Assembly (NCBI RefSeq): GCF_003664035.1
Contig: NZ_RCCK01000011.1
Coordinates: 682,001 to 746,000, forward strand
DNA length: 64,000 bases
From: Pedobacter alluvionis
GTDB lineage: Bacteria; Bacteroidota; Bacteroidia; Sphingobacteriales; Sphingobacteriaceae
Direction of reading: 5' to 3'
In this document: positions 1 to 64,000 of the stretch, piece after piece
How the letters are laid out: every line of letters starts with the position of its first letter
Position numbering within the stretch: the first letter of the stretch is position 1
Notes under the pieces: model-generated
What the model was told of the DNA's origin: nothing
The model's database searches: none
The model's input: the letters and a program-made list of their open reading frames with translations, nothing else
Made by a program: the position numbers and the translations under genes

Positions 1-1
1 A

Positions 2-682
2 AAAATAGATGCTTTAGAAATTGATAACGTCTATTTATATATTGAAAATTTTGATAATGAACGTTTCGAAAAAGTCCGTCAACAACTAGGCATCTATAAC
101 CTCGTTTTTTCGGTTAATTTTTTCGGTTGCAACAACACAATTGATAAGAATAAATTATATAACAATATTTATTTTAATTTTTTTGAACAACAATTTTCTG
201 ATTATAAACAGCATTTTACTATTGATAATCTTGTAGTTAATTCAGATCATTTTTTAGAATCGTATAATTATCATTCTTATTATTTTGGCAAAGTATGTAT
301 TGATGAAAATGGGAATATTAAGAATGGCTTAAATAACATAGAAAATTTTGGCAACTTAAACACGATTAGCAAAGCTGATTTTTTTAATATAATTTCTTCA
401 GATACGTTTAGCGAATTAGGAAAAATAAACAAAAACAACACCCTTGTTTGTAGCGATTGTGAATTTAGATATATGTGTATAGATAGCCGTGTCCCTGCTA
501 AAGGAGCAGAGAAATGGTACCATCAGGTAGAATGTTCTTACAATCCGTACCTATCTAAATGGAAGCATGAGGATGGATACATTAATTTAAGAGAATCTGG
601 AGTTGCTGTTACAGAATCTGGAATAGCAATTGAAAAAAAGAAATTAGCTGAAAAATTTAAAAAGGTTTGGTCCATAATATGA
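2..682 (+). CDS. gwsS: Grasp-with-spasm SPASM-domain peptide maturase (GwsS-like), 5' end outside window
   Basis: The reading frame is open from the left edge, so only the C-terminal 226 residues are present. They carry a SPASM-type Cys set: a lone Cys in KVCIDENG, then CSDCEFRYMC, then a Cys in VECSYNPY. The ending, with RVPAKGAEKWYHQVECSYNP and WKHEDGY, is what I recall for the SPASM maturase of grasp-with-spasm RiPP systems. There it works with an ATP-grasp ligase on a double-glycine precursor peptide. The ligase and precursor would lie upstream, outside the window. The stop codon overlaps the start of the exporter gene by 4 bp (ATGA), which indicates translational coupling. The family assignment rests on recalled similarity. 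Confidence 0.8.
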   Translation, partial: KIDALEIDNVYLYIENFDNERFEKVRQQLGIYNLVFSVNFFGCNNTIDKNKLYNNIYFNFFEQQFSDYKQHFTIDNLVVNSDHFLESYNYHSYYFGKVCIDENGNIKNGLNNIENFGNLNTISKADFFNIISSDTFSELGKINKNNTLVCSDCEFRYMCIDSRVPAKGAEKWYHQVECSYNPYLSKWKHEDGYINLRESGVAVTESGIAIEKKKLAEKFKKVWSII

Positions 683-2871
683 AGTCTTTCCCGTTTTACA
701 AACAACCTGACTCAAAAGATTGTGGGCCAACATGTTTGCGCATCATTAGCAAATTTTACGGCAAAAGCATTCCCTTGCAGCAAATCAGAGATTTTTCTGA
801 AACCACCCGGGAGGGCAGTGGCTTGTTAGGGCTCAGCAATGCTGCAGAAACTTTGGGATTTAGGTCGCTAGGTGTTAAGATAGATTTTAATACCTTAACT
901 ACCGAAGCACCACTGCCTTGCATTGTACATTGGAATAAAAACCATTATGTAGTTGTTTATAAAATTGATAAAAGAAACAATATTTATATATCAGACCCCA
1001 GCTATGGCCTTATCAATTACAATAAAAATGAATTTATTAAAAGTTGGATTGGTGAAAATGCACACGACCAAACCGAAGAAGGCATTGTGCTTATTTTAGA
1101 AACCAGCCCTTCATTTTATAGTAACGAATTTGATGAAGAAGAAAAAAAAACAAGCTTTTCTTTTCTATCAAAGTACCTTTTCAAATATAAATCGCTTGTA
1201 GTACAACTGGCTATTGGGCTATTGGCAGGTAGTTTATTATCGCTTATTTTTCCCTTCCTTACCCAGAGTATTGTAGATATTGGCATACAAAACCAGGATC
1301 TTAACTTTATTTATCTGGTTTTATTGGCGCAGGTAATGCTTTTTTTAGGCAGTACAGGCATTGAAGTAATTAGAAGCTGGATCTTACTTCACCTATCTAC
1401 CAGAATAAATATATCTATTATCTCCGATTTTTTTATTAAACTGATGAAACTTCCCATCAGTTTTTTTGATACCAGAATGACGGGAGATATCATGCAACGA
1501 ATAAACGATCACCATAGAATAGAACAACTATTAACCAATTCTTCTCTCAATACCTTATTCTCACTAGTTAACCTGGTTATTTTTAGTATCGTATTGTTAT
1601 TGTACGATTATCGGTTGTTTCTGGTGTATTTAACAGGTGCTATTTTATACATAGTGTGGATTACTTTTTTTCTGGGAAAAAGGAAAGAACTTGATTATAA
1701 AAGGTTCTCTCAAATCTCTCAGGAACAAAGTAAGGTAATAGAATTGATCAACGGCATGCAAGAAATAAAAATGCATAATGCCGAAAAGCAGAAGCGCTGG
1801 GGCTGGGAGTTTTTGCAGGTAAAATTGTTCAAAATTCAGATAAAGTCACTTTCGCTAGAACAATGGCAATCAGTAGGTGGCGGTTTCATCAACAGAATAA
1901 AAGATATATTAATAAGTTTTTTGGCAGCCAAACTGGTTTTAAGCGGTAATTTAACGTTGGGAATGATGCTTTCAGTTCAATATATCATCGGCCAGTTAAA
2001 TAGCCCTTTACTGCAACTAATAGATTTTATTAAGCAAACCCAGGATGCCAAAATTTCTTTAGAAAGGCTGGGAGAAATTCATGATAAAGAAGATGAAGAA
2101 AGTAAGGCAGAAGAATATGTTTCAGAAATCCCGAAAAGTGATATCACACTTCACAACATTTCTTTCAGGTATACCGGTTCTGATACTTTTGTATTCGAAA
2201 ATTTAACTCTAACCATCCCTTACCAAAAAACAACCGCCATTGTTGGTAGCAGTGGCAGTGGTAAAACCACCTTATTAAAATTATTAACCAAGTTTTACGA
2301 GCCTGACAAAGGCGAAATAAAAATTGGTAATACCGATATAAAAAATATTTCTCCCAGCTTTTGGCGAGACCATTGTGGCGTGGTGATGCAAGAAAGTTAT
2401 GTTTTTAACGATACCATTGCCAATAACATAGCCATTGGAGAAGAAACTATTAACAAACAAAAATTGAGAAAAGCAATAGAACTTGCCAACATACAAGATT
2501 TTATAGAAAACCTGCCTTTAAGCTATAACACTAAAATTGGCAATGAAGGTCTTGGCGTAAGTGGCGGACAAAAACAAAGATTATTTATTGCAAGAGCTGT
2601 TTATAAATCGCCGGAGTACATTTTTTTTGATGAAGCTACCAGTGCGCTCGATGCCAATAATGAAAAAATTATTATTGAAAATTTAGAGCAGTTTTTTAAA
2701 GGAAAAACTGCTATTGTTATTGCCCACAGGTTATCTACAGTAAAACATGCTGATAAAATTATTGTATTGGATAAAGGCAAGGTTGCAGAAGAAGGCAACC
2801 ATGCGCAATTGGTTGCAAAAAAAGGAGAATACTACAGGTTGATCAAAAACCAATTAGAGCTTGGAAACTAA
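679..2871 (+). CDS. Peptidase-containing ABC transporter (PCAT) for RiPP export
   Basis: This is a 730-residue three-domain exporter. An N-terminal C39 peptidase has its catalytic Cys in DSKDCGPTC (residue 15) and a downstream His in NHYVVVY. A six-helix membrane domain follows, then a C-terminal ATPase with Walker A GSSGSGKTT, signature SGGQKQR, Walker B YIFFDEATSALD and an H-loop in AHRLST. PCATs cleave the leader after Gly-Gly and export the core peptide. I chose ATG 679, which overlaps the maturase stop, over the in-frame TTG at 667. The downstream HlyD gene overlaps by 11 bp, so the three genes form one operon. Confidence 0.93.
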   Translation: MKSFPFYKQPDSKDCGPTCLRIISKFYGKSIPLQQIRDFSETTREGSGLLGLSNAAETLGFRSLGVKIDFNTLTTEAPLPCIVHWNKNHYVVVYKIDKRNNIYISDPSYGLINYNKNEFIKSWIGENAHDQTEEGIVLILETSPSFYSNEFDEEEKKTSFSFLSKYLFKYKSLVVQLAIGLLAGSLLSLIFPFLTQSIVDIGIQNQDLNFIYLVLLAQVMLFLGSTGIEVIRSWILLHLSTRINISIISDFFIKLMKLPISFFDTRMTGDIMQRINDHHRIEQLLTNSSLNTLFSLVNLVIFSIVLLLYDYRLFLVYLTGAILYIVWITFFLGKRKELDYKRFSQISQEQSKVIELINGMQEIKMHNAEKQKRWGWEFLQVKLFKIQIKSLSLEQWQSVGGGFINRIKDILISFLAAKLVLSGNLTLGMMLSVQYIIGQLNSPLLQLIDFIKQTQDAKISLERLGEIHDKEDEESKAEEYVSEIPKSDITLHNISFRYTGSDTFVFENLTLTIPYQKTTAIVGSSGSGKTTLLKLLTKFYEPDKGEIKIGNTDIKNISPSFWRDHCGVVMQESYVFNDTIANNIAIGEETINKQKLRKAIELANIQDFIENLPLSYNTKIGNEGLGVSGGQKQRLFIARAVYKSPEYIFFDEATSALDANNEKIIIENLEQFFKGKTAIVIAHRLSTVKHADKIIVLDKGKVAEEGNHAQLVAKKGEYYRLIKNQLELGN

Positions 2872-4165
2872 GAAAGATATATTAGACAATATAGAACTAC
2901 GTTCTGAAAGTGTACAGGATGTACTCTCACAACCACCTCACTGGATGTTGCGTTGGGGAAGTGTTGTTATTTTAGGTATTATAATAATGGTTTTATTAAT
3001 GAGCTATTTTATAAAATATCCGGAATTTATACCTGCCCCTATTATGGTAACCTCACAAAACCCGCCTGAAAAACTGCAGGCAAGAAGCGATTCGAAAATT
3101 GAAAAAATTTTCATCAAAGATCACCAAAAAGTAAAAAAAGGCGAGGTGTTAATGGTACTGCAATCTACCGCAAACTATGACGATCTTTTAGCACTCAAAA
3201 AAATAATAGATGAGTTATCTCCTTCACAATTACTTTCATTTCCGGTTAACCAAATCTCAACATTTAAATTAGGAGAATTACAAAGTGATTATAATGCGTT
3301 TGCCAAGGCATTTCAGGACGAAAAATTATTTGCAAGGCTTAAGCCTTATGCCCCGGAAAATCTAGCCAACAACCAAAATATAGCGATATATAACAGCAGA
3401 ATTATCACACTGAAAAGGCAGAAATCGTTTGAACTTGCTAAATTCGACCTTATTAAAAAAAATTTCCAGCGTACCCAACAACTTTTTAGTCAGAAAGTGA
3501 TCTCTGCTTCGGAGTTCGAAAATGAAAAAATTAAACTTTTGCAGGCACAGCAAAGTTTGGAAAATATAGATATATCATTATCGCAAACAAACGAAGCTAT
3601 TTCTAACCTCAATAAAACAAAAGACGGTACAACAATAAATGCCGAAAAAGACAAAATAAATTTTGCTTCTCAAACCTTGCAGCTGTTTGAGCAATTGAGA
3701 AAATCTTTAAAACAATGGGAACAAAATTATTTAATTGTTTCTTCTACAGACGGTACCGCAAGTTTTCAACAATTTTGGGGAGAAAACCAGTTTATTAAAA
3801 GAGGTGATGCTATTTTATCTATCTTACCGGGTAATAAGAAAGCGCTGGTAGGCAGAATGTCGGTACCAGCAACCAATTCTGGTAAAATTGTTATAGGCGA
3901 AAGAGTTCTAATAAAGTTAGATAACTATCGTTACCAGGAATATGGCATTGTAGAAGGAAGGGTGCATAATGTCTCTTTTGCTCCTGATGAAAAAGGGAAT
4001 TACTATGTTGATGTAAGTCTTCCAAAAGGCCTAAAAACTTCTTATAACAAAAACCTTAATTTTGATAAAGAGTTAAAAGGTAATGCAGAAATTGTTACTG
4101 ATGACCTAAGGCTTATCGAGAGAATTTTTAACCAGTTTAAGGCACTTCTTAAAAACCATAGTTAA
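2861..4165 (+). CDS. HlyD-family secretion adaptor
   Basis: A 434-residue membrane fusion protein. It has a short cytoplasmic N terminus, one transmembrane helix (about residues 31-53, GSVVILGIIIMVLLMSY), a biotinyl-lipoyl-like segment (EKIFIKDHQKVKKGEVL), a long coiled coil (about 180-260), and a C-terminal beta-barrel region. It should link the PCAT to an outer membrane channel. The start is TTG at 2861, inside the end of the exporter gene. No ATG gives a full N terminus, so coupling is likely. No TolC gene follows directly, so a TolC encoded elsewhere, possibly the one at 18831, may serve. Confidence 0.9.
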   Translation: METKKDILDNIELRSESVQDVLSQPPHWMLRWGSVVILGIIIMVLLMSYFIKYPEFIPAPIMVTSQNPPEKLQARSDSKIEKIFIKDHQKVKKGEVLMVLQSTANYDDLLALKKIIDELSPSQLLSFPVNQISTFKLGELQSDYNAFAKAFQDEKLFARLKPYAPENLANNQNIAIYNSRIITLKRQKSFELAKFDLIKKNFQRTQQLFSQKVISASEFENEKIKLLQAQQSLENIDISLSQTNEAISNLNKTKDGTTINAEKDKINFASQTLQLFEQLRKSLKQWEQNYLIVSSTDGTASFQQFWGENQFIKRGDAILSILPGNKKALVGRMSVPATNSGKIVIGERVLIKLDNYRYQEYGIVEGRVHNVSFAPDEKGNYYVDVSLPKGLKTSYNKNLNFDKELKGNAEIVTDDLRLIERIFNQFKALLKNHS

Positions 4166-4427
4166 TAATTACCTTTAATTGTAACCGGGGAACGATTGTA
4201 TCGCTAAAATACCGCACTGTCTTACATCTCTTTTCAAAAACTTGCCGGTTAAACTTATGGGCTTTCAATCGGTTCTTGGGATGTACTTTCAAAAATAAGT
4301 CCTCCGCTACCTGCACAACTTCTTTTACGAAATCTATTACCCAATAGGCTACTTTGACCCACATCTAAATACTCTGCCATTAAAATCTGCCCCAGTTACA
4401 AGATATATTGAAAAAAAAATGTCACAA
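4166..4427. other. Convergent intergenic gap with a possible gene remnant
   Basis: No convincing gene is present. On the minus strand two overlapping short frames (4255-4380 and 4149-4364) read as plausible protein pieces. One ends in basic text (KNRLKAHKFNRQVFEKR, RYFSDTIVPRLQLK). This could be a frameshifted relic, for example of a mobile-element gene, but I cannot name a family. Confidence 0.3.
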
Positions 4428-4456
4428 AAAAGCGCCCTGATAAATCGGGGCGCTTT
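4424..4456 (-). terminator. Rho-independent terminator of the OmpA gene
   Basis: An inverted repeat, AAAGCGCCC and GGGCGCTTT, encloses an AT-rich loop. On the minus strand it is followed by a run of T, about 25 bp past the stop of the gene ending at 4480. Confidence 0.8.
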
Positions 4457-4479
4457 AATATATGTGTTAAAAAAACAGA

Positions 4480-5802
4480 CTAGTAAAGTGTAAACTCTAC
4501 ACGACGGTTTTGCTGACGGCCTTTTGCTGTTTTATTGGTAGCAATTGGTTGGCCCATACCGTAACCTGTAGCTTCAATACGTGATGCATTTGCACCTTGA
4601 GAAACTAAGTAAGCTTTTACAGATTCTGCTCTATCTTTCGATAAACGCAAGTTTAATTCTTTTGAACCTGTATTATCTGTATGACCAGCTAATTTTAAAC
4701 TGAAATTTTTCTGGATTAACAATGCTGCAACTCTGTTTAATGAAGTATAAGATTTAGAACGAATGGTTGCTTTACCTAAATCGAACTCTAAGTTTTTAAT
4801 CGCTTCGTTAACAACTTTACGATCTTCTTCTGTTACGATTACTTTTTCTACGACTTTTTCAGGAGTTTTTAACGGGCAACCAGCACCATCAACAACAGTT
4901 CCTGCTGGTGTATCCGGGCATTTATCTAATTTATCTGCAACACCATCACCATCTGTATCTTTCAGGATGTCGTTCATTTCTGAACGTAGTTTTGCATTCT
5001 CAGCTTTTTGAGCATTCAAATCAGATTTTAAACCATCTGCAGTTTGTCTTGCTTTTAATGCTTCATCATAAGTTAAAGCTACCGGATTATGGAAAGCCAA
5101 TTGTTTTCCGCTACCTAAAGCAAATTCTAAACCAGCATAAGCATAGTTGTATTTATCATTACCGCCTCTGTAGTAACCGTCTAAGTTGTCGCCATCAAGG
5201 AATGTAATTGTCCATCCTAAATCGAAGTTAACCGCATCAGAGATTTTAAACTTAGCACCTAAACCTACAGGAATAATCAATTCATTGATGTTTTTATCAC
5301 CTGCATATAAAAAAGTACTACCTGCTGTGGTAATAGTAGGCTTATAACCTGCAATACCAGCACCGGCAGAAGCATAAAGTTGTAAAGCATTCTCTTTTTT
5401 AAACATATCGATATTGAACATGTTTACTACAGCATTTAAACTTCCTGAATAAGACAATTGAGTATCGAAAGCTTTTACAGGAGAGTCGTTTACCATACCA
5501 TTTTCATAAGGCTCGGTATTATCGCCTTTTAATTTACCACGAACTCCATCTAAGCGAAGAGAGAAATAAGGTGTAAATTGTTTTTTAATGTAAAGGCCAT
5601 AACCGAAACCTGATTTGTTATTACTGAAATCATTTTTTCCACCCAATGGTGATAATGGTGTAAGTACACCGGCGTTTACGCCGACAGACCAGGTTCTGAA
5701 AGTTGTTGTTGAAGTTGCAGGGCTTTCTTGAGCTGAGGCAACCGACCCAATTAATAAACCAGCGAGTGCAACTGGTAGGGTTTTGAATAATTGTAGTTTC
5801 AT
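4480..5802 (-). CDS. OmpA-family outer membrane protein
   Basis: A 440-residue protein with a signal peptide (about 1-24, ending VASAQ), then an N-terminal beta-barrel domain (about 30-235) with alternating aromatic strands. A short coiled coil (residues about 245-275) leads to a thrombospondin type 3 calcium-binding repeat (DTDGDGVADKLDKCPDTP). The C-terminal OmpA peptidoglycan-binding domain holds LAGHTDNTGSKELNLRLSKDRA and NRRVEFTLY. It probably anchors the outer membrane to peptidoglycan and acts as a major porin-like protein. It is monocistronic, with its own promoter and terminator. Confidence 0.93.
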   Translation of the reverse strand: MKLQLFKTLPVALAGLLIGSVASAQESPATSTTTFRTWSVGVNAGVLTPLSPLGGKNDFSNNKSGFGYGLYIKKQFTPYFSLRLDGVRGKLKGDNTEPYENGMVNDSPVKAFDTQLSYSGSLNAVVNMFNIDMFKKENALQLYASAGAGIAGYKPTITTAGSTFLYAGDKNINELIIPVGLGAKFKISDAVNFDLGWTITFLDGDNLDGYYRGGNDKYNYAYAGLEFALGSGKQLAFHNPVALTYDEALKARQTADGLKSDLNAQKAENAKLRSEMNDILKDTDGDGVADKLDKCPDTPAGTVVDGAGCPLKTPEKVVEKVIVTEEDRKVVNEAIKNLEFDLGKATIRSKSYTSLNRVAALLIQKNFSLKLAGHTDNTGSKELNLRLSKDRAESVKAYLVSQGANASRIEATGYGMGQPIATNKTAKGRQQNRRVEFTLY

Positions 5803-5854
5803 AATTTTCTGTATAACGTTGGATAGCGTCTCTCAGTCTTTACAATAGCCATAC

Positions 5855-5886
5855 CAAAAATACAATTGGTTAAAAATACTTATCAA
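5855..5886 (-). promoter_or_regulatory. Bacteroidota-type promoter of the OmpA gene
   Basis: Read on the minus strand there is TTG, 21 bp, then TATTTTTG. The second box fits the Bacteroidota -7 consensus TAnnTTTG exactly, and the first fits a shortened -33 TTTG. The start codon is about 50 bp downstream, which leaves a short 5' leader. Confidence 0.55.
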
Positions 5887-5887
5887 C

Positions 5888-6139
5888 TTTTCAACACTAA
5901 TTACCTATGAAGCAAACATGTAGAGATAAAAAAATCGTTAGCACAGTAAGCAAACCGCTAAAAGCGGCTCATTTTATGGATTTCTATAAAAAACTTAAGT
6001 TTCAAAATCTGTTTCAACAGCCATTTTACAGATCAATACTGATTTCGGATTTTAAAAGCAGTTCTGAATAACAGATAATATTTATAAATCGCTCCTTCTG
6101 GTCGATTATCATCTGATGTTGTAACTACCTTATTATATA
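5888..6139. other. Gene-free gap between the OmpA promoter and the DUF885 gene
   Basis: The full gene-free stretch is 5803-6139. Apart from the OmpA promoter, I see only a small hairpin (CCGCTAAAAGCGG near 5951-5963). It may be a weak end signal for the DUF885 gene. There is no supported ORF. Confidence 0.5.
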
Positions 6140-7849
6140 TCAATTGATATCACCGGCAAATTTCCATCTGGCACTAAAATTTTCTGGTAATTGCTGGTTG
6201 GTTAACAAGGCCCTTACCATTTCTACGGGCATATTATTTTCGTGCAATATGCGATTATGAAACTCAATATTGGTCATTTTATCGCTTTCTACCAATTCTT
6301 TGTGCAATGCCCTAAATTGTAATCCGCCTAACATGTATCCAATTTGATACAACGGCCCATACCCACCGGTAAAAGATCTGCGTACTTCTGCCGATGCATT
6401 GGCACGCTCAAAACCTACACGATCTACTAAAAAGTCAATACACTGCTGAGGTGTCCATTTACCTAAATGGTAATTCATGGAAAAAATAATACGCGCACAA
6501 CGGTGCATGCGCCAAAAAAGCATTCCAATTTTATCCTCAGGAGATTTTGCAAAATCCTGGTCCCACAGCAACATCTCCCAGTACAGCGACCAGCCTTCCG
6601 TCCAGAAAGGAGTACCAAATACTTTGCGATAAGGCTTGTAGCGGCTTTGCATAAAATATTGAAGGTTGTGGCCCGGAATAAGTTCATGAAAAACTACGGC
6701 TCTGGAAAAATGCCTGTTATTACCGCGCAGGGTCATCATTTTCGCATCTTCGCTCATGTCTTCTGTCGGATAAGCAATTAATACGGATTCGCCACCCAGA
6801 AAAAACGGTGCAAATAATTGTTCCTTCGGACTTAACATGCGCATGCGCCAGCCTTCTTTGGCCAGGGGAGGAATGGCGATGAGTTTATTTTTTTCTACAA
6901 AATTGATGGCTTCATTGGCTAGTTCATAAACAAGTTCAGGCTGTTTACCTAACTCAGGGTAATCGGTTTTGACTTTTTCCAATGCTTTTTTCCAATCGTT
7001 ACCAAAGCCCATTGATTGTGAGGCTTTAAGCATTTCGGCATCACACCAAGCAAATTCCCTCATCGCAATAGCCTTAATCTGCTCAGGTGTATAGGCAATC
7101 ATCTCATCATTTAAGCTGCTTAATAAGGCTGTTCTTCCTATCGGATTACCAATAATACCACTTCCATCATCCTTGGCACTTGAGGGTTTAGCTATTTTAT
7201 CCAGTACAACAGCATATTCCTTTAATGCATCTACTACATCCGGATAAACTGCTTTTGTGGCTTTGGTAAATTGCGGATCGTAACCATCATAAAATTTATA
7301 AGCTTCAGTAAATACAGCCAGGTATTGATTCACAGTTTGCTGCGCCCAGGAAGCCTGTACCGGTGTCACAATCAAATCTTTATTTTTTACTGCCTTTGTT
7401 GTTTTCTGAATAGCCTCTTTCAGTTGTTCAAACTGTTGTTGGATCATTTTACCGTCTTGTTGTGTACCAATCCTTCGTTTTGCCTCAAAATCTAATACTA
7501 TTTTGGCAAAAGGTAAAGTAAAAATATTGCTTTTAAATTCGGCGTATTGCTGTTGCAAAATGGCCGAATCTGATTTGATATCGCGTTTAAGCAAAATATA
7601 ATCTACCCTTTCGTTTACGGTTAGCTTTTTAAAAGGCAACGCCCTTAACTGTTTTTTCCATTCGGAATAAAAGCTTTCCATCCGCGTAAAGTATTCATCC
7701 GATCGCTTGAGCGCATATTTACGGTTAAGCATGGTCCCGTCTGATTGGTATTGATTAATCAGTGGACTTACCAGGCTGGCTTCATTAGTTTGAGCGCGTG
7801 ATTGTACCGCAACGGTCAGAAACAAAAATAGAGAAAATAGTTTGCGCAT
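6140..7849 (-). CDS. DUF885-family putative secreted metallopeptidase
   Basis: A 569-residue protein starting with a signal peptide (MRKLFSLFLFLTVAVQSRAQ). I chose the ATG at 7849 because the frame's 18 upstream residues do not fit a signal peptide. The DUF885 zinc-ligand motif HELIPGHN is at about residues 388-395. It is followed by a conserved tail with FWTEGWSLYWEM and YGPLYQIGYMLGG. DUF885 proteins resemble zinc peptidases of the gluzincin type and are usually periplasmic. The natural substrate is unknown. Confidence 0.88.
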   Translation of the reverse strand: MRKLFSLFLFLTVAVQSRAQTNEASLVSPLINQYQSDGTMLNRKYALKRSDEYFTRMESFYSEWKKQLRALPFKKLTVNERVDYILLKRDIKSDSAILQQQYAEFKSNIFTLPFAKIVLDFEAKRRIGTQQDGKMIQQQFEQLKEAIQKTTKAVKNKDLIVTPVQASWAQQTVNQYLAVFTEAYKFYDGYDPQFTKATKAVYPDVVDALKEYAVVLDKIAKPSSAKDDGSGIIGNPIGRTALLSSLNDEMIAYTPEQIKAIAMREFAWCDAEMLKASQSMGFGNDWKKALEKVKTDYPELGKQPELVYELANEAINFVEKNKLIAIPPLAKEGWRMRMLSPKEQLFAPFFLGGESVLIAYPTEDMSEDAKMMTLRGNNRHFSRAVVFHELIPGHNLQYFMQSRYKPYRKVFGTPFWTEGWSLYWEMLLWDQDFAKSPEDKIGMLFWRMHRCARIIFSMNYHLGKWTPQQCIDFLVDRVGFERANASAEVRRSFTGGYGPLYQIGYMLGGLQFRALHKELVESDKMTNIEFHNRILHENNMPVEMVRALLTNQQLPENFSARWKFAGDIN

Positions 7850-7987
7850 AGCGATCTGGTTATTTTGAATTGGTTGATGCAATATAACTAAACCACTAAG
7901 CATTGCTGCAGGGCAACTATGTAACTTATTTAAAGATATTAGACTAAATTAACTTAGGCAGATCATACATTTGTTACGCTAAAATGG

Positions 7988-9709
7988 CTACCAGCCAATA
8001 GCTTTATCATCCCCTCTGGGGTCGGCACCACCCTGATAGTTATCCCATTTTGTCCTTAAAATGGCATCAACCCTGCCAATTGGGCCTCTTTGCAAGATTT
8101 TATAACCTTTTGCTTTTAATTTTTCTATTGATAAGCTATCGATAGCATCTTTTTCTATATACACCTCATCCGGTAGCCATTGATGATGAAACTTTTTAGC
8201 AGCCACAGCAGATTGCATAGACATATCGAAATCGATTACATTAATAATGGTTTGAAATACGGAAGTGATAATGGTTGATCCGCCTGGCGTACCCACCACC
8301 ATAAATAGTTTTCCATCTTTCTCTACAATGCTCGGCGTCATAGAGCTCAACATTCGTTTATTGGGCGCAATGGCATTTGCTTCTCCCCCTACTAAGCCAT
8401 ACATATTGGGTGCACCAGGTTTAACAGAAAAATCATCCATTTCGTTATTCAATAAAAACCCAGCCCCTTTTACAGCAACTAACGATCCGTAAGAACCATT
8501 TAAAGTAGTGGTAATGGAAACGGCATTTCCATCGCGGTCTACAATGGAGAAATGTGTGGTTTCTTCGTGCTCTGCTCCTTTTATTTCGCCGGCCAAAACA
8601 GCACTGCTTGGTGTTGCCGCTGCCCAGCTAAAGTTTGCCATACGGTTTTTGTTATAGTCGGCGCTCAACATTTGTTGTTGTGGAACCGCATAAAAATCAG
8701 GATCGCCTAAATGTGTCGCCCGATCGGCATACACTCTTCTTTCAGCTTCTACCATTATCTGTACGGTTGAATCGGCATTGTGCCCCCATTTTTTTAAAGG
8801 ATAAGGCTCTACAGATTGGAGCAATTGGATCAGGGCTATACCTCCACTCGAAGTAGGCGGCATAGTAATAATTTTATAACCTCTATAATTCCCTGTAATG
8901 GGTTTGCGCCAGGTAGCGTGATAATTTTTTAAATCTTCTTTTGTTATGAGTCCTTTGCCGCGCTTCATTTCTGCCACAAGCGAATCGGCCACAGCGCCTT
9001 CATAAAAACCTACCCTGCCTTTTTCCTGGATCTGTTTTAGGGTATTACCCAATTCCTGTTGAATCAGAAGATCATTTTCCTGCCAAGTTTTTTCTAAATT
9101 TACAAAGGCCGTTCCATCAGGATTAAAATCCATAAATGTTCTATGCAAACTATTCAATTCACCAGCCTGCCGTTTGGTTATTTTAAAACCGTTTTGCGCC
9201 AGGTCTATTGCTGGCTGCAACACTTGTGCCCAGGAAAGCTTTCCATATTTCTTGTGTGCCTCCACCATACCATCTACTGATCCTGGTACGCCCGCCGCTA
9301 AATGACCATAAAGGCTTTTATCAATAATTGGATTGCCGGCCGAATCGAGATACATATCTCTGCTGGCTGCTGCGGCTGCTTTTTCTCTAAAATCTAAGGC
9401 ACTTATTTCGCCGTTTGCACCGCGATACACCATAAAACCGCCCCCACCAATATTCCCCGCGTTTGGGTAAACAACAGCAAGAGCGAACTGAACAGCAACA
9501 GCTGCATCAACTGCATTTCCTCCCTTTTTTAAAATAGCTATCCCCACTTGCGATGCTTCCGGATGGGCAGAAACCACCATTCCATTTTTATATTCACCAC
9601 TATTGTTTTTGCCCAATTGCCCGGTTACACAACCAGCCAGTAACAGCACAACACTTAGGTATATTAACGGTCTTTTAAAGTTATTGAGGGGCCTTATAGC
9701 TTTCCGCAT
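7988..9709 (-). CDS. ggt: Gamma-glutamyltransferase lipoprotein
   Basis: A 573-residue gamma-glutamyltranspeptidase that hydrolyses or transfers the gamma-glutamyl group of glutathione and related peptides. It begins with a lipoprotein signal (lipobox LLAGC, Cys27), so it should sit on the periplasmic or outer-membrane face. The autocleavage nucleophile is the first Thr of TTHFSIVDRDG (about residue 385), giving a large and a small subunit. GSYGSLV, the LLNNEMDDFS motif and GTPGGSTI follow as expected. It overlaps the acyl-CoA ligase gene by 29 bp, so the two are probably co-transcribed. Length is normal. Confidence 0.95.
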   Translation of the reverse strand: MRKAIRPLNNFKRPLIYLSVVLLLAGCVTGQLGKNNSGEYKNGMVVSAHPEASQVGIAILKKGGNAVDAAVAVQFALAVVYPNAGNIGGGGFMVYRGANGEISALDFREKAAAAASRDMYLDSAGNPIIDKSLYGHLAAGVPGSVDGMVEAHKKYGKLSWAQVLQPAIDLAQNGFKITKRQAGELNSLHRTFMDFNPDGTAFVNLEKTWQENDLLIQQELGNTLKQIQEKGRVGFYEGAVADSLVAEMKRGKGLITKEDLKNYHATWRKPITGNYRGYKIITMPPTSSGGIALIQLLQSVEPYPLKKWGHNADSTVQIMVEAERRVYADRATHLGDPDFYAVPQQQMLSADYNKNRMANFSWAAATPSSAVLAGEIKGAEHEETTHFSIVDRDGNAVSITTTLNGSYGSLVAVKGAGFLLNNEMDDFSVKPGAPNMYGLVGGEANAIAPNKRMLSSMTPSIVEKDGKLFMVVGTPGGSTIITSVFQTIINVIDFDMSMQSAVAAKKFHHQWLPDEVYIEKDAIDSLSIEKLKAKGYKILQRGPIGRVDAILRTKWDNYQGGADPRGDDKAIGW

Positions 9710-11456
9710 CCTTATATATTTTTTCGATTACCTCATTGTTTTTCTCGGTAATTACTTTTCTTTTCAAACTTAATTTTGGGGTAAGCTCACCACCATCTAT
9801 GCTCCACTCTTTAGGTAACAGTGCAAATCTTTTCACCTGCTCCCATTTACCAAAACCTACATTCGCAGCTTCAATAACCTCGTTATATTTAGTGAGTACC
9901 TGTTCGTTTTTAATAATCTCTTCATTCGACGTAAAGGTAATACCTTTTCTGCCTGCCCAGGTTTTTAAGGTTTCGAAATTTGGAACAATGAGTGCAGAAG
10001 GGAATTTTCTGTTTTCACCCAAAACCATAATCTGTTCGATAAAAATTGATTCTTTATATTTATTCTCCAGCATTTGTGGAGCAACATATTTACCGCCTGC
10101 TGTTTTAAACATTTCTTTTTTACGGTCGGTGATTTTTAAAAAGCGACCATCAACCAATTCTCCAATATCTCCGGTATGGAACCATCCCTCTTTATCTATC
10201 GCTTCATCAGTTAAATCAGGACGGTTGTAATAACCTTTCATTACCTGATGTCCTCTGGTTAAAACTTCTCCATCTGGTGCTATTTTAACTTCCACACCTT
10301 TAATTACTTCACCAACGGTGCCAAACATGGTTCCGCCTAAATGGTTAACCGTTATTACTGGTGAGGTTTCGGTTAGTCCATAGCCTTCAAAAACAGGCAT
10401 ACCAGCCGCCCAGAAGATTCTGGCTAAACGCGGATTTAGTGCTGCCCCGCCCGATACGATCACTACAATTTCGCCGCCCAATGCTTCCTGCCATTTTTTG
10501 AAAACCAGCTTACGGGCAATCCCCAATTTAAAATTATACCAGGCACCCGCATCAATGGTATATTTTTCTGCTAAAGCTACCGACCAGAAGAAAATTCCTT
10601 TTTTAATTCCTGTTAATGCTTTACCCTTTTCCATTATCTTATCATACACTTTTTCAAGAAGCCTTGGAACGGTAGAGAACACATTGGGTTTTACATGCTG
10701 AATATCGGCTACGATAGTTTCCATACTTTCGGCATAATAAATTCCTGTATAATTGAACAGATATAAATAAATGATCATCCGCTCGAAAATGTGCGATAAA
10801 GGCAGAAAACTTAAACCTTTTTTAACGCCTTCTGGAATAACCACAGCCGAGTTTACAAAATTTGCGACTAAGTTATTGTGTGTTAACATTACTCCTTTAG
10901 GTGTTCCTGTTGTACCAGAAGTATAAATTAAGGTTAAAACATCTTCGGGTGTTACTTTTGCGCGATATTCTTCCAAATCAATATCCGTACTCGCTTTGCC
11001 CAGTTCAATTAACGTATTCCAGTTTTCGGCTTCCGCAATTTCGTTAAAGCTATAAATTTTAATATCCGGGTTTATGGCATCGGCACAAGGTTTGATTTTT
11101 TTATACAATTCTTCATCAGCTACAAAAATAATGGAGATTTCTGCATCTTTTAAGATAAACTGAATATCGTGCTCGGCTAAAGTTGGATATAAAGGAATCT
11201 GATAAGCCCCGATCTGGTTGGCTGCAAAATCGGCAATATTCCACTCAGGCCGGTTATGCGACATTACCGCAACCCTACCGCCTTTGCCTATACCCAGTTT
11301 AATTAATCCACGGCTTAGGTTATCTACAGCGGTACAAAAATCGACTGTACTATAATTTATCCATTTTCCGTTAATTTTTCCGCTGATGAATTCCTGCTTA
11401 GGATTTTCGAGGCTGTATTTCAAAAGATCAAAAACCCGTTTAATTTCTGCCGCCAT
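9681..11456 (-). CDS. Long-chain fatty acid-CoA ligase (AMP-forming)
   Basis: A 591-residue member of the ANL adenylating superfamily that activates long-chain fatty acids to acyl-CoA through an acyl-AMP. The P-loop motif YTSGTTGTPKG is at about residues 178-188. It is followed by the GYGLTETSP motif and the hinge/lid region GWFHTGDIGEL and ITDRKKEMFKTAGGKYVAP. It has no signal peptide and is cytosolic or peripherally membrane-bound. It is the first gene of a probable two-gene transcript with ggt. The functional link between the two is not obvious. Confidence 0.93.
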   Translation of the reverse strand: MAAEIKRVFDLLKYSLENPKQEFISGKINGKWINYSTVDFCTAVDNLSRGLIKLGIGKGGRVAVMSHNRPEWNIADFAANQIGAYQIPLYPTLAEHDIQFILKDAEISIIFVADEELYKKIKPCADAINPDIKIYSFNEIAEAENWNTLIELGKASTDIDLEEYRAKVTPEDVLTLIYTSGTTGTPKGVMLTHNNLVANFVNSAVVIPEGVKKGLSFLPLSHIFERMIIYLYLFNYTGIYYAESMETIVADIQHVKPNVFSTVPRLLEKVYDKIMEKGKALTGIKKGIFFWSVALAEKYTIDAGAWYNFKLGIARKLVFKKWQEALGGEIVVIVSGGAALNPRLARIFWAAGMPVFEGYGLTETSPVITVNHLGGTMFGTVGEVIKGVEVKIAPDGEVLTRGHQVMKGYYNRPDLTDEAIDKEGWFHTGDIGELVDGRFLKITDRKKEMFKTAGGKYVAPQMLENKYKESIFIEQIMVLGENRKFPSALIVPNFETLKTWAGRKGITFTSNEEIIKNEQVLTKYNEVIEAANVGFGKWEQVKRFALLPKEWSIDGGELTPKLSLKRKVITEKNNEVIEKIYKDAESYKAPQ

Positions 11457-11710
11457 ATCAATTGTATATTATTTGGTTAAGTTAAAAAAATCAAACATAA
11501 AGATTGCTACCTATTATGCCTTTTTAATGAAAATAACACCTCGTAGTTATTAAAACGCTGTATTTACTTTCTGTTAAAATATTTTAATAAACTTAGCGAT
11601 TACAAAATTACTATGCAAGCATTGTTTTTATTCAACTGAATTTTTACCTAAAAAATATAATCGGCATTAAAGTTGCTAGGATATATACTTTAATTTAATA
11701 AAAAAGTACT

Positions 11711-12184
11711 ATGAAAAAATTATTTACAATTTTAGGATGCATTGCATTATTTGCATTAACAACAACTAACGTTAAAGCGCAGAATTACAAAAACGCAATT
11801 GGTGGTCGTTTTGGAAGTTACAACGGTGTTTCTTTTAAAACTGGCCTGAACAAAGGCGCAATGTTGGAGCTAATTGGTAATTTCAGGAGCTCTGGTGGTG
11901 TTAATTACGTTCAGTTAACTGGTTTATATGAAGTTTATAACCCAATTAAAGGCGCTGAGGGATTAAATTGGTACTATGGTGGTGGTGCAAGTGTAGGTTC
12001 AATGAAAGTTAAAGGTTTTGATGGCGATGTGTATTTAGGTTTAAACGGTGTTTTAGGTTTAGATTATAAATTTCAAGGCGCTCCAATTAACTTATCATTA
12101 GATTGGATTCCTACTTTAAGATTAACACCAGATACTGATTTTTACAGTGGTGATGTGGGCTTAGGTGTTCGTTTTACTTTCTAA
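11711..12184 (+). CDS. Small secreted or outer-membrane beta-barrel-like protein
   Basis: A 157-residue protein with a clear signal peptide (about 1-23, ending NVKAQ). The mature part is rich in Gly and alternating aromatic residues (AIGGRFGSYNGVSFKTG, GLNWYYGGGASVG) and ends in GVRFTF, a C-terminal aromatic typical of outer membrane beta-barrels. It probably folds as a small 8-strand barrel. I do not recognise a specific function. It stands alone, divergent from the acyl-CoA ligase gene and closed by a strong terminator. Confidence 0.75.
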   Translation: MKKLFTILGCIALFALTTTNVKAQNYKNAIGGRFGSYNGVSFKTGLNKGAMLELIGNFRSSGGVNYVQLTGLYEVYNPIKGAEGLNWYYGGGASVGSMKVKGFDGDVYLGLNGVLGLDYKFQGAPINLSLDWIPTLRLTPDTDFYSGDVGLGVRFTF

Positions 12185-12200
12185 ACATTAGAAAAAACCA

Positions 12201-12238
12201 AAAAAAACCGCTAAGAAACTTCTCTTAGCGGTTTTTTT
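12201..12238 (+). terminator. Strong bidirectional terminator
   Basis: A 9-bp stem (ACCGCTAAG and CTTAGCGGT) has A-run and T-run flanks on both sides. It lies 17 bp after the stop of the gene ending at 12184. Confidence 0.85.
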
Positions 12239-12362
12239 ACGTAAAACTTTTAACGCTGGAAGATTTGTTTAGGTTTTATTACCTTCCAGGCTAGCGCATG
12301 GCGCTGAGCGCTCAAAGACTAAAGCTGAAAGTCCAAAGACTAAAGCAAAAGTATAAAGGCAT

Positions 12363-12400
12363 AAAAAATCCCGTAAGAAATTAATCTTACGGGATTTTTT
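12363..12400 (-). terminator. Terminator of the M61 peptidase gene
   Basis: A 12-bp perfect stem (AAATCCCGTAAG and CTTACGGGATTT) with T-runs on either strand lies 45 bp past the stop of the minus-strand gene ending at 12445. Between the two terminators is an AT-rich stretch with short direct repeats of AAGACTAAAGC-like text. Confidence 0.8.
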
Positions 12401-12444
12401 GTGCCTTGACTATAGACCCAAAACTGAGGACTTAAGACTACGGA

Positions 12445-14274
12445 CTAAATACCCGTCCATTTTTTTAATACCGCTTTTTGAGCTGGAGTTGCATTTTCGT
12501 TTACTGTGGCTTTTAAACGCACACTAGGATTTTCTTTCAAGGTTAAAGAAATTTCCTTCTCTAATCCATCGCGTCTAACCTTAACTTTCAATATATCGCC
12601 AATATTCTTTTTACCTACCAATGGGATTGCATCTAAAGAAATCATCGGACTTTTTAGCCTTACCGTTGCTAGTGCGTCACCTAGTGAGGTATCATCTAAA
12701 CTGAGTACCACATCATTTACGTTTAACCCGCTGATCCAGGCGGCTGAATTTCTTGTAGTAGATGTAATCATCAAACCATCATTGGTCAACTGGCCAGCAG
12801 CACCTGTAACCGGTTTACCTGGAGTTGCATTTTCGGTCGATACTTCTACACCCGCATAACCGAAGTATTTTACATATTCCACATCGTCTACCCCATTCAC
12901 ATATTTTGCCCAGAAATTGGCAAAGCTAATTCCAGCTATTTTCTCAACCATTGCTTTAAACTCTGCATCGGTATAACCGCGTTTTAAAGTTTTGCATTGC
13001 AGGTACATGGCTTTCATTACATCATCTAAGCTTTTAGCACCTTTGGTGGCGTTGATGATTTCGAGATCCATTAAAATGCCAATCACTTCACCTTTATTGT
13101 AATAAGAGATTGAATTGTTTTTGGAGTTCTCGTTCGGGCGATAGCCAATAATCCATGCGTCATAGCTAGACGAAGCTGCCGATTGGTACTTGGCACCCGG
13201 AGTATTTAAAACCGTACCTACGCCACCAGCTAAATCCTTCAAAAATTCGTCCAAGTCGGTAAAACCGGCACGGTGCATATATTTATTCTCGTAATAAGAG
13301 GTAAAACCTTCGGCAACCCAAAGATTGGTGGTGTAATTTTCGTTATCGTAATCGAACGGGCCTAAAGCGACAGGGCGCAAACGTTTCACATTCCATAAGT
13401 GATGGTACTCGTGTGCAACCAAACTTAAAAAGCCTTTATATCCTTCAGCAGTATTGTAAGCATTTCTTGTAGCACCTAAAGTGGTAGAGTTTAAATGTTC
13501 TAAACCACCACCACCTTTTAAGAAATTATGAACGATAAAGAGGTAATATTTATTAGGGTTTTCGCCATAAACTGCAGTTTCTTTTTCAACAATTTTGGCC
13601 ATATCTACTTTCAACTTCTCTTTATCATAATTACCGCCACCATACATGGCTACTTCGTGACGAACGCCCGCGGCAGTAAATTCGAAAACATCCTGGTTAC
13701 CCACTTCAATAGGGCTATCGTAAAGAATATCAAAATCGGTAGCTTTATAAGTAAACTGCTCACCGGCAACCGGAGTTAAACCAGTAGAAACTTTGCTCCA
13801 GGTATTAAAAGGAATAATTTTTACCGTACTTGGCGATTTGATCATACCATCAGGATGCATAAAAATCCCTGTTGGGGATAAGAAAGCGTGAGATTCGTCG
13901 ATAAATGGTGTACGCACTGAAATTTCAAATGCATAAACACGGTAATTGATCTGGATTTTAGCCGCTTTGGCTGAAAAAATCCTCCAGGTATTTTTCCTTA
14001 CCTTTTCAACCTTAACGGCTTTACCTGCTGCAGTAGCCTTAAATTCTTCTACACTTTTTTCAAACTCGCGAACCAGATATGAACCTGGCGTCCAAACGGG
14101 CATTTTTACATCTACATAATCTTTTATCAGTCCAGAAATATTCATCTGCACCTCTGCATAATGTGCCTGCGGCTCTTTAAAAGAAACCTCAAAGCCTATT
14201 TTTACCTGCGCCTTCGCTGCCATAATACACGTTAGTAGTAAAACTAAACTTAAAATTGATTTTTTATTAAACAT
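12445..14274 (-). CDS. M61-family (glycyl aminopeptidase-like) metallopeptidase with PDZ domain
   Basis: A 609-residue secreted protease. The start at 14274 is chosen because it gives a clean signal peptide (MFNKKSILSLVLLLTCIMAAKAQ). The N-terminal domain is beta-rich, and the thermolysin-like zinc motif HEYHH is at about 288-292 in VAHEYHHLWNVKRLRP. The downstream Glu ligand is in WVAEGFTSYYENKYMHRAG. A C-terminal PDZ-like domain (about 490-590, with GLMITSTTRNSAAWISGL) follows. M61 enzymes prefer small N-terminal residues such as Gly and Ala. It stands alone between two terminators. Confidence 0.93.
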   Translation of the reverse strand: MFNKKSILSLVLLLTCIMAAKAQVKIGFEVSFKEPQAHYAEVQMNISGLIKDYVDVKMPVWTPGSYLVREFEKSVEEFKATAAGKAVKVEKVRKNTWRIFSAKAAKIQINYRVYAFEISVRTPFIDESHAFLSPTGIFMHPDGMIKSPSTVKIIPFNTWSKVSTGLTPVAGEQFTYKATDFDILYDSPIEVGNQDVFEFTAAGVRHEVAMYGGGNYDKEKLKVDMAKIVEKETAVYGENPNKYYLFIVHNFLKGGGGLEHLNSTTLGATRNAYNTAEGYKGFLSLVAHEYHHLWNVKRLRPVALGPFDYDNENYTTNLWVAEGFTSYYENKYMHRAGFTDLDEFLKDLAGGVGTVLNTPGAKYQSAASSSYDAWIIGYRPNENSKNNSISYYNKGEVIGILMDLEIINATKGAKSLDDVMKAMYLQCKTLKRGYTDAEFKAMVEKIAGISFANFWAKYVNGVDDVEYVKYFGYAGVEVSTENATPGKPVTGAAGQLTNDGLMITSTTRNSAAWISGLNVNDVVLSLDDTSLGDALATVRLKSPMISLDAIPLVGKKNIGDILKVKVRRDGLEKEISLTLKENPSVRLKATVNENATPAQKAVLKKWTGI

Positions 14275-14618
14275 ATTCACTGTGTTTTGCTGCAAATTTA
14301 TATTTATTGATGAGGATTTAATATAAAATAGCTAAATGTGGTGTAAAATAGTTGTTTCCGTCCGTATTGCGTTAGGTGTTCGGCGATTGGCGGAAAATGG
14401 CGAGAACTTAACCTGGAACATCATCAAACCCCAACTTATTGATTTAGACTTATTATCTTGCATCCAAACTATGGATTTCCGACTTCAGACTTCGAACTAA
14501 ATCGGTAACATCCTTAATACAACAAATTTAGGACTAAACTATTTGAATATTTTTACGCTCTAATTCTAAACATTAATTTCATTTTAATGTTGGGATACGC
14601 ACAACACAAATCATAAAC
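14275..14618. other. Divergent promoter region between M61 peptidase and efflux operon
   Basis: About 340 bp between divergent genes. It must hold both promoters, but I found no confident consensus box, no regulator-site palindrome and no ORF. No regulator gene lies next to the efflux operon. Confidence 0.45.
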
Positions 14619-15716
14619 ATGAAGAAAAGATATATTATCTATGCTGTTTTAGCTATAGGCCTGGCTTATCTGGTATATTACAGAATTAACGCAAACAAAA
14701 AACTCGAAGGAAAAGGCGGGGCATCTGCAGGAGCTGGAAAAGGTAAAGACGGTGGTAAAGGAGGTGCTTCTGCGCCATTAGTAGTTGACGGAATCATCGT
14801 AAAACCGGTATCTTTTGACAACGATTTGGAAGTAACGGGCGCCATTGACGCAAACGAGTCTGTTGTATTGAAAAGTGAAGTATCCGGATTGGTTACAGGC
14901 ATCTATTTTCAAGAAGGTACAACAGTATCGAAAGGAAGTGTATTGGTAAAAGTAAACGACAGAGATATCCAGGCACAATTACAGGATGCGCTGACCAAAC
15001 AAAAACTTTCGGGCACAAACGAGAACCGGGCAAAACAACTGTTAGCAAAAGGAGCAATCAGTCAGGAAGAATACGACACCTCACTTGCAGATTTAAAATC
15101 GTTGCAGGCACAAGCACAATTAATCAGGGCACAACTGGCAAAAACCACTATCCGGGCACCTTTTACAGGCCGTATTGGTTTACGCAGTATTTCTGCAGGA
15201 ACTTATTTAACACCAGCCACCGTAATTGCCAATTTGGTGAGCACCAACCCGGTTAAAATTACCTTTTCTGTTCCGGAGAAATATGCTGGGCAGATTAAAG
15301 TAAATTCTGAAATCATATTTACTACCGATGGTTCTTCCAAAGAAAATAAAGGAAAAGTTTATGCGATAGAGCCAGGGATTAATGCCGCTACGAGAACATT
15401 ACAAATCAGGGCATTGGCACCAAATGCAGACAATGCTTTGTTACCCGGTTCTTTTGCTAAAATTAAACTGGCTTTAAGTACGGTGCAGAATGCCATATTA
15501 ATTCCTAATGAAGCTGTTGTGCCGGTTTTAAAAGGTAAGATTGTTTATATCCAAAAGGATGGTAAAGCAAAGGAAGTTAAGGTAGAAGCAGGTACCCGTA
15601 CCGATGAAAATATTGTGATTACATCAGGATTAAAAGCTGGCGACACGGTGCTGACCACCGGATCAATGGCCTTGAAGAAAGATGCTCCTGTAAAAGTTCA
15701 GTTGGTTAAACAATAA
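14619..15716 (+). CDS. RND efflux periplasmic adaptor (MFP) subunit
   Basis: A 365-residue membrane fusion protein with an N-terminal membrane anchor (about 4-22) and then an unusual Gly/Lys-rich linker (GKGGASAGAGKGKDGGKGG). A lipoyl domain (EGTTVSKGSVLVKVND) and a short alpha-hairpin (about 120-175) follow. Next comes the second lipoyl half with TTIRAPFTGRIGLRSIS, then the barrel and membrane-proximal domains. It joins the pump at 15719 to the TolC channel at 18831. The gap to the pump gene is 2 bp. The substrate cannot be read from the sequence. Confidence 0.94.
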   Translation: MKKRYIIYAVLAIGLAYLVYYRINANKKLEGKGGASAGAGKGKDGGKGGASAPLVVDGIIVKPVSFDNDLEVTGAIDANESVVLKSEVSGLVTGIYFQEGTTVSKGSVLVKVNDRDIQAQLQDALTKQKLSGTNENRAKQLLAKGAISQEEYDTSLADLKSLQAQAQLIRAQLAKTTIRAPFTGRIGLRSISAGTYLTPATVIANLVSTNPVKITFSVPEKYAGQIKVNSEIIFTTDGSSKENKGKVYAIEPGINAATRTLQIRALAPNADNALLPGSFAKIKLALSTVQNAILIPNEAVVPVLKGKIVYIQKDGKAKEVKVEAGTRTDENIVITSGLKAGDTVLTTGSMALKKDAPVKVQLVKQ

Positions 15717-15718
15717 TT

Positions 15719-18700
15719 ATGAGTATCTCAACCACGAGTATAAAAAGGCCGGTTCTGGCCATTGTGATGAACTTATTGATTGTCCTATTCGGGATAATCG
15801 GCTATACCTTTTTGGGTGTACGCGAGTATCCATCTATTGATCCAACCGTAGTTTCAGTAAGAACCTCTTATCCTGGGGCCAACTCCGATATTATCGAATC
15901 GCAAATTACCGAACCTTTAGAAAAATCGATCAATTCGATTGATGGAATCAGAAATATTTCTTCATCGAGTAACCAGGGGGCGAGTAATATTACCATAGAG
16001 TTTAACCTTGATAAAAATATCGAAGAGGCCGCGAATGATGTGCGTGATAAAGTATCGCAAGCCTCCAGAACTTTACCTAAAGATATTGACGGTTTACCGG
16101 TAGTAAGTAAGGCTGATGCTAATTCTGATCCGATTTTATCGATGACGATCCAGAGCGATAAACGCAATACACTGGAGTTAAGCGATTTTGCTGAAAACGT
16201 AATTGCCGACCGTATCCAAACCATTCCGGGGGTAAGTAGCGTACAAATCCAGGGGCAGAGGAAATATGCCATGCGGATCTGGATGGATCCGAATAAACTA
16301 AGTGCTTACGGCTTAACCTCGCAAGATATTGTTACCGCATTAGACAATGAAAATGTAGAACTCCCATCAGGAAAAATTACCGGAGCCACTACTGAACTAA
16401 CGGTTAAGACCTTAGGAAAACTAACAAACGAAAGTCAGTTTAACAACTTAATCTTAAAAGCCGACAGCAATCAGGTAGTTAAATTAAAAGATGTAGGTTA
16501 TGCAGTTTTAGGGCCAGAAAACGAAGAAACCATTCTCCGTGAATCGGGCAGACCGATGGTGGCCATTGCCATTATCCCGCAGCCGGGAGCTAACTACCTC
16601 GATATCAGTAAAGAATTTTACAAACGTTTTGATAAGTTAAAAGCTGATATGCCTAAAGACATTAAACTGCAGGTTGCATTAGATAATACCTTGTTTATTA
16701 AACGTTCGGTAACCGAAGTGGCAGAAACTATTGGTCTGTCGCTGGTACTGGTAATCCTGATCATTTACCTGTTTTTTAGGGACTGGGCCATTGCTTTCAG
16801 GCCGTTAATCGATATACCGGTGTCGCTCGTTTTCACTTTCTTCATCATGTATGCCTTTGGCTTCTCCATAAACGTATTGAGTTTACTGGCCATTGTACTG
16901 GCTACAGGCCTGGTGGTAGATGATGGTATTGTGGTTACCGAAAATATCTTTAAAAAGGTTGAAGAGGGCATGTCGCCTTTCGAGGCTGCCATTAAAGGAT
17001 CTAATGAAATCTTTTTTGCGGTAATTTCGATTTCCATTACCCTAGCAGCCGTATTTTTACCGGTAATATTCTTACAGGGATTTGTTGGCCGTTTATTCAG
17101 GGAATTTGGTGTGGTAATCGGTGCAGCAGTACTGATCTCTGCTTTTGTATCGCTAACCTTAACACCGATGTTAAATGCCTACCTGATGAAAAAAGGCGGA
17201 CATAAACCATCCAGGTTTTACAATTGGACAGAGCCTTATTTTGTGAAATTAAATGATGCCTACGAATCGAATCTGAATAAATTTTTAGATAAAAGATGGC
17301 TTTCCGTTCCGATTATTTTGGTGTGTATGGGCTTAATTTTCTTATTCTGGAAGATTTTACCAAAAGAGACTGCCCCTTACGACGATAGAAGTGCAATAAA
17401 CATCAGCGCAACTACCCCAGAGGGCGCATCTTTTACCTATACGGATAAGTTTATTATGAAACTGAACCAATTGGTTCTCGATTCTGTTCCCGAGAAAAAA
17501 GTAAATATTACGATTACTTCACCAAGTTTCGGCGGTTCGGGTGCTGTAAACTCGGGTTTTGTGAGGATGGGTTTAACCGATCCGGAAGAACGTGAACGTT
17601 CGCAAAAAGATATTGCAGATATGCTTACCAGGGTGACTAAAAAATATACCGAAGGTAAAACCATTGTTAACCAGCAGCCTACCATTTCAGTTGGGCGCCG
17701 CGGTGGATTACCCATTAGTTACATCATCCAGGCACAAAATTTTGAAAAGCTACGCGAGAAAATCCCGTTGTTTATGGATGCAGTAGCCAAAGACCCTACA
17801 TTTACCGTTTCGGATGTGAACCTGAAATTTAACAAACCCGAAATTAACCTAACCATAGACCGGGATAAGGCTAAGAATTTAGGAGTTTCGATCTCTGCCA
17901 TCGCCCAAACCTTAAATCTGGGTTTAAGCGGGCAAAGGTTCTCGTACTTTTTTATGAACGGGAAACAATACCAGGTAATTGGTCAGTTTGATCGGGGCGA
18001 CAGGAAAGACCCATTGGACTTAAGCTCAGTTTATGTACGTAATGATAAAGGCGAACTCGTTCAGCTCGACAACGTGGTTACTGCTAAAGAAGAAAGTAGT
18101 CCGCCACAACTGTACAGGAACAACCGTTTTATCGCAGCAACTGTTTCGGCAGGTTTAGCACCTGGAAAAAGTATTGGCGAGGGTATAGATGCAATGGATG
18201 CCATTTCTAAAAAAGTACTGGACGAGACTTTCTCTACGGATTTAAGTGGAGAATCGCGAGATTTCAAAGAAAGTTCATCAAATACTTTCTTCGCATTCGG
18301 TTTAGCCCTGCTATTGGTTTATTTAATCCTTTCGGCACAGTTTGAAAGTTTTAAAGATCCGATTATCATTATTTTAACGGTACCAATGGCCGTTGCCGGT
18401 GCATTTTTATCACTGTGGCTCTGCGGACAAAGCTGGAATATTTTCAGCCAGATCGGAACCATTATGTTAATTGGCCTGGTAACTAAAAATGGTATTTTAA
18501 TTGTCGAATTTGCCAACCAGTTGAAAGAAAAGGGTACTCCTATACCAGAAGCCATCCGTGAAGCTGCTGTTTCGCGTTTACGCCCAATTTTAATGACCAG
18601 TTTGGCCATTGCCATTGGTGCTTTACCTATTGCCTTAGCTTTAGGTGCCGCTGCAAAAAGCAGGATGAGTATGGGAACCGTAATTGTGGGTGGAACATTG

Positions 18701-18829
18701 TTCTCGCTGGTATTAACTTTATTTGTGATCCCAGCCATTTACTCTTATTGGGCAAAGCCATACAAACCAAACAAAGAATTAAAAGAAGCCCATCGTTTTG
18801 AACAAGAAGCTTTACACACAGAAGAATAA
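15719..18829 (+). CDS. RND multidrug efflux permease (HAE1/AcrB-like)
   Basis: A 1036-residue proton-driven inner-membrane pump of normal family length. TM1 lies at about residues 11-30, and a second bundle starts at about 335. The motif GLVVDDGIVVTENI in TM4 holds the paired Asp residues for proton relay. The second half has FFAFGLALLLVYLILSAQF and LVTKNGILIVEFANQ. It sits 2 bp after the adaptor gene and 1 bp before the TolC gene, so this is a complete tripartite operon. It may export drugs, detergents or metabolites; no local regulator indicates which. Confidence 0.96.
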   Translation: MSISTTSIKRPVLAIVMNLLIVLFGIIGYTFLGVREYPSIDPTVVSVRTSYPGANSDIIESQITEPLEKSINSIDGIRNISSSSNQGASNITIEFNLDKNIEEAANDVRDKVSQASRTLPKDIDGLPVVSKADANSDPILSMTIQSDKRNTLELSDFAENVIADRIQTIPGVSSVQIQGQRKYAMRIWMDPNKLSAYGLTSQDIVTALDNENVELPSGKITGATTELTVKTLGKLTNESQFNNLILKADSNQVVKLKDVGYAVLGPENEETILRESGRPMVAIAIIPQPGANYLDISKEFYKRFDKLKADMPKDIKLQVALDNTLFIKRSVTEVAETIGLSLVLVILIIYLFFRDWAIAFRPLIDIPVSLVFTFFIMYAFGFSINVLSLLAIVLATGLVVDDGIVVTENIFKKVEEGMSPFEAAIKGSNEIFFAVISISITLAAVFLPVIFLQGFVGRLFREFGVVIGAAVLISAFVSLTLTPMLNAYLMKKGGHKPSRFYNWTEPYFVKLNDAYESNLNKFLDKRWLSVPIILVCMGLIFLFWKILPKETAPYDDRSAINISATTPEGASFTYTDKFIMKLNQLVLDSVPEKKVNITITSPSFGGSGAVNSGFVRMGLTDPEERERSQKDIADMLTRVTKKYTEGKTIVNQQPTISVGRRGGLPISYIIQAQNFEKLREKIPLFMDAVAKDPTFTVSDVNLKFNKPEINLTIDRDKAKNLGVSISAIAQTLNLGLSGQRFSYFFMNGKQYQVIGQFDRGDRKDPLDLSSVYVRNDKGELVQLDNVVTAKEESSPPQLYRNNRFIAATVSAGLAPGKSIGEGIDAMDAISKKVLDETFSTDLSGESRDFKESSSNTFFAFGLALLLVYLILSAQFESFKDPIIIILTVPMAVAGAFLSLWLCGQSWNIFSQIGTIMLIGLVTKNGILIVEFANQLKEKGTPIPEAIREAAVSRLRPILMTSLAIAIGALPIALALGAAAKSRMSMGTVIVGGTLFSLVLTLFVIPAIYSYWAKPYKPNKELKEAHRFEQEALHTEE

Positions 18830-18830
18830 G

Positions 18831-20141
18831 ATGAGCAAGAAATTAAAAATATTGATCCTGTTGTTAAGCCTATCGCTTTCGGGCTTCGCACAAGAGCAAC
18901 TGAGCTTACAAGAGGCCATCACCATTGCCTTACAGAATAATTACGACATCAAAATCAGCAAAAACCAGATCGATATTGCAAAGAACAACGCCAATATTGG
19001 TAATGCGGGAATGTTGCCCAATTTAACCGGAAGTTATACCAATGGCGGAAGTATCCAAAACACCCGTCAAACACCTGCAACAGGCCCTGACCGGGTAATT
19101 ACAGGTGCAAAAAGTACCAATAACAGCTATGGTGCTGATTTAAACTGGACCATTTTTGATGGTTTTAGCATGTTTGCCAATTATGACCGTTTGAAAGAAC
19201 TGCAAAAGCAGGGCGAATTAAACTCCCGCTTAACCATTTTAACCACCGTTGCCGATGTAATTAACGCATATTATGATGTGGTGAGGCAACAACAACTGGT
19301 TATTGCTGCTGATAGTGCTATGGATGTTTCGGTATTACGCACCAGTATTGCCAAAACAAAATTACAGCTTGGCCGTGGTTCTAAACTGGATGTATTAACC
19401 GCACAGGTTGATTACAATACGGATACTTCAAATTACCTGCAAACCAAAAATGCTTTACAGGTAGCTAAAATTCGTTTAAACCAGTTAATGGTTCGTGATA
19501 TTGGAACAACATTCTCTGTAGAGCCTAATATAGATGTAGATAAAGGCATTTTATATAGTAAAATGGCCGAAATGGCCGGGCAGCAGAACCCAAATGTGCA
19601 AAATGCGTTTATTAATCAACGTATTGCTTCCTTAAACTTAAAATCTATCCGTGGGGCTCGTTACCCGTCAGTTAGCCTAAACTCTGGTTACAGCAGGGCA
19701 AATAGTACCAGTCCGACTGGTTTTAACCAAAAATTTGCTGCTAATGGATTTACTTATGGCGTAACGGCAAGTATCAACTTATTTAATGGTTTTTTACAAA
19801 GGCAAAATGAGCGAAATGCCAGGATAGATATTGAAAACTCGAGCTTAACCTTAAGCAAAACCAAACTCGATGTAAACTCGCAATTGCTTACGGCTTATCA
19901 AAATTACAGCACTTACCTGGATCTGATTAAATTAGAGCAGCGAAACGTGGATATTGCAAAAGAAAACCTTGATATCACGCTGGCAAAATACCGGTTGGGC
20001 AGCATCGCTCCTTTAGAGCTAAGAGAAGCACAACGTAATGCCATCGATGCGCAAAACCGTTTCATCGAAATGCAGTATCAGGCAAAAATTGCCGAAACGA
20101 ACTTAAAAGCAATTAGTGGAAATATAGATTTATCTAAATAG
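18831..20141 (+). CDS. TolC-family outer membrane efflux channel
   Basis: A 436-residue outer membrane factor. The ATG at 18831, just after the pump stop, gives a good signal peptide (about 1-19, ending SGFAQ). Two repeated TolC-type halves follow, each with long coiled-coil helices, for example EAITIALQNNYDIKISKNQI and LAKYRLGSIAPLELREAQ. It forms the trimeric exit duct for the RND pump. The in-frame start 33 bp upstream lies inside the pump gene and is less likely. Confidence 0.94.
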   Translation: MSKKLKILILLLSLSLSGFAQEQLSLQEAITIALQNNYDIKISKNQIDIAKNNANIGNAGMLPNLTGSYTNGGSIQNTRQTPATGPDRVITGAKSTNNSYGADLNWTIFDGFSMFANYDRLKELQKQGELNSRLTILTTVADVINAYYDVVRQQQLVIAADSAMDVSVLRTSIAKTKLQLGRGSKLDVLTAQVDYNTDTSNYLQTKNALQVAKIRLNQLMVRDIGTTFSVEPNIDVDKGILYSKMAEMAGQQNPNVQNAFINQRIASLNLKSIRGARYPSVSLNSGYSRANSTSPTGFNQKFAANGFTYGVTASINLFNGFLQRQNERNARIDIENSSLTLSKTKLDVNSQLLTAYQNYSTYLDLIKLEQRNVDIAKENLDITLAKYRLGSIAPLELREAQRNAIDAQNRFIEMQYQAKIAETNLKAISGNIDLSK

Positions 20142-20323
20142 TTCATTTGTTCAATAGTCATTTGTTCATTAGTTATTCCTGGCTCCGTAATTGCGAAAGT
20201 CGCGCAGGCACGCATTTAAGCAATCTTTTAAAAGAGAATCCTAATTAAATTGGCATATTGATAGTATAATTTTTGCAATTAACTAAACAATTCGTTAAAT
20301 TTATTACTGTTATCTATCGCCTA

Positions 20324-21130
20324 ATGGAAAACAGTCTGATCAATACACTTCAAATGCATTTTGCATTATTGCAGAACCAACCTTTAACCGGGGGTATTGT
20401 TGCAAAAAACCTACGCATTACCGATAACGGGAGTGGTGAACTGAGCCTGTATGGCGATTTTACCATTACCTTAAAAGTATTGGACCTAACCACAAATGGT
20501 GCACCCAACTTAAATAGTTTAATGACCTTTACGCAACAAGTAATTTCGAATAAGTTACGGGGAGGTGGGTATAAAAGTGGGGTAATAATACATAAGTATA
20601 ATTCTCTTCAAAAAAAATTCGACCGAACTAAGACTTGGACTTATTCAATCCGTTACAATTTTAATATCACAGTAAATGTAACACAGATTAACATGTTAAG
20701 CCAGTTAAAAGGTAATGATTTTGTATTGGCAGTTGTAGATAGCATAGGATATCAACATACGGATCAATATGGTAGACGACAAAGTTCAGCAGGACTTACC
20801 CAAGGCGATGGCGGACCAGCAACAGTTAGTTATAGTGAATGGCAAAAAAATAAATACTTTGGTGTTCACGAATTTTTTCATACGCTAGGCTTAGATGATA
20901 TTGAAGATAGCAGTAAAAAGAATAGATTAATGTACCATCTAGGTGATAATGCTGGGCAGATTGTATCTGATACAGAAAGGGGTAACATGCTGAATTTTCT
21001 TATGACAAACATTGGGGATATAACTCAAAAAAATTACGCAAACATAAACCTCAATACAGTTACCCGATTAAGAACATTTTTAAATAATTCAACAAATGGT
21101 TTCAAATACAATAAAGCTAAGTTTAGGTAG
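20324..21130 (+). CDS. Predicted metzincin-type zinc protease with altered C terminus
   Basis: A 268-residue protein. ATG 20324 is preferred over an in-frame TTG at 20273. The zinc motif HEFFHTLGLDD (residues 182-192) fits the metzincin form HExxHxxGxxH/D, with Asp as third ligand. LMYH, 15 to 20 residues later, could be the Met-turn. There is no signal peptide, so it is cytosolic or uses a non-classical route. The last 11 residues (NGFKYNKAKFR) are read out of frame from the start of the next gene, with a 35-bp overlap. That shared DNA is the same segment repeated at each cytochrome start, so the original C terminus may have been replaced. The substrate is unknown. Confidence 0.7.
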   Translation: MENSLINTLQMHFALLQNQPLTGGIVAKNLRITDNGSGELSLYGDFTITLKVLDLTTNGAPNLNSLMTFTQQVISNKLRGGGYKSGVIIHKYNSLQKKFDRTKTWTYSIRYNFNITVNVTQINMLSQLKGNDFVLAVVDSIGYQHTDQYGRRQSSAGLTQGDGGPATVSYSEWQKNKYFGVHEFFHTLGLDDIEDSSKKNRLMYHLGDNAGQIVSDTERGNMLNFLMTNIGDITQKNYANINLNTVTRLRTFLNNSTNGFKYNKAKFR

Positions 21131-21509
21131 TTTATTGGTCTTATTATTTTTCAATTGCAAAAATGCAGAGAAGAGGGATAAAAATGTGATCAAAATATCT
21201 ACGGATACTTGTAGATATTACAGATATGATGCCGGCCAAATTATTTCTAATCTGGGTTGTAAGAACTGTCACCTATCACTTAACATTGAAAAAATTGACG
21301 ATAGAGGTTCAACTACATTTAGAGGCTTAGCAGCTATGGATAGCTTAAAGCTAATTGACTATGCCTTTACCAAAAAACATAAAGGATGGTACAGCAAAAG
21401 TGGTACTCTTAAAAGTGCAAAAATGGATACTTTGAGTAAATGCGAAATAAAAGGTGTTATACGTTACATTAAAGATTTTGGCAGAGATATCCCAGTGGCA
21501 GCACAATAA
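21096..21509 (+). CDS. Monoheme c-type cytochrome lipoprotein, copy 1
   Basis: A 137-residue lipoprotein (lipobox ending FFNC, Cys21). The mature part has one heme c motif, CKNCH (residues 55-59). A Met in SAKMDTL just before a helix (CEIKGVIRYIKDF) looks like the distal axial ligand and last helix of a class I cytochrome c. It is probably an electron-transfer protein anchored on the periplasmic side. It is a paralogue of the next gene, with long shared stretches such as DTCRYYRYDA and KLIDYAFTKKHKGWYSK. It overlaps the metzincin-like gene by 35 bp. Confidence 0.8.
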   Translation: MVSNTIKLSLGSLLVLLFFNCKNAEKRDKNVIKISTDTCRYYRYDAGQIISNLGCKNCHLSLNIEKIDDRGSTTFRGLAAMDSLKLIDYAFTKKHKGWYSKSGTLKSAKMDTLSKCEIKGVIRYIKDFGRDIPVAAQ

Positions 21510-21517
21510 TCCAATTC

Positions 21518-21925
21518 ATGGTTTCAAATACAATAAGGCTAAGTTTAGGTAGCTTATTAATTCTTTCGATGTTGGCATGTAGAAGTAAGCCAGATAACGT
21601 TACCCATATTGCCCCAAAAAAAACAATTGACACTTGTAGGTATTACAGATACGATGCCCGTCATATTGTTTCTAATCTTGGTTGTTATAACTGCCATGTT
21701 AGAACTGATGAAAGGTTATTCAAAATAATAACATTCAGCGAGTTATCTACAATAGATAGCTTAAAAATAATTGATTATGCCTTTACTAAAAAACATAAAG
21801 GTTGGTACAGTAAAACTGGAACATTCAAAAAATCAAGAATGGATACTTTAAGTGATTGTGAAATCAAAAGTGCTATCAGGTATATCAAGGATTATAATAG
21901 AAATATTCCTATGCCAAACCAATAA
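21518..21925 (+). CDS. Monoheme c-type cytochrome lipoprotein, copy 2
   Basis: A 135-residue tandem paralogue of the gene before it. It has lipobox SMLAC (Cys21), heme motif CYNCH (residues 56-60), and the same putative axial Met and terminal helix (SRMDTLSDCEIKSAIRYIKDY). The two proteins diverge mainly between the lipobox and the DTCRYYRYDA block and around residues 61-75. This suggests a fairly old duplication with the heme core under selection. It starts 9 bp after copy 1, so they share a transcript. Confidence 0.8.
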   Translation: MVSNTIRLSLGSLLILSMLACRSKPDNVTHIAPKKTIDTCRYYRYDARHIVSNLGCYNCHVRTDERLFKIITFSELSTIDSLKIIDYAFTKKHKGWYSKTGTFKKSRMDTLSDCEIKSAIRYIKDYNRNIPMPNQ

Positions 21926-21930
21926 ATAAT

Positions 21931-22011
21931 ATGGATTCAAATATAATAAAGCTAAGTTTAGGTATTTTTTTATTTTGGATACAAAGAATAAAAATGCATC
22001 AGTGGCGATAA
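21931..22011 (+). pseudogene. Truncated third copy of the cytochrome gene start
   Basis: The first 11 codons (MDSNIIKLSLG) match the starts of copies 1 and 2. The frame then leaves the family and stops after 26 residues with no heme motif. It lies 6 bp after copy 2, at the same phase in the array. Confidence 0.7.
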
Positions 22012-22079
22012 CAGCCCTGTAGAAGTAACGAAATTATTTCAGGTATAAAATTCTATAATTAATTTTTATATTTAGTGCC

Positions 22080-22943
22080 ATGATACTTGTTGCAGATAGT
22101 GGCTCATCAAAAACCGATTGGATGGGCTATCACAATGGCGAAACCATTAAATTTAGCACCCCTGGAATAAATCCTTATTTCTTAAGTGAACAAGAAATAA
22201 CCAAGCTGATTTCTAAAAATGAATCTTTATTACAATATGCCGATGAGGTAAAAGAAATTTACTTTTTTGGAGCTGGTTGTTCCTCTCCCGACAAACATGA
22301 AGTAGTTTCAAATGGTCTGTCAGCCGTTTTTGGTAATGCTTTTATTTCGGTAGACCACGATCTTCTGGGTTCGGTATATGCTACCTGCGGAAATGCCGAA
22401 GGTTTAAACTGTATTTTAGGTACCGGATCGAATATCTGTTATTTCGATGGAAAAAAAATCCATGATGGACACCATGGCCTGGGCTATGTTCTTGGGGATG
22501 AAGGTTCTGGTACTTTCTTTGGAAAAAAAGTCCTTTTAAGTTATTTATACGATAAAATGCCATTAACGTTAGCTGCAGAATTTAAAAAGTCTTTCCCTGC
22601 AGAAAAAGAGCAGATTATTACGAATGTGTATCAAAAACCTTTTCCTAATATCTATCTGGCAGGCTTTAGCCGCTTCATGGCTGATCATAAGGACCATCCA
22701 TTTATTCAGGACATTTTAAGAAGCGGATTTCAGGAGTTTGTAGATACTAATGTTAAAGATTACCCTAAACACCAAAATGTACCCTGCCACTTTGTAGGCT
22801 CTATTGCCTATTATTATCAGGATGCGCTTATCTCGGTACTGGTAGAAAATGGCATCGAGCCCGGTAAGATTTTACAAAAACCGATAGATGAACTGTTTAA
22901 TTTCATTTTACATAAAGAAGGCATCATACAGCAGGCCAGCTAA
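22080..22943 (+). CDS. N-acetylglucosamine kinase-like BadF/BadG-family ATPase
   Basis: A 287-residue ASKHA-fold kinase. The N-terminal phosphate-1 motif is DSGSSKTDW. A second phosphate-binding loop (LGTGSN) and the GYVLGDEGSGTFFGKK motif are typical of GlcNAc-kinase-like members of the BadF/BadG family. It probably phosphorylates an amino sugar, perhaps GlcNAc from peptidoglycan turnover. It lacks signal and membrane segments. It stands alone; the next gene has its own candidate promoter. Confidence 0.87.
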   Translation: MILVADSGSSKTDWMGYHNGETIKFSTPGINPYFLSEQEITKLISKNESLLQYADEVKEIYFFGAGCSSPDKHEVVSNGLSAVFGNAFISVDHDLLGSVYATCGNAEGLNCILGTGSNICYFDGKKIHDGHHGLGYVLGDEGSGTFFGKKVLLSYLYDKMPLTLAAEFKKSFPAEKEQIITNVYQKPFPNIYLAGFSRFMADHKDHPFIQDILRSGFQEFVDTNVKDYPKHQNVPCHFVGSIAYYYQDALISVLVENGIEPGKILQKPIDELFNFILHKEGIIQQAS

Positions 22944-23012
22944 ACCAAAGTCTACTTTGCCATAATAAATTGTTAAAATATGTTTAAGATTGTAAACATA
23001 TCCACAAAAACT

Positions 23013-23041
23013 TTTGTTATACTTTTAACAGCATATAATTG
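23013..23041 (+). promoter_or_regulatory. Candidate promoter of the single-domain response regulator
   Basis: TTTG, 17 bp, then TATAATTG, which is close to the Bacteroidota TTTG / TAnnTTTG pattern. The second box ends 11 bp before the ATG at 23053, so the 5' leader would be very short. Low certainty. Confidence 0.3.
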
Positions 23042-23052
23042 CACACACATAT

Positions 23053-23445
23053 ATGAAGAGAATACTGGTAGTAGATGACGATATTGAGGTTTTAGAAACC
23101 ATACAATTAATACTGGAAATCGGAGGGTTTAAAGTCTCGGCACTGAATGATGGTGAAGAGATCTTTAACAGAATTGAAAAATTCAATCCGGATTTAATAT
23201 TACTCGATATTTCTCTCGGGCATATTGATGGTCGTGTATTATGCGAACAGTTAAAATCGATTGAAAGCACTTCCAAAATTCCAATTTTACTTATTTCTGG
23301 CTTATACGATCCAAAAGATTTTACAACCTTAAACTACGGCCAGGACGATTTCTTATCAAAACCATTCCAAATGGATGTATTGCTTAAAAAGATCAGTAAA
23401 ATCCTATCATTGGAAGAAGATAAACCAAGTTTTCATTTAAATTAA
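23053..23445 (+). CDS. Single-domain (CheY-like) response regulator
   Basis: A 130-residue receiver domain with no output domain. Acidic residues are in VVDDDIEV, the phospho-acceptor Asp is in LILLDISLG, and the conserved Lys is in LSKPFQ. It probably acts by protein contact in a phosphorelay. No kinase gene is adjacent, so its partner is encoded elsewhere. Confidence 0.92.
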   Translation: MKRILVVDDDIEVLETIQLILEIGGFKVSALNDGEEIFNRIEKFNPDLILLDISLGHIDGRVLCEQLKSIESTSKIPILLISGLYDPKDFTTLNYGQDDFLSKPFQMDVLLKKISKILSLEEDKPSFHLN

Positions 23446-23468
23446 TTTCCATTCGGATCCAAAATATT

Positions 23469-23505
23469 AGCCAGAAAGACTTTAATCTTCCTGGCTTTTT
23501 TATTT
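23469..23505 (+). terminator. Terminator of the response regulator gene
   Basis: An inverted repeat (AGCCAG-AAGA and TCTT-CTGGCT) is followed by a T-rich tract, 24 bp after the stop at 23445. Confidence 0.75.
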
Positions 23506-23541
23506 TTATCTTATCTTTCTTAAAACAAAAAACTGAATATC

Positions 23542-24278
23542 ATGAAACCAAGTGAAGAATGGTTGAAGACCTGGAATGAAAAGCGTAACCTGCTGGCTTG
23601 CCCAAATAACCTTAACGATTATTTCGAAGAAACAACTGTAGGAGGAAAAAAATCGATCATCTTGAACTTGGCAGCGTTTCCATTCCAACGGGCGAGATTC
23701 TGGTACGCGATCCACTGGTTTATATCCAAAAAGATGCCGAGCCTTATCTGATCAAAGTACCAACGGGTGAATTCCCCGTTACTGCCGCTGTAGTGGTGCC
23801 TGATGATGATGATTGTGCCCGTTATGCTGCGGTTAAGGTACAGTTTACCGCTCATGATGCCATCAGATTTGAAGAAGCATTAATCGGAACCGAAGACCTT
23901 GTTGATTTTAACGAAGGCGAATTTTTCGGGTTTAATGTGGATGCAGGTTTAGGATCTGTTTTAGATAAAGAAACACTAAAACATTTCTGTGCTTTCCAGG
24001 ATAAATTTCACAATGAAAATCCAGGCAAAAACCTATACGATGATCATTTCGCGATACTTTTTGCCGCTAACTACGCCGAAAATCCTATTTATCAACGTGA
24101 AGCCGGCGACTGGATCAACTGGAAAATACCTGGAACAGATTATCATATTCCATTTTTCCAGAGCGGTTTCGGTGATGGCACCTACCCTGTTTATTATGGT
24201 TTTGATGTTGAAGATAAGGTGTGTTCGCTAATTATCCAGTTTATTGATATTGAACTGGCTTATAGTGAGGAAGAGTAG
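23542..24278 (+). pseudogene. DUF4241-family gene with a frameshift in an A7 run
   Basis: The protein starts in one frame (MKPSEEWLKTWNEKRN up to VGGKK). It continues without a stop in another, from IDHLELGSVSIPTGEILVRD through CARYAAVKVQF, YDDHFAILFAANY and GFGDGTYPVYYGFD to the stop at 24278. The shift falls in seven As at 23646-23652. One extra A, or a -1 slip on A-AAA-AAA, restores about 245 residues of DUF4241-like protein. DUF4241 has no established role that I know. It could be a true mutation, an assembly error, or programmed slippage. The distal part is well preserved, which argues against old decay. Confidence 0.75.
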
Positions 24279-24851
24279 TAACAGATTACTTTGATGGTCT
24301 GTGAGGACACAGACCATGGCATCAGATATGAAAATCCGTGTTCATATGTGGTTAAAAACCCTTAACTTAAGGACCTTGGTCTGTGGGATACAGATCGTGG
24401 ATTCGGAATCGACTACTGAGGAAAAAAGGTCTTCGACTCCGCTCAGACTGACAACGATTATGCCTAACTTAATAACATATCAGAAATAAAGCCCATGGAA
24501 TAGGCGCTATGAGTGGAAACCCCTCCTACTGGCACAGCACTACCTGATCTAAACCCGATGGTACGAATGCCCCCGATTTTTCATCGGGGCAGAAGGTACA
24601 GCGGGGCTAACATTGATTGAAATACTGGCTTTGCTTTCCAAATCATTATTTAAAAACGATAATTATTTAACACTTTCAACAGAATTAGGATTGGTAACTT
24701 TGAATAACGAGAAAATTATTAAAAGTTAGATTGCGAAGCCAATGAAAAATTGGCTTTGCAATGACGACCCGCACATCTGTCATTTTGGCAAACAAATTCT
24801 TTTGGAACAACCCTTGTTATGCAGGATGTAGATTAAACAATTTATTTACAT
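24279..24851 (+). other. Gene-free stretch with several hairpins and dispersed-type repeats
   Basis: No supported gene. It holds a perfect 9-bp hairpin (TGGTCTGTG/CACAGACCA, 24295-24316), a degenerate second copy of that text near 24378-24400, and a TTCGACTCCGCTCAGACTGACA-type motif near 24430-24453. It also holds a CCCCGAT/ATCGGGG hairpin (24571-24589) and a 13-bp stem TTGCGAAGCCAAT/ATTGGCTTTGCAA (24731-24761). Such text resembles small intergenic repeat elements common in Pedobacter-like genomes. The htpG promoter must lie at the right end. Confidence 0.6.
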
Positions 24852-26738
24852 ATGAGCATACAGGAAAAAGGAAATATCTCGATACATACCGAGAATATTT
24901 TCCCGATAATTAAGAAGTTTTTATACTCTGATAACGAAATTTTTCTTCGTGAGTTGGTTTCTAATGCAGTAGATGCTGTCCAGAAAATTAAAAGACTAGG
25001 TTCATTAGGCCAGTTTAATGGCGAAGTTGGTGCACCACTGGTACAGGTTTCGGTTGATAAGGATGCTAAAACCATTACCATTAGCGATAATGGTTTGGGA
25101 ATGACGGCCGAAGAGATTAAAAAGTACATTAACCAGGTTGCGTTTTCTGGCGCGAGTGAGTTTGTAGAGAAATTTAAAGATGCTAAAGATGCCAATGAAA
25201 TCATCGGTAAATTCGGTTTAGGTTTCTATTCGGCCTTTATGGTTGCAGATTTAGTGGAAATTCAAACTTTATCATACCAGGATGGCGCTGAGCCTGCACG
25301 CTGGGTTTGTGATGGAAGTACCGAATTTGAAATTACTGAAGGCACTAAAACTACCCGCGGTACCGATATTATCCTCCATGTAAACAAAGATTCAGAAGAA
25401 TTTTTAGAAGAAAGCAAACTGCAGGAAATCCTTAATAAATACGCTAAATTTTTACCAGTTCCAATTAAGTTTGGTACTAAAACAGAATCGGTTGAAGATG
25501 GCGTAGATGAAGAAGGTAAAGCTAAATATAATGATGTTGAAGTTGATAATATTATCAATACCACTAACCCAATCTGGACAAAAGCTCCTGCAGATTTGTC
25601 AGATGAGGATTATTTAAACTTTTACCGCGAATTATATCCATTTAGTGAAGAACCATTGTTCTGGATCCACTTAAATGTTGATTATCCTTTTAATTTAACA
25701 GGCGTATTGTATTTCCCTAAGTTGAAAAACGATTTTGAAATGCAACGGAACAAAATCAAATTGTACTCCCGCCAGGTATTTATTACCGATGAGGTTAAAG
25801 ATATTGTTCCTGAATTTTTAATGTTATTGCATGGGGTAATTGACTCTCCAGATATTCCTTTAAATGTATCGCGTAGTTTCTTGCAGGCCGACAGCAATGT
25901 TAAAAAGATCAATAACTACATTACCAAAAAGGTTGCGGATAAATTAGGTGAGTTATTTGCTAAAGACCGTAAAGCGTACGAAGATAAATGGAAAGACATT
26001 GGTCTTTTTGTAAAATACGGTATGATTAGCGAAGAGAAGTTTTACGACAAAGCCAAAGATTTTGCTTTGGTGGGAAATACTAAAAACGAACTTTTCACCC
26101 TTCCTGAATATAAAGAAAAGGTATCTCCTTTGCAGACTGATAAAAACGGAACAGTAGTATATTTATATACAAATGATGCCGCGAAACAAGATGCGTTTAT
26201 CCAATCAGCCAATAAAAAGGATTATGATGTTTTAGTGCTGGATTCGCCTATTGATAATCACTTTATTAATCAGTTAGAGCAAAAATTAGAAAAAACATCG
26301 ATTAAACGTGTTGATTCTAGCGTTGCAGATAAATTAATTGAGAAAGACGAGCAGAACGAGCATGTTTTAACTGAAGACCAGGTAAAAGAAGTAACGGCTA
26401 TTTTTGAAAAAGCCATCACCAAACCAGGGATGCAAGTAGAAATTGTGGCTTTACATCCTGAAGAATTACCTGTAACCATCACTATGGATGAGTTTATGCG
26501 CCGTATGAAAGATATGGCTGCTATGGGCGGTGGAATGGGCTTCTATGGCCAGATGCCAGACAATTACAAGGTTGCCATTAATGGAAACCACAAGTTGATA
26601 AGCAAGATTTTAAATGCTGATGAAGCAGAACAAAGCACCTTGGCTAAACAAGCGGTAGATTTAGCGCTATTGGCTCAAGGTATGTTAACCGGAGCAGAGT
26701 TAACCGCATTTGTAAGCAGAAGTGTAGAATTAATTTAA
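24852..26738 (+). CDS. htpG: Molecular chaperone HtpG (Hsp90)
   Basis: A 628-residue cytosolic Hsp90 ATPase. The GHKL-type N-terminal domain has SDNEIFLRELVSNAVDA (Glu and Asn of motif I), ITISDNGLGM and IGKFGLGFYSAFMVAD. The middle domain has the catalytic-loop region LYSRQVFITD and LNVSRSFLQ. The C-terminal dimerisation domain is present, and there is no MEEVD tail, as usual in bacteria. It stands alone and is followed by a strong terminator. Confidence 0.98.
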   Translation: MSIQEKGNISIHTENIFPIIKKFLYSDNEIFLRELVSNAVDAVQKIKRLGSLGQFNGEVGAPLVQVSVDKDAKTITISDNGLGMTAEEIKKYINQVAFSGASEFVEKFKDAKDANEIIGKFGLGFYSAFMVADLVEIQTLSYQDGAEPARWVCDGSTEFEITEGTKTTRGTDIILHVNKDSEEFLEESKLQEILNKYAKFLPVPIKFGTKTESVEDGVDEEGKAKYNDVEVDNIINTTNPIWTKAPADLSDEDYLNFYRELYPFSEEPLFWIHLNVDYPFNLTGVLYFPKLKNDFEMQRNKIKLYSRQVFITDEVKDIVPEFLMLLHGVIDSPDIPLNVSRSFLQADSNVKKINNYITKKVADKLGELFAKDRKAYEDKWKDIGLFVKYGMISEEKFYDKAKDFALVGNTKNELFTLPEYKEKVSPLQTDKNGTVVYLYTNDAAKQDAFIQSANKKDYDVLVLDSPIDNHFINQLEQKLEKTSIKRVDSSVADKLIEKDEQNEHVLTEDQVKEVTAIFEKAITKPGMQVEIVALHPEELPVTITMDEFMRRMKDMAAMGGGMGFYGQMPDNYKVAINGNHKLISKILNADEAEQSTLAKQAVDLALLAQGMLTGAELTAFVSRSVELI

Positions 26739-26760
26739 TCAGGAAATCCTGTCATTATTT

Positions 26761-26797
26761 AAAGGGAGAAACTGAATCAGTTTCTCCCTTTTCTTTT
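26761..26797 (+). terminator. Terminator of htpG
   Basis: A perfect 13-bp stem (AAAGGGAGAAACT and AGTTTCTCCCTTT) with a 5-base loop and a T-rich tail, 22 bp after the htpG stop. Confidence 0.85.
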
Positions 26798-26810
26798 GCT
26801 AAAGCGTATA

Positions 26811-26839
26811 AAAAAAGTCCTGATCAGATCAGGACTTTT
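26811..26839 (-). terminator. Terminator of the nuclease-like gene
   Basis: A near-perfect palindrome (AAAAGTCCTGATC and GATCAGGACTTTT) with a T-run on the minus strand, about 42 bp past the stop at 26881. Confidence 0.75.
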
Positions 26840-26880
26840 AGATGAAAATTTTCGGGAACTCTTAGATTAAATTAATATTG

Positions 26881-27378
26881 TTACCTTTTGGCTACTGTAT
26901 TAGTTTTTTGATCTACATTGAAATAATCTTTATGATCTTCTATCATTTTAGCAATAGTAGCTGCTTTGGTATCCGTTATTTTAAACTCAAACAATGGCTC
27001 TTGATTTTTCTTTGATCTCACCATTTTCTCTGTATAAAAGCGATAAACCAAGCCATTCGTTAGTAAGCCATATTTTGCTTTTGTTTTACGGAAGTATTTG
27101 GATAGGCGTGAATCGTGAATATCTAAATTATCGTTGTGGTGTTTACATTCAACGAGAATTGCAGGTTCTCCATCTTTCATAATGGTATAATCAACTTTTT
27201 TACTTTTTTTAACCCCGAAGTCTAGAACAGCTTCAGATTGAACCTCAGAGGGGTCAAATCCCAAGATTTGGATAAAAGGCATAACTAACGCATTCCTTGT
27301 TAAATCCTCAGATTGAACTTGTGGAAGCATTTTCTTAATTCTTACGGCAAACTGCCCGATTTCGTCTTTCAATTCCAT
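26881..27378 (-). CDS. Stand-alone HsdR-N-type PD-(D/E)XK nuclease-like protein
   Basis: A 165-residue protein resembling the N-terminal nuclease domain of type I restriction subunits (HSDR_N). The core is VDYTIMKDGEPAILVECKHHN, holding Asp and the E-x-K pair (residues about 77-92). LTRNALVMPFIQILGFDP lies before it and YGLLTNGLVYRFY after. There is no helicase or methylase, so it is not a restriction system by itself. Similar short proteins are usually called type I restriction endonuclease N-terminal domain proteins. It lies 21 bp after an unknown gene on the same strand. A defence role is only a possibility. Confidence 0.8.
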   Translation of the reverse strand: MELKDEIGQFAVRIKKMLPQVQSEDLTRNALVMPFIQILGFDPSEVQSEAVLDFGVKKSKKVDYTIMKDGEPAILVECKHHNDNLDIHDSRLSKYFRKTKAKYGLLTNGLVYRFYTEKMVRSKKNQEPLFEFKITDTKAATIAKMIEDHKDYFNVDQKTNTVAKR

Positions 27379-27399
27379 ATTGTTATCTATTTTAGGTAG

Positions 27400-27774
27400 T
27401 TAATTTTTTAAATTATATTGGTTAAATACCGAATTTGCAGTGATAATAATTTGGTCTAAACTTTGTTTGTCAAAAAAGTTTCTGTTCAACATATCAACCA
27501 TATAGGTTAATTTGTTGATGTCTTTTGCCTGCATCGTAAACTGAAAACTTTTCATGCCGTCTTTTATAGCTTGTTGAACGTAATTACGAACAACCAAAAA
27601 AGATTTCCTGAACGCATATTCACGATCTAACTGGCCTTTAACAGGCTCCCTTCCATCAAGATTAAGATATTCATTTTGCATTCTCTGATACATATCTGAA
27701 TTGATTCCTTGATTTTTTAGAATCCCCTTGTAGTAGATTTTATTCAGTAAATACTCGTATTCGTTGTTTTTCAT
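27400..27774 (-). CDS. Uncharacterised 124-residue protein
   Basis: I do not recognise a family. It is charged, largely helical by composition, has no Cys, no signal peptide and no membrane segment, and is rich in Asn, Tyr and Lys. It starts the transcript that continues into the HsdR-N-like gene (21-bp gap), so they may act together. The frame is intact and the ATG is well placed. Confidence 0.65.
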   Translation of the reverse strand: MKNNEYEYLLNKIYYKGILKNQGINSDMYQRMQNEYLNLDGREPVKGQLDREYAFRKSFLVVRNYVQQAIKDGMKSFQFTMQAKDINKLTYMVDMLNRNFFDKQSLDQIIITANSVFNQYNLKN

Positions 27775-28139
27775 GTGGATGCTTGGTAGATGTAGGGAAT
27801 ATGTCTTTGCTTTTTGGTATTTCTTTTTTTTAATCTAACCCAGTATTGTATGGCCTGTTTTTAATTTTATTATCCACAGGCTACACAAGATTGGGCAGGC
27901 AGATGTTTTCACAATTAGTAGTTCTCACCGCTAATTATTTTGTTTTTGGCAAACAGTTTAAAGATTATAAAAAGAATGGATGCAGATAATTTTTTTACAT
28001 CAACCCTGTAGAATATTACACGAAACCCTGGTTTTTTTTAGACAAAACCGGATATGAGTTTTTTTTGGGTGCAATTGTTAATTCAATTCATTTTTATTTA
28101 ACTTGCATTCAAATCAAATAAACCCACATTTTTATACCC
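27775..28139. other. Divergent control region upstream of the LytTR regulator
   Basis: It separates the unknown minus-strand gene from the LytTR gene. It has no supported ORF. Its clear content is the set of three 22-bp-spaced half-sites at 28000-28049. Confidence 0.6.
28000..28050 (+). promoter_or_regulatory. Three direct half-sites at 22-bp period (putative LytTR operator)
   Basis: TCAACC (28000-28005), GAAACC (28022-28027) and AAAACC (28044-28049) recur every 22 bp. Two are embedded in longer matches (TTACATCAACCCTG and TTACACGAAACCCTG). Two-turn direct repeats are the usual arrangement for LytTR dimers. The last site ends about 90 bp before the regulator ATG. The motif itself is not a known consensus. 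Confidence 0.5.
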
Positions 28140-28886
28140 ATGAATCTAAAATGCGTTGTTATAGACGACGAGCAACATGCAATTGAAGTATTAACTGACC
28201 ATATTGCTGAAATGCCTGGTTTAACAGTTTTTAAAACTTTTACCAGTCCTGTCCAGGCACTTACTGAGATAAGTATTGAGGACGAAATTGATTTATTATT
28301 TATGGATATTGATATGCCGGGAATCAATGGATTGGAACTGGCCAAAAATATCAGAGAAAAAGCAAAATATTTAATTTTTACAACTGCCCATCCCGATTAT
28401 GCCTTGCAAGCATTTGATGTACAATCAGATCAGTACTTATTAAAACCTATTTCTTTTGCAAAATTTGCATTAGGTATTGATAGGATTTTAAAAAAGGAAT
28501 CAACTAATAGTAGTAAAACTACCACGAAAGAAACTGATCAGGTTGCAGCCCTTTACATCAAGGGCGACCACAAATATGCTTTTTCCAATATCGCTGTTGA
28601 CGAAATACTTTATATCAAAGCATTACAGAATTATATACAGATCATTACTAAGTCTGAAATCCACACGACCTATCTTACACTTAAAGAAATTGAAAAGGCC
28701 TTAGAAAGCCATCCTTTTATCCGTGTTAATAAATCTAACATTGTGGCTAAATCGGCAATCAAAAAAGTAGATGGAAATATAATCCGTTTGGTAAATAATG
28801 AGATGATACAAATTGGCGAAGGTTATAAAGAAGCTTTCTTCGCCTATGTTCAGAGCAGTTTGTTAAAATCGAACAGAAACCAGTAG
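28140..28886 (+). CDS. LytTR-family response regulator
   Basis: A 248-residue transcription factor. The receiver domain (1-120) has acidic residues in VVIDDEQ, the phospho-Asp in LLFMDIDMPG and Lys in LLKPIS. A short linker leads to a C-terminal LytTR DNA-binding domain (about 145-245) with DEILYIKALQNYIQII and FIRVNKSNIVAKSAI. It should be phosphorylated by the LytS-type kinase encoded 300 bp downstream on the same strand. The 22-bp-spaced sites upstream suggest self-regulation. The gap between regulator and kinase is unusual and holds a peptide gene in the opposite direction. Confidence 0.95.
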   Translation: MNLKCVVIDDEQHAIEVLTDHIAEMPGLTVFKTFTSPVQALTEISIEDEIDLLFMDIDMPGINGLELAKNIREKAKYLIFTTAHPDYALQAFDVQSDQYLLKPISFAKFALGIDRILKKESTNSSKTTTKETDQVAALYIKGDHKYAFSNIAVDEILYIKALQNYIQIITKSEIHTTYLTLKEIEKALESHPFIRVNKSNIVAKSAIKKVDGNIIRLVNNEMIQIGEGYKEAFFAYVQSSLLKSNRNQ

Positions 28887-28896
28887 GATAGTAATA

Positions 28897-29043
28897 TTAA
28901 AGTCCGAATATCCAAGTACCATTAGTTACTATAGTTTGACTTTGATCACCAGTTGGGTGGGTTGTAAAATTATTTTGATCTTTAGTGTTTTTATAAACAA
29001 AAATAGTTTTTTTAGTAAGTTTAGTCGTGTGTTGAGCTTTCAT
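28897..29043 (-). CDS. Candidate Thr-rich, Cys-free RiPP precursor or signal peptide
   Basis: A 48-codon ORF from ATG (29043) to TAA (28897), located between and antisense to the regulator and kinase genes. The N-terminal part is basic and leader-like (KLTKKTIFVYKN, residues 8-19) and resembles the K-L-x-K-x-T-I pattern I recall from Bacteroidota lanthipeptide leaders. The C-terminal part (about 26-48) is rich in Thr, Ser, Gly and Asn (FTTHPTGDQSQTIVTNGT), with 11 Thr and 1 Ser in the whole peptide, no Cys, and the end WIFGL. A Cys-free core could be dehydrated by LanB but could not form lanthionine rings by itself. It shares a divergent control region with the kinase gene. No Shine-Dalgarno is visible. 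This is a prediction from composition and context. Confidence 0.5.
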   Translation of the reverse strand: MKAQHTTKLTKKTIFVYKNTKDQNNFTTHPTGDQSQTIVTNGTWIFGL

Positions 29044-29127
29044 GATATAATATTTATGTGTGATTATTTATTGTTCTTATTAATTTCTGTAAAGGTGCAA
29101 CTCAAATCACAACGCAACTAGTTTTTT

Positions 29128-29160
29128 ACACAAAACCCCATTTTTAGGAGGCCAAAACCC
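29128..29160. promoter_or_regulatory. Two half-sites at 22-bp period in the kinase/peptide intergenic region
   Basis: TTACACAAAACCCC (AAAACC at 29132-29137) and CCAAAACCC (AAAACC at 29154-29159) are 22 bp apart. They match the sites before the LytTR gene, including the TTACAC prefix and a TTTTTAG block between the half-sites. The last site is 27 bp before the kinase ATG, and the first is 88 bp before the peptide ATG on the other strand. Confidence 0.5.
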
Positions 29161-29186
29161 TAATTCAGTAGATAAAAAGCAATAAA

Positions 29187-30302
29187 ATGATCTTTTTCAA
29201 CCTCAAAAAATTCCTTCAATATTATAAACTTCATCTCTTTATTTGGGGTATTTATATCATTTATGAGGTATTTATACTTGGTTTAGTATCGAAGTCTTTC
29301 AGGCCAACGGGTGCTTACATCATAATCTATGTCAGCAATATCACAGTATTTTACGCTCATGCTTTTTTTCTTAACAAACTTTTAAGTAATAAAAATTTAA
29401 AGTTAAAACCGATAAAGATTTCGTTACTTATCATCCTGACTATCTGTGGCTATACTTTATTTAACTACTATTCCGGATTAGCATTTATCAAATTAGGTTT
29501 TATCAGGATAAGCGGGCCAATTTCATTTACCCGCGAATTTATTCTTACCTGTACTTATCGTTCTTTATACTATATCGGCTTCGCAACAGGTTATGTTTAT
29601 CTTATTAAATCATTTCGGGATCAGAAGAAAGTAGAAGCACTGGAACGGCAGAACCTGGTTACCCAAATAGAAAAACAGGCTTTAGAGAACGATCTGGTTC
29701 AATCGCAAAACAATTATCTGCGTAGTCAAATCAATCCTCACTTTTTATTTAACACGTTAAACTTTATCTATAACGATGCCCGCAAAAAGGCACCCATGGC
29801 AGCAGATGCCATTATGAATCTGTCCGAAATGATGCGTTATGCCTTAAAACGCCCTGAAGCATCAGAGATGGTTCCACTGAGTGAAGAAATTGAACAGATT
29901 GAACACCTGATCAATCTCCATAAGCTGCGAACGGCTAATACCATCAATCTGGAACTTGAAATAACGGGCGATATGTTTGGTTTAAGATTTCCACCGCTTA
30001 TCTTATTAACTTTGGTCGAAAATATATTTAAGCACGGAAATATTTCACACTCTACCCAACAGGCGATCATTAAAATCACTTACGAAAGAGACAAGCTGAA
30101 TATCAGCACCATAAACATGATTAATGACAATAAAGGCAAACAGACAGAAAGCCATCATGTAGGGATTGACAATATTGGCAAGCGCCTGAGCAGTTTTTAT
30201 GGTAATGATTATATATTCAGGTATTATAAAGATCCACTTAACCGCTTCATCACAGAAATAGATGTAACTGTGGTTAATCCGTTAGCCAGGTTAAACCGCT
30301 AA
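29187..30302 (+). CDS. LytS-type sensor histidine kinase
   Basis: A 371-residue membrane kinase of the His_kinase (PF06580) class. About four transmembrane helices lie in residues 14-145. A coiled linker follows, then the phospho-acceptor box QINPHFLFNTLNFIYND (His185) and a GHKL-type ATPase end (PPLILLTLVENIFKHG, GIDNIGKRLSSFYG). There is no periplasmic sensor domain, so it senses at or in the membrane. Its partner is the LytTR regulator. It ends convergently with the LanB gene, the stop codons overlapping by 4 bp. Confidence 0.93.
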   Translation: MIFFNLKKFLQYYKLHLFIWGIYIIYEVFILGLVSKSFRPTGAYIIIYVSNITVFYAHAFFLNKLLSNKNLKLKPIKISLLIILTICGYTLFNYYSGLAFIKLGFIRISGPISFTREFILTCTYRSLYYIGFATGYVYLIKSFRDQKKVEALERQNLVTQIEKQALENDLVQSQNNYLRSQINPHFLFNTLNFIYNDARKKAPMAADAIMNLSEMMRYALKRPEASEMVPLSEEIEQIEHLINLHKLRTANTINLELEITGDMFGLRFPPLILLTLVENIFKHGNISHSTQQAIIKITYERDKLNISTINMINDNKGKQTESHHVGIDNIGKRLSSFYGNDYIFRYYKDPLNRFITEIDVTVVNPLARLNR

Positions 30303-33097
30303 ATTTTCGTCGCATTCAGGCGCTGAATATCTTTTAGTAAAAAATAGTATATAACCATTTCATGCGTTCGCTGATCTTTGTTAAAGAGCCTATTTACGTG
30401 CATGTGTATTAAATCGGTTAATAACTTTAACACATTTTCAGGCGCACCTTGTGTAAGAATCCTGATAAAAGAATCTGAAAACAGGCTAAAGCCCTGCTCC
30501 TGTTCTACTGTTAACGCTGTCCATTCTGTTTTTCGAAACTCCTGATAATGAATATTTAATTGTTTAAAATCGGTTGCATCTAACCGATGCTCTTCATTAA
30601 AGTTATCAGACATAAACCTCACAACCTTATTGATGGCGGCCTTATCTATAAGGTTAGCTCCGATAATTTTTGCGACCAAAAGGCTGCACAATTTATATTT
30701 GTTGAAATCATCGGTCTGGTTTTCTAAAAGCGATACTACAAATGCACTATCTACAGCGAAGTGCCGTTCAACATCTTCAATCATATTACTGCCGTAACGT
30801 TCCAGCTCACGCTTGTAGGTTTTAATCTGTACATCAGATACCAAACCTGAGTTTAAAAGCGATTCGAGATCATCCATGAGCCTTGATATTAACAGCTGCC
30901 CATCTATTGGATTGTTTAATTGAATTCTAAACCGGATGTGGTTTCCGTTTTCATTGTAACGGATAAAAAACCACGATTTTACCTGATCTGAAGAAGTGGT
31001 CAGGAACGGTGCTATGATTTCGGTCAAAATCTGATCACTACGTTGCTGATGGCAATAAATTTCGAAATAAAGCCATTCTTTACCTGGCAGGAAAAATCGG
31101 GTTACCCCGGCATTTACTGATGTTTCTACCAAACCACGATAAATTTGCTCATCATGACTTATACTCAAAACAAACTGTGCCAGATAGGGCTTAGCCGCTT
31201 CATCAACTACGATGCTATTTTGAGGGATGAGTATTTCTTCAATATAAGTACTGCCTTGTTTTTGTACATATTGTAGAAAAGCATTGATATCATCGTCGTT
31301 TTGCAGGGCAAAGCATAAAGTTTGATCGGACATACCGGCTTTAAAATATTCGCTAACGCCTAAATTGTTTAGGTATGATCTACATTCTGCAATGGGTAGC
31401 AACTTTTGATCGGGCCCTAACAGGACTTCTTTTTTAATTTTCCATTTATTACTACTTAAAACTATATTCTGATATTGTAACCTTGGGTAATAATCCAAAT
31501 CAGGGTAAATGGTATCGAGCGGAAAGGAAAGATTTGTTTGCAAGCCTTGATGTTGCAAATCGCACAATAACCTGAATACAGAAAGATCTGAACGGATGTA
31601 GTTGTAGGCAGAAGCCATTCTTGGCACCAGCCGTTTATTTAACTGCTTATAGCGAAGGATAATCTCTGTACCCCGAACTGAGATTTGTATGTCATTTAAA
31701 GCTAGTGGCGCCGTTGAGGTATCAAAATTTAAGATCGACAATTGATGCCCGTAGATTAACTTCCGGCGGTTTACATTATCTACATTGGCTTCTACCATAT
31801 AGGCCACATCAAAAAACAACACTTCGGGATTTGCCTGCTGTTCTGCGGATGCAATATCTTTAGCATACTGCTCCACCTCCCCGGCTGCCATGGTAAACCT
31901 TCCACTTAGTGCATTTGAGGTTACTCCACCTATCTGTTCTATAAAAATCAAATCATCATGAACAGACATTACCATACTGAATGAATTGGGTAAAGCTGCT
32001 AGTTTTTGATTCGGTGTTAAGACAAGTTTGTTCAGATAAACTGTTTTGCCTTTCTCAAATTTTTGTTCCGTCAGGTAGGATTTTAGTGCCGTTCTAATAT
32101 TTTCCGCCTCTGCTTTTTTGGGCGGCTTATTGTTAAAACGCGTGATAAACCCACTATTTTGGCCCGATTGCTCCAACTCATCGTATCCTACACCCATTTC
32201 AGGATCCAGCGCCAATAAAAGCGGTACTTCCCGATCTTCGAATTTTTTCTTAAACCGAACCTGGAACTGGCTAAGGGCATCACGATCTTTAGCAGGCATT
32301 ATATTATGAAGCATACTGATCAAACCTGGAATGGCCTGAAGCGAACGTTCATTAATACCGCCAGATAAAGCTATGCGTTGCGCGATAAGGTATTTTGGTA
32401 ACTCAGCCGCGTTAGCAAGCCCTAATCGCTCAAAATAATCATCTCCGATAATATTGGGATCGTAGTTGGTAAAAACAAGCTGTAAATCGTGCATATCCTG
32501 CAGCAAACCAAACAGTCCCTCTACTTCAATATCACTTAAATTTAATTGTTTTACCAGATCATCAAACCTGAGTGGCTTTAGGCAAGCCGTTAATATTTGT
32601 ATTACAAAATCGTCCTGATCCAGCTCGGCCAGTTCGAACACGCCATCGGCACAGGCTATATAGCGGATACTATTGGGTGTTGAATAATAACTACTATTAC
32701 TAAATATGAGGCAGTTTTTTTGCAACAAATCTGCCAAAGGCAATTGAATATTATTTTTGTGAGGCCAATCAATCAGTTCCCGTACCTTTAGCGCTTCTTC
32801 AACTACTATTCTGCTTTCGGATGGTTTAATGGCATTATTTAATAAACTAAAACTGGCAAAAGTGCCATAAGGGGTCGCTCTGAATTTCGCACGGTTAAAA
32901 TATTTCCATATGGTAAAATAAACCTTAGGTGGAAGATCTTTGAGTTCGTTTGCCTTTACTTCTTTTATGGTTTCGTAAAAAGCTGCGGAAGATATTGAAA
33001 TGGCCAGTTTTAATTCCTCCCAACAATCTGCCAGTTCGGATTGATATGAAAATTTAGGCGTTCTAAAAATTACGGTTGGTTGGATATTCAGCTTCAT
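30299..33097 (-). CDS. lanB: Class I lantibiotic-type dehydratase (LanB), full length
   Basis: A 932-residue protein. The N-terminal glutamylation part (about 1-640) starts like other Bacteroidota LanB proteins (TVIFRTPKFSYQSE, FRATPYGTFASFSLL). The C-terminal elimination domain of SpaB_C type (about 665-925) contains LYFEIYCHQQRSDQIL, SWFFIRYNENGNHIRFRI and YKRELERYGSNMIEDVERHF. LanB uses glutamyl-tRNA to glutamylate Ser/Thr and then eliminates to form dehydroamino acids. No LanC cyclase, peptide transporter or protease is next to it. The only nearby precursor candidate is the peptide at 28897. It is probably transcribed alone, since 268 bp separate it from the upstream operon. Confidence 0.92.
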   Translation of the reverse strand: MKLNIQPTVIFRTPKFSYQSELADCWEELKLAISISSAAFYETIKEVKANELKDLPPKVYFTIWKYFNRAKFRATPYGTFASFSLLNNAIKPSESRIVVEEALKVRELIDWPHKNNIQLPLADLLQKNCLIFSNSSYYSTPNSIRYIACADGVFELAELDQDDFVIQILTACLKPLRFDDLVKQLNLSDIEVEGLFGLLQDMHDLQLVFTNYDPNIIGDDYFERLGLANAAELPKYLIAQRIALSGGINERSLQAIPGLISMLHNIMPAKDRDALSQFQVRFKKKFEDREVPLLLALDPEMGVGYDELEQSGQNSGFITRFNNKPPKKAEAENIRTALKSYLTEQKFEKGKTVYLNKLVLTPNQKLAALPNSFSMVMSVHDDLIFIEQIGGVTSNALSGRFTMAAGEVEQYAKDIASAEQQANPEVLFFDVAYMVEANVDNVNRRKLIYGHQLSILNFDTSTAPLALNDIQISVRGTEIILRYKQLNKRLVPRMASAYNYIRSDLSVFRLLCDLQHQGLQTNLSFPLDTIYPDLDYYPRLQYQNIVLSSNKWKIKKEVLLGPDQKLLPIAECRSYLNNLGVSEYFKAGMSDQTLCFALQNDDDINAFLQYVQKQGSTYIEEILIPQNSIVVDEAAKPYLAQFVLSISHDEQIYRGLVETSVNAGVTRFFLPGKEWLYFEIYCHQQRSDQILTEIIAPFLTTSSDQVKSWFFIRYNENGNHIRFRIQLNNPIDGQLLISRLMDDLESLLNSGLVSDVQIKTYKRELERYGSNMIEDVERHFAVDSAFVVSLLENQTDDFNKYKLCSLLVAKIIGANLIDKAAINKVVRFMSDNFNEEHRLDATDFKQLNIHYQEFRKTEWTALTVEQEQGFSLFSDSFIRILTQGAPENVLKLLTDLIHMHVNRLFNKDQRTHEMVIYYFLLKDIQRLNATKI

Positions 33098-33312
33098 TGC
33101 ATTTAAATGATGCGTGAAAATTACAAAGATTAATTTAAAAAGTTATCAATTGACTGTTTTCAGTTTACAGCTAATTGCAAATTGCCAACTGAAAACTTTT
33201 ATGCGGTTAGTAGGGATTTACACTCCCTAATTAACCAGGGATCTTTTTCATTTTAGTGGATTGAAAATCCACAGCACCACAGGTCGGGATTACAAATCCC
33301 AACCAGCACAAT
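33098..33312. other. Intergenic stretch with small hairpins upstream of lanB
   Basis: There is no gene here. Short inverted repeats include GTGGATTGAAAATCCAC (near 33257-33273) and GGGATTACAAATCCC (near 33286-33300), plus a TTTTCAGTTTACAGC / AACTGAAAACTTTT pair (33157-33200). The lanB promoter should be here, but I see no confident box and no copy of the 22-bp-spaced sites. Confidence 0.45.
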
Positions 33313-33345
33313 AAAAAAAGCCATCTTCTTTTCAGAAAGATGGCT
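33313..33345 (-). terminator. Terminator of the adhesin/SprF/OmpA operon
   Basis: A 9-bp stem (AGCCATCTT and AAGATGGCT) with a run of T on the minus strand, 21 bp after the stop at 33366. Confidence 0.8.
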
Positions 33346-33365
33346 AGCAAGGATGTTAGTATATC

Positions 33366-35366
33366 TTATTTTTTGGTCACTTTAAATTCTGTTCTTCTGT
33401 TTTTAGCTCTTCCTTCAGGATTATCTTTTTTCTTACGTTTTACAATAATTTCATTTGGCGCAATTGGCATCGATTCTCCATATCCTTTAGAAGTCATTCT
33501 GGCAGCGGCAACTCCTTTACTTTCCAAATAATCTGTACAGGATTTAGCTCTTCTGTTCGATAGGTCTAAGTTGTACTCATCTGTACCAATATTATCAGTA
33601 TGAGAACCTAGTTCGATTTCCATTTCAGGATTATCTTCCATAATCGGGATCAGGAAATCTAATACTTTTTTAGAAGGCTCAGTAAGTTCTGTACTGTTAA
33701 ATTCGTAATAAACATTATCCAGAGTTATCGGGATACCCAATTTGAAAGGGCTTAAGCAATAATCTTTATAAATCAAGGTGTCTGCCTTTGCCAGTTCTTC
33801 GTAAATGTAGTTTTTAGTAATTGAGAAATAATTATCTTTTGCAAAAAGCAATTTGACCGGTCTTTTGGAATCTACTTTAAAACTGTAAATCCCATCGTTA
33901 CCTGTAGTTATTTTCTGCGATCCTTCTGCATTTGTTAAAGTTACATTGGTACCTGCCAAAGGCAATTTAGTTTTACAATCGGTTAAAAGGCCTGCTATAG
34001 AAAGGTATTCTTTTTTCACTTCAAACACCTCCAAACAGCACGATGATTCGCGATCAGAACTAATGTATCCTTTTGTTCCTTTATCATCAGTTGCGGTAAA
34101 GTAAAGATCATCTTTTGATGAGTTGAACGGATAACCGAGATTTTTGGGCTCAGACCAATTTACCAGATCGCCCTCTGACTCAAAAAAATCAAGGCCACCG
34201 AAACCAATACGTCCGTCGGTACTGAACAATAACTTTTTGGTTAATGAATTGTAATACGGTGCACGTTCGTCATCTCCGGTATTAATTGCTGATCCAAAAT
34301 TTACAGCCTGTCCTAATGAACCATCTTCCCGCAAAGTACAATACCAAAGGTCGAATTTACCATAACCACCACTTCTATCAGACGAGAAAAGAAGGAATTT
34401 ACCATCGCTGGTTACAAAAGGTTGTGAAGAATTAAAATCTCTACTGTTTACCTGTAAACCAAGGGGTTGTGGATCTGCCCATTTATCGCCTGTTTTTTTA
34501 GAAGAGTAAATAGCATATTTTTCTTTATCCTTCCAGGCGGTAAAGTACATTGTATTTCCGTCAGGGGTAAAAGTAACCGCAGCAATTTCCATGTTTTTAG
34601 GAAAATTGATATCGACTTTTCTTACTGCTATATCATCCGAAGCTAATTCGCCTTTAGCTGCATAGATATTGTTGATGAATGGATTGGTCTTAGTTGATAC
34701 CTGAATTTCTCCTGCATCTGTTTTAACCATATCTTTTTTATTCCCCACAGCAACCGGACGTGATGAAGTGAAATACAATTCGTTATTGATTTTAACGGGC
34801 GCATAGTTAGATCCTAAACCATTTACATTGCCAGGTACTTTTTTAACCTGTACTATGCGTGGAAAGCGCATTTCTTCGATTGCAAACTTACACGACTCAA
34901 TTTCCTTTTGTGCTTCTTTAGCTAAAGCATCGCCAGGATTTTTCTCGATAAACTGTTGAAAAGCATCAATAGCCAGATTAAATTTTTTATTTGCTCTTAA
35001 ACTTTCGGCATAATAATACAGCGCCTTCCTAAAACGTGTATTCGTAAATGTTATCGCTATAGCATAATATTTTTCAGCCTCATTAAATTCCCTATAGAGT
35101 CTACTGGACTCTGCAAGGTTATAAATCGATCCTTCATAATCTTCTATCACTTTATCATCAGAGGCTACTTTTCTTTCTTTACCATATGGTAAAATGGCCT
35201 GGGTACTATCGCCGGTAATTTTTAAGGCTTTTTTATAAAAAGTAGATGCCGCATAATAATCCTTATTTTCGAAATAAGTATCTGCAACTTTTTTATAATT
35301 TACCACATACTGTGCGTTTGCAAAACCGCCAAATGCCACTAACAAAAAGAGTAATATTTTTTTCAT
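33366..35366 (-). CDS. PorE-like multidomain OmpA-family protein
   Basis: A 666-residue protein with signal peptide (ending ANAQ). TPR-like helices follow (about 20-150: ADTYFENKDYYAASTFYKKAL). A beta-propeller of WD40/PD40-type repeats comes next (about 170-450: FTSSRPV, LLFSSDRSGGYGKFDLWYC, LLFSTDGRIGFGGLDFF), then a carboxypeptidase-regulatory-like beta-sandwich (about 455-535) and a C-terminal OmpA domain (LGSHTDNIGTDEYNLDLSNRRA). This order matches PorE, the peptidoglycan-linked protein of the type IX system. It is the last gene of the adhesin operon, so it may be a dedicated anchor for that adhesin. Unlike classical PorE there is no lipobox Cys. Confidence 0.9.
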   Translation of the reverse strand: MKKILLFLLVAFGGFANAQYVVNYKKVADTYFENKDYYAASTFYKKALKITGDSTQAILPYGKERKVASDDKVIEDYEGSIYNLAESSRLYREFNEAEKYYAIAITFTNTRFRKALYYYAESLRANKKFNLAIDAFQQFIEKNPGDALAKEAQKEIESCKFAIEEMRFPRIVQVKKVPGNVNGLGSNYAPVKINNELYFTSSRPVAVGNKKDMVKTDAGEIQVSTKTNPFINNIYAAKGELASDDIAVRKVDINFPKNMEIAAVTFTPDGNTMYFTAWKDKEKYAIYSSKKTGDKWADPQPLGLQVNSRDFNSSQPFVTSDGKFLLFSSDRSGGYGKFDLWYCTLREDGSLGQAVNFGSAINTGDDERAPYYNSLTKKLLFSTDGRIGFGGLDFFESEGDLVNWSEPKNLGYPFNSSKDDLYFTATDDKGTKGYISSDRESSCCLEVFEVKKEYLSIAGLLTDCKTKLPLAGTNVTLTNAEGSQKITTGNDGIYSFKVDSKRPVKLLFAKDNYFSITKNYIYEELAKADTLIYKDYCLSPFKLGIPITLDNVYYEFNSTELTEPSKKVLDFLIPIMEDNPEMEIELGSHTDNIGTDEYNLDLSNRRAKSCTDYLESKGVAAARMTSKGYGESMPIAPNEIIVKRKKKDNPEGRAKNRRTEFKVTKK

Positions 35367-35436
35367 CTTTCTAAACTTGTTTTCAATGGTGATGAAACTA
35401 TCCTGGTTTTAAAGCATAATAGTTTCATTTGAATAA

Positions 35437-36438
35437 TTATAATCGTGGGCAAAAGAAGTTTGGACCAATGATACCGTTACGGCCAATTAACGAGATGGAA
35501 AGCTCTAAACCACCGTTACTGTTAGAGGCACGGTTAAAAGTAGAGGTATTTACATCGTAACTTAAGCCGAATACCATATTCTTTAATTGTAAGCCAACAA
35601 AGGCAATTGCCGCATCTTTATTACGGTAGTTACCTCCAAATAAAATATTTGCGGATGGATTAACGTTAAGCTGTGCATAAGCACCCAACGAAACTTCGTT
35701 TGTATTACCCTGGTACATAAATAATGCGTTAGGCACAATATCCAACAAATCAGAAGCCTTGATTCTGGCCCCACCATGAACAGTAAAACGAACCGGAATA
35801 CGTGAATTTGAGCCAGAGAAACGATCCATGGGGCGGTTTAAGTGTGCTGCACTTGCGCCTAAGAAAACGTTTACACTTTTGTTCGGGTTACCATCGAAGA
35901 ACATAATACCTGCGTTTATATCGGGAACCAGCGATGATAGAGAAGAAAGCGTTTCGCTATTTATCATACCACCATCATAACCTGAAACTGGATTAAACTG
36001 ATTACCGAACCTGGCCTGAGAGAAATCGAAACTACGGTTAATTATACCCGCCTGTAAGCCAAAGCTCACCATCTGCAAGCCCTCGGCACCAAACCGCAAA
36101 CGGTACGAGCCTGATACCAGGGCAGAGAGGTAGTTAAAATCCAGCTCTCCAGCCCTTTGATTTAAAATGGTTGCACCAAATGCCAGGTTCTTTTTGGGAG
36201 CCATATCGAAAGATGCTCCACCTGTTAAAAAAGAACTGTTTAGCGCACTCCATTGTTGTTTAAAGTTTACAGTTGCACGGTAATCGCCATCTATTACTCC
36301 CGTTAATGCCGGGTTAAGGTATAACGGATTTGCATAGTATTGCGAAAAATGTGGATCGGTTTGCGCAAAGGACTTGGCTGTACACAACAGCAATCCCAGC
36401 ACTACAACATATATTTTTAAAGCCGATAGTATTTTCAT
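35437..36438 (-). CDS. PorP/SprF-family type IX secretion membrane protein
   Basis: A 333-residue outer membrane beta-barrel with signal peptide (ending KSFAQ), followed by TDPHFSQYYANPLYLNPALTG, the hallmark N terminus of the PorP/SprF family. Alternating strands run to the C terminus. SprF proteins are needed for secretion or attachment of the large adhesin encoded just upstream, and here it sits 37 bp after a giant adhesin gene. The PorE-like gene follows 70 bp later. The three-gene order matches SprB-type loci of gliding Bacteroidota. Confidence 0.94.
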   Translation of the reverse strand: MKILSALKIYVVVLGLLLCTAKSFAQTDPHFSQYYANPLYLNPALTGVIDGDYRATVNFKQQWSALNSSFLTGGASFDMAPKKNLAFGATILNQRAGELDFNYLSALVSGSYRLRFGAEGLQMVSFGLQAGIINRSFDFSQARFGNQFNPVSGYDGGMINSETLSSLSSLVPDINAGIMFFDGNPNKSVNVFLGASAAHLNRPMDRFSGSNSRIPVRFTVHGGARIKASDLLDIVPNALFMYQGNTNEVSLGAYAQLNVNPSANILFGGNYRNKDAAIAFVGLQLKNMVFGLSYDVNTSTFNRASNSNGGLELSISLIGRNGIIGPNFFCPRL

Positions 36439-36475
36439 GGTCTTTGGTTTTATCTGTTTATTATTAATCCTCTTC

Positions 36476-39400
36476 TTATCTAATCAGCGTTACTGTACCT
36501 TTTCTCATTGATGTTGTTCCATTAGTGAATGTAATATCAACCATGTACACATACACACCGATTGGCTGATTTACACCTTTAAAGGTTCCATCCCATCCAT
36601 TTGCTACATTGTCTGATTGGAATATCAACTGACCCCATTGCGTATAAATATTCATTTTCGCGCTTGATATGGTATTACCGTAGATTAAGAATATATCGTT
36701 TTTACCGTCGTTATTTGGTGTAAATGCATTTGGTATATAAACCTGATCTTCAAAAGGATTAGCTGCTTTACCAGTTGCTGAACCGTTCTGACTGGTTTCA
36801 CACTCGGTCTGACCTTTTGCCCTTACCAGGATACTTACATTTTGATCTGGTTTCAAGCCTGATACCAGGTAAGTTGTTCCAGTTGCTCCACCTGTAGGAT
36901 TAATCCAGGTTAAACCATTATCTAATGAAACCTGATATGCTGTAGCACCTGCAACCGCAGCCCATGCAAACGTTACACTGTTTGATGTAGTACTTTGTAC
37001 CACCACTACTGGCTTATCTAATACCGGCAGTACAGTTACTGTAACTGCTGTTCTTGCTGGACTTGCACAGCCACCTACTGCTACTGCCTCTACATAATAA
37101 ATGGTAGTAGCACTTAAGTTTGGTGGGGTAAAAGTTATACCTTCTGCCAATACCGCTCCACCTGAGCTTGCAGCGTACCATCTGTAAACTAATCCAGTTA
37201 CCGGGTTATTTACAGTTAATATAGTTGAGCTACCTGAACAAAGTGTTCCATTTGCTGCTGTTACTGATGCTGGCGCAACTGGTACTGGTAAGGCAATTAC
37301 ATTTACCGGTGTTCTTGATGATGAGATACAGGCGCCATTTGCTCCTTCAACATAGTAAGTGATGTTTGCATTAACCGCAGGTGTTGTAAAGTTTACACCT
37401 GTTCCTGCCAATGTTCCACCTACCGCTGCTGTATACCAGTTATACATTACACCTGTTTGAGGGCTTGTAACTGTTAATGTAGCTGAGCTTCCTATACATA
37501 CATTAACTGATGCAGATGCTACTGTTGGTATAGTTGGTTTTATGTTAACTGCTACTGTTACTTTAACACGGCCTCCGTTGTTGTTACACCCACCTGTTCC
37601 GTTTGCTGAAATATAGTAATCTGTTGTTGCAGCTAAAGCTGTTACATTGAATGTAGTACCAGTAAATAATAAATTACCTCCAACTGCTTCATCGTACCAT
37701 TCGTAAGTAACACCTGCCTCTGCATTGGCTATTGTTAGTGTGGCTCCATCTCCTGAGCATATGCCTCCGTTTGGAGCAGATACTACCGGGCTGTTTGGTA
37801 ACGCATTTACAGTAATGGCTACCGCTCTTGCTGTAGCTGCAGTATTTTCACATTTATTATCGCCTTTAACCGTTACATAATATGTTGTGCTTGCAGCTAA
37901 TACCGGGGTAGTAAATACCGGGCCGGTAAACACTACTGTGTTTAGTGCAGCATCGCTATACCATGTAAATATTGGATTGGTTACTGTTGTGCTTGTAGCA
38001 GCCAATGTTGCTGCTGAACTGGCACATATCGATGTTGATCCGTTTACAGCTATATCTGTTGCCGCAGCGATTGGGTTAACAGTAATGGTTACTGTTTTAG
38101 CATTAGCTGCAGTATTCTCACATTTATTATCGCCTTTAACCGTTACATAATACGTTGTTGTAGTAGTTAATACCGGCATTGTAAATATGGGACCGGTAAA
38201 GGCAACACTTGTTAATGAAGCATCGTTGTACCAAGTAAATACAGGATTGGTAACTGTTGCTGAACTGGCATTGATCACAGCTGTTCCAGAACCACATACA
38301 CTCGCTGGTGTAGATAAGGTAATATCTGCTGTTGTTGCGACTGCATTAACATTTACGGTAACCACTTTTGCATTTGCAGCAGAACTTTCGCATCTGTTAT
38401 CACCTTTCACTGTGAGGTAATATTTAGTGGTTGCGGTTAACGCTGGTGTATTAAAGGATGCGCCCGTAAATACTGGTGTAGTTAAAGCAGCATCGCTGTA
38501 CCAGGTAAATACCGGGTTAGTTACTGTTGTGGTGCCCGCCACCAAACTTGCTGATGAGCCTGCGCAGATCGTTGCATCTGCTGCAGTAACATCAGTTGCA
38601 GAAGCTACAGGGTTAACTACAATATTAACAGACTTAGCTGTGGCTGTACTGTTTTCGCATTTATTATCACCTTTAACCGTAACATAATAGGTGGTATTGG
38701 CTGTTAATGCTGGTGTATTAAATACTGCTCCTATATAAGCCACATCAGTTAAAGTTGCGTTGGTGTACCAGGTAAATACCGGGTTGGTAACTGTTGTGCT
38801 ACTTGCCGTTAGTACTGCTGCAGATCCTCCGCATATATTGCTTGATCCACTTACCATAACATCACTTGCAACTGCTATTGGGTTAACTTTTATGGTCACT
38901 GCTGCTGCATTTGCTGCAACGTTTTCACATCTGTTAGTTCCTTTTACGGTTACATAATAAGTGGTTGTAGTGGTTAATGCCGGGGTAGTAAATATTGGTC
39001 CGGTAAAGGCAACGCTTGTTAATGAAGCATCATTATACCAGGTAAATATTGGATTGGTTACTGTTGTTGAGCTTGCATTAATTACTGCAGTACCCGATCC
39101 ACACACTAAAGCTGGTGTAGATAAAGTAATGTCTGCGGCAGTTGCACTCTGATTCACATTTACAGTTACCACTTTTGCAGTAATACCTGAGTTTTCACAT
39201 TTGTTATCACCTTTAACTGTAACATAGTATTTAGTTGTTGCCGTTAATACCGGGGTAACGAATGATGTACCCACATAAGCTACTGAAGTTAGACCCGCAT
39301 CACTGTACCAGGTAAAGACTGGGTTTGTTACTGTTGTAGTACTGGCTACCAAAGTAGTAGCCGATCCTGAACAGATGGCTGCATCATCAGCTGTAATATC

Positions 39401-42400
39401 GGAAGCAGTTGCAACAGGATTAACCGTAATAGTAATTACCCTTGCGTTACCAGGTGCATTTTCACATTTATTATCACCTTTTACAGTTACATAATAAGTG
39501 GTTGTGCTGGTTAATGCCGGCGTACTATAAGTTGCACCAATGAAACTTACATTGGTTAAGGCGGCATCACTATACCAGGTAAATACCGGGTTGGTTACTG
39601 TTGGCGATGTTGCATTTAATACCGCAGATGATCCTGCACAAACTGATGTGCTTCCGCTAAGGATAATATCAGTAGTCGTGGCCAATGGATTAACCGTTAC
39701 AGTTACCGCTTTAGCATCTGCAGCACTGTTTTCGCATTTGTTGGTACCTTTAACCGTTACATAATACGTAGTTGTGGCTGTTAATCCGGTTGCGGTAAAC
39801 GTTGGGCCAGTAAATACCGCGCTGGTTAACGAAGCATCGCTGTACCAGGTAAACACTGGTTGCGTTACCGTGGTGCTCGAAGCCATTAACATTACGGCAG
39901 AACCCGAACAGATTTGGGCATTGCTTACTGCAATGTCTGCAGCGGTAGCAAAATCCTTAACGGTTACGGTAACTATCTTAGCGTTAGCTGGTGAATTTTC
40001 ACATTTATTATCACCCTTAACAGTTACATAATAAGTAGTGTTTGCATTAAGTGCAGGTGTAGTAAAGCTAGCGCCAACATAGGCTACTGTAGTTAAAGCA
40101 GCATTACTATACCAGGTAAATACGGGGTTAATTACTGTTGTTGTTGAAGCAGACAGTGTTGCTGTAGATCCTTTACAGATTGAGGTAATTCCGTTAATGG
40201 CAATATCTGCATCAGTTGCTGCCGGATTAACCGTAATGGTTATCGGTTTAGCGGTTGCTGCAGTATTCTCACATTTATTATCGCCTTTAACCGTTACATA
40301 ATAAGTGGTTGTGGCATTAAGCGTTGGCGTAACAAAGCTAGCCCCGGTAAATGCTACAGTAGTTAAAGCTGCATCACTGTACCAGGTAAACACCGGGTTG
40401 GTTACCGTTGTACTTGTTGCATTTAAAGTAACTGAAGCGCCACCGCATATGGTACTCGTTCCCGATAAGTTTATATCAGCCAGAGTGGCAACAGGGCTTA
40501 CTGTTATCGTAACCTCTTTTGCATTACCAGCTGTGTTTGCACATTTATTTGTTCCACTAACAGTAACATAATATTTGGTAGTTACACTAATGGCTGGTGT
40601 ATTAAATACTGCACCTACAAAAGCTACCTGGGTTAAAGCAGCATCGCTGTACCAGGTAAACACCGGACTGGTTACTGTTGTACTGGCCGCAGTAAGTACT
40701 GCTATTCCAGAAGCACACAATGATGTAGTTCCGGTTACTGTTAAATCGGCAGCAACCGCAGATGGATTAACGGTTATAGAAATTTTAGCACGTGTAGCGT
40801 TTGAACAGCCCGCTCCGCTTACGGCTTCAATATAATAATCGTATGTTCCTGCTGCGAGGGATGTAGATGTAGTAAAGCTACTGTTGTTGGTTACCAACAT
40901 ATTTCCGGCTACAGCCGCATCGTACCAGTTATAAGTTACTCCTGTAACGGCTTGCACACTTAAGGTAGCAGGTGAGCCGATACAAGTTGTGGCGGGGTTA
41001 TTAGTTGATGGAATGGGCGCTACTGGCGGAGTTAAAATAGTTACTGTTACTTTGGTTCCCGGAGTCTCACAACCATTAGCAGTTGCCGTTACTGAATAAG
41101 TATAAGTTCCGGCAGTTAAGGCAGGATCTGTTGTGAAAGTTGCCCCATCTTTTCCTGTCTGATAAGTTGAGCCTAAGTACCATTTGTACACTACGCCTGC
41201 TTGTGGGTTCTGCACACTTAATGTTGCGGATGAACCTTGACAAGCACTTGCCGTAACAGCATTAACTGTTGGCGTGGTGATTACACGTTGTGCATAATCT
41301 AAATTAACAGATGTTAATGCCCCTAACAAACCAGAACTTAATCTCAGTTCTGCTCCATCAAATTTACTGGTTGGAACGAAAGTTAATATTGCAGATGTAC
41401 CGCCAGATAATAATTTTAAGCTAATTAATGGGTTAGCAATAGAAACCGCATCGTTATTGCTGGTTGTACCCTGGAAAGTAGTTACGGTTAAGTTATTTAA
41501 TACTCCTGCCGAAAGCAATGTTCCTGGAGTGGTAATCTTCACTCTTAAGGTATCGCCTACATTTGACAATCCTGTAAAGCCAACCTGGTGATAAACAGAT
41601 GCACCAAGTAATCCCACTGGGATAACCAAACTGGATCCGGTATTAATATCATTATCAACCGCAAAAGTAGGGTTGAAAACACCGGCTAGTACAGCTGCCC
41701 CAGTTACGCCACTTGCAACTGTTGCTATAGCTGCTCCACAAGGCGTAGTTACCGGTGTACCATTAGGAATAACAGTAACCGTTACGGTTGCCCTGCTTGT
41801 TGCAGTACAGCCTCCAGGTATGGTAGCCTCTACATAATAAGTTGTTGTTGCACTTAATTGTGGTGTTACATACGTTTCACCAGTATGTACCGGAACTGTA
41901 CCGTTTGCAGTAGTGTACCAGTTAATGGTTGCACCTGCTGTACCAGAAGTTGCCTTTAATACCGCAACAGCACCTTCACTGATGGTGATAGATGGCGGTG
42001 TAATTACCGGAACATCAATAGTTCCTAAAATAACTTTACCTTCTGTTCTTGCTGATGAAGAACCACAGCCATTAACTGCTGCAACAAAATAACTGGTATT
42101 TGCAGTAATTAAAGGTGTTGTAAAGTTATCGCCAGTGAATACTAAGTTTCCACCTACCGCAGCATCGTACCAGTTATAGGTTGTACCTGCAATTGGATCT
42201 TTAACCTGGAAGGTAGCTGATGTATTCGGACAGGTATTAACCGATGCCGAAAGCAGATCAGGTGTTACCGGTGCAGGGTTTGTAGTAACGTTTACTACTG
42301 TTTTGTAGCTTACACAACCTGTTGCAGAAACTGCAGCAACATAGAATTTAGTATCGCCTGTTAAAACTGGGGTAGTAAAGATAACACCGTCTTTACCGCT

Positions 42401-45400
42401 TAGGTAAGTACCAGTAGCATCGTACCACCTGTAGGTTAAACCTGCTGATGGATTACTTACCTGCAATTGAGCGGTTGAGCCTAAACAAGCAGTAACGTTA
42501 GCAGCTGTTACGGTTGGCGCAAGCAAAATGCGTTGTGCGTAATTTAAATTGATCGAAGTTAATGCACCCAATACACCTGAGTTTAATCTTACTTCTACTC
42601 CATCAAAAACATTAGTTGGAACAAAAGTGATTAAGGCCTGTGTATTACCGCTCAACAACTGAACATTTAATAAGTTATTGTTTAACAGTCTCGAATCACC
42701 ATTGCTATTTGTTCCAACATAAGTAGTAATTGAAGCGTTCCCTAATAACGACAGCGACAATAATTTTCCTGGCGATGATACCAATACACGCACGGTATCA
42801 CCAACAGTAGATAGTGACCCAAAACCAACCCTCTGATAAACTGATGCTCCAAGCGCTCCAACAGGCATAACCAATGAAGATGCGGTTTGGGTATCGTTAT
42901 CAATCGCTAAAGTTGGGTTAAATACACCTGATAATAAGGCTACGCCTGTAACACCACCAACTTGTGTTGTTGCGGCTTCGCATGGTACTGGGTTTGGCGA
43001 TCCATTACCATCAACGGTAATGGTCACCTGAACACGGCTTGCCGAAGTACAACCATTGGTAGAAACCGATTCTACATAATAAGTTGTAGTAGCAAACAAT
43101 GGCGGTGTAACATAAGTAGCACCTACATAAACAGGTATAGTTGAAGTATTAGAATTATACCAATTGAAAGTATTGGTTGGATCTGCAGAACTAGCCATTA
43201 AAATTGCAGTTTGTCCTGCACCCACTGTTGATGAATTGGCAGTTACTACAGGTAACACCGGACGGGGATTAACTGATACCGCAGCTGCTGCACGTGCAGC
43301 ACTTGTACAGTTTCCTTGTGATGCTTCTACATGATAAGTAGTGGCGGCTGTTAAGGCCGGAGTTTGGAATACTGCGCCTGTGAAAACCAGGTTTCCACCT
43401 ACCGCAGCATCGTACCATTTATAGGTTACTGCAGCATCTGGATTGGCAACTGATAACGTTGCTGATGATCCCTCACAAACATTGGCAATTGTTGCCAATA
43501 CTGGTGTGGGTAATGCTGGTGTAACGGTTACAGTTACCGGAACTCTTGTTGTGTTTGGACAACCTGCTTTACTTACCTGAATATAATAAGTTGTAGTAGC
43601 AGTTAATGCTGATGTAGTAAATGTTTCGCCAGTGGCTAATTGTGTGCCACCAGTTGCGGCATTGTACCAGGCTAATGTCGTACCACCATTTGCTGTTGCA
43701 GTTAAAGTTGCCGTACTTCCTGCACAAATGGTTTGTGCACCCGCTGTTACCGTTGGATTAGGATAAATTACAGTAGCACCATAAATATCTAAACTGGTTA
43801 ATGCCGATACTAATGCACCAAAGCTTACCTGTACCCTATCGTAAACACCTCCGGCTAAAATGGTAGCCGCGAAACGAGAACCTGAAAGTAATTGAAGATT
43901 TAATAATGATGAATTTAATTGAACTGATCTAACCACTGTTGATCCGTTCAATACGTTTACAGTAACATTACCCAGTGCCGTTAAATCTAATAAACCACCT
44001 GGTAAAGCTAAATCTAAACGGATGCTATCAGTTGCAGTTCCAGCGTTAGGGAAAATTAATTGCTGGTAACCTGATGAACCAACACCTACTGACAACGATA
44101 TTCGGGTAAAGTTAGATGGATCTGCATCAGTAGAGTTTCCGGCTCCGGTTATTCCGCACAATAAACAAATTCCGTTTATACCTGTGTTTTGCGAATTAGC
44201 AGTATTACATGCGGTGCCACCACCGTTGTTTAATACAGTAACAGTTACTGGTACGCGGCTTGCACTTTTACAACCGCTGGCATTTGTAGTCTCTACATAA
44301 TAAGTAGTAGTTGCCGATAATATTGGGGTAGTAAATGAAGTACCAGCACCTACCTGTGTTCCACCTGTAGCAGCATCGTACCATTGAATGGTATTTCCAG
44401 CATCTGCTGTTGCCAATAAGGTAGTAGATTGACCTGCATTAATTACCTGGTTGTTCGTAGTTACGGTTGCGGCAGTTGCTGGTGGGTTAACAGAAACGTT
44501 AACCGCGGTTCTTGAACTTACTGCAGTTCCTGATACTGCCTCAACATAAAATACGGTTGGAGCGGTTACTGCAGGAGTTACAAAAACACCTGTGTTATTA
44601 GTAAACAATGGTGTACTTCCGGTAGAAGCATACCAGTTATAGGTTACACCAGCTTGCAAATTGCTTACACTTAGTGTAGCCGGACTTCCAGCACAAACAG
44701 TTGCTGCAGCAACCACTGGTGCATCAACCGTTACAGTTAAGCTATAAGTTGTTGTTGCTTTGTTTCCGTTTGCGTCTGTTGCAGTTAAAGAAATTGAAAA
44801 GGTTCCACCTAAAGTTGGTGTTCCTGTAATTTCTCTTGTTGCGGTATTGAAACTTAATCCTGGAGGAAGGTTTGAAGCTAAATAAGTATATGGTGCTGTT
44901 CCACCGGTTACCGCTGGCAAAGTTTGCGTTGGGTAAGGTGTGCCTACAATACCGTTAGGTAAAGTAGCACCTGGTAATGTTAATAAACCTATTACTTTAA
45001 GTGCATAAGTATTACTTGCTGTTCTGCCCTCACTATCTGTAACGGTAAGACTGATAGAATAATTTCCGGCCTGTGTAGGCGTTCCAGAAACTGCTCTAGT
45101 TGCGGGATTAAAAGTTAACCCTGCCGGAAGATTGCTTGCTACATAAGTATATGGGCCAACGCCACCGGTTGCCGATGGCAAGGTTTGCGTGGCATAAACT
45201 GTTCCTTCTGTTCCATCAGGCAAAGTTGCTGCCGGTAACAATAAAGGATCAACTACTACAATTGTATAGTTATTGGTTGTTGTTTTTCCATCAGCATCAG
45301 TAACCGTTACCGGTACGGTGAAAGTTCCGGATTGGGTAGGTGTTCCGGTAATTTCTCGTGTTGCCGGATTAAAAGCTAATCCCGGAGGAAGACCCGTTGC

Positions 45401-48400
45401 AGCATAAGTATAAGGTGTTGAACCACCTGTTGCAGATGGAATAGTTTGGATAGGATAAACTGTGCCAGTTGTTCCATTGGCTAAAGTAGCCGCAGGTAAA
45501 ACCAACGGATCGGTTACTTTAAGCGTATAGTTAGCTGTAATCGTATTGCCATTAGCATCGGTTACTGTTACCGGAATAGTAAATGTTCCGATTTGATTAG
45601 GCGTGCCCGTAATTTCTCTGGTAACCGGGTTAAAAGTCAAACCCGGAGGAAGCGCAGTAGCCGTATATGAATACGGACCAGTTCCACCTGTTGCAGCTGG
45701 AATTCCGTTTGTTGTATATGGTGCGCCTGTTACACCGTTAGGCAATGCTCCGGGAGCTAAAGCTAAGGCTGGCGTTACAGTTAAAGTGAATGTTGCAGTT
45801 GTACTACAAGCTTTTGTATCAGTTACTACAACATCAAATGTTGGATTACCTGTGGCAGTTGGCGTTCCACTTATCAGGCCACTTGGCGATAAAGTTAAAC
45901 CAGCTGGTAAGGTACTACCTGCAGCTAAGGCATAAGTATAACCTGGTGTTCCGCCAGAAGCAACAGGAAGCTGCTTACTGTATGGAGAGGCAATTGTTGC
46001 ATTTGTTAAAGTTGTACCTGCAAATACAATTGCCGGATTAACGGTAATAACTACCGGAACCCTTGTTGTATTTGAACAGGTCCCTTTAGTTACCTGAACA
46101 TAATACGTAGTTGTTGTTGTTAATGCCGGAGTAGTAAAGTTTGCGCCTGTTCCCACTTGTGTTCCACCTGTTGGCGCATCGAACCAGGTTAAGGTTGTAC
46201 CACCATTTGCAGTTGCACTTAATGTTGCAGTGCTGCCTGAACAGATCGATTGTGCACCAGCTATAAATGTTGGGTTTGGATAAACTACCGTTGCGCCATA
46301 AATATCTAAGCTTGTTAAAGCGGAAACCAGTGCACCAAAGCTTACCTGAACCCTATCATAAGCGCCACCCGCTAAAACAGTTGCTGCAAAACGATTGCCT
46401 GATAATAGTTGAAGACTTAATAATGCGCCGTCTAATTGAACTGTTTTTACAACTGTAGTACCATTTAATACCGTAATGGTTACATTATTTAAAAGACCAA
46501 CATCGGCTAAACCAGTTGGTAAAGCTAAGTCTAAACGGATGCTATCTGTAGCAACACCTGTAGAAGGAAAAATTAATTGTTGATAACCTGTTGCTGTAAC
46601 GCCTACAGCAAGAGAAATCCTGGTGAAGTTGTTTGCATTGGCATCAGTAGAGTTACCTGCGCCATTTATAGCGCATAATAAACAGATCCCATTAATACCA
46701 GTATTCTGATTGTTTGCTGCATTGCAAGCTGTTGCGCCGCCGCCGTTAATTACAGTTACAGTTACCGGAACGCGGCTTGCACTTTTACAGCCATTGTTGC
46801 TTGTGGTTTCTATATAATAAGTTTTGGTTGCAGATAAGGCTGGCGTAGTGAACGAAGTTCCTGTTCCAACCTGTGTTCCCGCTGATGGAGCATCAAACCA
46901 GGCAATGGTATTTCCAGCATCGGCAATAGCGGTTAAAGTTGTAGTTTGTCCGGAGTTGATTACCTGGTTATTAGTCGTAACTGTGGCTAAAGTTGCAGGT
47001 GGATTAACTGAAACTGTAACCGATGTTCTCGAACTGATTGCTGTTCCGGAAACAGCTTCTACATAAAATACAGTTGCTGAACTTACTGCAGGCGTCACAA
47101 AAGTACCGTTATTGCCAGTTACTAATGGTGTACTTCCTGTTGAGGCATACCAGTTATAAGTTACACCAGCCTGTAGGTTACTCACTGTTAAAGTAGCAGT
47201 GCTTCCGGTACATACCGTAGCTGAAGCCACAAGCGGCGCATTTACTGTTACGGTTATGGCATAAGTCGTTGTTGCTTTATTATTGTTAGCATCTGTAGCA
47301 GTTAAAGCAACATTATAAGTACCACCTTGCGTCGGTGTTCCGGTAATTTCTCTTGTTGTGGGGTTGAAAGATAATCCCGGAGGAAGGTTTGTTGCTGCAT
47401 AAGTATACGGAGACGCTCCACCTGTTACAGCCGGTAATGTTTGCGGTAAGTAAGAAGTACCAACAATACCGTTAGGTAAAGTTTTTGTTGGTAAAGTTAA
47501 GGTACCATTTACTTTAATTGGATAAGTGTTACTGGCTGTTTTACCCTGGCTATCGGTAACTGTAACACCAATTACATAATTACCTGCCTGGGTTGGTGTA
47601 CCAGTAATCTCTCTTGTAGCCGGATTAAACGATAATCCGGCAGGGAGATTAGCACCTACATACGTATAAGGACCAACACCACCTGTTGCAGCCGGGAGAA
47701 CTTGTGTAGCATAAGTAGTGCCCTCTGTTCCATCTGGCAAAGTTGCCGCTGGTAATACCAATGGGTTATTTATAATAACACTATAATTTGTAGTTACCGT
47801 TTTTCCATCAGCATCTGTAACCGTAACGGGTACGGTATACGTTCCTGGTGTTGTTGGTGTACCGGTAATGGCCCTGGTTGATGGATTAAAAGTTAAACCT
47901 GGAGGAACACCTGTTGCCGAATAAGTATAAGGCGTAGTTCCTCCGGTTGCACCTGGAATAATCTGTGTAGTATATACTGTTCCTGTAGTGCCATCAGCTA
48001 ATGTTGCTGCAGGTAACAATAAAGGATCAGTAATTTTTATGGTATAGCTGGAAGTAATGGTATTACCGTTTGCATCAACAACCGTAACTGGTATCGTATA
48101 TATTCCAGGTTGGCTTGGTGTTCCGGTAATTTCTCTTGTTGTTGGATTAAAAGTTAAGCCAGGAGGAATACCTGTTGCGGTATAAGTGTACGGTCCTGTT
48201 CCACCAGTTGCGGCTGGTATAGTCTGTGTTGGATAAACAGTTCCTGTTAAACCATCAGGTAATGCGCCCGGTGTAAGTACCAATGCTGCGGTAACCGTTA
48301 AATTATAATTCGCGGTTGCTTTACAACCTTTGGCATCAGTTGCAACTACAGAAAAAGTGTAAGCATTGGCTACGGTTGATGTTCCGGTAATTACGCCAGC

Positions 48401-49936
48401 TGATGACAAGCTTAAGCCTGTTGGCAATGTACTTCCTGCAGCCAGGGCATAAGTATAACCCGCTGTTCCACCTGTAGCTACATCTAATTGTTTAGCATAG
48501 GCAAAACCTGGAGTGGCATTTATTAATGTTGCCCCATTAAAAATAATTTGTGGATTTACGGTAATTACAACGGGTATTCTTGCCGATTCGGTTGTACAGC
48601 CTACTCTTCCTGCAGCAACATAATAAGTTTTAGTAGCCGTTAATGCTGGTGTAGTAAAAGTACCATTAAAAGCAACTGTTTGTAACGCTGTTCCTCCTTC
48701 TATTGCTTCATACCATCTTAATTCGTTGGCATTTGGAGTAGTAGCATTTAAAGCTACTGTAGTATTATAACATGCAGCAATTGCTGTACTTGCTGGCGTT
48801 GGCCTGCCCGCAGAGCGAATTACCCCATAAACATTGATGGTTTGTGTAAGGTTTAGCGCAACTACAGATCCCAATGTAACCTTCACCCTGTCGTACACTA
48901 CATTTGTACCTGGAGAAAAAGGTATCGATACTGGTTGCCCGCTATTTAGTAAGCCTAATAAATCCAGATTTAAAGTAGTTGGGAATGAGCCTGTATATAC
49001 CTGGGTACTGCCATTATATGCGGTTATAGAAATATTTTGTAAAAGACCTGCCGTTAGTAATGCAGGAGAAGCGCTAAGTCGCAGGTTTATATCTTCACCA
49101 GGATTTGATGCTGTTGCAAAATAGAAATTTTGGCTAATGGATGATCCCACGCCAAGTACACCTAAACTGAGTTGAGAAAAATTATTTGGATCTGAATCTA
49201 TTGCCCTTTCACTATTTGTTACGCCAGAACTTCCCAGCTGTAAGGCATCAAGCGTAATCCCTGTTCCTTCATAACCGGTAGCAAATGCCTGGGCACAAGG
49301 ATCAGTACCAGAAGTATAAAAAGAATAATAAACCTTTGTACTATTAGCAACTGAAACCAAAAGTGCATTGGTTACATCTTTTATAAATACCCTATCATAA
49401 GCCTGTGTGGGAGTTATTGCGATATAAAAAAAACCATTTGCATCTTTTACCAAACGCAGGTTATCTGAAGAAAATCCATTAACACTGTTACCGCCGATTG
49501 GGGGAACTGCAGAAGCACCGTTTCTGGCGCCCACCTGAAATGAATGGTTTCCAAGAACTACCGTTCCGCCTACATTAGCCAGTAAAGTTCCTAAACTTCC
49601 CCCTAATAAACTGTTCAGTACATCTCCGTCAAAATCTATTCTGATATAAGATGTTACTCCTCCAGCTACAGCTGCCGGATATTTTAATTCCAGTTCGCCA
49701 CTATAAGAGCCTATACCAACGGCAATTCCGCCATACGAATTAACCGTAGCAAACGTATTGTCGTTTAAAGTTGCATTTAACGCATTGTCCACTCTGCTCT
49801 GAGCAGATACGGTATTTGCAAAAATTTTAGTTTGAGCATACGATTTGGCGGAGAAGAGCGTTAATAGGGTGATGAATGCAACACAAGTATTGCGAATTAT
49901 CCCTAGTCGGGATGAGAAAGTACGGGTTTTCATCAT
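36476..49936 (-). CDS. Giant repetitive surface adhesin with type IX (type B) sorting domain
   Basis: A 4486-residue secreted protein, over 13 kb without a break. The signal peptide is about 1-35 (ending KSYAQ). The mature chain is built of Ig-like modules. There are two blocks of five putative-Ig (He_PIG) repeats each (about 460-900 and 1305-1740; LPPGLSFNP-TREITGTPT type). Ig_7-type modules (YYVEA endings) and paired beta-sandwich segments with repeated GINGICLLC come between. Then follow 11 tandem 89/90-residue Ig-like repeats (about 3050-4045; VFTWYSDAALT, YYVTVKGDNKCEN). A fibronectin type III domain (about 4310-4395) and the CHU_C sorting domain (IPNAFTPNNDGKNDIF, WDGTFKGV) end it. It should be exported by the type IX system and bound by the downstream SprF-like protein. 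The first of two Met codons is used. Confidence 0.93.
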   Translation of the reverse strand: MMKTRTFSSRLGIIRNTCVAFITLLTLFSAKSYAQTKIFANTVSAQSRVDNALNATLNDNTFATVNSYGGIAVGIGSYSGELELKYPAAVAGGVTSYIRIDFDGDVLNSLLGGSLGTLLANVGGTVVLGNHSFQVGARNGASAVPPIGGNSVNGFSSDNLRLVKDANGFFYIAITPTQAYDRVFIKDVTNALLVSVANSTKVYYSFYTSGTDPCAQAFATGYEGTGITLDALQLGSSGVTNSERAIDSDPNNFSQLSLGVLGVGSSISQNFYFATASNPGEDINLRLSASPALLTAGLLQNISITAYNGSTQVYTGSFPTTLNLDLLGLLNSGQPVSIPFSPGTNVVYDRVKVTLGSVVALNLTQTINVYGVIRSAGRPTPASTAIAACYNTTVALNATTPNANELRWYEAIEGGTALQTVAFNGTFTTPALTATKTYYVAAGRVGCTTESARIPVVITVNPQIIFNGATLINATPGFAYAKQLDVATGGTAGYTYALAAGSTLPTGLSLSSAGVITGTSTVANAYTFSVVATDAKGCKATANYNLTVTAALVLTPGALPDGLTGTVYPTQTIPAATGGTGPYTYTATGIPPGLTFNPTTREITGTPSQPGIYTIPVTVVDANGNTITSSYTIKITDPLLLPAATLADGTTGTVYTTQIIPGATGGTTPYTYSATGVPPGLTFNPSTRAITGTPTTPGTYTVPVTVTDADGKTVTTNYSVIINNPLVLPAATLPDGTEGTTYATQVLPAATGGVGPYTYVGANLPAGLSFNPATREITGTPTQAGNYVIGVTVTDSQGKTASNTYPIKVNGTLTLPTKTLPNGIVGTSYLPQTLPAVTGGASPYTYAATNLPPGLSFNPTTREITGTPTQGGTYNVALTATDANNNKATTTYAITVTVNAPLVASATVCTGSTATLTVSNLQAGVTYNWYASTGSTPLVTGNNGTFVTPAVSSATVFYVEAVSGTAISSRTSVTVSVNPPATLATVTTNNQVINSGQTTTLTAIADAGNTIAWFDAPSAGTQVGTGTSFTTPALSATKTYYIETTSNNGCKSASRVPVTVTVINGGGATACNAANNQNTGINGICLLCAINGAGNSTDANANNFTRISLAVGVTATGYQQLIFPSTGVATDSIRLDLALPTGLADVGLLNNVTITVLNGTTVVKTVQLDGALLSLQLLSGNRFAATVLAGGAYDRVQVSFGALVSALTSLDIYGATVVYPNPTFIAGAQSICSGSTATLSATANGGTTLTWFDAPTGGTQVGTGANFTTPALTTTTTYYVQVTKGTCSNTTRVPVVITVNPAIVFAGTTLTNATIASPYSKQLPVASGGTPGYTYALAAGSTLPAGLTLSPSGLISGTPTATGNPTFDVVVTDTKACSTTATFTLTVTPALALAPGALPNGVTGAPYTTNGIPAATGGTGPYSYTATALPPGLTFNPVTREITGTPNQIGTFTIPVTVTDANGNTITANYTLKVTDPLVLPAATLANGTTGTVYPIQTIPSATGGSTPYTYAATGLPPGLAFNPATREITGTPTQSGTFTVPVTVTDADGKTTTNNYTIVVVDPLLLPAATLPDGTEGTVYATQTLPSATGGVGPYTYVASNLPAGLTFNPATRAVSGTPTQAGNYSISLTVTDSEGRTASNTYALKVIGLLTLPGATLPNGIVGTPYPTQTLPAVTGGTAPYTYLASNLPPGLSFNTATREITGTPTLGGTFSISLTATDANGNKATTTYSLTVTVDAPVVAAATVCAGSPATLSVSNLQAGVTYNWYASTGSTPLFTNNTGVFVTPAVTAPTVFYVEAVSGTAVSSRTAVNVSVNPPATAATVTTNNQVINAGQSTTLLATADAGNTIQWYDAATGGTQVGAGTSFTTPILSATTTYYVETTNASGCKSASRVPVTVTVLNNGGGTACNTANSQNTGINGICLLCGITGAGNSTDADPSNFTRISLSVGVGSSGYQQLIFPNAGTATDSIRLDLALPGGLLDLTALGNVTVNVLNGSTVVRSVQLNSSLLNLQLLSGSRFAATILAGGVYDRVQVSFGALVSALTSLDIYGATVIYPNPTVTAGAQTICAGSTATLTATANGGTTLAWYNAATGGTQLATGETFTTSALTATTTYYIQVSKAGCPNTTRVPVTVTVTPALPTPVLATIANVCEGSSATLSVANPDAAVTYKWYDAAVGGNLVFTGAVFQTPALTAATTYHVEASQGNCTSAARAAAAVSVNPRPVLPVVTANSSTVGAGQTAILMASSADPTNTFNWYNSNTSTIPVYVGATYVTPPLFATTTYYVESVSTNGCTSASRVQVTITVDGNGSPNPVPCEAATTQVGGVTGVALLSGVFNPTLAIDNDTQTASSLVMPVGALGASVYQRVGFGSLSTVGDTVRVLVSSPGKLLSLSLLGNASITTYVGTNSNGDSRLLNNNLLNVQLLSGNTQALITFVPTNVFDGVEVRLNSGVLGALTSINLNYAQRILLAPTVTAANVTACLGSTAQLQVSNPSAGLTYRWYDATGTYLSGKDGVIFTTPVLTGDTKFYVAAVSATGCVSYKTVVNVTTNPAPVTPDLLSASVNTCPNTSATFQVKDPIAGTTYNWYDAAVGGNLVFTGDNFTTPLITANTSYFVAAVNGCGSSSARTEGKVILGTIDVPVITPPSITISEGAVAVLKATSGTAGATINWYTTANGTVPVHTGETYVTPQLSATTTYYVEATIPGGCTATSRATVTVTVIPNGTPVTTPCGAAIATVASGVTGAAVLAGVFNPTFAVDNDINTGSSLVIPVGLLGASVYHQVGFTGLSNVGDTLRVKITTPGTLLSAGVLNNLTVTTFQGTTSNNDAVSIANPLISLKLLSGGTSAILTFVPTSKFDGAELRLSSGLLGALTSVNLDYAQRVITTPTVNAVTASACQGSSATLSVQNPQAGVVYKWYLGSTYQTGKDGATFTTDPALTAGTYTYSVTATANGCETPGTKVTVTILTPPVAPIPSTNNPATTCIGSPATLSVQAVTGVTYNWYDAAVAGNMLVTNNSSFTTSTSLAAGTYDYYIEAVSGAGCSNATRAKISITVNPSAVAADLTVTGTTSLCASGIAVLTAASTTVTSPVFTWYSDAALTQVAFVGAVFNTPAISVTTKYYVTVSGTNKCANTAGNAKEVTITVSPVATLADINLSGTSTICGGASVTLNATSTTVTNPVFTWYSDAALTTVAFTGASFVTPTLNATTTYYVTVKGDNKCENTAATAKPITITVNPAATDADIAINGITSICKGSTATLSASTTTVINPVFTWYSNAALTTVAYVGASFTTPALNANTTYYVTVKGDNKCENSPANAKIVTVTVKDFATAADIAVSNAQICSGSAVMLMASSTTVTQPVFTWYSDASLTSAVFTGPTFTATGLTATTTYYVTVKGTNKCENSAADAKAVTVTVNPLATTTDIILSGSTSVCAGSSAVLNATSPTVTNPVFTWYSDAALTNVSFIGATYSTPALTSTTTYYVTVKGDNKCENAPGNARVITITVNPVATASDITADDAAICSGSATTLVASTTTVTNPVFTWYSDAGLTSVAYVGTSFVTPVLTATTKYYVTVKGDNKCENSGITAKVVTVNVNQSATAADITLSTPALVCGSGTAVINASSTTVTNPIFTWYNDASLTSVAFTGPIFTTPALTTTTTYYVTVKGTNRCENVAANAAAVTIKVNPIAVASDVMVSGSSNICGGSAAVLTASSTTVTNPVFTWYTNATLTDVAYIGAVFNTPALTANTTYYVTVKGDNKCENSTATAKSVNIVVNPVASATDVTAADATICAGSSASLVAGTTTVTNPVFTWYSDAALTTPVFTGASFNTPALTATTKYYLTVKGDNRCESSAANAKVVTVNVNAVATTADITLSTPASVCGSGTAVINASSATVTNPVFTWYNDASLTSVAFTGPIFTMPVLTTTTTYYVTVKGDNKCENTAANAKTVTITVNPIAAATDIAVNGSTSICASSAATLAATSTTVTNPIFTWYSDAALNTVVFTGPVFTTPVLAASTTYYVTVKGDNKCENTAATARAVAITVNALPNSPVVSAPNGGICSGDGATLTIANAEAGVTYEWYDEAVGGNLLFTGTTFNVTALAATTDYYISANGTGGCNNNGGRVKVTVAVNIKPTIPTVASASVNVCIGSSATLTVTSPQTGVMYNWYTAAVGGTLAGTGVNFTTPAVNANITYYVEGANGACISSSRTPVNVIALPVPVAPASVTAANGTLCSGSSTILTVNNPVTGLVYRWYAASSGGAVLAEGITFTPPNLSATTIYYVEAVAVGGCASPARTAVTVTVLPVLDKPVVVVQSTTSNSVTFAWAAVAGATAYQVSLDNGLTWINPTGGATGTTYLVSGLKPDQNVSILVRAKGQTECETSQNGSATGKAANPFEDQVYIPNAFTPNNDGKNDIFLIYGNTISSAKMNIYTQWGQLIFQSDNVANGWDGTFKGVNQPIGVYVYMVDITFTNGTTSMRKGTVTLIR
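37800..40790 (-). repeat. Array of 11 tandem 267/270-bp Ig-like repeats inside the adhesin gene
   Basis: The CENK-coding text (CATTTATTATC on the plus strand) recurs at 37851, 38121, 38391, 38658, 38928, 39198, 39465, 39735, 40002, 40272 and 40542. Spacings are 270 or 267 bp, so all units keep frame. A second-order pattern of 807 bp is also present: units starting at 38391-38928 resemble those at 39198-39735 more than their neighbours. Confidence 0.9.
43540..48570 (-). repeat. 2517-bp super-repeat within the adhesin gene (two copies)
   Basis: A composite module of five He_PIG repeats, two Ig-like modules, the NTGINGICLLC beta-sandwich and a further Ig-like module occurs twice in direct order. 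The GINGIC codons lie at 46691 and 44174, exactly 2517 bp (839 codons) apart. A second module pair at about 41280-43020 (GVFNPTLAIDND / GVFNPTFAVDND) repeats with a 1245-bp period. Confidence 0.85.
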
Positions 49937-50181
49937 GTCAGGCGTTATTTTGGAAGGCTTACTATGTACTAATACTATAGTTTGGTAAATTTTTTATCAA
50001 GTGACATTATATTATCATGACAAATCTAAATCTAGAATAGCTACCTATCCTATCCATTACTATTCATTTTTATCTTGTCGCATTTCATTCATTTTATTCA
50101 TACAAGGCTTTCTGAGTGAATGGATTTCTTCAATTGTGAAATTATGATGACATTAGCTGAAGTCATCCCATCTGTTAATTA
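49937..50181. other. Divergent promoter region of the adhesin operon and the ATPase gene
   Basis: 245 bp, AT-rich, between divergent starts. No confident promoter box was found. A CTACCTATCCTATCC-like stretch and several TTCATT repeats lie at 50041-50100. Confidence 0.4.
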
Positions 50182-52773
50182 ATGAACGCTAACGACCTCC
50201 TTATCGAACTCCGGAAGTTTGTCCTTTTAAAATCAGGTTTGAGAAATATCGACCCGGCTCATTGTAAAATTATTTCTGAGTATGTATATCAGGAAACCAA
50301 AAACTACGTAAGTGAAACGACGATCAAACGATTCTTTGGCTTTGCGAACACATTACATAAATTCTCGTTATTTACTTTAAATAGCTTGTCGCAGTATATA
50401 GGTTATAACGATTGGGACTCCTTTTGTAAGGATAAGAAAAACCAAACCACCTCTGTTCAAAGTATCTGGCAGGATTTAAAGCTAAAAGCACATGCCATTA
50501 CAGAAGTATCGTTAATTGCTAAAAAAAATAACTCAGGTGTGCCATTTAATACTACCGCGAATAGAAGTTTTTTTTATCCTGACTTTGACTATTTCTTGAA
50601 AAACAATTACCAGTTTACAACCGTAAGTGCCCAACCGGGTCAGGGGAAATCGATACTACTTGCACACATGGTAGAGCATTTTTTCTTTTCAGAAAATGCC
50701 CTTTATAAAAACGATATTGTCTTACTAATTAACTCTGCGAGCCTTAATACCATTATTCAAAATGGAGGTAATTTAAAAGAGTGGTTTTTAAAAGAATTTA
50801 AATTTGGAAACCTTAGCGAATTAATCAGTTTTTTTAAAAAAAATCCTGAAAAGAGGGAAGGCCGTTTTATTATTATTGTTGACGGTATTGATGGACATTT
50901 AGCCAGAAGTCATCATTTTAAAGCATTTATAGACTTCTTATATAGCATAGAAGAAAATAATTTTGTTAAGCTCATATTTGGATTGCGAACTGATAGCTGG
51001 ATTAATCTTCAGCCTGCTATTTATGGTTCTGCATCTTTAACTAAGGCCTGGTATATGGGCTTATTTTATGATGAAGACACCCTAAGTAATGTACCATCGT
51101 TAAATGTTGAGGAAGTACTCTACACCTTAAGCCAAATAGAAAATAGGATTATCAACCGGGCAGACGTAAGTTTGCCTCTGTTAAACCAGTTTAAAACACC
51201 ATTCTGGTTACAGGTGTATTTTAAACTCAAAGATGAGCAACAGCACCTTGAGCTGAATAACCCCTTGTTATGTTATGAATTAATTAGTTATTTTTTAGAG
51301 AGGCGCGTATTTATGGCAAAAAAAAGCACCGAAAAAATATTTCTCCTCAAAAAAATAAGCGATTCCATTTCAGAAGGAAATAAGAAATTAAGGGTTTCTA
51401 AAGAAGAAATTCTGAGCTACATCAATTGTTATCCCGATGCATACGAAGAACTTTTAAATGCTGGCATTATCATCGAGGAAAAAAGGTTAAGCACAACCAT
51501 TCCTACAGAAATTGTCCGCTTTTTAAACGACGATATTTATACCTATTTCCTATTTATACAGATTACCGATAAATTTGAATATAAACCAGGTAAACCATTT
51601 TTCGAACACATCTTAAACAGTTTCCCTGGTCAAAATTCCCAAAGAGATCATATCCTTAACTGGTCGATCAGATTCGCTATCAACCGTAACGAAATTGCTG
51701 CTTTAAAGAACATCTTTAAACTGCCATTTTCTAACCGTGAAAAAAACAGTGCTTTTGATTTTATTTGCTCTGTATCGAAATACGAACTCAGCAAACCCAA
51801 TTCTACCTTTAATAAGTTGAGCATTGGTACCGATTTTATCGACCTTATGACTACAGGGCGAACCATGGGCAACCTGTATAAAGAAACCATCAAAAACATC
51901 TCGGAAAATGTACTGAATGAAGACATTCAGATTATGCTGCATGTAATAGAATGCAACATTAATCTTATTGATGTAGATAAAGTTGCTTTAGCCAATACCA
52001 TGCAGCTGTTAAAGAGAAATTATAAAAGATTAAATGAACTGTTTCCGATTAATCCTTACGATTTAATCCTTTATTTTTATAATAACCTGATTAATAAACC
52101 TAAAGAGAGCAAAAGCCTCGAAGATAAAATTGTAAAACTTTGCCAGGAGATAGATCAAAGTAAACCACGGAGAAATGAAGAGATCACCTCTGCCGAAATA
52201 CTCTCCTACAGATTGGTATTGAATGCCTTATTTTCTCAGAAAAATTACGCAGGATGCCACCGTTTTGTTATGGCCATATTGAGTAAATACCCCAATATTT
52301 TTTACGTAAGATATTCGGTATTTTCTCCTTTTTTATTGCTTCATTTAGGGCAAACTTACATCAAGCTCAACTATTTTAAAAAAGCGCAGCGCATTATGCA
52401 ATTCGTAGATAAAATCATCAGTAGCGATTATACCTATTACACTAACTTTATATTGGCCAGCTTTAATGTTTTTAAAGCCAGCTTTTATAATGCCACACAT
52501 CATTACGAACAAGCACTTATTGAAACAAATATCGGCTTGAGTATTACCCGAAAGAATAATTTTAAGATGTTAGAAATAACCTTACTATTAAGTAAGATCG
52601 ATACCCTAAAACATACCGAAGAATCGGAAGAGGTATCAAGTGTTATTAAAGAACTCCTGAACTTTTTAGCTACGCATAAACTCTCCATGCCTGATTATTC
52701 TAACCTAAGCAGTCATGAGTTCGATCATACCTTTAAGATTTTAAAATCTTACCGCAGGCACCAAAACCAATAA
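50182..52773 (+). CDS. Large P-loop (STAND/NACHT-like) ATPase of unknown role
   Basis: An 863-residue cytosolic protein without signal or membrane segments. The first 90 residues form a helical domain (ISEYVYQETKNYVSETTIKRFFGF) that could bind DNA or a partner. The ATPase has Walker A AQPGQGKS (about 151-158) and Walker B FIIIVDGIDG (about 231-240). The C-terminal half is helical and repeat-like, probably TPR (for example LLLHLGQTYIKLNYFKKAQRIMQFVDKI). This layout fits STAND signalling ATPases, but I cannot assign a named family. It is divergent to the adhesin operon and may control it. Defence-type roles are possible but not shown. Confidence 0.75.
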   Translation: MNANDLLIELRKFVLLKSGLRNIDPAHCKIISEYVYQETKNYVSETTIKRFFGFANTLHKFSLFTLNSLSQYIGYNDWDSFCKDKKNQTTSVQSIWQDLKLKAHAITEVSLIAKKNNSGVPFNTTANRSFFYPDFDYFLKNNYQFTTVSAQPGQGKSILLAHMVEHFFFSENALYKNDIVLLINSASLNTIIQNGGNLKEWFLKEFKFGNLSELISFFKKNPEKREGRFIIIVDGIDGHLARSHHFKAFIDFLYSIEENNFVKLIFGLRTDSWINLQPAIYGSASLTKAWYMGLFYDEDTLSNVPSLNVEEVLYTLSQIENRIINRADVSLPLLNQFKTPFWLQVYFKLKDEQQHLELNNPLLCYELISYFLERRVFMAKKSTEKIFLLKKISDSISEGNKKLRVSKEEILSYINCYPDAYEELLNAGIIIEEKRLSTTIPTEIVRFLNDDIYTYFLFIQITDKFEYKPGKPFFEHILNSFPGQNSQRDHILNWSIRFAINRNEIAALKNIFKLPFSNREKNSAFDFICSVSKYELSKPNSTFNKLSIGTDFIDLMTTGRTMGNLYKETIKNISENVLNEDIQIMLHVIECNINLIDVDKVALANTMQLLKRNYKRLNELFPINPYDLILYFYNNLINKPKESKSLEDKIVKLCQEIDQSKPRRNEEITSAEILSYRLVLNALFSQKNYAGCHRFVMAILSKYPNIFYVRYSVFSPFLLLHLGQTYIKLNYFKKAQRIMQFVDKIISSDYTYYTNFILASFNVFKASFYNATHHYEQALIETNIGLSITRKNNFKMLEITLLLSKIDTLKHTEESEEVSSVIKELLNFLATHKLSMPDYSNLSSHEFDHTFKILKSYRRHQNQ

Positions 52774-53232
52774 AAGGCTTTCTCCTCCAAAAACTATAAG
52801 TCTCTTTATTCCTAATTAAAAACTTTTTACGGTTTGGAGCGCAAGGCCTGTACAAAACACTAAATTTCTTCCCGTTTTTCGCGTTTACGCTTCGCTTCCT
52901 CGTACCTCGTTGCTGCAGGGTAAATGCTTCAACCGGGGCTAATGGGGCTAAGACAGTTTTTCATTTTTGAGGCTTTAGGGTGTACAAACCCTTGTGCCTA
53001 AACCCGACAGCAGCGAAAATACTTTTTGTTGCAGCAACCCTGAATCTGCTGTTATACTGAGGTACGAAGCATCTGTAACCTATGAACAGATGATTCGTAC
53101 CTCAGCATAACAGTGGCACAAAAAGATTGAAGTGAATGGTGGGACTGCAAAATGCCAGGAACTGCTGCACCTTCATTTCCTGACCATAAAAACATGATTA
53201 TTCTAATAGGTTCTTCATTAATTATTGTTATC
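52774..53232. other. Gene-free stretch rich in inverted repeats
   Basis: No supported gene. It holds a large hairpin (53049-53113) and text such as CGCTTCGCTTCCTCGTACCTCG near 52890 that partly repeats the hairpin arm (GAGGTACGAAG). AAACCCGACAGCAGCGAAAA-type text resembles repeats common in Pedobacter-like intergenic DNA. Confidence 0.55.
53049..53113. repeat. 65-bp imperfect inverted repeat (28-bp arms)
   Basis: The left arm is CTGTTATACTGAGGTACGAA plus 8 more bases. The right arm is its reverse complement with 2 mismatches in 28. The loop is AACCTATGA. There is no T-run after it, so it is unlikely to be a simple terminator. Confidence 0.85.
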
Positions 53233-54072
53233 TTATTTAATCAAATTATAAAGTTCATCCAGTTTTGGAGAAAGCACGATCTCTATCCTTCTGTTTTTGC
53301 TTCTTCCATCTGCATTTGCATTTGTACCCAAGGGTTGAAATTCACCTTTACCAGTAGCCGTCATCCTTACACTTTCTACTTTTTCGTTCTCTGTTAAATA
53401 ACGTACAACAGAAGTAGCCCTCAACACACTTAAATCCCAGTTGTCTTTAATCTGCCCCAGATTATTTATTTTCTGATTATCGGTATGTCCCTCAACTGCA
53501 ATGTTAATTTCAGGCTGCTGTTTTAATACATTGGCCAATTGCGTTAATGCCTGTTTACCTTTTTCATCAATGATGATACTTCCTGAAGGGAATAAAAGTT
53601 TATCGGTTAGCGAAACATATACCTTCCCATTTTTAATTTCAACAGTTAAACCGCTTTTGGTAAAACCCAATAGAGCCTGCTGTAGTTTCTCTTTGAGTGA
53701 GTTGGTGGCTTCATCACGTTTACGCAGCACCTCTTCCACTTCTTTTAAACGTTTCTCGCGGGCAGCTAAATCACCCGATAGCTTGGTGATCTCATTTGAA
53801 GAATTATTTTTAAGTTTTTTATAGTTCGCATCAACAGTGTTGTAATTACTTTGCAAATCGCGAAGCTCTTCAGCCATTAATGTAGTGTCCTTTTTCAATT
53901 TTGCTACTTCTTTTTCAAGGTTTTCGATTTTAATTAAACCTTCATTAAATGCGGTATAAAGAGAGTCTTTGGTTCCCAACAAAGCTTTATACTTTTTTGG
54001 AGATAATACAACACAAGAAGTTAGGGAAGAAAGAAAGAGGAGAACGGCAAAGGCAAGAAAGGTATTTTTCAT
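53233..54072 (-). CDS. OmpA-family peptidoglycan-associated lipoprotein
   Basis: A 279-residue lipoprotein (lipobox LTSC, Cys20). A long coiled coil (about 45-135, with NLEKEVAKLKKD and AAREKRLKEVEEVL) leads to a C-terminal OmpA domain with VEGHTDNQKIN and SKNRRIEIVLSPK. It probably tethers the outer membrane to peptidoglycan. It is similar in plan to the MotB/OmpA-type lipoproteins common in Bacteroidota. Confidence 0.92.
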   Translation of the reverse strand: MKNTFLAFAVLLFLSSLTSCVVLSPKKYKALLGTKDSLYTAFNEGLIKIENLEKEVAKLKKDTTLMAEELRDLQSNYNTVDANYKKLKNNSSNEITKLSGDLAAREKRLKEVEEVLRKRDEATNSLKEKLQQALLGFTKSGLTVEIKNGKVYVSLTDKLLFPSGSIIIDEKGKQALTQLANVLKQQPEINIAVEGHTDNQKINNLGQIKDNWDLSVLRATSVVRYLTENEKVESVRMTATGKGEFQPLGTNANADGRSKNRRIEIVLSPKLDELYNLIK

Positions 54073-54180
54073 GTTTAAAGTTTCAAGAGTTTAGTATATG
54101 GTATTCAGTAGTAAGTATTTAGTAGCAAGTATCAAGAAGGTATTCTGTTTGATCATTGCTAATTGGTTATTTTTAATTAG

Positions 54181-54843
54181 TTATTGTTCTATTGCGTTTC
54201 GTAAAAATGCAACTAATGGCTGTACTGTTTTAAAAGAACTTATCAACTTATTAACGAGGTTCGGTTTTAAAAATTCTTCATCATCGATTTTTGTGGTGGC
54301 TTCGAAGCTTTTCAGCTTTAAAAATTCGATGTTTGGATCTGCAGGATCATAGCCTTTAGGTGCATTTTTAAGTGCATTATCGACACCTAGTTTAAAGTTT
54401 TTCTTAAAATCCTTGCCGTTGATAATTTCTTTAAAATCGCCAATATTATAATCAATCTCCTGTCTGATCAATTTTAAATGCGATGCTTCAGGCATCCAGT
54501 ATCCACCGGCAATAAAGCTTTTTCCTGGCTGGATGTGCAGGTAATAACCCGGTTCGTTACCTCCTTTGCTTTTGGCCGAAAACCAGATACCAAAGTTATT
54601 TTTATAGGGATCTTTATTTTTGCTGAAACGCACATCGCGGTAAATGCGTAAGAGGCTTTTTTTAGGATCAGCATCTGCCGAAAGCAGTGGATCTACCTTG
54701 GCCAGCTCGGGAATTAATTTTGCTACAAGTTCGAGTACATCGGCTTTTGCAGCTTCATAAACATCTTTATTGGCAGCAAACCATTCGCGGTTGTTGTTTT
54801 CCGCAACATCTTTTATAAAGTTTAGGGTTTCTTTTTTTAACAT
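54181..54843 (-). CDS. DUF2461 (TIGR02453) family protein
   Basis: A 220-residue cytosolic protein. It has the recognisable DUF2461 pattern: FIKDVAENNNREWFAANKDVY near the start, IYRDVRFSKNKDPYKNNFG (about 67-85) and GYYLHIQPGKSFIAGGYW (about 97-116). The family is widespread and has no established biochemical role. It lies between two envelope-related genes but with its own spacing (over 100 bp each side). Confidence 0.9.
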   Translation of the reverse strand: MLKKETLNFIKDVAENNNREWFAANKDVYEAAKADVLELVAKLIPELAKVDPLLSADADPKKSLLRIYRDVRFSKNKDPYKNNFGIWFSAKSKGGNEPGYYLHIQPGKSFIAGGYWMPEASHLKLIRQEIDYNIGDFKEIINGKDFKKNFKLGVDNALKNAPKGYDPADPNIEFLKLKSFEATTKIDDEEFLKPNLVNKLISSFKTVQPLVAFLRNAIEQ

Positions 54844-54971
54844 TGCTAAAAATTGAAGATTATATTTAAAATGGCTGATCGTTCATGGTCAATAGGCTAA
54901 ATGTCCATCAAATATTTTCAACAGTCAACATTTACCTAATGACTTCGGAATCCCGACCTCTGACTCCCTAC

Positions 54972-55370
54972 TTACTTATCGTAATATGGCTTATACTTAA
55001 TGTTCGGCGATAAAACATGGAGCAGTATAATTCTTGAATATCGATAGTTAAACGGGTACAGGATAAAACAGCCGGCAAAAATAACAATCAGATAAGGCCA
55101 GAAAGTTTCATCAGTAAGCGGACCAAAAACTAAATAGGTGAGAAAACTGGCAAAAAGCATTTCGATTACATTCATCGCATAACTTACATACATCGCTGCA
55201 TAAAAGTAACCAGGTTCAATTTCTATGCGTTGTGCACAATGCCCGCAAATTTCTTTGGTATGCTGAATGTTCCAGCCGTACATACTGCCTGTAAAAATAG
55301 CTCCCCTGCGGCAATGCGGGCACTTACAATGTACAATAGCGTAAAGTTTTGAGGTAGTTTGCTCAGACAT
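54972..55370 (-). CDS. DUF983-family small membrane protein
   Basis: A 132-residue protein with a zinc-ribbon-like N terminus (CKCPHCRRG and CGHCAQRIE, residues about 15-50). Two transmembrane helices follow, at about 57-80 and 90-112. It carries the DUF983 motif GYFYAAMYVSYAMN. DUF983 genes often lie near respiratory or cytochrome genes, but the function is unknown. It follows the small membrane protein gene by 4 bp, so the two are one transcript. Confidence 0.88.
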   Translation of the reverse strand: MSEQTTSKLYAIVHCKCPHCRRGAIFTGSMYGWNIQHTKEICGHCAQRIEIEPGYFYAAMYVSYAMNVIEMLFASFLTYLVFGPLTDETFWPYLIVIFAGCFILYPFNYRYSRIILLHVLSPNIKYKPYYDK

Positions 55371-55374
55371 ACTT

Positions 55375-55647
55375 TTAATTTAAATTAAAAGGTTCCTTTT
55401 TCATATTAAGATGGATATTCTTTTTACGATATTTTTTATACCAGACTACGCCAACAATAACAGCCATTAAATAGGGAATAGATAAAAGATACAATACGCC
55501 TGTATTTAAGCCTGCAGTTTGTGTATTCCCGTTTTTAACACCTTGTTCGGCATTAATGGTACACATGGAACATTGGGCATTAACATTGGGGCTTACCGCA
55601 AAGGTAAATACCAAAACAAACAGGATAAAAATTACTTTCTTATTCAT
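55375..55647 (-). CDS. Small secreted or membrane protein with a CxxC motif
   Basis: A 90-residue protein with a signal peptide (about 1-24, ending VNAQ). CSMC follows directly, then one transmembrane helix (about 48-68) and a basic tail (KKYRKKN). The two Cys could bind metal or form a redox pair. I do not recognise a named family. It is the first gene of a two-gene unit with the DUF983 gene, which also has CxxC pairs. Confidence 0.75.
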   Translation of the reverse strand: MNKKVIFILFVLVFTFAVSPNVNAQCSMCTINAEQGVKNGNTQTAGLNTGVLYLLSIPYLMAVIVGVVWYKKYRKKNIHLNMKKEPFNLN

Positions 55648-55698
55648 CGTTTACAAATATAGGAATAAACGGATGGAGCGGTTTAAAAATTATGTCAT

Positions 55699-55729
55699 AA
55701 AAAAACCTCACTTTTTTAGGGTGAGGTTT
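55699..55729 (-). terminator. Terminator-like hairpin downstream of the Sus-type locus
   Basis: A 9-bp stem (AAACCTCAC and GTGAGGTTT) followed on the minus strand by seven Ts, about 185 bp after the stop at 55912. The stem sequence recurs in the hairpin at 57663. Confidence 0.65.
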
Positions 55730-55911
55730 ACTGGAGATTTATCTTATCCAAATAGCTTGTAAAGTGCACCATTAATTTAATGCAGAGTTTATATGAAATC
55801 TATTAAATTCTTTCTAAGTAAAATGCTAAATCAATTATAAACCTGAAACGATAATTTCTATAACAAATTTCCCTTTGTTCTTCCGATTTAAGTCTACGGT
55901 CTATGCTTAAA

Positions 55912-57249
55912 TTAATTATTACTTGCGTAATCTATTAATACAACCTTACCATCAAAAATTGAATAATACTTCCCAGAACTATAATCATTCGGTAAAATAT
56001 AATATGCGCTTTGCAATAAATTCTGAAATGCAGCATCGGAATAATATTTCTTATCAAGTGGATTGTAAAATATAGTGGTGGCATGGTAAGGAACAGAACC
56101 TGTTCCAATTATTGTTAAATCCGTAGTATAATAAATCACATCAGGTAAGGGAACAGGGATGGTTAATACAGCACTCTCACCAGGTTGTTCTGGTTCGGTT
56201 GATAAATCTTCAATCAATGTGAAGGGTTGTGGGCCAAATTCAATAGAATTCTTATCAGGAATACACCCACCTAGACAAAACCATTTTGGTGTGCATCTTT
56301 TACATATTTTATCATGGATATAACAGATTGGATGCCAAAATTTACATGCGCCAACGTAATTTCCACAGCAGCCGTGATCACTACCACTAGGCCACCAACC
56401 TCCTATGTTATCTATTAACTCTGGATGTAGGGCACGGTATGTATCTATTTCTTTTAAAAAATCTTTTAGTGTAAAAGTTGGCTGAAGTATATTATTAAGT
56501 ACTTCTTGAAAGACGTATAATCCTTTATTATCTTCATTCATAGAAACAATATCTTGAGAAATAACTAATAATAAGGCTTCTTTATTAACGATAATATCTT
56601 CATTCAAAATAAAAGGAGAGAGACCGATTGTCGTACCTTCATAAACATCTTGCTCATATAAATGTGGTATTTGACTTGGTGCATCAAAAGGATTTCCATT
56701 GCTACTGAGCACCTTTTTAGGGAGCATATTATCAGCAAGATTTATGGGCAATCCAGATTCATTATTTAATAATCTCCTAACAAAGGATAAACTTAAATAC
56801 AGTCCTTGAATTTTCGGACTTTTTATCTCATCGGGTGACAATGGCTTTATTATACTGGTAATCATTTCTTTAATAGCATTACAAATAGCCCTAACTTCTT
56901 CAGAATTGAGCTTATTGTATTCATCTTTTCTTGATTTCTCTTTAAGAATATTAGCTATGTTTTTATTAAAGCTATTTTTCCGAATATCAACATCAAATGT
57001 TTCATCTATCTGTTTACTATTAGCATTTTTTTCATAAATTTTTATTTTAAAATGTAATATACTGTCCGTTACATTAGCGTTGTAATCTATTGTGTGTGTT
57101 TTAGTGACAAAATCATTTTTACCATATTCATTCGCCGAATCTGAGGAAGTTTTTCTGCATGCGTTAATGCAAAAAAGTAATGTTAAAATCCCAAGAAAGG
57201 AAGACACAATTTTGATCATTTGAGGTTGTAAGATAATACGTTTTTTCAT
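55912..57249 (-). CDS. Lipoprotein with a Cys-rich, phospholipase A2-like motif
   Basis: A 445-residue lipoprotein (lipobox INAC, Cys31; a later Met at residue 11 could be the start). The N-terminal 280 residues match no family I know. At about 286-330 comes a Cys-rich segment: GCCGNYVGACKFWHPIC, then YIHDKICKRC (His-Asp at about 312-313), then WFCLGGC. The C-x-x-H-D-x-x-C core after a Gly-Cys loop resembles the phospholipase A2 active site, where His-Asp and a Ca-binding loop act together. I recall similar Cys-rich cores in other Bacteroidota hypothetical proteins. Lipase activity is only inferred. It ends the Sus-type gene block. Confidence 0.6.
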   Translation of the reverse strand: MKKRIILQPQMIKIVSSFLGILTLLFCINACRKTSSDSANEYGKNDFVTKTHTIDYNANVTDSILHFKIKIYEKNANSKQIDETFDVDIRKNSFNKNIANILKEKSRKDEYNKLNSEEVRAICNAIKEMITSIIKPLSPDEIKSPKIQGLYLSLSFVRRLLNNESGLPINLADNMLPKKVLSSNGNPFDAPSQIPHLYEQDVYEGTTIGLSPFILNEDIIVNKEALLLVISQDIVSMNEDNKGLYVFQEVLNNILQPTFTLKDFLKEIDTYRALHPELIDNIGGWWPSGSDHGCCGNYVGACKFWHPICYIHDKICKRCTPKWFCLGGCIPDKNSIEFGPQPFTLIEDLSTEPEQPGESAVLTIPVPLPDVIYYTTDLTIIGTGSVPYHATTIFYNPLDKKYYSDAAFQNLLQSAYYILPNDYSSGKYYSIFDGKVVLIDYASNN

Positions 57250-57362
57250 GTTGGTAGTTGTTATTTATATAGTTAAAAGATATAATCTGCATTTCTGCTT
57301 CCTCTTCCCAAAGTTGAATTTATTCAACTTAAAAAAATACCGTAAAGTAGCTTTTACTTTAG

Positions 57363-57641
57363 CTATTTAGTAATAAATAGGAAGACAAAAATTAGAAGTG
57401 ATATGAGAATTGTTCCTATCAAAAAAAAGCTAGTTTGCTTAGCATTCACAAACTGCTTATATAAAGAAAGCAAGAATATAATTAATTGCAGAATTATTAA
57501 TGGGATAGTAATTAGCTCGAATAATGCATTAACAATTGGTGAATTAAGCTTTTGAATTACACCATTAAAAGCAAGGAAAAAGTACAAACCATTGAATATG
57601 CTTATATAAAACAATGTCTTTGCTAAAAATATGTTCTTCAT
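57363..57641 (-). CDS. Small hydrophobic membrane protein
   Basis: A 92-residue protein with three hydrophobic stretches (about 5-25, 35-62 and 70-90) and few charged residues. I do not recognise a family. It stands between the DUF4302 gene and the Cys-rich lipoprotein gene on the same strand. The frame is intact and the start follows a plausible A-rich region. Confidence 0.55.
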   Translation of the reverse strand: MKNIFLAKTLFYISIFNGLYFFLAFNGVIQKLNSPIVNALFELITIPLIILQLIIFLLSLYKQFVNAKQTSFFLIGTILISLLIFVFLFITK

Positions 57642-57662
57642 AAGTTATTTTTAAATTATATC

Positions 57663-57692
57663 AAAGACCTCACCCTAAAGGGTGAGGTCTTT
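57663..57692 (-). terminator. Perfect 13-bp hairpin after the DUF4302 gene
   Basis: AAAGACCTCACCC pairs with GGGTGAGGTCTTT across a TAAA loop, 25 bp after the stop at 57717. Its T-run is only three bases, so it may be a weak terminator or an mRNA-stabilising hairpin. Confidence 0.6.
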
Positions 57693-57716
57693 CAGAGAGG
57701 TTAAGGTTAATTCGTG

Positions 57717-59075
57717 TTATTGCAAAATGCCAGAAAAAGTAAAATCTGGGTGTTCCACACTTATAAATTGCCCTAAAATGGCTCCATTTGCAGGATTAAT
57801 AAAATAATCTAGTTTAAAATTATCCACATTTATTCTTTCTGCCAATATTGGATCTAAAGGCTTAGCCGCTTGATTATAAATAAAAGAAGAATTACTGTCA
57901 AAACCAGAGCCTATGGTAAATTTATATATACCATCATTTGTTTTTGTAAATGTGTATGGATATGTTAAATTAAGCGAACTTGCCCCGTATGGAGTATTCC
58001 AAACCAATACCATTGTATTAGCTGTAGAATTAAAGTTAAACCTCATATTACCCAATGTTACTGGTGTAGAACCAACAACAATATTTGTACTAGTTCTTTG
58101 ATTAGCTAAAGCCCTCCTTGTAATAAAGTCGGAGTTCCATCCAGGATAAGTTATAGCGTTCGGAATAATTATAGATGAATAACTTACTCCTAACAAAAGA
58201 TGCAATGGCAAAATAGGCGTAGTAGATGTAAGTATCTCAACTTTAGTACCAGTACTTGAAACCATAAAAAGTTTTTTGGCAACATTATCCCAACTTAAAC
58301 CAGTAAATATAACATCGCCCTGTGTTATTGGCTTATTTAAGCGAGCACCAACATCCGAGAATGAAAACACACCCGAATTCGTAATAATTTCGCCTGCGTT
58401 TGTAGAAATCAGCGCAAAAGATCTTGATCTAACATCCGGGCTCATTGATACCTGTATTTTTTTAGTATTATCTTTTGGATCTAAGATGTAGGTAAACGGA
58501 TTATCAGCTAAGAAAGTGCTAATGCCCTCAATATTGTCAGAAAATTTATCGCTGGTATAAAATGCTTTCTGATCTACTGTAGCTTTTACCAAAATAAGAG
58601 GTGCCTTACGTTTTTTACCAATCAATTTCAAGGTATCACCGACCTGCTCTCTAATTTCAAATTCAAAATCAGATCCATACCCTACTGAGTAATCTCCATC
58701 AAAAGAACCTGGATCTGGATCTTGTAATAAATGCAGCAGAGTGTAGGTATCAAAAATCAAAGAAGGAGCCAATACCTGTTTTACCCTATAGGTGCTTTCT
58801 ATTGTTTCAAGGGCAACATCGCTGTTGTAGTCGGCCCGCATTACCACTCTATTGTTTTTATCGAATGACATATAAAAATTATAGCCGCCACCAACTAGGG
58901 TTGTTCCTAAATATGCCACCCAACCATTTGGGCTACTGGTTAGTTCATTTCTGTACTTTTCCAAATTTTCTGCAACTCTTTCTTCCGGCCGTTTTCCATC
59001 AATTAACTCTTGATCTTTTTTACAAGCCTGAATAATAAGTAATGCAAAAAAACCTATTATAAATATTTTTTTCAT
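57717..59075 (-). CDS. DUF4302-family lipoprotein of a Sus-type locus
   Basis: A 452-residue lipoprotein (lipobox IQAC, Cys18, followed by KKD). The N-terminal part matches the DUF4302 pattern: ERVAENLEKYRNELTSSPNGW and GGGYNFYMSFDKNNRVVM. DUF4302 proteins occur beside SusC/SusD and zinc metallohydrolase lipoproteins and are thought to be surface-exposed binding partners. It lies 72 bp after the metallohydrolase gene, so it is part of the same operon. The ligand is unknown. Confidence 0.88.
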   Translation of the reverse strand: MKKIFIIGFFALLIIQACKKDQELIDGKRPEERVAENLEKYRNELTSSPNGWVAYLGTTLVGGGYNFYMSFDKNNRVVMRADYNSDVALETIESTYRVKQVLAPSLIFDTYTLLHLLQDPDPGSFDGDYSVGYGSDFEFEIREQVGDTLKLIGKKRKAPLILVKATVDQKAFYTSDKFSDNIEGISTFLADNPFTYILDPKDNTKKIQVSMSPDVRSRSFALISTNAGEIITNSGVFSFSDVGARLNKPITQGDVIFTGLSWDNVAKKLFMVSSTGTKVEILTSTTPILPLHLLLGVSYSSIIIPNAITYPGWNSDFITRRALANQRTSTNIVVGSTPVTLGNMRFNFNSTANTMVLVWNTPYGASSLNLTYPYTFTKTNDGIYKFTIGSGFDSNSSFIYNQAAKPLDPILAERINVDNFKLDYFINPANGAILGQFISVEHPDFTFSGILQ

Positions 59076-59147
59076 GTATAATCTTATTTAAAGTAAAACA
59101 CTTTTATTTTACGTGAATGATATAAAATTCATCAAACATGCCATTTG

Positions 59148-60512
59148 TTAGTTTCTTATTATTGTACCATAAAAACCAAGCTGATTATTAGATGTATCAA
59201 AAAAACCGAGCGATACATCTTTCGAATTGGGAACAATGGTATCAACCCAGTTAAGCGCAAACGTTTTTGTAGTTAGATAATCTAATAATGGTTTAAATCG
59301 TGTTTGAAATGCGGTTCCATTAGAATATTGAGTTGCAGTACCTGGGGTTCCCAATGCATATTTTACCGTGTTTCCAGATACAGAAATTGTTCCTCTTAAA
59401 TTATACCAAAACTCCACAGCAGTATTTGTTTTCACTTTAAGCACCATATCAGTTCTATTGGCTGCCCTGTTTACAAAACTGAGTTCAACAATATTCTGAA
59501 TCGGGTAACCCCCTGCAGTAGTTAATGTATTGGTAGAATTAAATGCCGTAACATAAGCAGTTCCCTGGTTTGTTGCGGTTTTATCAATAAAAAATCCACC
59601 GTAAGAACCTGCGTTATAATTGCTGATAGGTGGAGTGATGACTACTGGCGCATAAGTTTCCATTGCTAACTTAACCTTTGCTTGTAAAGCCCTGAAATCG
59701 ATACCAAAAGCAGACTTAAAATAATCAACAACCATCTGTTCTTTTTTGCGCAACTTGGCAATTGCTGTAGGATCAGTAGCGGTACTTACATAAGCATCGA
59801 ATACATCTTGTCCCTCAACCAACAAAGTAGAGGTCATCTCAGCAAAATCTTCGTCCTTATTATTTCTAGAGTACCTGGTTATAAAGCCTAAAGATTTTGC
59901 GAGCGAAGCAGGATTACCAGCTCCAACCCAGGCAGAGCCGATATAGTTAGAAGAAATTGCTTCAAACGCTGGCGGAACTGGTATATTCTGGTTAAGAATA
60001 TGGGTAAATTCATGGTGCATAGTATGAAATGCAGCTGGCCTGTCTAAAGTTCCTAAAACACTAAATCTATTATTTCTATCGTATTGATTCACCTCGTAAA
60101 GGTTAATCTGTCTTCCGGCATCTGCAGTTCCCAATGTAATCTGCTCATCAGAATATTCGCCTGTACCAAAGAGTGCAATTTCTTTAGGTAAAATAGGCAG
60201 AAGAAAGGCTTTATTTGTTACATCAAGATAGGGCTTTATAAATACAGCACTTACGCCTTCCATTATTGGCTGCACGTTTTCTTCCAATACTGGCGAAACT
60301 TCCTTATCAATACTGGCCTGGTACCGATCAAAACGGTACAAAACCTCTATATTATATGGATTTAAAAAGTTTACATCCAGCCATTTATCCAGTTCTCCCT
60401 TCGCGTAGGTATCTAAATTAGATTTTGTAATATCAACATTAAGTGCTTTCTCCTTTTTACATGACACCAATACTGTAGTTAACAGCGTAAGGCATAAAAA
60501 AATCTTTTTCAT
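59148..60512 (-). CDS. Substrate import-associated zinc metallohydrolase lipoprotein
   Basis: A 454-residue lipoprotein (lipobox LVSC, Cys18). The zinc motif HEFTH lies in FHTMHHEFTHILNQN at about residue 165. A downstream acidic block (NNKDEDFAEMTSTLLVEG) probably supplies the third ligand. A C-terminal beta-rich domain covers about 295-454. The TIGR04549-type family sits in SusC/SusD operons and may cut peptides or other substrates at the cell surface. It follows the SusD gene by 11 bp. Confidence 0.9.
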   Translation of the reverse strand: MKKIFLCLTLLTTVLVSCKKEKALNVDITKSNLDTYAKGELDKWLDVNFLNPYNIEVLYRFDRYQASIDKEVSPVLEENVQPIMEGVSAVFIKPYLDVTNKAFLLPILPKEIALFGTGEYSDEQITLGTADAGRQINLYEVNQYDRNNRFSVLGTLDRPAAFHTMHHEFTHILNQNIPVPPAFEAISSNYIGSAWVGAGNPASLAKSLGFITRYSRNNKDEDFAEMTSTLLVEGQDVFDAYVSTATDPTAIAKLRKKEQMVVDYFKSAFGIDFRALQAKVKLAMETYAPVVITPPISNYNAGSYGGFFIDKTATNQGTAYVTAFNSTNTLTTAGGYPIQNIVELSFVNRAANRTDMVLKVKTNTAVEFWYNLRGTISVSGNTVKYALGTPGTATQYSNGTAFQTRFKPLLDYLTTKTFALNWVDTIVPNSKDVSLGFFDTSNNQLGFYGTIIRN

Positions 60513-60523
60513 TTCTATATAAT

Positions 60524-62014
60524 TTATCTAGGATTAAGAGTTAACCCTGCCTTAGTTGCAGGAATTGGTAATTGAAAAACCCTACGGGGATCATCAGCCT
60601 TAAGCTCAATTGTAGTAGTTGCACCATTTTCATCTAAAACGCTATGCTTAACCGTCAAATCATGGCGGATAATATCAAACCAGCGCAAACCCTCTGAAAT
60701 AAACTCAGCTCTTTTAAGATCCAAAATAGTCTTGATTAAACCCGCTTTAGGGTCAGTAATGCCATAATAGGCAGAAATTTTCTCTAGGGTAATACCATGT
60801 GTTGATGAGTTGTAGTTTGTAATCCTTGTACTTAAGAAAGTATTGATATCCTGCAATGCTAAATCATACTGATTTTTTGAGGCATAAGCTTCTGCCCTGT
60901 TCATAATCAACTCATCAGAAGTTAATAGCGGAACCATAATATATGGCTGTCCAAAACCTGAACCAATTTTACTTTCAAAGAATAGTTCGGAAAACTTACA
61001 GCTGTCGTAATAAGGTTCAACATAAGGGGTTGGCTTATATGAATAATTACCTCCGGTAATATTTGGACCTAACAAAATAGTATTACTGATTACTTTTCCC
61101 AGACCATATCTGATATAAAAGTTCCTTCCCCAAATTGAATTAGCTTCTCCCATCAGCAAATTAGAATTTTGTGAAGATTGCGTAAATGCTGTTCTTAAAG
61201 CGGCCGCAATGTAAGGCAGATAAGTACTGTTCCATGGCCTCAACATTCCTTTAGCTTGCGCATTATCCAGCAATACTTTTCCACTATGTTCAATTACCTT
61301 ATCGTAGTTACCTTTAAACAGATAGAACCTTGCAGCAAATGCATTGGCAGAATTGAGACTAAAGTGATATTTTTGTGCAGTTTTATAAACAGAATTATTG
61401 ATAAGCGGTAAACCTTCAGTTAAATCGCGTTCTATTTTTGCATATACTTCTGCAACAGTACCTCTTTTGTATTGTGGGGAAACTTCAATTTCAGGATCGG
61501 TTACAAAAGGTACTCCAGGCGAATCGTTTGCCTGCCCCGGTTTATATACTTTAGCATACAAGCTTACCAACATAAAATGTGCATAAGCCCTCGCCATTAG
61601 TGCTTCGCCTTTGTATGGCAATAAATCAGTTTCACCAGGATGTTTATCTATATACTGTAGGGCAGTATTAGCTGCCGCAATAGCCAGATAAGTTTTATTC
61701 CAATAATCATCAGTTGAGCCGCTTATCTCCACTCCATTTTGGAAATCGCGCCAAAAATAGGCACTGGTCCACGCTAACTCTGTTGAAACCGGAGAATAAT
61801 CTGTTCTTGGCCCTTTATCTTCAGCATTATCAGAAGAATTTTCTGTAAAAGAGAGGTATTCTGCCTTTGGATATGCAGAAACTAGCAATTGGGCAACCTT
61901 TTCTTTAGAATTTAACTGCGTCCTCAAATCTGGACTTGTTTCCAGAAATTTCTTGCAACTGGTTCCGGCAATAATCATTACGGCAGCCAGTGTATAATAT
62001 TTTAATGTTTTCAT
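60524..62014 (-). CDS. SusD/RagB-family nutrient-binding lipoprotein
   Basis: A 496-residue lipoprotein (lipobox GTSC, Cys20). The family N terminus (FLETSPDLRTQL) is followed by TPR-like helices (MARAYAHFMLVSLYAKVYK) and the C-terminal pattern ILDLKRAEFISEGLRWFDIIRHD. SusD proteins form the lid over the SusC channel and bind the ligand. It lies 13 bp after the SusC-like gene. Together with the metallohydrolase and DUF4302 partners this points to peptide or protein uptake rather than glycan use. No glycoside hydrolase is in view. Confidence 0.95.
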   Translation of the reverse strand: MKTLKYYTLAAVMIIAGTSCKKFLETSPDLRTQLNSKEKVAQLLVSAYPKAEYLSFTENSSDNAEDKGPRTDYSPVSTELAWTSAYFWRDFQNGVEISGSTDDYWNKTYLAIAAANTALQYIDKHPGETDLLPYKGEALMARAYAHFMLVSLYAKVYKPGQANDSPGVPFVTDPEIEVSPQYKRGTVAEVYAKIERDLTEGLPLINNSVYKTAQKYHFSLNSANAFAARFYLFKGNYDKVIEHSGKVLLDNAQAKGMLRPWNSTYLPYIAAALRTAFTQSSQNSNLLMGEANSIWGRNFYIRYGLGKVISNTILLGPNITGGNYSYKPTPYVEPYYDSCKFSELFFESKIGSGFGQPYIMVPLLTSDELIMNRAEAYASKNQYDLALQDINTFLSTRITNYNSSTHGITLEKISAYYGITDPKAGLIKTILDLKRAEFISEGLRWFDIIRHDLTVKHSVLDENGATTTIELKADDPRRVFQLPIPATKAGLTLNPR

Positions 62015-62027
62015 TATTTGTTATTAA

Positions 62028-64000
62028 CTAAAAACCAACTTTTAACGATAAAGTATATTGACGTGGAATTGGCAATGCAACTCCTCCTGAACCAAAAAAC
62101 TCAGGATCTTGACCGTTCAACTTTTTATCTGAATATATTAACCAAACGTTATTACCTACAAAACCTACTGAAGCATTTGTTGCTCCTATAGCAGATGCCC
62201 ATATTTTTGGCAACTGATAGAATAACATTACTTGTTTCAATCGCGCAAAACCACCATCTGCAACGCGAACGGTAGAGTAATTATAGGCATTGTAAGGTTT
62301 TTCGGTACCAGCGAAATTTCCAATAACAAACCGGTCAGCAATTGATGGCACATCTGTTAATAGCTCATCGCCTGGCTGTGTCCAGCGGTTTAAGAATTCT
62401 TTAGAAGTTGCGGTTAGATCGGTATAACGATCACTAAAATTAGGATTTAATCTTACAACATTACCTGCACTAAAAGTAACCAAAGCTGATAAGCTAAAAT
62501 TTCCATAACTGAATTTATTTGAAAAACCACCGGTAATTTTAGGATCAACCTGGCCTTCGTACTTTAAATATTGTAAATTGTTACTCTGAAAATAAACTTC
62601 TGTAGCCTTCTTATTACCATTTTCATCAATAAATGTCGGCACGCCTGTATTATGATCTAAACCATCAAACACTATAGAGAATAATCCACTTTGCGGATAG
62701 CCTAATCTATAGCCACCGCTAGGTGTAACTAATCTAAAAATATTAGGTTCATAATCTAATCTGGTCACTTCACCTTTGTGGTAGCCAAAGTTTAAATTAG
62801 TACTCCATTTAAATTTATCCTGATTAATTACCCTTGCATTTAACGTAAATTCGATACCTTTTGATTTCATATCAGCATAATTGGCATCTTTTAATCCCTG
62901 ACCACCAATACCTGCGGTTGGAAATTGACCAATTAAATCAAATCCATTACGTCTATACAAATCTATTGATAGCGATAAGCGATCTTTAAAAAAGCCCATA
63001 TCGAAACCCAAGTTGGTATCATACGTTTTTTCCCAAGTCAACTGAGAGTTCTCTAAAGCATCAATATAGATTGATGATTCTTTATCAATATCGTCAGTTC
63101 TTCTCGTTGTTTGATTACGTAAAATTAAGCTTGAGTTTTTAGCATTGGCTGTACTTGCAGTTAAACCATAAGTTGCTCTGATCGTTGCTCTATTTAAAAT
63201 ACTTTGCTGTTTAAAGAAATCTTCTTCATGAATATTCCAGGCTCCTGATACGTTCCAGGTAGGCAACCATCTTGCAGTAGGAGACTCTCCCAATAGATTG
63301 GATCCATCATAACGGCCAGTTGCATTAAAACTATACTTTCCTTTGTAAGAATAAGCGGCCTTTAATGCGTATGAAAGGAAACGGTCATAATTTTTTCCCA
63401 TTCCATAAGGGTATGAATTCGCTTCAATAGCCTGCTGATAGTAATCGGAATTAATAAATGGAACCCCGCCGTTATCGAACTGATAGCCGATACCATTACT
63501 AAAACGGTTCTGCCTATCGTTGGATCTCATTTCTACCACACCTAAAACATTGAATAAGTGATCTTCATTGAATACTTTATCATATTCCAAATCGTGACGC
63601 ATGAAATAATTTACTAAACCGTTAGAAGTCACATTATAAAAACCTCCTTCAGGTAATACTATGCTTGGTAAAGATCCCGGCTTCGAAGGGTCTCTGTACA
63701 AGAACCTGTTATTTTCTATCACATTACTATTACCATAAGCACGGTAGGCGTTCGCCGCGTTTGAGTATTCAGTAATGCTATGCTCCTGATCAGATTTAAC
63801 ATAACGATATGCACCAGTAAATGAATATTTAAGGCCGTCGATAATTTTATACTTTACACCGCCCTGAATTTTCAGATCGATTAATGTGGTTTTAATACTA
63901 TTGTTTTCTAATTCCTGCAGGATGTTAAATGGTGCATAATTTTGAACAAAATACTCTCTGTTTCCATTCACATCATATGGCGTAAGCGTTCTACTGGTTC
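62028..64000 (-). CDS. SusC/RagA-family TonB-linked outer membrane protein, 5' end outside window
   Basis: The frame is open to the right edge, leaving the last 656 or so residues of a protein normally near 1000. It shows beta-barrel text (YSFNATGRYDGSNLLGESPTARWLPTWNVSGAWNI is the conserved SusC core at about 63250-63350). It also has FSLSALVTFSAG and ends in a terminal beta-strand (YTLSLKVGF), as in outer membrane barrels. The TonB box, plug and signal peptide are outside. It is the first known gene of the four-gene uptake operon. Confidence 0.94.
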   Translation of the reverse strand, partial: TSRTLTPYDVNGNREYFVQNYAPFNILQELENNSIKTTLIDLKIQGGVKYKIIDGLKYSFTGAYRYVKSDQEHSITEYSNAANAYRAYGNSNVIENNRFLYRDPSKPGSLPSIVLPEGGFYNVTSNGLVNYFMRHDLEYDKVFNEDHLFNVLGVVEMRSNDRQNRFSNGIGYQFDNGGVPFINSDYYQQAIEANSYPYGMGKNYDRFLSYALKAAYSYKGKYSFNATGRYDGSNLLGESPTARWLPTWNVSGAWNIHEEDFFKQQSILNRATIRATYGLTASTANAKNSSLILRNQTTRRTDDIDKESSIYIDALENSQLTWEKTYDTNLGFDMGFFKDRLSLSIDLYRRNGFDLIGQFPTAGIGGQGLKDANYADMKSKGIEFTLNARVINQDKFKWSTNLNFGYHKGEVTRLDYEPNIFRLVTPSGGYRLGYPQSGLFSIVFDGLDHNTGVPTFIDENGNKKATEVYFQSNNLQYLKYEGQVDPKITGGFSNKFSYGNFSLSALVTFSAGNVVRLNPNFSDRYTDLTATSKEFLNRWTQPGDELLTDVPSIADRFVIGNFAGTEKPYNAYNYSTVRVADGGFARLKQVMLFYQLPKIWASAIGATNASVGFVGNNVWLIYSDKKLNGQDPEFFGSGGVALPIPRQYTLSLKVGF

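Follow-up and report, generated by a model that had tools for sequence, protein, structure and literature searches.

A conserved Pedobacter cassette of LanB dehydratase, cysteine-free peptide, sensor kinase and LytTR regulator is a candidate peptide pheromone system

We analyzed a window of 64,000 nucleotides from Pedobacter alluvionis (positions 682,001 to 746,000 of contig NZ_RCCK01000011.1, assembly GCF_003664035.1), to which all coordinates refer. It contains one cassette, at 28140-33097, composed of a response regulator, a 48-aa cysteine-free peptide, a sensor kinase and an intact LanB. The LytTR response regulator (RR; 28140-28886, plus strand) has 248 aa with the Pfam domains Response_reg and LytTR. 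The putative precursor peptide (28897-29043) is encoded on the minus strand, opposite to the RR and kinase, and its gene diverges from that of the sensor histidine kinase (29187-30302, plus strand; 371 aa; His_kinase PF06580). The LanB dehydratase (30299-33097, minus strand; 932 aa) carries Lant_dehydr_N and Lant_dehydr_C, with glutamylation and elimination domains. All Pfam matches of the RR, kinase and LanB exceeded the curated cut-offs, and none of the three proteins had a defence match in PADLOC. A sequence-only reading of the window had described the LanB as full length and intact, convergent with the kinase gene over a 4-bp overlap, with a Cys-free peptide gene at the kinase's other side and no LanC, transporter or protease nearby. 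Our analysis agreed with each of these points: the overlap and gene order follow from the ORF coordinates, Pfam recognized both Lant_dehydr domains, the peptide has homologues in all 56 loci described below, and no LanC, transporter or protease was found in the cassette.

To place the locus within its genus, we surveyed 145 genomes, 115 of which had a LanB match at E<=1e-20. At 56 loci (the window locus counted in) the LanB was full length and reached about 50% identity or higher, and in 56 out of 56 the RR, one or more peptides, the kinase and LanB occurred in the same order, so the four-gene arrangement is not a product of chance. Genome G090 was excluded, having a LanB fragment at 56% identity and its peptides on another contig. 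HtpG flanks the 56 cassettes on one side, and PorE/SprF-like genes flank most of them on the opposite side; these flanks look unrelated, and the four genes are the only constant content. The RR was 87-98% identical among cassettes. Most loci examined with LanBs at 33-46% identity, in the genus and beyond, kept the set. A distant cassette (L269) is also carried by a relative of P. cryoconitis, a species in which allelic exchange has been published (PMC12181424). In a second collection, of named organisms, the kinase and RR adjoined LanB in 76 out of 79 loci, and the RR, peptide (E<=0.01) and kinase were all beside LanB in 70 out of 79; the set was also present in Mucilaginibacter, Olivibacter and Taibaiella. 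This collection is not independent of the first, since some species are common to both. A small peptide gene adjoining a membrane kinase and a LytTR regulator, which we used as one criterion for a peptide pheromone two-component system of the agr/com type, was thus found in 56/56 and 70/79 loci. The sequence-only reading had proposed this comparison of LanB neighbourhoods, and it showed LanB conserved with the regulator pair in 56/56 loci; the other result that would have refuted the proposal, LanC and the true precursor in conserved synteny elsewhere with another LanB partner, was likewise sought and not found, the precursor family sitting beside this LanB.

The window peptide has a basic N-terminal leader-like half and a Thr/Ser-rich C-terminal core, and it matched no Pfam or NCBIfam family. 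We listed 150 peptide ORFs and used 143, leaving out six outside the 56 loci and one with an undetermined residue. Because these 143 homologues cover 56/56 loci, and the nearest relatives of the window peptide, in other species, are 70-83% identical to it, we take the ORF to be real on the strength of its sequence conservation. The loci contained one (24 loci), two (12), three (6), four (1), five (7), six (4) or seven (2) copies, often in tandem arrays. Cysteine was absent from 138 out of 143 peptides and present in five. Lys and Arg make up 23% of the leader, and Asp and Glu 1%; Ser and Thr account for 33% of the core vs 15% of the leader. Two Thr columns stand in the otherwise variable core, at alignment column 40 (143/143 peptides) and column 65 (139/143), and we infer that they are candidate dehydration sites. 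Within arrays the leader diverged more than the core (p-distance 0.202 vs 0.072), whereas between loci the core diverged more than the leader (0.585 vs 0.337).

The LanB protein contains PF04738 and PF14028 (the latter aligned over 1-252 of 255) and aligns with NisB (E about 4e-21). Residues R12, R73, T75, R400, R722, R724, E764, R767, H898, N902 and R903 were invariant in 97 out of 97 LanBs, and from the alignment we take them to correspond to the glutamylation and elimination residues of NisB. Given this invariance of the catalytic positions, the chemistry to expect is Ser/Thr dehydration with no thioether rings formed, although modification itself is inferred and unproven. No LanC lies beside the window cassette; within the P. 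alluvionis genome (6.04 Mb, 18 contigs), LanC domains were found only at C3 and C9. PF05147 (LanC) matched in 52 of the 145 genus genomes and had no match at all in 28 out of 56 cassette genomes, which supports the conclusion that LanB acts independently of LanC. Of the class I lanthipeptide criteria, the cassette therefore meets that of a LanB dehydratase, and not those of a LanC cyclase and core Cys.

We then compared how fast the parts of the cassette diverge, entering all 56 loci; the L093 kinase ORF (285 aa), from which the start of the protein is missing, was kept with gaps. Mean p-distances were 0.54 for the kinase membrane half, 0.18 for the kinase domain, 0.09 for the RR, 0.38 for LanB, 0.34 for the peptide leader and 0.59 for the core. 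The core varied together with the membrane half (partial Mantel r 0.675 with HtpG, LanB and RR as controls, and 0.646 once the kinase domain joined them), with p at 0.0005, the floor of 2000 permutations. Its correlation with the RR was 0.116 (p 0.10), and those with LanB (0.144, p 0.03) and the kinase domain (0.153, p 0.03) were weak. Along the kinase, the signal was highest at residues 91-130 and gone at about 166-265. Mantel tests are liberal on related species, and shared ancestry calls for caution.

The same pattern appeared among close relatives. In 177 pairs with a LanB distance <0.20, the core correlated with the membrane half (HK-N) at 0.68, with LanB at 0.00 and with the kinase domain (HK-C) at 0.06; pairs with similar cores (n=69) had a membrane-half distance of 0.30 and pairs with different cores (n=68) one of 0.49, while their LanB, RR and kinase-domain distances were nearly equal. 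On the HK-N tree the core types required the minimum of 14 changes; the trees built from LanB, from flanking genes and from HK-C required 18-19. Six other thresholds gave the same direction; taking all thresholds together, the membrane-half tree needed the minimum or one to two more, and the other trees four to nine more. Compared with its nearest relative, L067 (LanB 96%), the window locus showed 91-99% nucleotide identity in 200-bp steps outside positions 28701-29700, and identities of 0.89, 0.78, 0.74, 0.56 and 0.72 in the steps within them. This low-identity patch of about 1 kb corresponds to the peptide and the kinase membrane half, and such a switch of core and receptor in a near-identical background holds independently of the Mantel tests. 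Our second criterion, joint variation of the peptide core and the membrane domain of its receptor, was thus fulfilled; by analogy with agr and com pherotypes, this co-variation reads as the signature of a pheromone-receptor pair.

An AlphaFold2 model of the kinase (pLDDT 77, pTM 0.43) placed N-terminal helices at residues 14-35, 41-67, 74-103 and 116-about 140, followed by PF06580. With moderate confidence, we read these as four membrane helices joined by short loops, a periplasmic domain being absent; this predicted architecture would suit a ligand that is sensed at the membrane, binding being inferred. A PDB fold search matched the kinase core to GanS and to the cytoplasmic part of AgrC; for the membrane half it returned nothing useful, and the pTM of the model is low.

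Direct repeats lie at two sites. Upstream of the RR gene (27997-28049) there are three boxes, ACATCAACC, ACACGAAACC and AGACAAAACC, at a spacing of 21-22 bp; where the peptide and kinase genes diverge (29128-29159) there are two, ACACAAAACC and GGCCAAAACC, at a spacing of 22 bp. The paired boxes follow a conserved consensus, ACAYVAAACC, at 21-22 bp, a spacing that suits LytTR dimers. Judged by motif alone, they are candidate LytTR operators. Pairs of AAACC were present in 22 out of 56 RR-upstream regions, at 18-26 bp and mostly 22, and in 31 out of 56 kinase-upstream regions; when the letters of the kinase-upstream regions were shuffled as a control, 3 out of 11,200 shuffles had them. Exact pairs were missing from the other 34 and 25 regions, respectively, and the counts are not independent because the loci are related. 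Searching the P. alluvionis genome with the operator motif gave 49 matches at <=1 mismatch vs 26 for the reversed control, and five exact matches, two of them inside the cassette. We recognized no second paired site in 12 inspected loci of this genome; without a further convincing operator pair elsewhere, no regulon was identified.

Related peptides also occur apart from LanB. The peptide profile to which the window peptide belongs (A2; own-genome match E=5.9e-19) had four good matches in the P. alluvionis genome (E 5e-7 or better), all without Cys. Three of them mark extra triads (L176, L177 and L178), in which peptide, kinase and RR are arranged as in the window cassette and no LanB is nearby. 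Across the genus, the profile matched 88 out of 145 genomes, 87 of which also had a LanB match; it was thus found in 87 out of 115 genomes with a LanB match vs 1 out of 30 without, the single exception being an 80% complete assembly. From this co-occurrence we infer that one LanB may serve several precursors.

The sequence-only reading had also pointed to a PCAT/HlyD exporter at 679-4165 that could in principle serve the cassette. The end at 4165 was confirmed and the start was not, as the ORFs begin at 667 and 2861. At a presence threshold of E<=1e-150 for the PCAT (ORF 667-2871), the exporter was found in 44 out of 56 cassette genomes and was absent from 12, and we rejected the PCAT/HlyD genes at 667-4165 as a cassette partner on this phylogenetic pattern. 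The conserved leader-like half of the peptides has no GG end, so neither element of a PCAT-exported RiPP (a co-conserved C39 exporter and a GG leader) was met. The cassette has neither a linked exporter nor a linked leader protease, and no export signal has been shown.

Taking these results together, we consider it probable that the cassette is an autoregulated peptide pheromone system, agr- or com-like, with a stand-alone LanB as the enzyme that modifies its precursor. The proposal in the sequence-only reading of a modified peptide that the two-component pair senses or controls, with LanB working without LanC, gained support from the synteny, from the lack of LanC in 28/56 genomes and from the co-variation of core and membrane half. 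What we observed directly is the conserved gene set, the integrity of LanB, its independence of LanC, the core-receptor co-variation and the conserved paired boxes; dehydration, leader cleavage, export, ligand binding and autoinduction are inferred, with no mass spectrum or expression data. The basic leader of the ribosomal precursor of about 48 aa would bind LanB, which would glutamylate core Ser/Thr and then eliminate, leaving a linear dehydroamino-acid peptide; with neither Cys nor LanC, no thioether rings would form. The core would be freed and exported by unclustered machinery and recognized by the neighbouring kinase through its four-helix membrane half. This kinase would phosphorylate the LytTR regulator, which would bind the paired boxes before its own gene and before the peptide and kinase genes, giving positive feedback. 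The outer membrane is a further barrier that the peptide has to pass in a Gram-negative cell, and this counts against an exported pheromone.

An autoinducing bacteriocin would share much of this design: the dehydrated peptide would mainly kill competitors, and the two-component pair would sense it and switch production on, as in nisin, for which autoinduction is established. LanB together with sensing genes and Ser/Thr-rich cores would suit it, but across the 56 cassettes there is no constant immunity gene, dedicated transporter or LanC, array copies share one core (0.072) without diversification, and three other triads in the same genome have no linked LanB, so we think it unlikely. We regard as improbable a peptide that stays in the producer as a connector-type modulator of the kinase, in the membrane or cytoplasm, with LanB only tuning it. 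The lack of a linked exporter or protease is in keeping with such a role, the basic leader could remain membrane-associated, and co-variation with the membrane half equally fits internal binding; by contrast, a switch of core and receptor half between species in a near-identical locus is typical of intercellular signals, and the arrays, in which as many as seven copies were counted, suggest that a released product is being dosed. That LanB does something else, such as tRNA-dependent amino-acid addition or action on another target, beside a plain peptide-receptor pair is very improbable: orphan triads without an adjacent LanB exist, but the residues for glutamylation and those for elimination are invariant, LanB is beside the triad in 56/56 loci, and the profile is nearly confined to LanB-positive genomes (87/115 vs 1/30).

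The pheromone reading places the cassette closest to agr and ComCDE, which likewise combine a small precursor, a multi-helix membrane kinase and a LytTR regulator, and in which peptide and kinase membrane half co-vary in a switchable patch; agr shows group-type variation of peptide and receptor. By this analogy the cassette appears to work like agr/com pherotype signalling and yet is not agr, as it has no AgrB and a different kinase family. PF04647, the AgrB endopeptidase, was found in 0 out of 10 genomes (nine with the cassette and G118 without), and whereas agr proper has an HPK10 kinase with HATPase_c_5, the cassette kinase has PF06580 and no HATPase_c_5 (Pfam, E<=1). Kinases of the agr/com type have six or seven membrane helices, unlike the four predicted here. 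The maturation enzyme is LanB and the host a Gram-negative member of the Bacteroidota, whereas agr and ComCDE are Gram-positive. Nisin and subtilin (LanB, LanC, LanRK) share a LanB-modified peptide and a two-component system; unlike them, the cassette has no LanC, transporter or protease, its peptide has no Cys and its regulator is of the LytTR type, that of nisin being OmpR-type. Without LanC and Cys it is not a lanthipeptide locus, despite its lanthipeptide enzyme. Stand-alone or small LanB-like RiPP enzymes (thiopeptide dehydratases, PEARLs) also work without LanC, but the cassette LanB is one full-length protein with both domains, and no other RiPP enzyme is constant. PEARLs, small LanBs that add amino acids, have no elimination domain; with PF14028 present and its elimination positions invariant, our LanB does not meet that definition.

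Some more distant variants, in which LanB lies beside the RR-kinase operon, have a peptide that, where found, often carries Cys near its C-terminus; in some of them this is usual. SusD genes occurred within the 17-19 kb examined in 9 out of 9 variant loci counted (chance product 3e-7 from genome-wide SusD counts, in a locus set picked after the pattern was seen), and SusCD as an outer-membrane route is only a lead. A wider proposal, which we hold tentatively and as a whole, is of a pherotype system widespread in Bacteroidota in which one LanB dehydrates Cys-free peptides, including those of unlinked triads, each read by its kinase, and in which a C-terminal-Cys variant beside SusC-SusD-redoxin genes would send its signal across the outer membrane via SusCD. 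If so, agr-like signalling with a dehydroamino-acid autoinducer would exist in Gram-negative bacteria. A pheromone-receptor cassette in Bacteroidota would in itself open the phylum's cell-cell signalling to test; LanBs that have no LanC would gain a function from it, and studies of specificity could draw on a large number of naturally matched peptides and receptor halves.

We recognized no published cassette of LanB, LytTR regulator, kinase and Cys-free peptide in the literature searched, which was mainly open access. One paper (PMC8895600) presents signalling by peptide autoinducers that membrane kinases detect as the Gram-positive mode. According to the accessible text of a large lanthipeptide census (PMC7268733), LanC domains were its starting point, so loci far from any LanC would fall outside that design. 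The L-x-K pattern of the cassette leader is near the LxLxKx5L motif given in the same text (PMC7268733). Class I lanthipeptides of Bacteroidota (pinensin type, with split LanB and LanC) have the LanB family in common with the cassette, whose LanB is unsplit and which has no LanC, no GG leader end and no Cys. Elsewhere in the P. alluvionis genome, we observed a second, split LanB with LanC and PCAT (L142), as well as a LanM-like protein (L143).

Besides the cassette, the genome carries three triads in which a response regulator, a peptide and a kinase are arranged in the same way (positions within fetched loci L176:6833-8900, L177:7240-9282 and L178:6784-8889), all of them without LanB nearby. 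The same genome contains a conventional class I lanthipeptide locus (L142:3550-11294), comprising a split LanB (890 and 293 aa), LanC and PCAT, and a probable class II locus (L143:6001-9255), which encodes a LanM-like protein with DUF4135 and LANC_like domains.

Two small genes flank the cassette (window positions 26881-27774). The first, encoding an HSDR_N-like 165-aa protein, was present in 56 out of 56 Pedobacter-group loci with a full-length LanB of about 50% identity or more (window included), and the second, encoding a 124-aa protein of no family, in only part of them. PorE/SprF-like genes, which adjoin the gene for a repeat-rich protein of 4486 aa (36476-49936), lie beside the cassette in many species.

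In nine variant loci (L122, L123, L124, L147, L148, L156, L158, L159 and L164), LanB adjoins a regulator-kinase operon (in L124, receiver only). SusD lay within the fetched stretch in all nine, accompanied in most by SusC and redoxin. Several of these loci encode peptides with a C-terminal Cys.

Follow-up and report, generated by a model that had tools for sequence, protein, structure and literature searches.

We found that the 64,000-nucleotide stretch of Pedobacter alluvionis DNA analyzed here (the window) carries a conserved peptide gene that is absent from the annotation and occupies, in antisense orientation, the 300 bp separating a LytTR-type response regulator from a PF06580 sensor histidine kinase. 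The variable core of the peptide co-varies with the membrane-spanning sensor of that kinase. Taking these sequence patterns together, we consider it probable that the product of this gene is a precursor from which a RiPP-type peptide pheromone is made, and that regulator, peptide and kinase form one self-inducing signaling module. The features of the locus are listed in the table.

Table. Features of the candidate signaling module and the adjoining dehydratase gene (window coordinates).
Feature	Position	Strand	Basis
Three tandem repeats upstream of the regulator (TTACAT[C/G]AAC.. units, 21-22 bp apart); predicted LytTR sites	27995..28049	+	Pattern matches, kept in relatives
LytTR-type response regulator (receiver and LytTR DNA-binding domains)	28140..28886	+	PF00072 1.6e-17, PF04397 2e-16
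Hypervariable cassette spanning the peptide gene, the control region and the sensor part of the kinase gene	28840..29620	.	DNA profile of the window against G331, replicate pairs
Candidate 48-aa precursor peptide gene	28897..29043	-	Translation, syntenic homologues, alignment, dN/dS
Conserved non-coding stretch ahead of the peptide gene, GCACCTTTACAGAAATTAATAA..	29066..29104	-	Comparison of the upstream sequences from 48 loci
Direct repeat of the same type, located between the peptide and kinase genes; predicted LytTR site, divergent control region	29126..29170	+	Pattern match
PF06580 sensor histidine kinase	29187..30302	+	PF06580 6.5e-22
Full-length LanB dehydratase, 932 aa (Lant_dehydr_N and Lant_dehydr_C)	30299..33097	-	PF04738 7.1e-59, PF14028 2.2e-55

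The peptide ORF starts with an ATG at 29043, stops at 28897 on the minus strand, and encodes MKAQHTTKLTKKTIFVYKNTKDQNNFTTHPTGDQSQTIVTNGTWIFGL. It contains 11 Thr and 1 Ser among 48 residues (25%) and no Cys, and all six of its Lys and Arg residues fall within the first half; coordinates and translation thus agree with the sequence-only reading, which had described an uncalled, Thr-rich, Cys-free 48-codon gene antisense between regulator and kinase. Alignment of homologues revealed a conserved leader at approximately residues 8-19, K-L-x-K-K-T-[IV]-F-V-Y-K-[NS], followed by a variable, Thr-rich, Cys-free core (approximately residues 20-48) whose Thr and Ser residues are kept across divergent family members. 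In congeneric genomes, tblastn matches reached E 1e-24 at the same syntenic position; among the genomes of 59 relatives, about 16 congeners gave strong matches, all syntenic and often in tandem arrays. Syntenic homologues were present in dozens of Pedobacter genomes, with one to eight tandem copies per locus, and the addition of a further 31 loci to the peptide set, in which the relatives are Pedobacter species, gave the same picture. No Pfam or NCBIfam family was matched by the peptide, which rules out a known family in these collections.

Pooled pairwise counts gave a dN/dS of approximately 0.13 for the leader stretch and approximately 0.16 for comparable cores, indicating purifying selection; the pairs are non-independent, but the ratio is nonetheless far from 1. 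A short, antisense and unannotated frame might be a chance ORF, or the trace of an antisense regulatory RNA that yields no protein. However, the ORF has stayed intact across dozens of species, its tandem copies included, and this conservation, together with the dN/dS of 0.13-0.16, rules such an explanation out, leaving it a negligible likelihood. From these patterns of conservation, we conclude that the ORF is a real gene, conserved across Pedobacter and relatives, as had been supposed from the single sequence, and that its substitution ratio is not the neutral one that would have told against it.

The gap holding the peptide gene had initially been taken to split an otherwise normal regulator-kinase pair. 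The gap is present, but the 'split' order proved to be the usual arrangement of the module and is conserved. In the named genomes, the order regulator, gap, kinase was found at 65 of 79 LanB loci, and every one of those 65 gaps contained an antisense peptide of the family. Most divergent LanB homologues (28-43% identity) keep this arrangement too, with a neighboring regulator and kinase separated by 230-375 bp. An antisense ORF was present in nearly all of the 36 divergent gaps, its leader reading K..TLFV[YF]K and its core TDPTT..T.T. These divergent modules occur in Pedobacter, Mucilaginibacter and Olivibacter, normally beside a full-length LanB gene and with no LanC. In seven congeners that lack LanB, all 29 examined pairs were in the ordinary kinase-then-regulator order. 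A LanB tree gave no clean clades separating the two gene orders.

We also observed a sister arrangement, in which kinase precedes regulator and LanB converges on the pair, at 11 loci (L286, L287, L288, L289, L293, L294, L297, L301, L305, L306 and L311) of Mucilaginibacter, Pedobacter, Taibaiella and metagenome-assembled genomes. Here the peptide is divergent from the kinase in most cases, has a related leader and carries a single Cys near its end (..INCTV, ..KTCLK, ..TKFC), which would permit one thioether ring. Several of these loci encode thioredoxin-like proteins nearby, and no LanC was found among the proteins checked.

The presence of the peptide is closely tied to that of LanB. A profile search for the peptide and a search for LanB covered one common set of 301 family genomes. 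Every one of the 53 genomes with a confident peptide also encodes a full-length LanB of this type, and none of the 216 genomes without this LanB contained the peptide at E<=1e-3 (p=6e-37 over the 301 genomes; p=2.4e-5 within the genus). Four genomes without a LanB of this type gave weak peptide matches (G187, G193, G251 and G265; E 0.003-0.009), which is about the chance level for 301 genomes. Homologues with conserved amino acids thus do accompany this regulator, kinase and LanB, as the earlier proposal had anticipated. The dehydratase had been placed next door to the peptide; it does adjoin the kinase, in convergent orientation, but it lies beyond the kinase and hence not beside the peptide itself. 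In addition, the genome of the window contains four regulator-peptide-kinase modules, three of which, at C1:1264132, C5:348924 and C7 ~87500-88500 (L072, L075 and L076), have the order regulator, antisense Thr-rich peptide, kinase and no adjoining LanB. On the other side of LanB, window 33366-49936 encodes an OmpA-type protein, a PorP/SprF-like protein and a 4486-aa repetitive Ig-like protein; the first two genes are syntenic in many relatives, but we place them outside the module because they are missing or replaced in several module loci.

The LanB protein has both domains of a class I dehydratase and retains residues essential in NisB. In an alignment with NisB, Y66, R69, R73, W552 and H898 correspond to Y80, R83, R87, W616 and H961, and mutation of these NisB residues abolishes or impairs dehydration (PMC4341554). 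R12, which is invariant among relatives, may correspond to NisB R14, although it lies in a region outside the alignment. The retention of these residues makes a dehydrated product from the peptide plausible.

Such a product would not be a lanthipeptide. Pinensin and Pedobacter lusitanus PedA15 are class I lanthipeptides of Bacteroidota, and the present system resembles that group in its LanB with glutamylation and elimination domains, its Thr/Ser-rich core and the L-x-K-K-T-[IV]-like stretch of its leader. This stretch bears some resemblance to the LxLxKx5L motif of Bacteroidota class I lanthipeptide leaders (PMC7268733), but the peptide matches no Pfam or NCBIfam model. In contrast to that group, the locus has a LanB but no LanC, no transporter, no Gly-Gly site at the end of the leader, and no Cys in the core. 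Among 87 distinct syntenic peptides, 85 lack Cys and 2 contain it. The genome gave LanC-like matches at only two places, both distant from the window: C3:317212, where a split LanB adjoins, and C9:23169. The first belongs to a separate, canonical-looking class I lanthipeptide locus (C3:317212-319298) with LanC, a split LanB and a C39 exporter about 5 kb away. A lanthipeptide made with LanC acting in trans is ruled out in this branch by the lack of Cys, and the early suggestion of a ring-free product holds in that a lanthionine ring is excluded here. Judged by its gene content and peptide sequence, then, the system is not a lanthipeptide. A 2020 survey of lanthipeptides required LanC within seven genes (PMC7268733), so that LanC-less loci of this kind would be missed.

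We found that the peptide gene, its control region and the sensor part of the kinase gene together form a hypervariable cassette. Between the window and its closest relative (G331), whose peptide core is of another type, cassette DNA is 43-83% identical, whereas the flanks are mostly 90-100% identical. Likewise, the sensor (aa 1-150) is 55% identical, as against 99% for the kinase core, 99% for the regulator and 96% for LanB. The edges of the cassette are the 3' end of the regulator and the sensor/core boundary of the kinase; the same breakpoints were found in the pairs L202/L041 and L038/L031, and no drop across the cassette was found in the same-core pair L184/L035. Across 45 loci, with regulator, kinase core and LanB as controls, peptide core and sensor were correlated (partial Mantel r=0.51, p=0.0005), but peptide core and kinase core were not (r=-0.09, p=0.91). 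In no pair with a core identity below 0.55 did sensor identity exceed 0.75; on the other side, a few pairs with nearly the same core had sensors that were just 51-60% identical. By analogy with agrD/agrC, co-variation of core and sensor within such a cassette is a hallmark of pheromone-receptor pairs.

The kinase consists of a four-helix transmembrane (4-TM) sensor (aa 1-150, 29187-29636) and a kinase core (aa 151-371). An AlphaFold2 model (mean pLDDT 78.5, pTM 0.48) places helices at residues 3-35, 41-67, 74-103 and 116-181, consistent with four TM segments. A fold search with this model returned generic kinase-core matches alone, the best being the cytoplasmic domain of AgrC, with which it shares only the kinase fold. 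Between core types, the most divergent stretch is aa 76-125, which covers TM3, the loop predicted to face outward and the first part of TM4: identity there is 40%, versus 100% at aa 151-250.

Exchange of contiguous DNA may account for some of the co-variation, since peptide, control region and sensor adjoin one another. If the cassette were simply exchanged as a linked block, the peptide could be a LanB product with an unrelated role, such as a surface-active or morphogenetic one, that is merely controlled by the pair, a reading with which the strong LanB linkage is also compatible. We nevertheless hold this to be quite improbable: the block ends at the regulator's end and at the sensor/kinase boundary in three separate pairs, and divergence within it is aimed at the TM sensor, as the contrast between aa 76-125 and aa 151-250 illustrates.

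A different account of the co-variation is that the peptide is an unmodified small protein that tunes the membrane domain of the kinase from inside the producing cell, with LanB acting elsewhere. The peptide has no visible export signal, and the three modules without an adjoining LanB would fit as well. This account seems unlikely, however, given the absence of confident peptides from all 216 genomes lacking this LanB, the RiPP-like division into a conserved leader and a core, and the retention of core Thr and Ser in divergent members; nor is the peptide a hydrophobic TM helix. The RiPP assignment of the sequence-only reading is supported in part, as regards the conserved gene and its LanB association, but it missed the LanB-less modules and the co-variation of core and sensor. 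A signal for the flanking kinase appears the better reading of these sequences than a LanB natural product that merely happens to be located there, because the split order is conserved, the genome contains LanB-less modules, and core and sensor co-vary in a hypervariable cassette.

The distribution of predicted LytTR sites would fit a circuit that acts on itself. The repeats upstream of the regulator correspond to two overlapping pattern matches at C2:709995-710049 of the genome (G000), and the repeat between peptide and kinase to a match at C2:711126-711158 (window 29126-29158) that is kept in relatives, with up to three units. These three matches, all in this module, were the only ones in the 6.04-Mb genome, and the reversed control gave none; as the pattern was derived from the module's own conserved upstream regions, the informative result is the absence of matches elsewhere. 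No such repeat was found in front of LanB. A looser genome-wide scan gave a mismatch-free match only at the regulator's own promoter and a single one-mismatch match, inside a long open frame, while two-mismatch matches were no commoner than in the control. A wider regulon beyond the module thus receives no support over background. With putative LytTR sites only ahead of its own gene and that of the kinase, the regulator is predicted to be autoregulatory. The conserved non-coding block upstream of the peptide is probably the promoter or leader of the peptide mRNA.

Nisin, a LanB-modified peptide, induces its own biosynthesis (PMC4341554), and the peptide described here could similarly be an autoinduced antimicrobial, a bacteriocin that uses the flanking two-component system to drive its own synthesis. 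Arrays with as many as eight tandem copies suggest high output, and the core differs between species. Yet the module lacks immunity, transporter and protease genes, LanB has no LytTR repeat ahead of it, several modules per genome have no adjoining LanB, and the peptide has no Cys with which to form the rings required in class I lantibiotics. We accordingly rate a bacteriocin as improbable. As in the nisin locus (NisA/NisB/NisRK), a two-component system and, as proposed here, a LanB-modified peptide share one locus; unlike that locus, this one has no cyclase, immunity or transport genes, its pair is of the LytTR/PF06580 type, and it has a hypervariable cassette.

The pheromone reading brings the module close to agr (AgrD/AgrC/AgrA) and other Gram-positive peptide-pheromone two-component systems such as ComC/ComD/ComE. 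As in those systems, a short precursor gene lies by a polytopic kinase and a LytTR regulator, and peptide and sensor are hypervariable between conserved flanks. The agr hypervariable region comprises the 3' part of agrB, agrD and the 5' part of agrC (PMC3673130); the cassette described here similarly takes in the peptide gene along with the 5' portion of the kinase gene that encodes the sensor, and autoregulation is predicted. Unlike agr and Com, the module is found in Gram-negative Bacteroidota, contains no AgrB-like or C39 protein, has a kinase with four TM helices, and carries its peptide gene antisense between regulator and kinase. Its associated enzyme is a LanB, so that the proposed product, a linear peptide with dehydrated residues, would be neither a thiolactone nor a plain peptide. 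In the open-access papers searched, we found no report of peptide-pheromone/kinase quorum sensing in Bacteroidota, or of this system.

Beyond the conserved gene, the conserved module and the co-varying sensor, we infer the following steps. LanB would bind the K-L-x-K-K-T-[IV]-F-V-Y-K leader and dehydrate Thr and Ser residues of the core. The product would be a linear Dhb/Dha peptide, as there is no Cys and no LanC beside the peptide. Machinery encoded at other loci would remove the leader and export the core; no dedicated transporter or leader peptidase was found in the module, and five full C39-type exporters are encoded elsewhere in the genome. Another RiPP export locus lies at window 2-4165, 25 kb from the peptide gene. 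It comprises part of a grasp-with-spasm peptide maturase, truncated at the edge of the window and scoring below the curated cut-off, together with a C39 peptidase ABC exporter and, downstream, an ORF resembling an HlyD-type adaptor. The 4-TM kinase would then bind the mature peptide of its own pherotype, and the phosphorylated regulator would bind the repeats upstream of its own gene and in the kinase/peptide control region, creating positive feedback. The other three modules of this genome, which have no LanB beside them, probably use the same LanB in trans.

A broader proposal is evenly balanced in our estimation: that these modules belong to a widespread peptide family whose pheromones depend on LanB, are dehydrated and have no ring, each being read by a 4-TM kinase specific to its pherotype. 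The Gram-negative Bacteroidota would then possess a peptide quorum-sensing system in which a single dehydratase serves several parallel channels within a genome. Soil- and plant-associated genera commonly carry the module, and the natural swaps of pherotype between near-identical strains provide ready-made test pairs. If the proposal is true, LanB loci would directly reveal sender-receptor pairs, and the LanC-less LanB genes of the phylum would gain a role, that of a dehydratase making linear signals.
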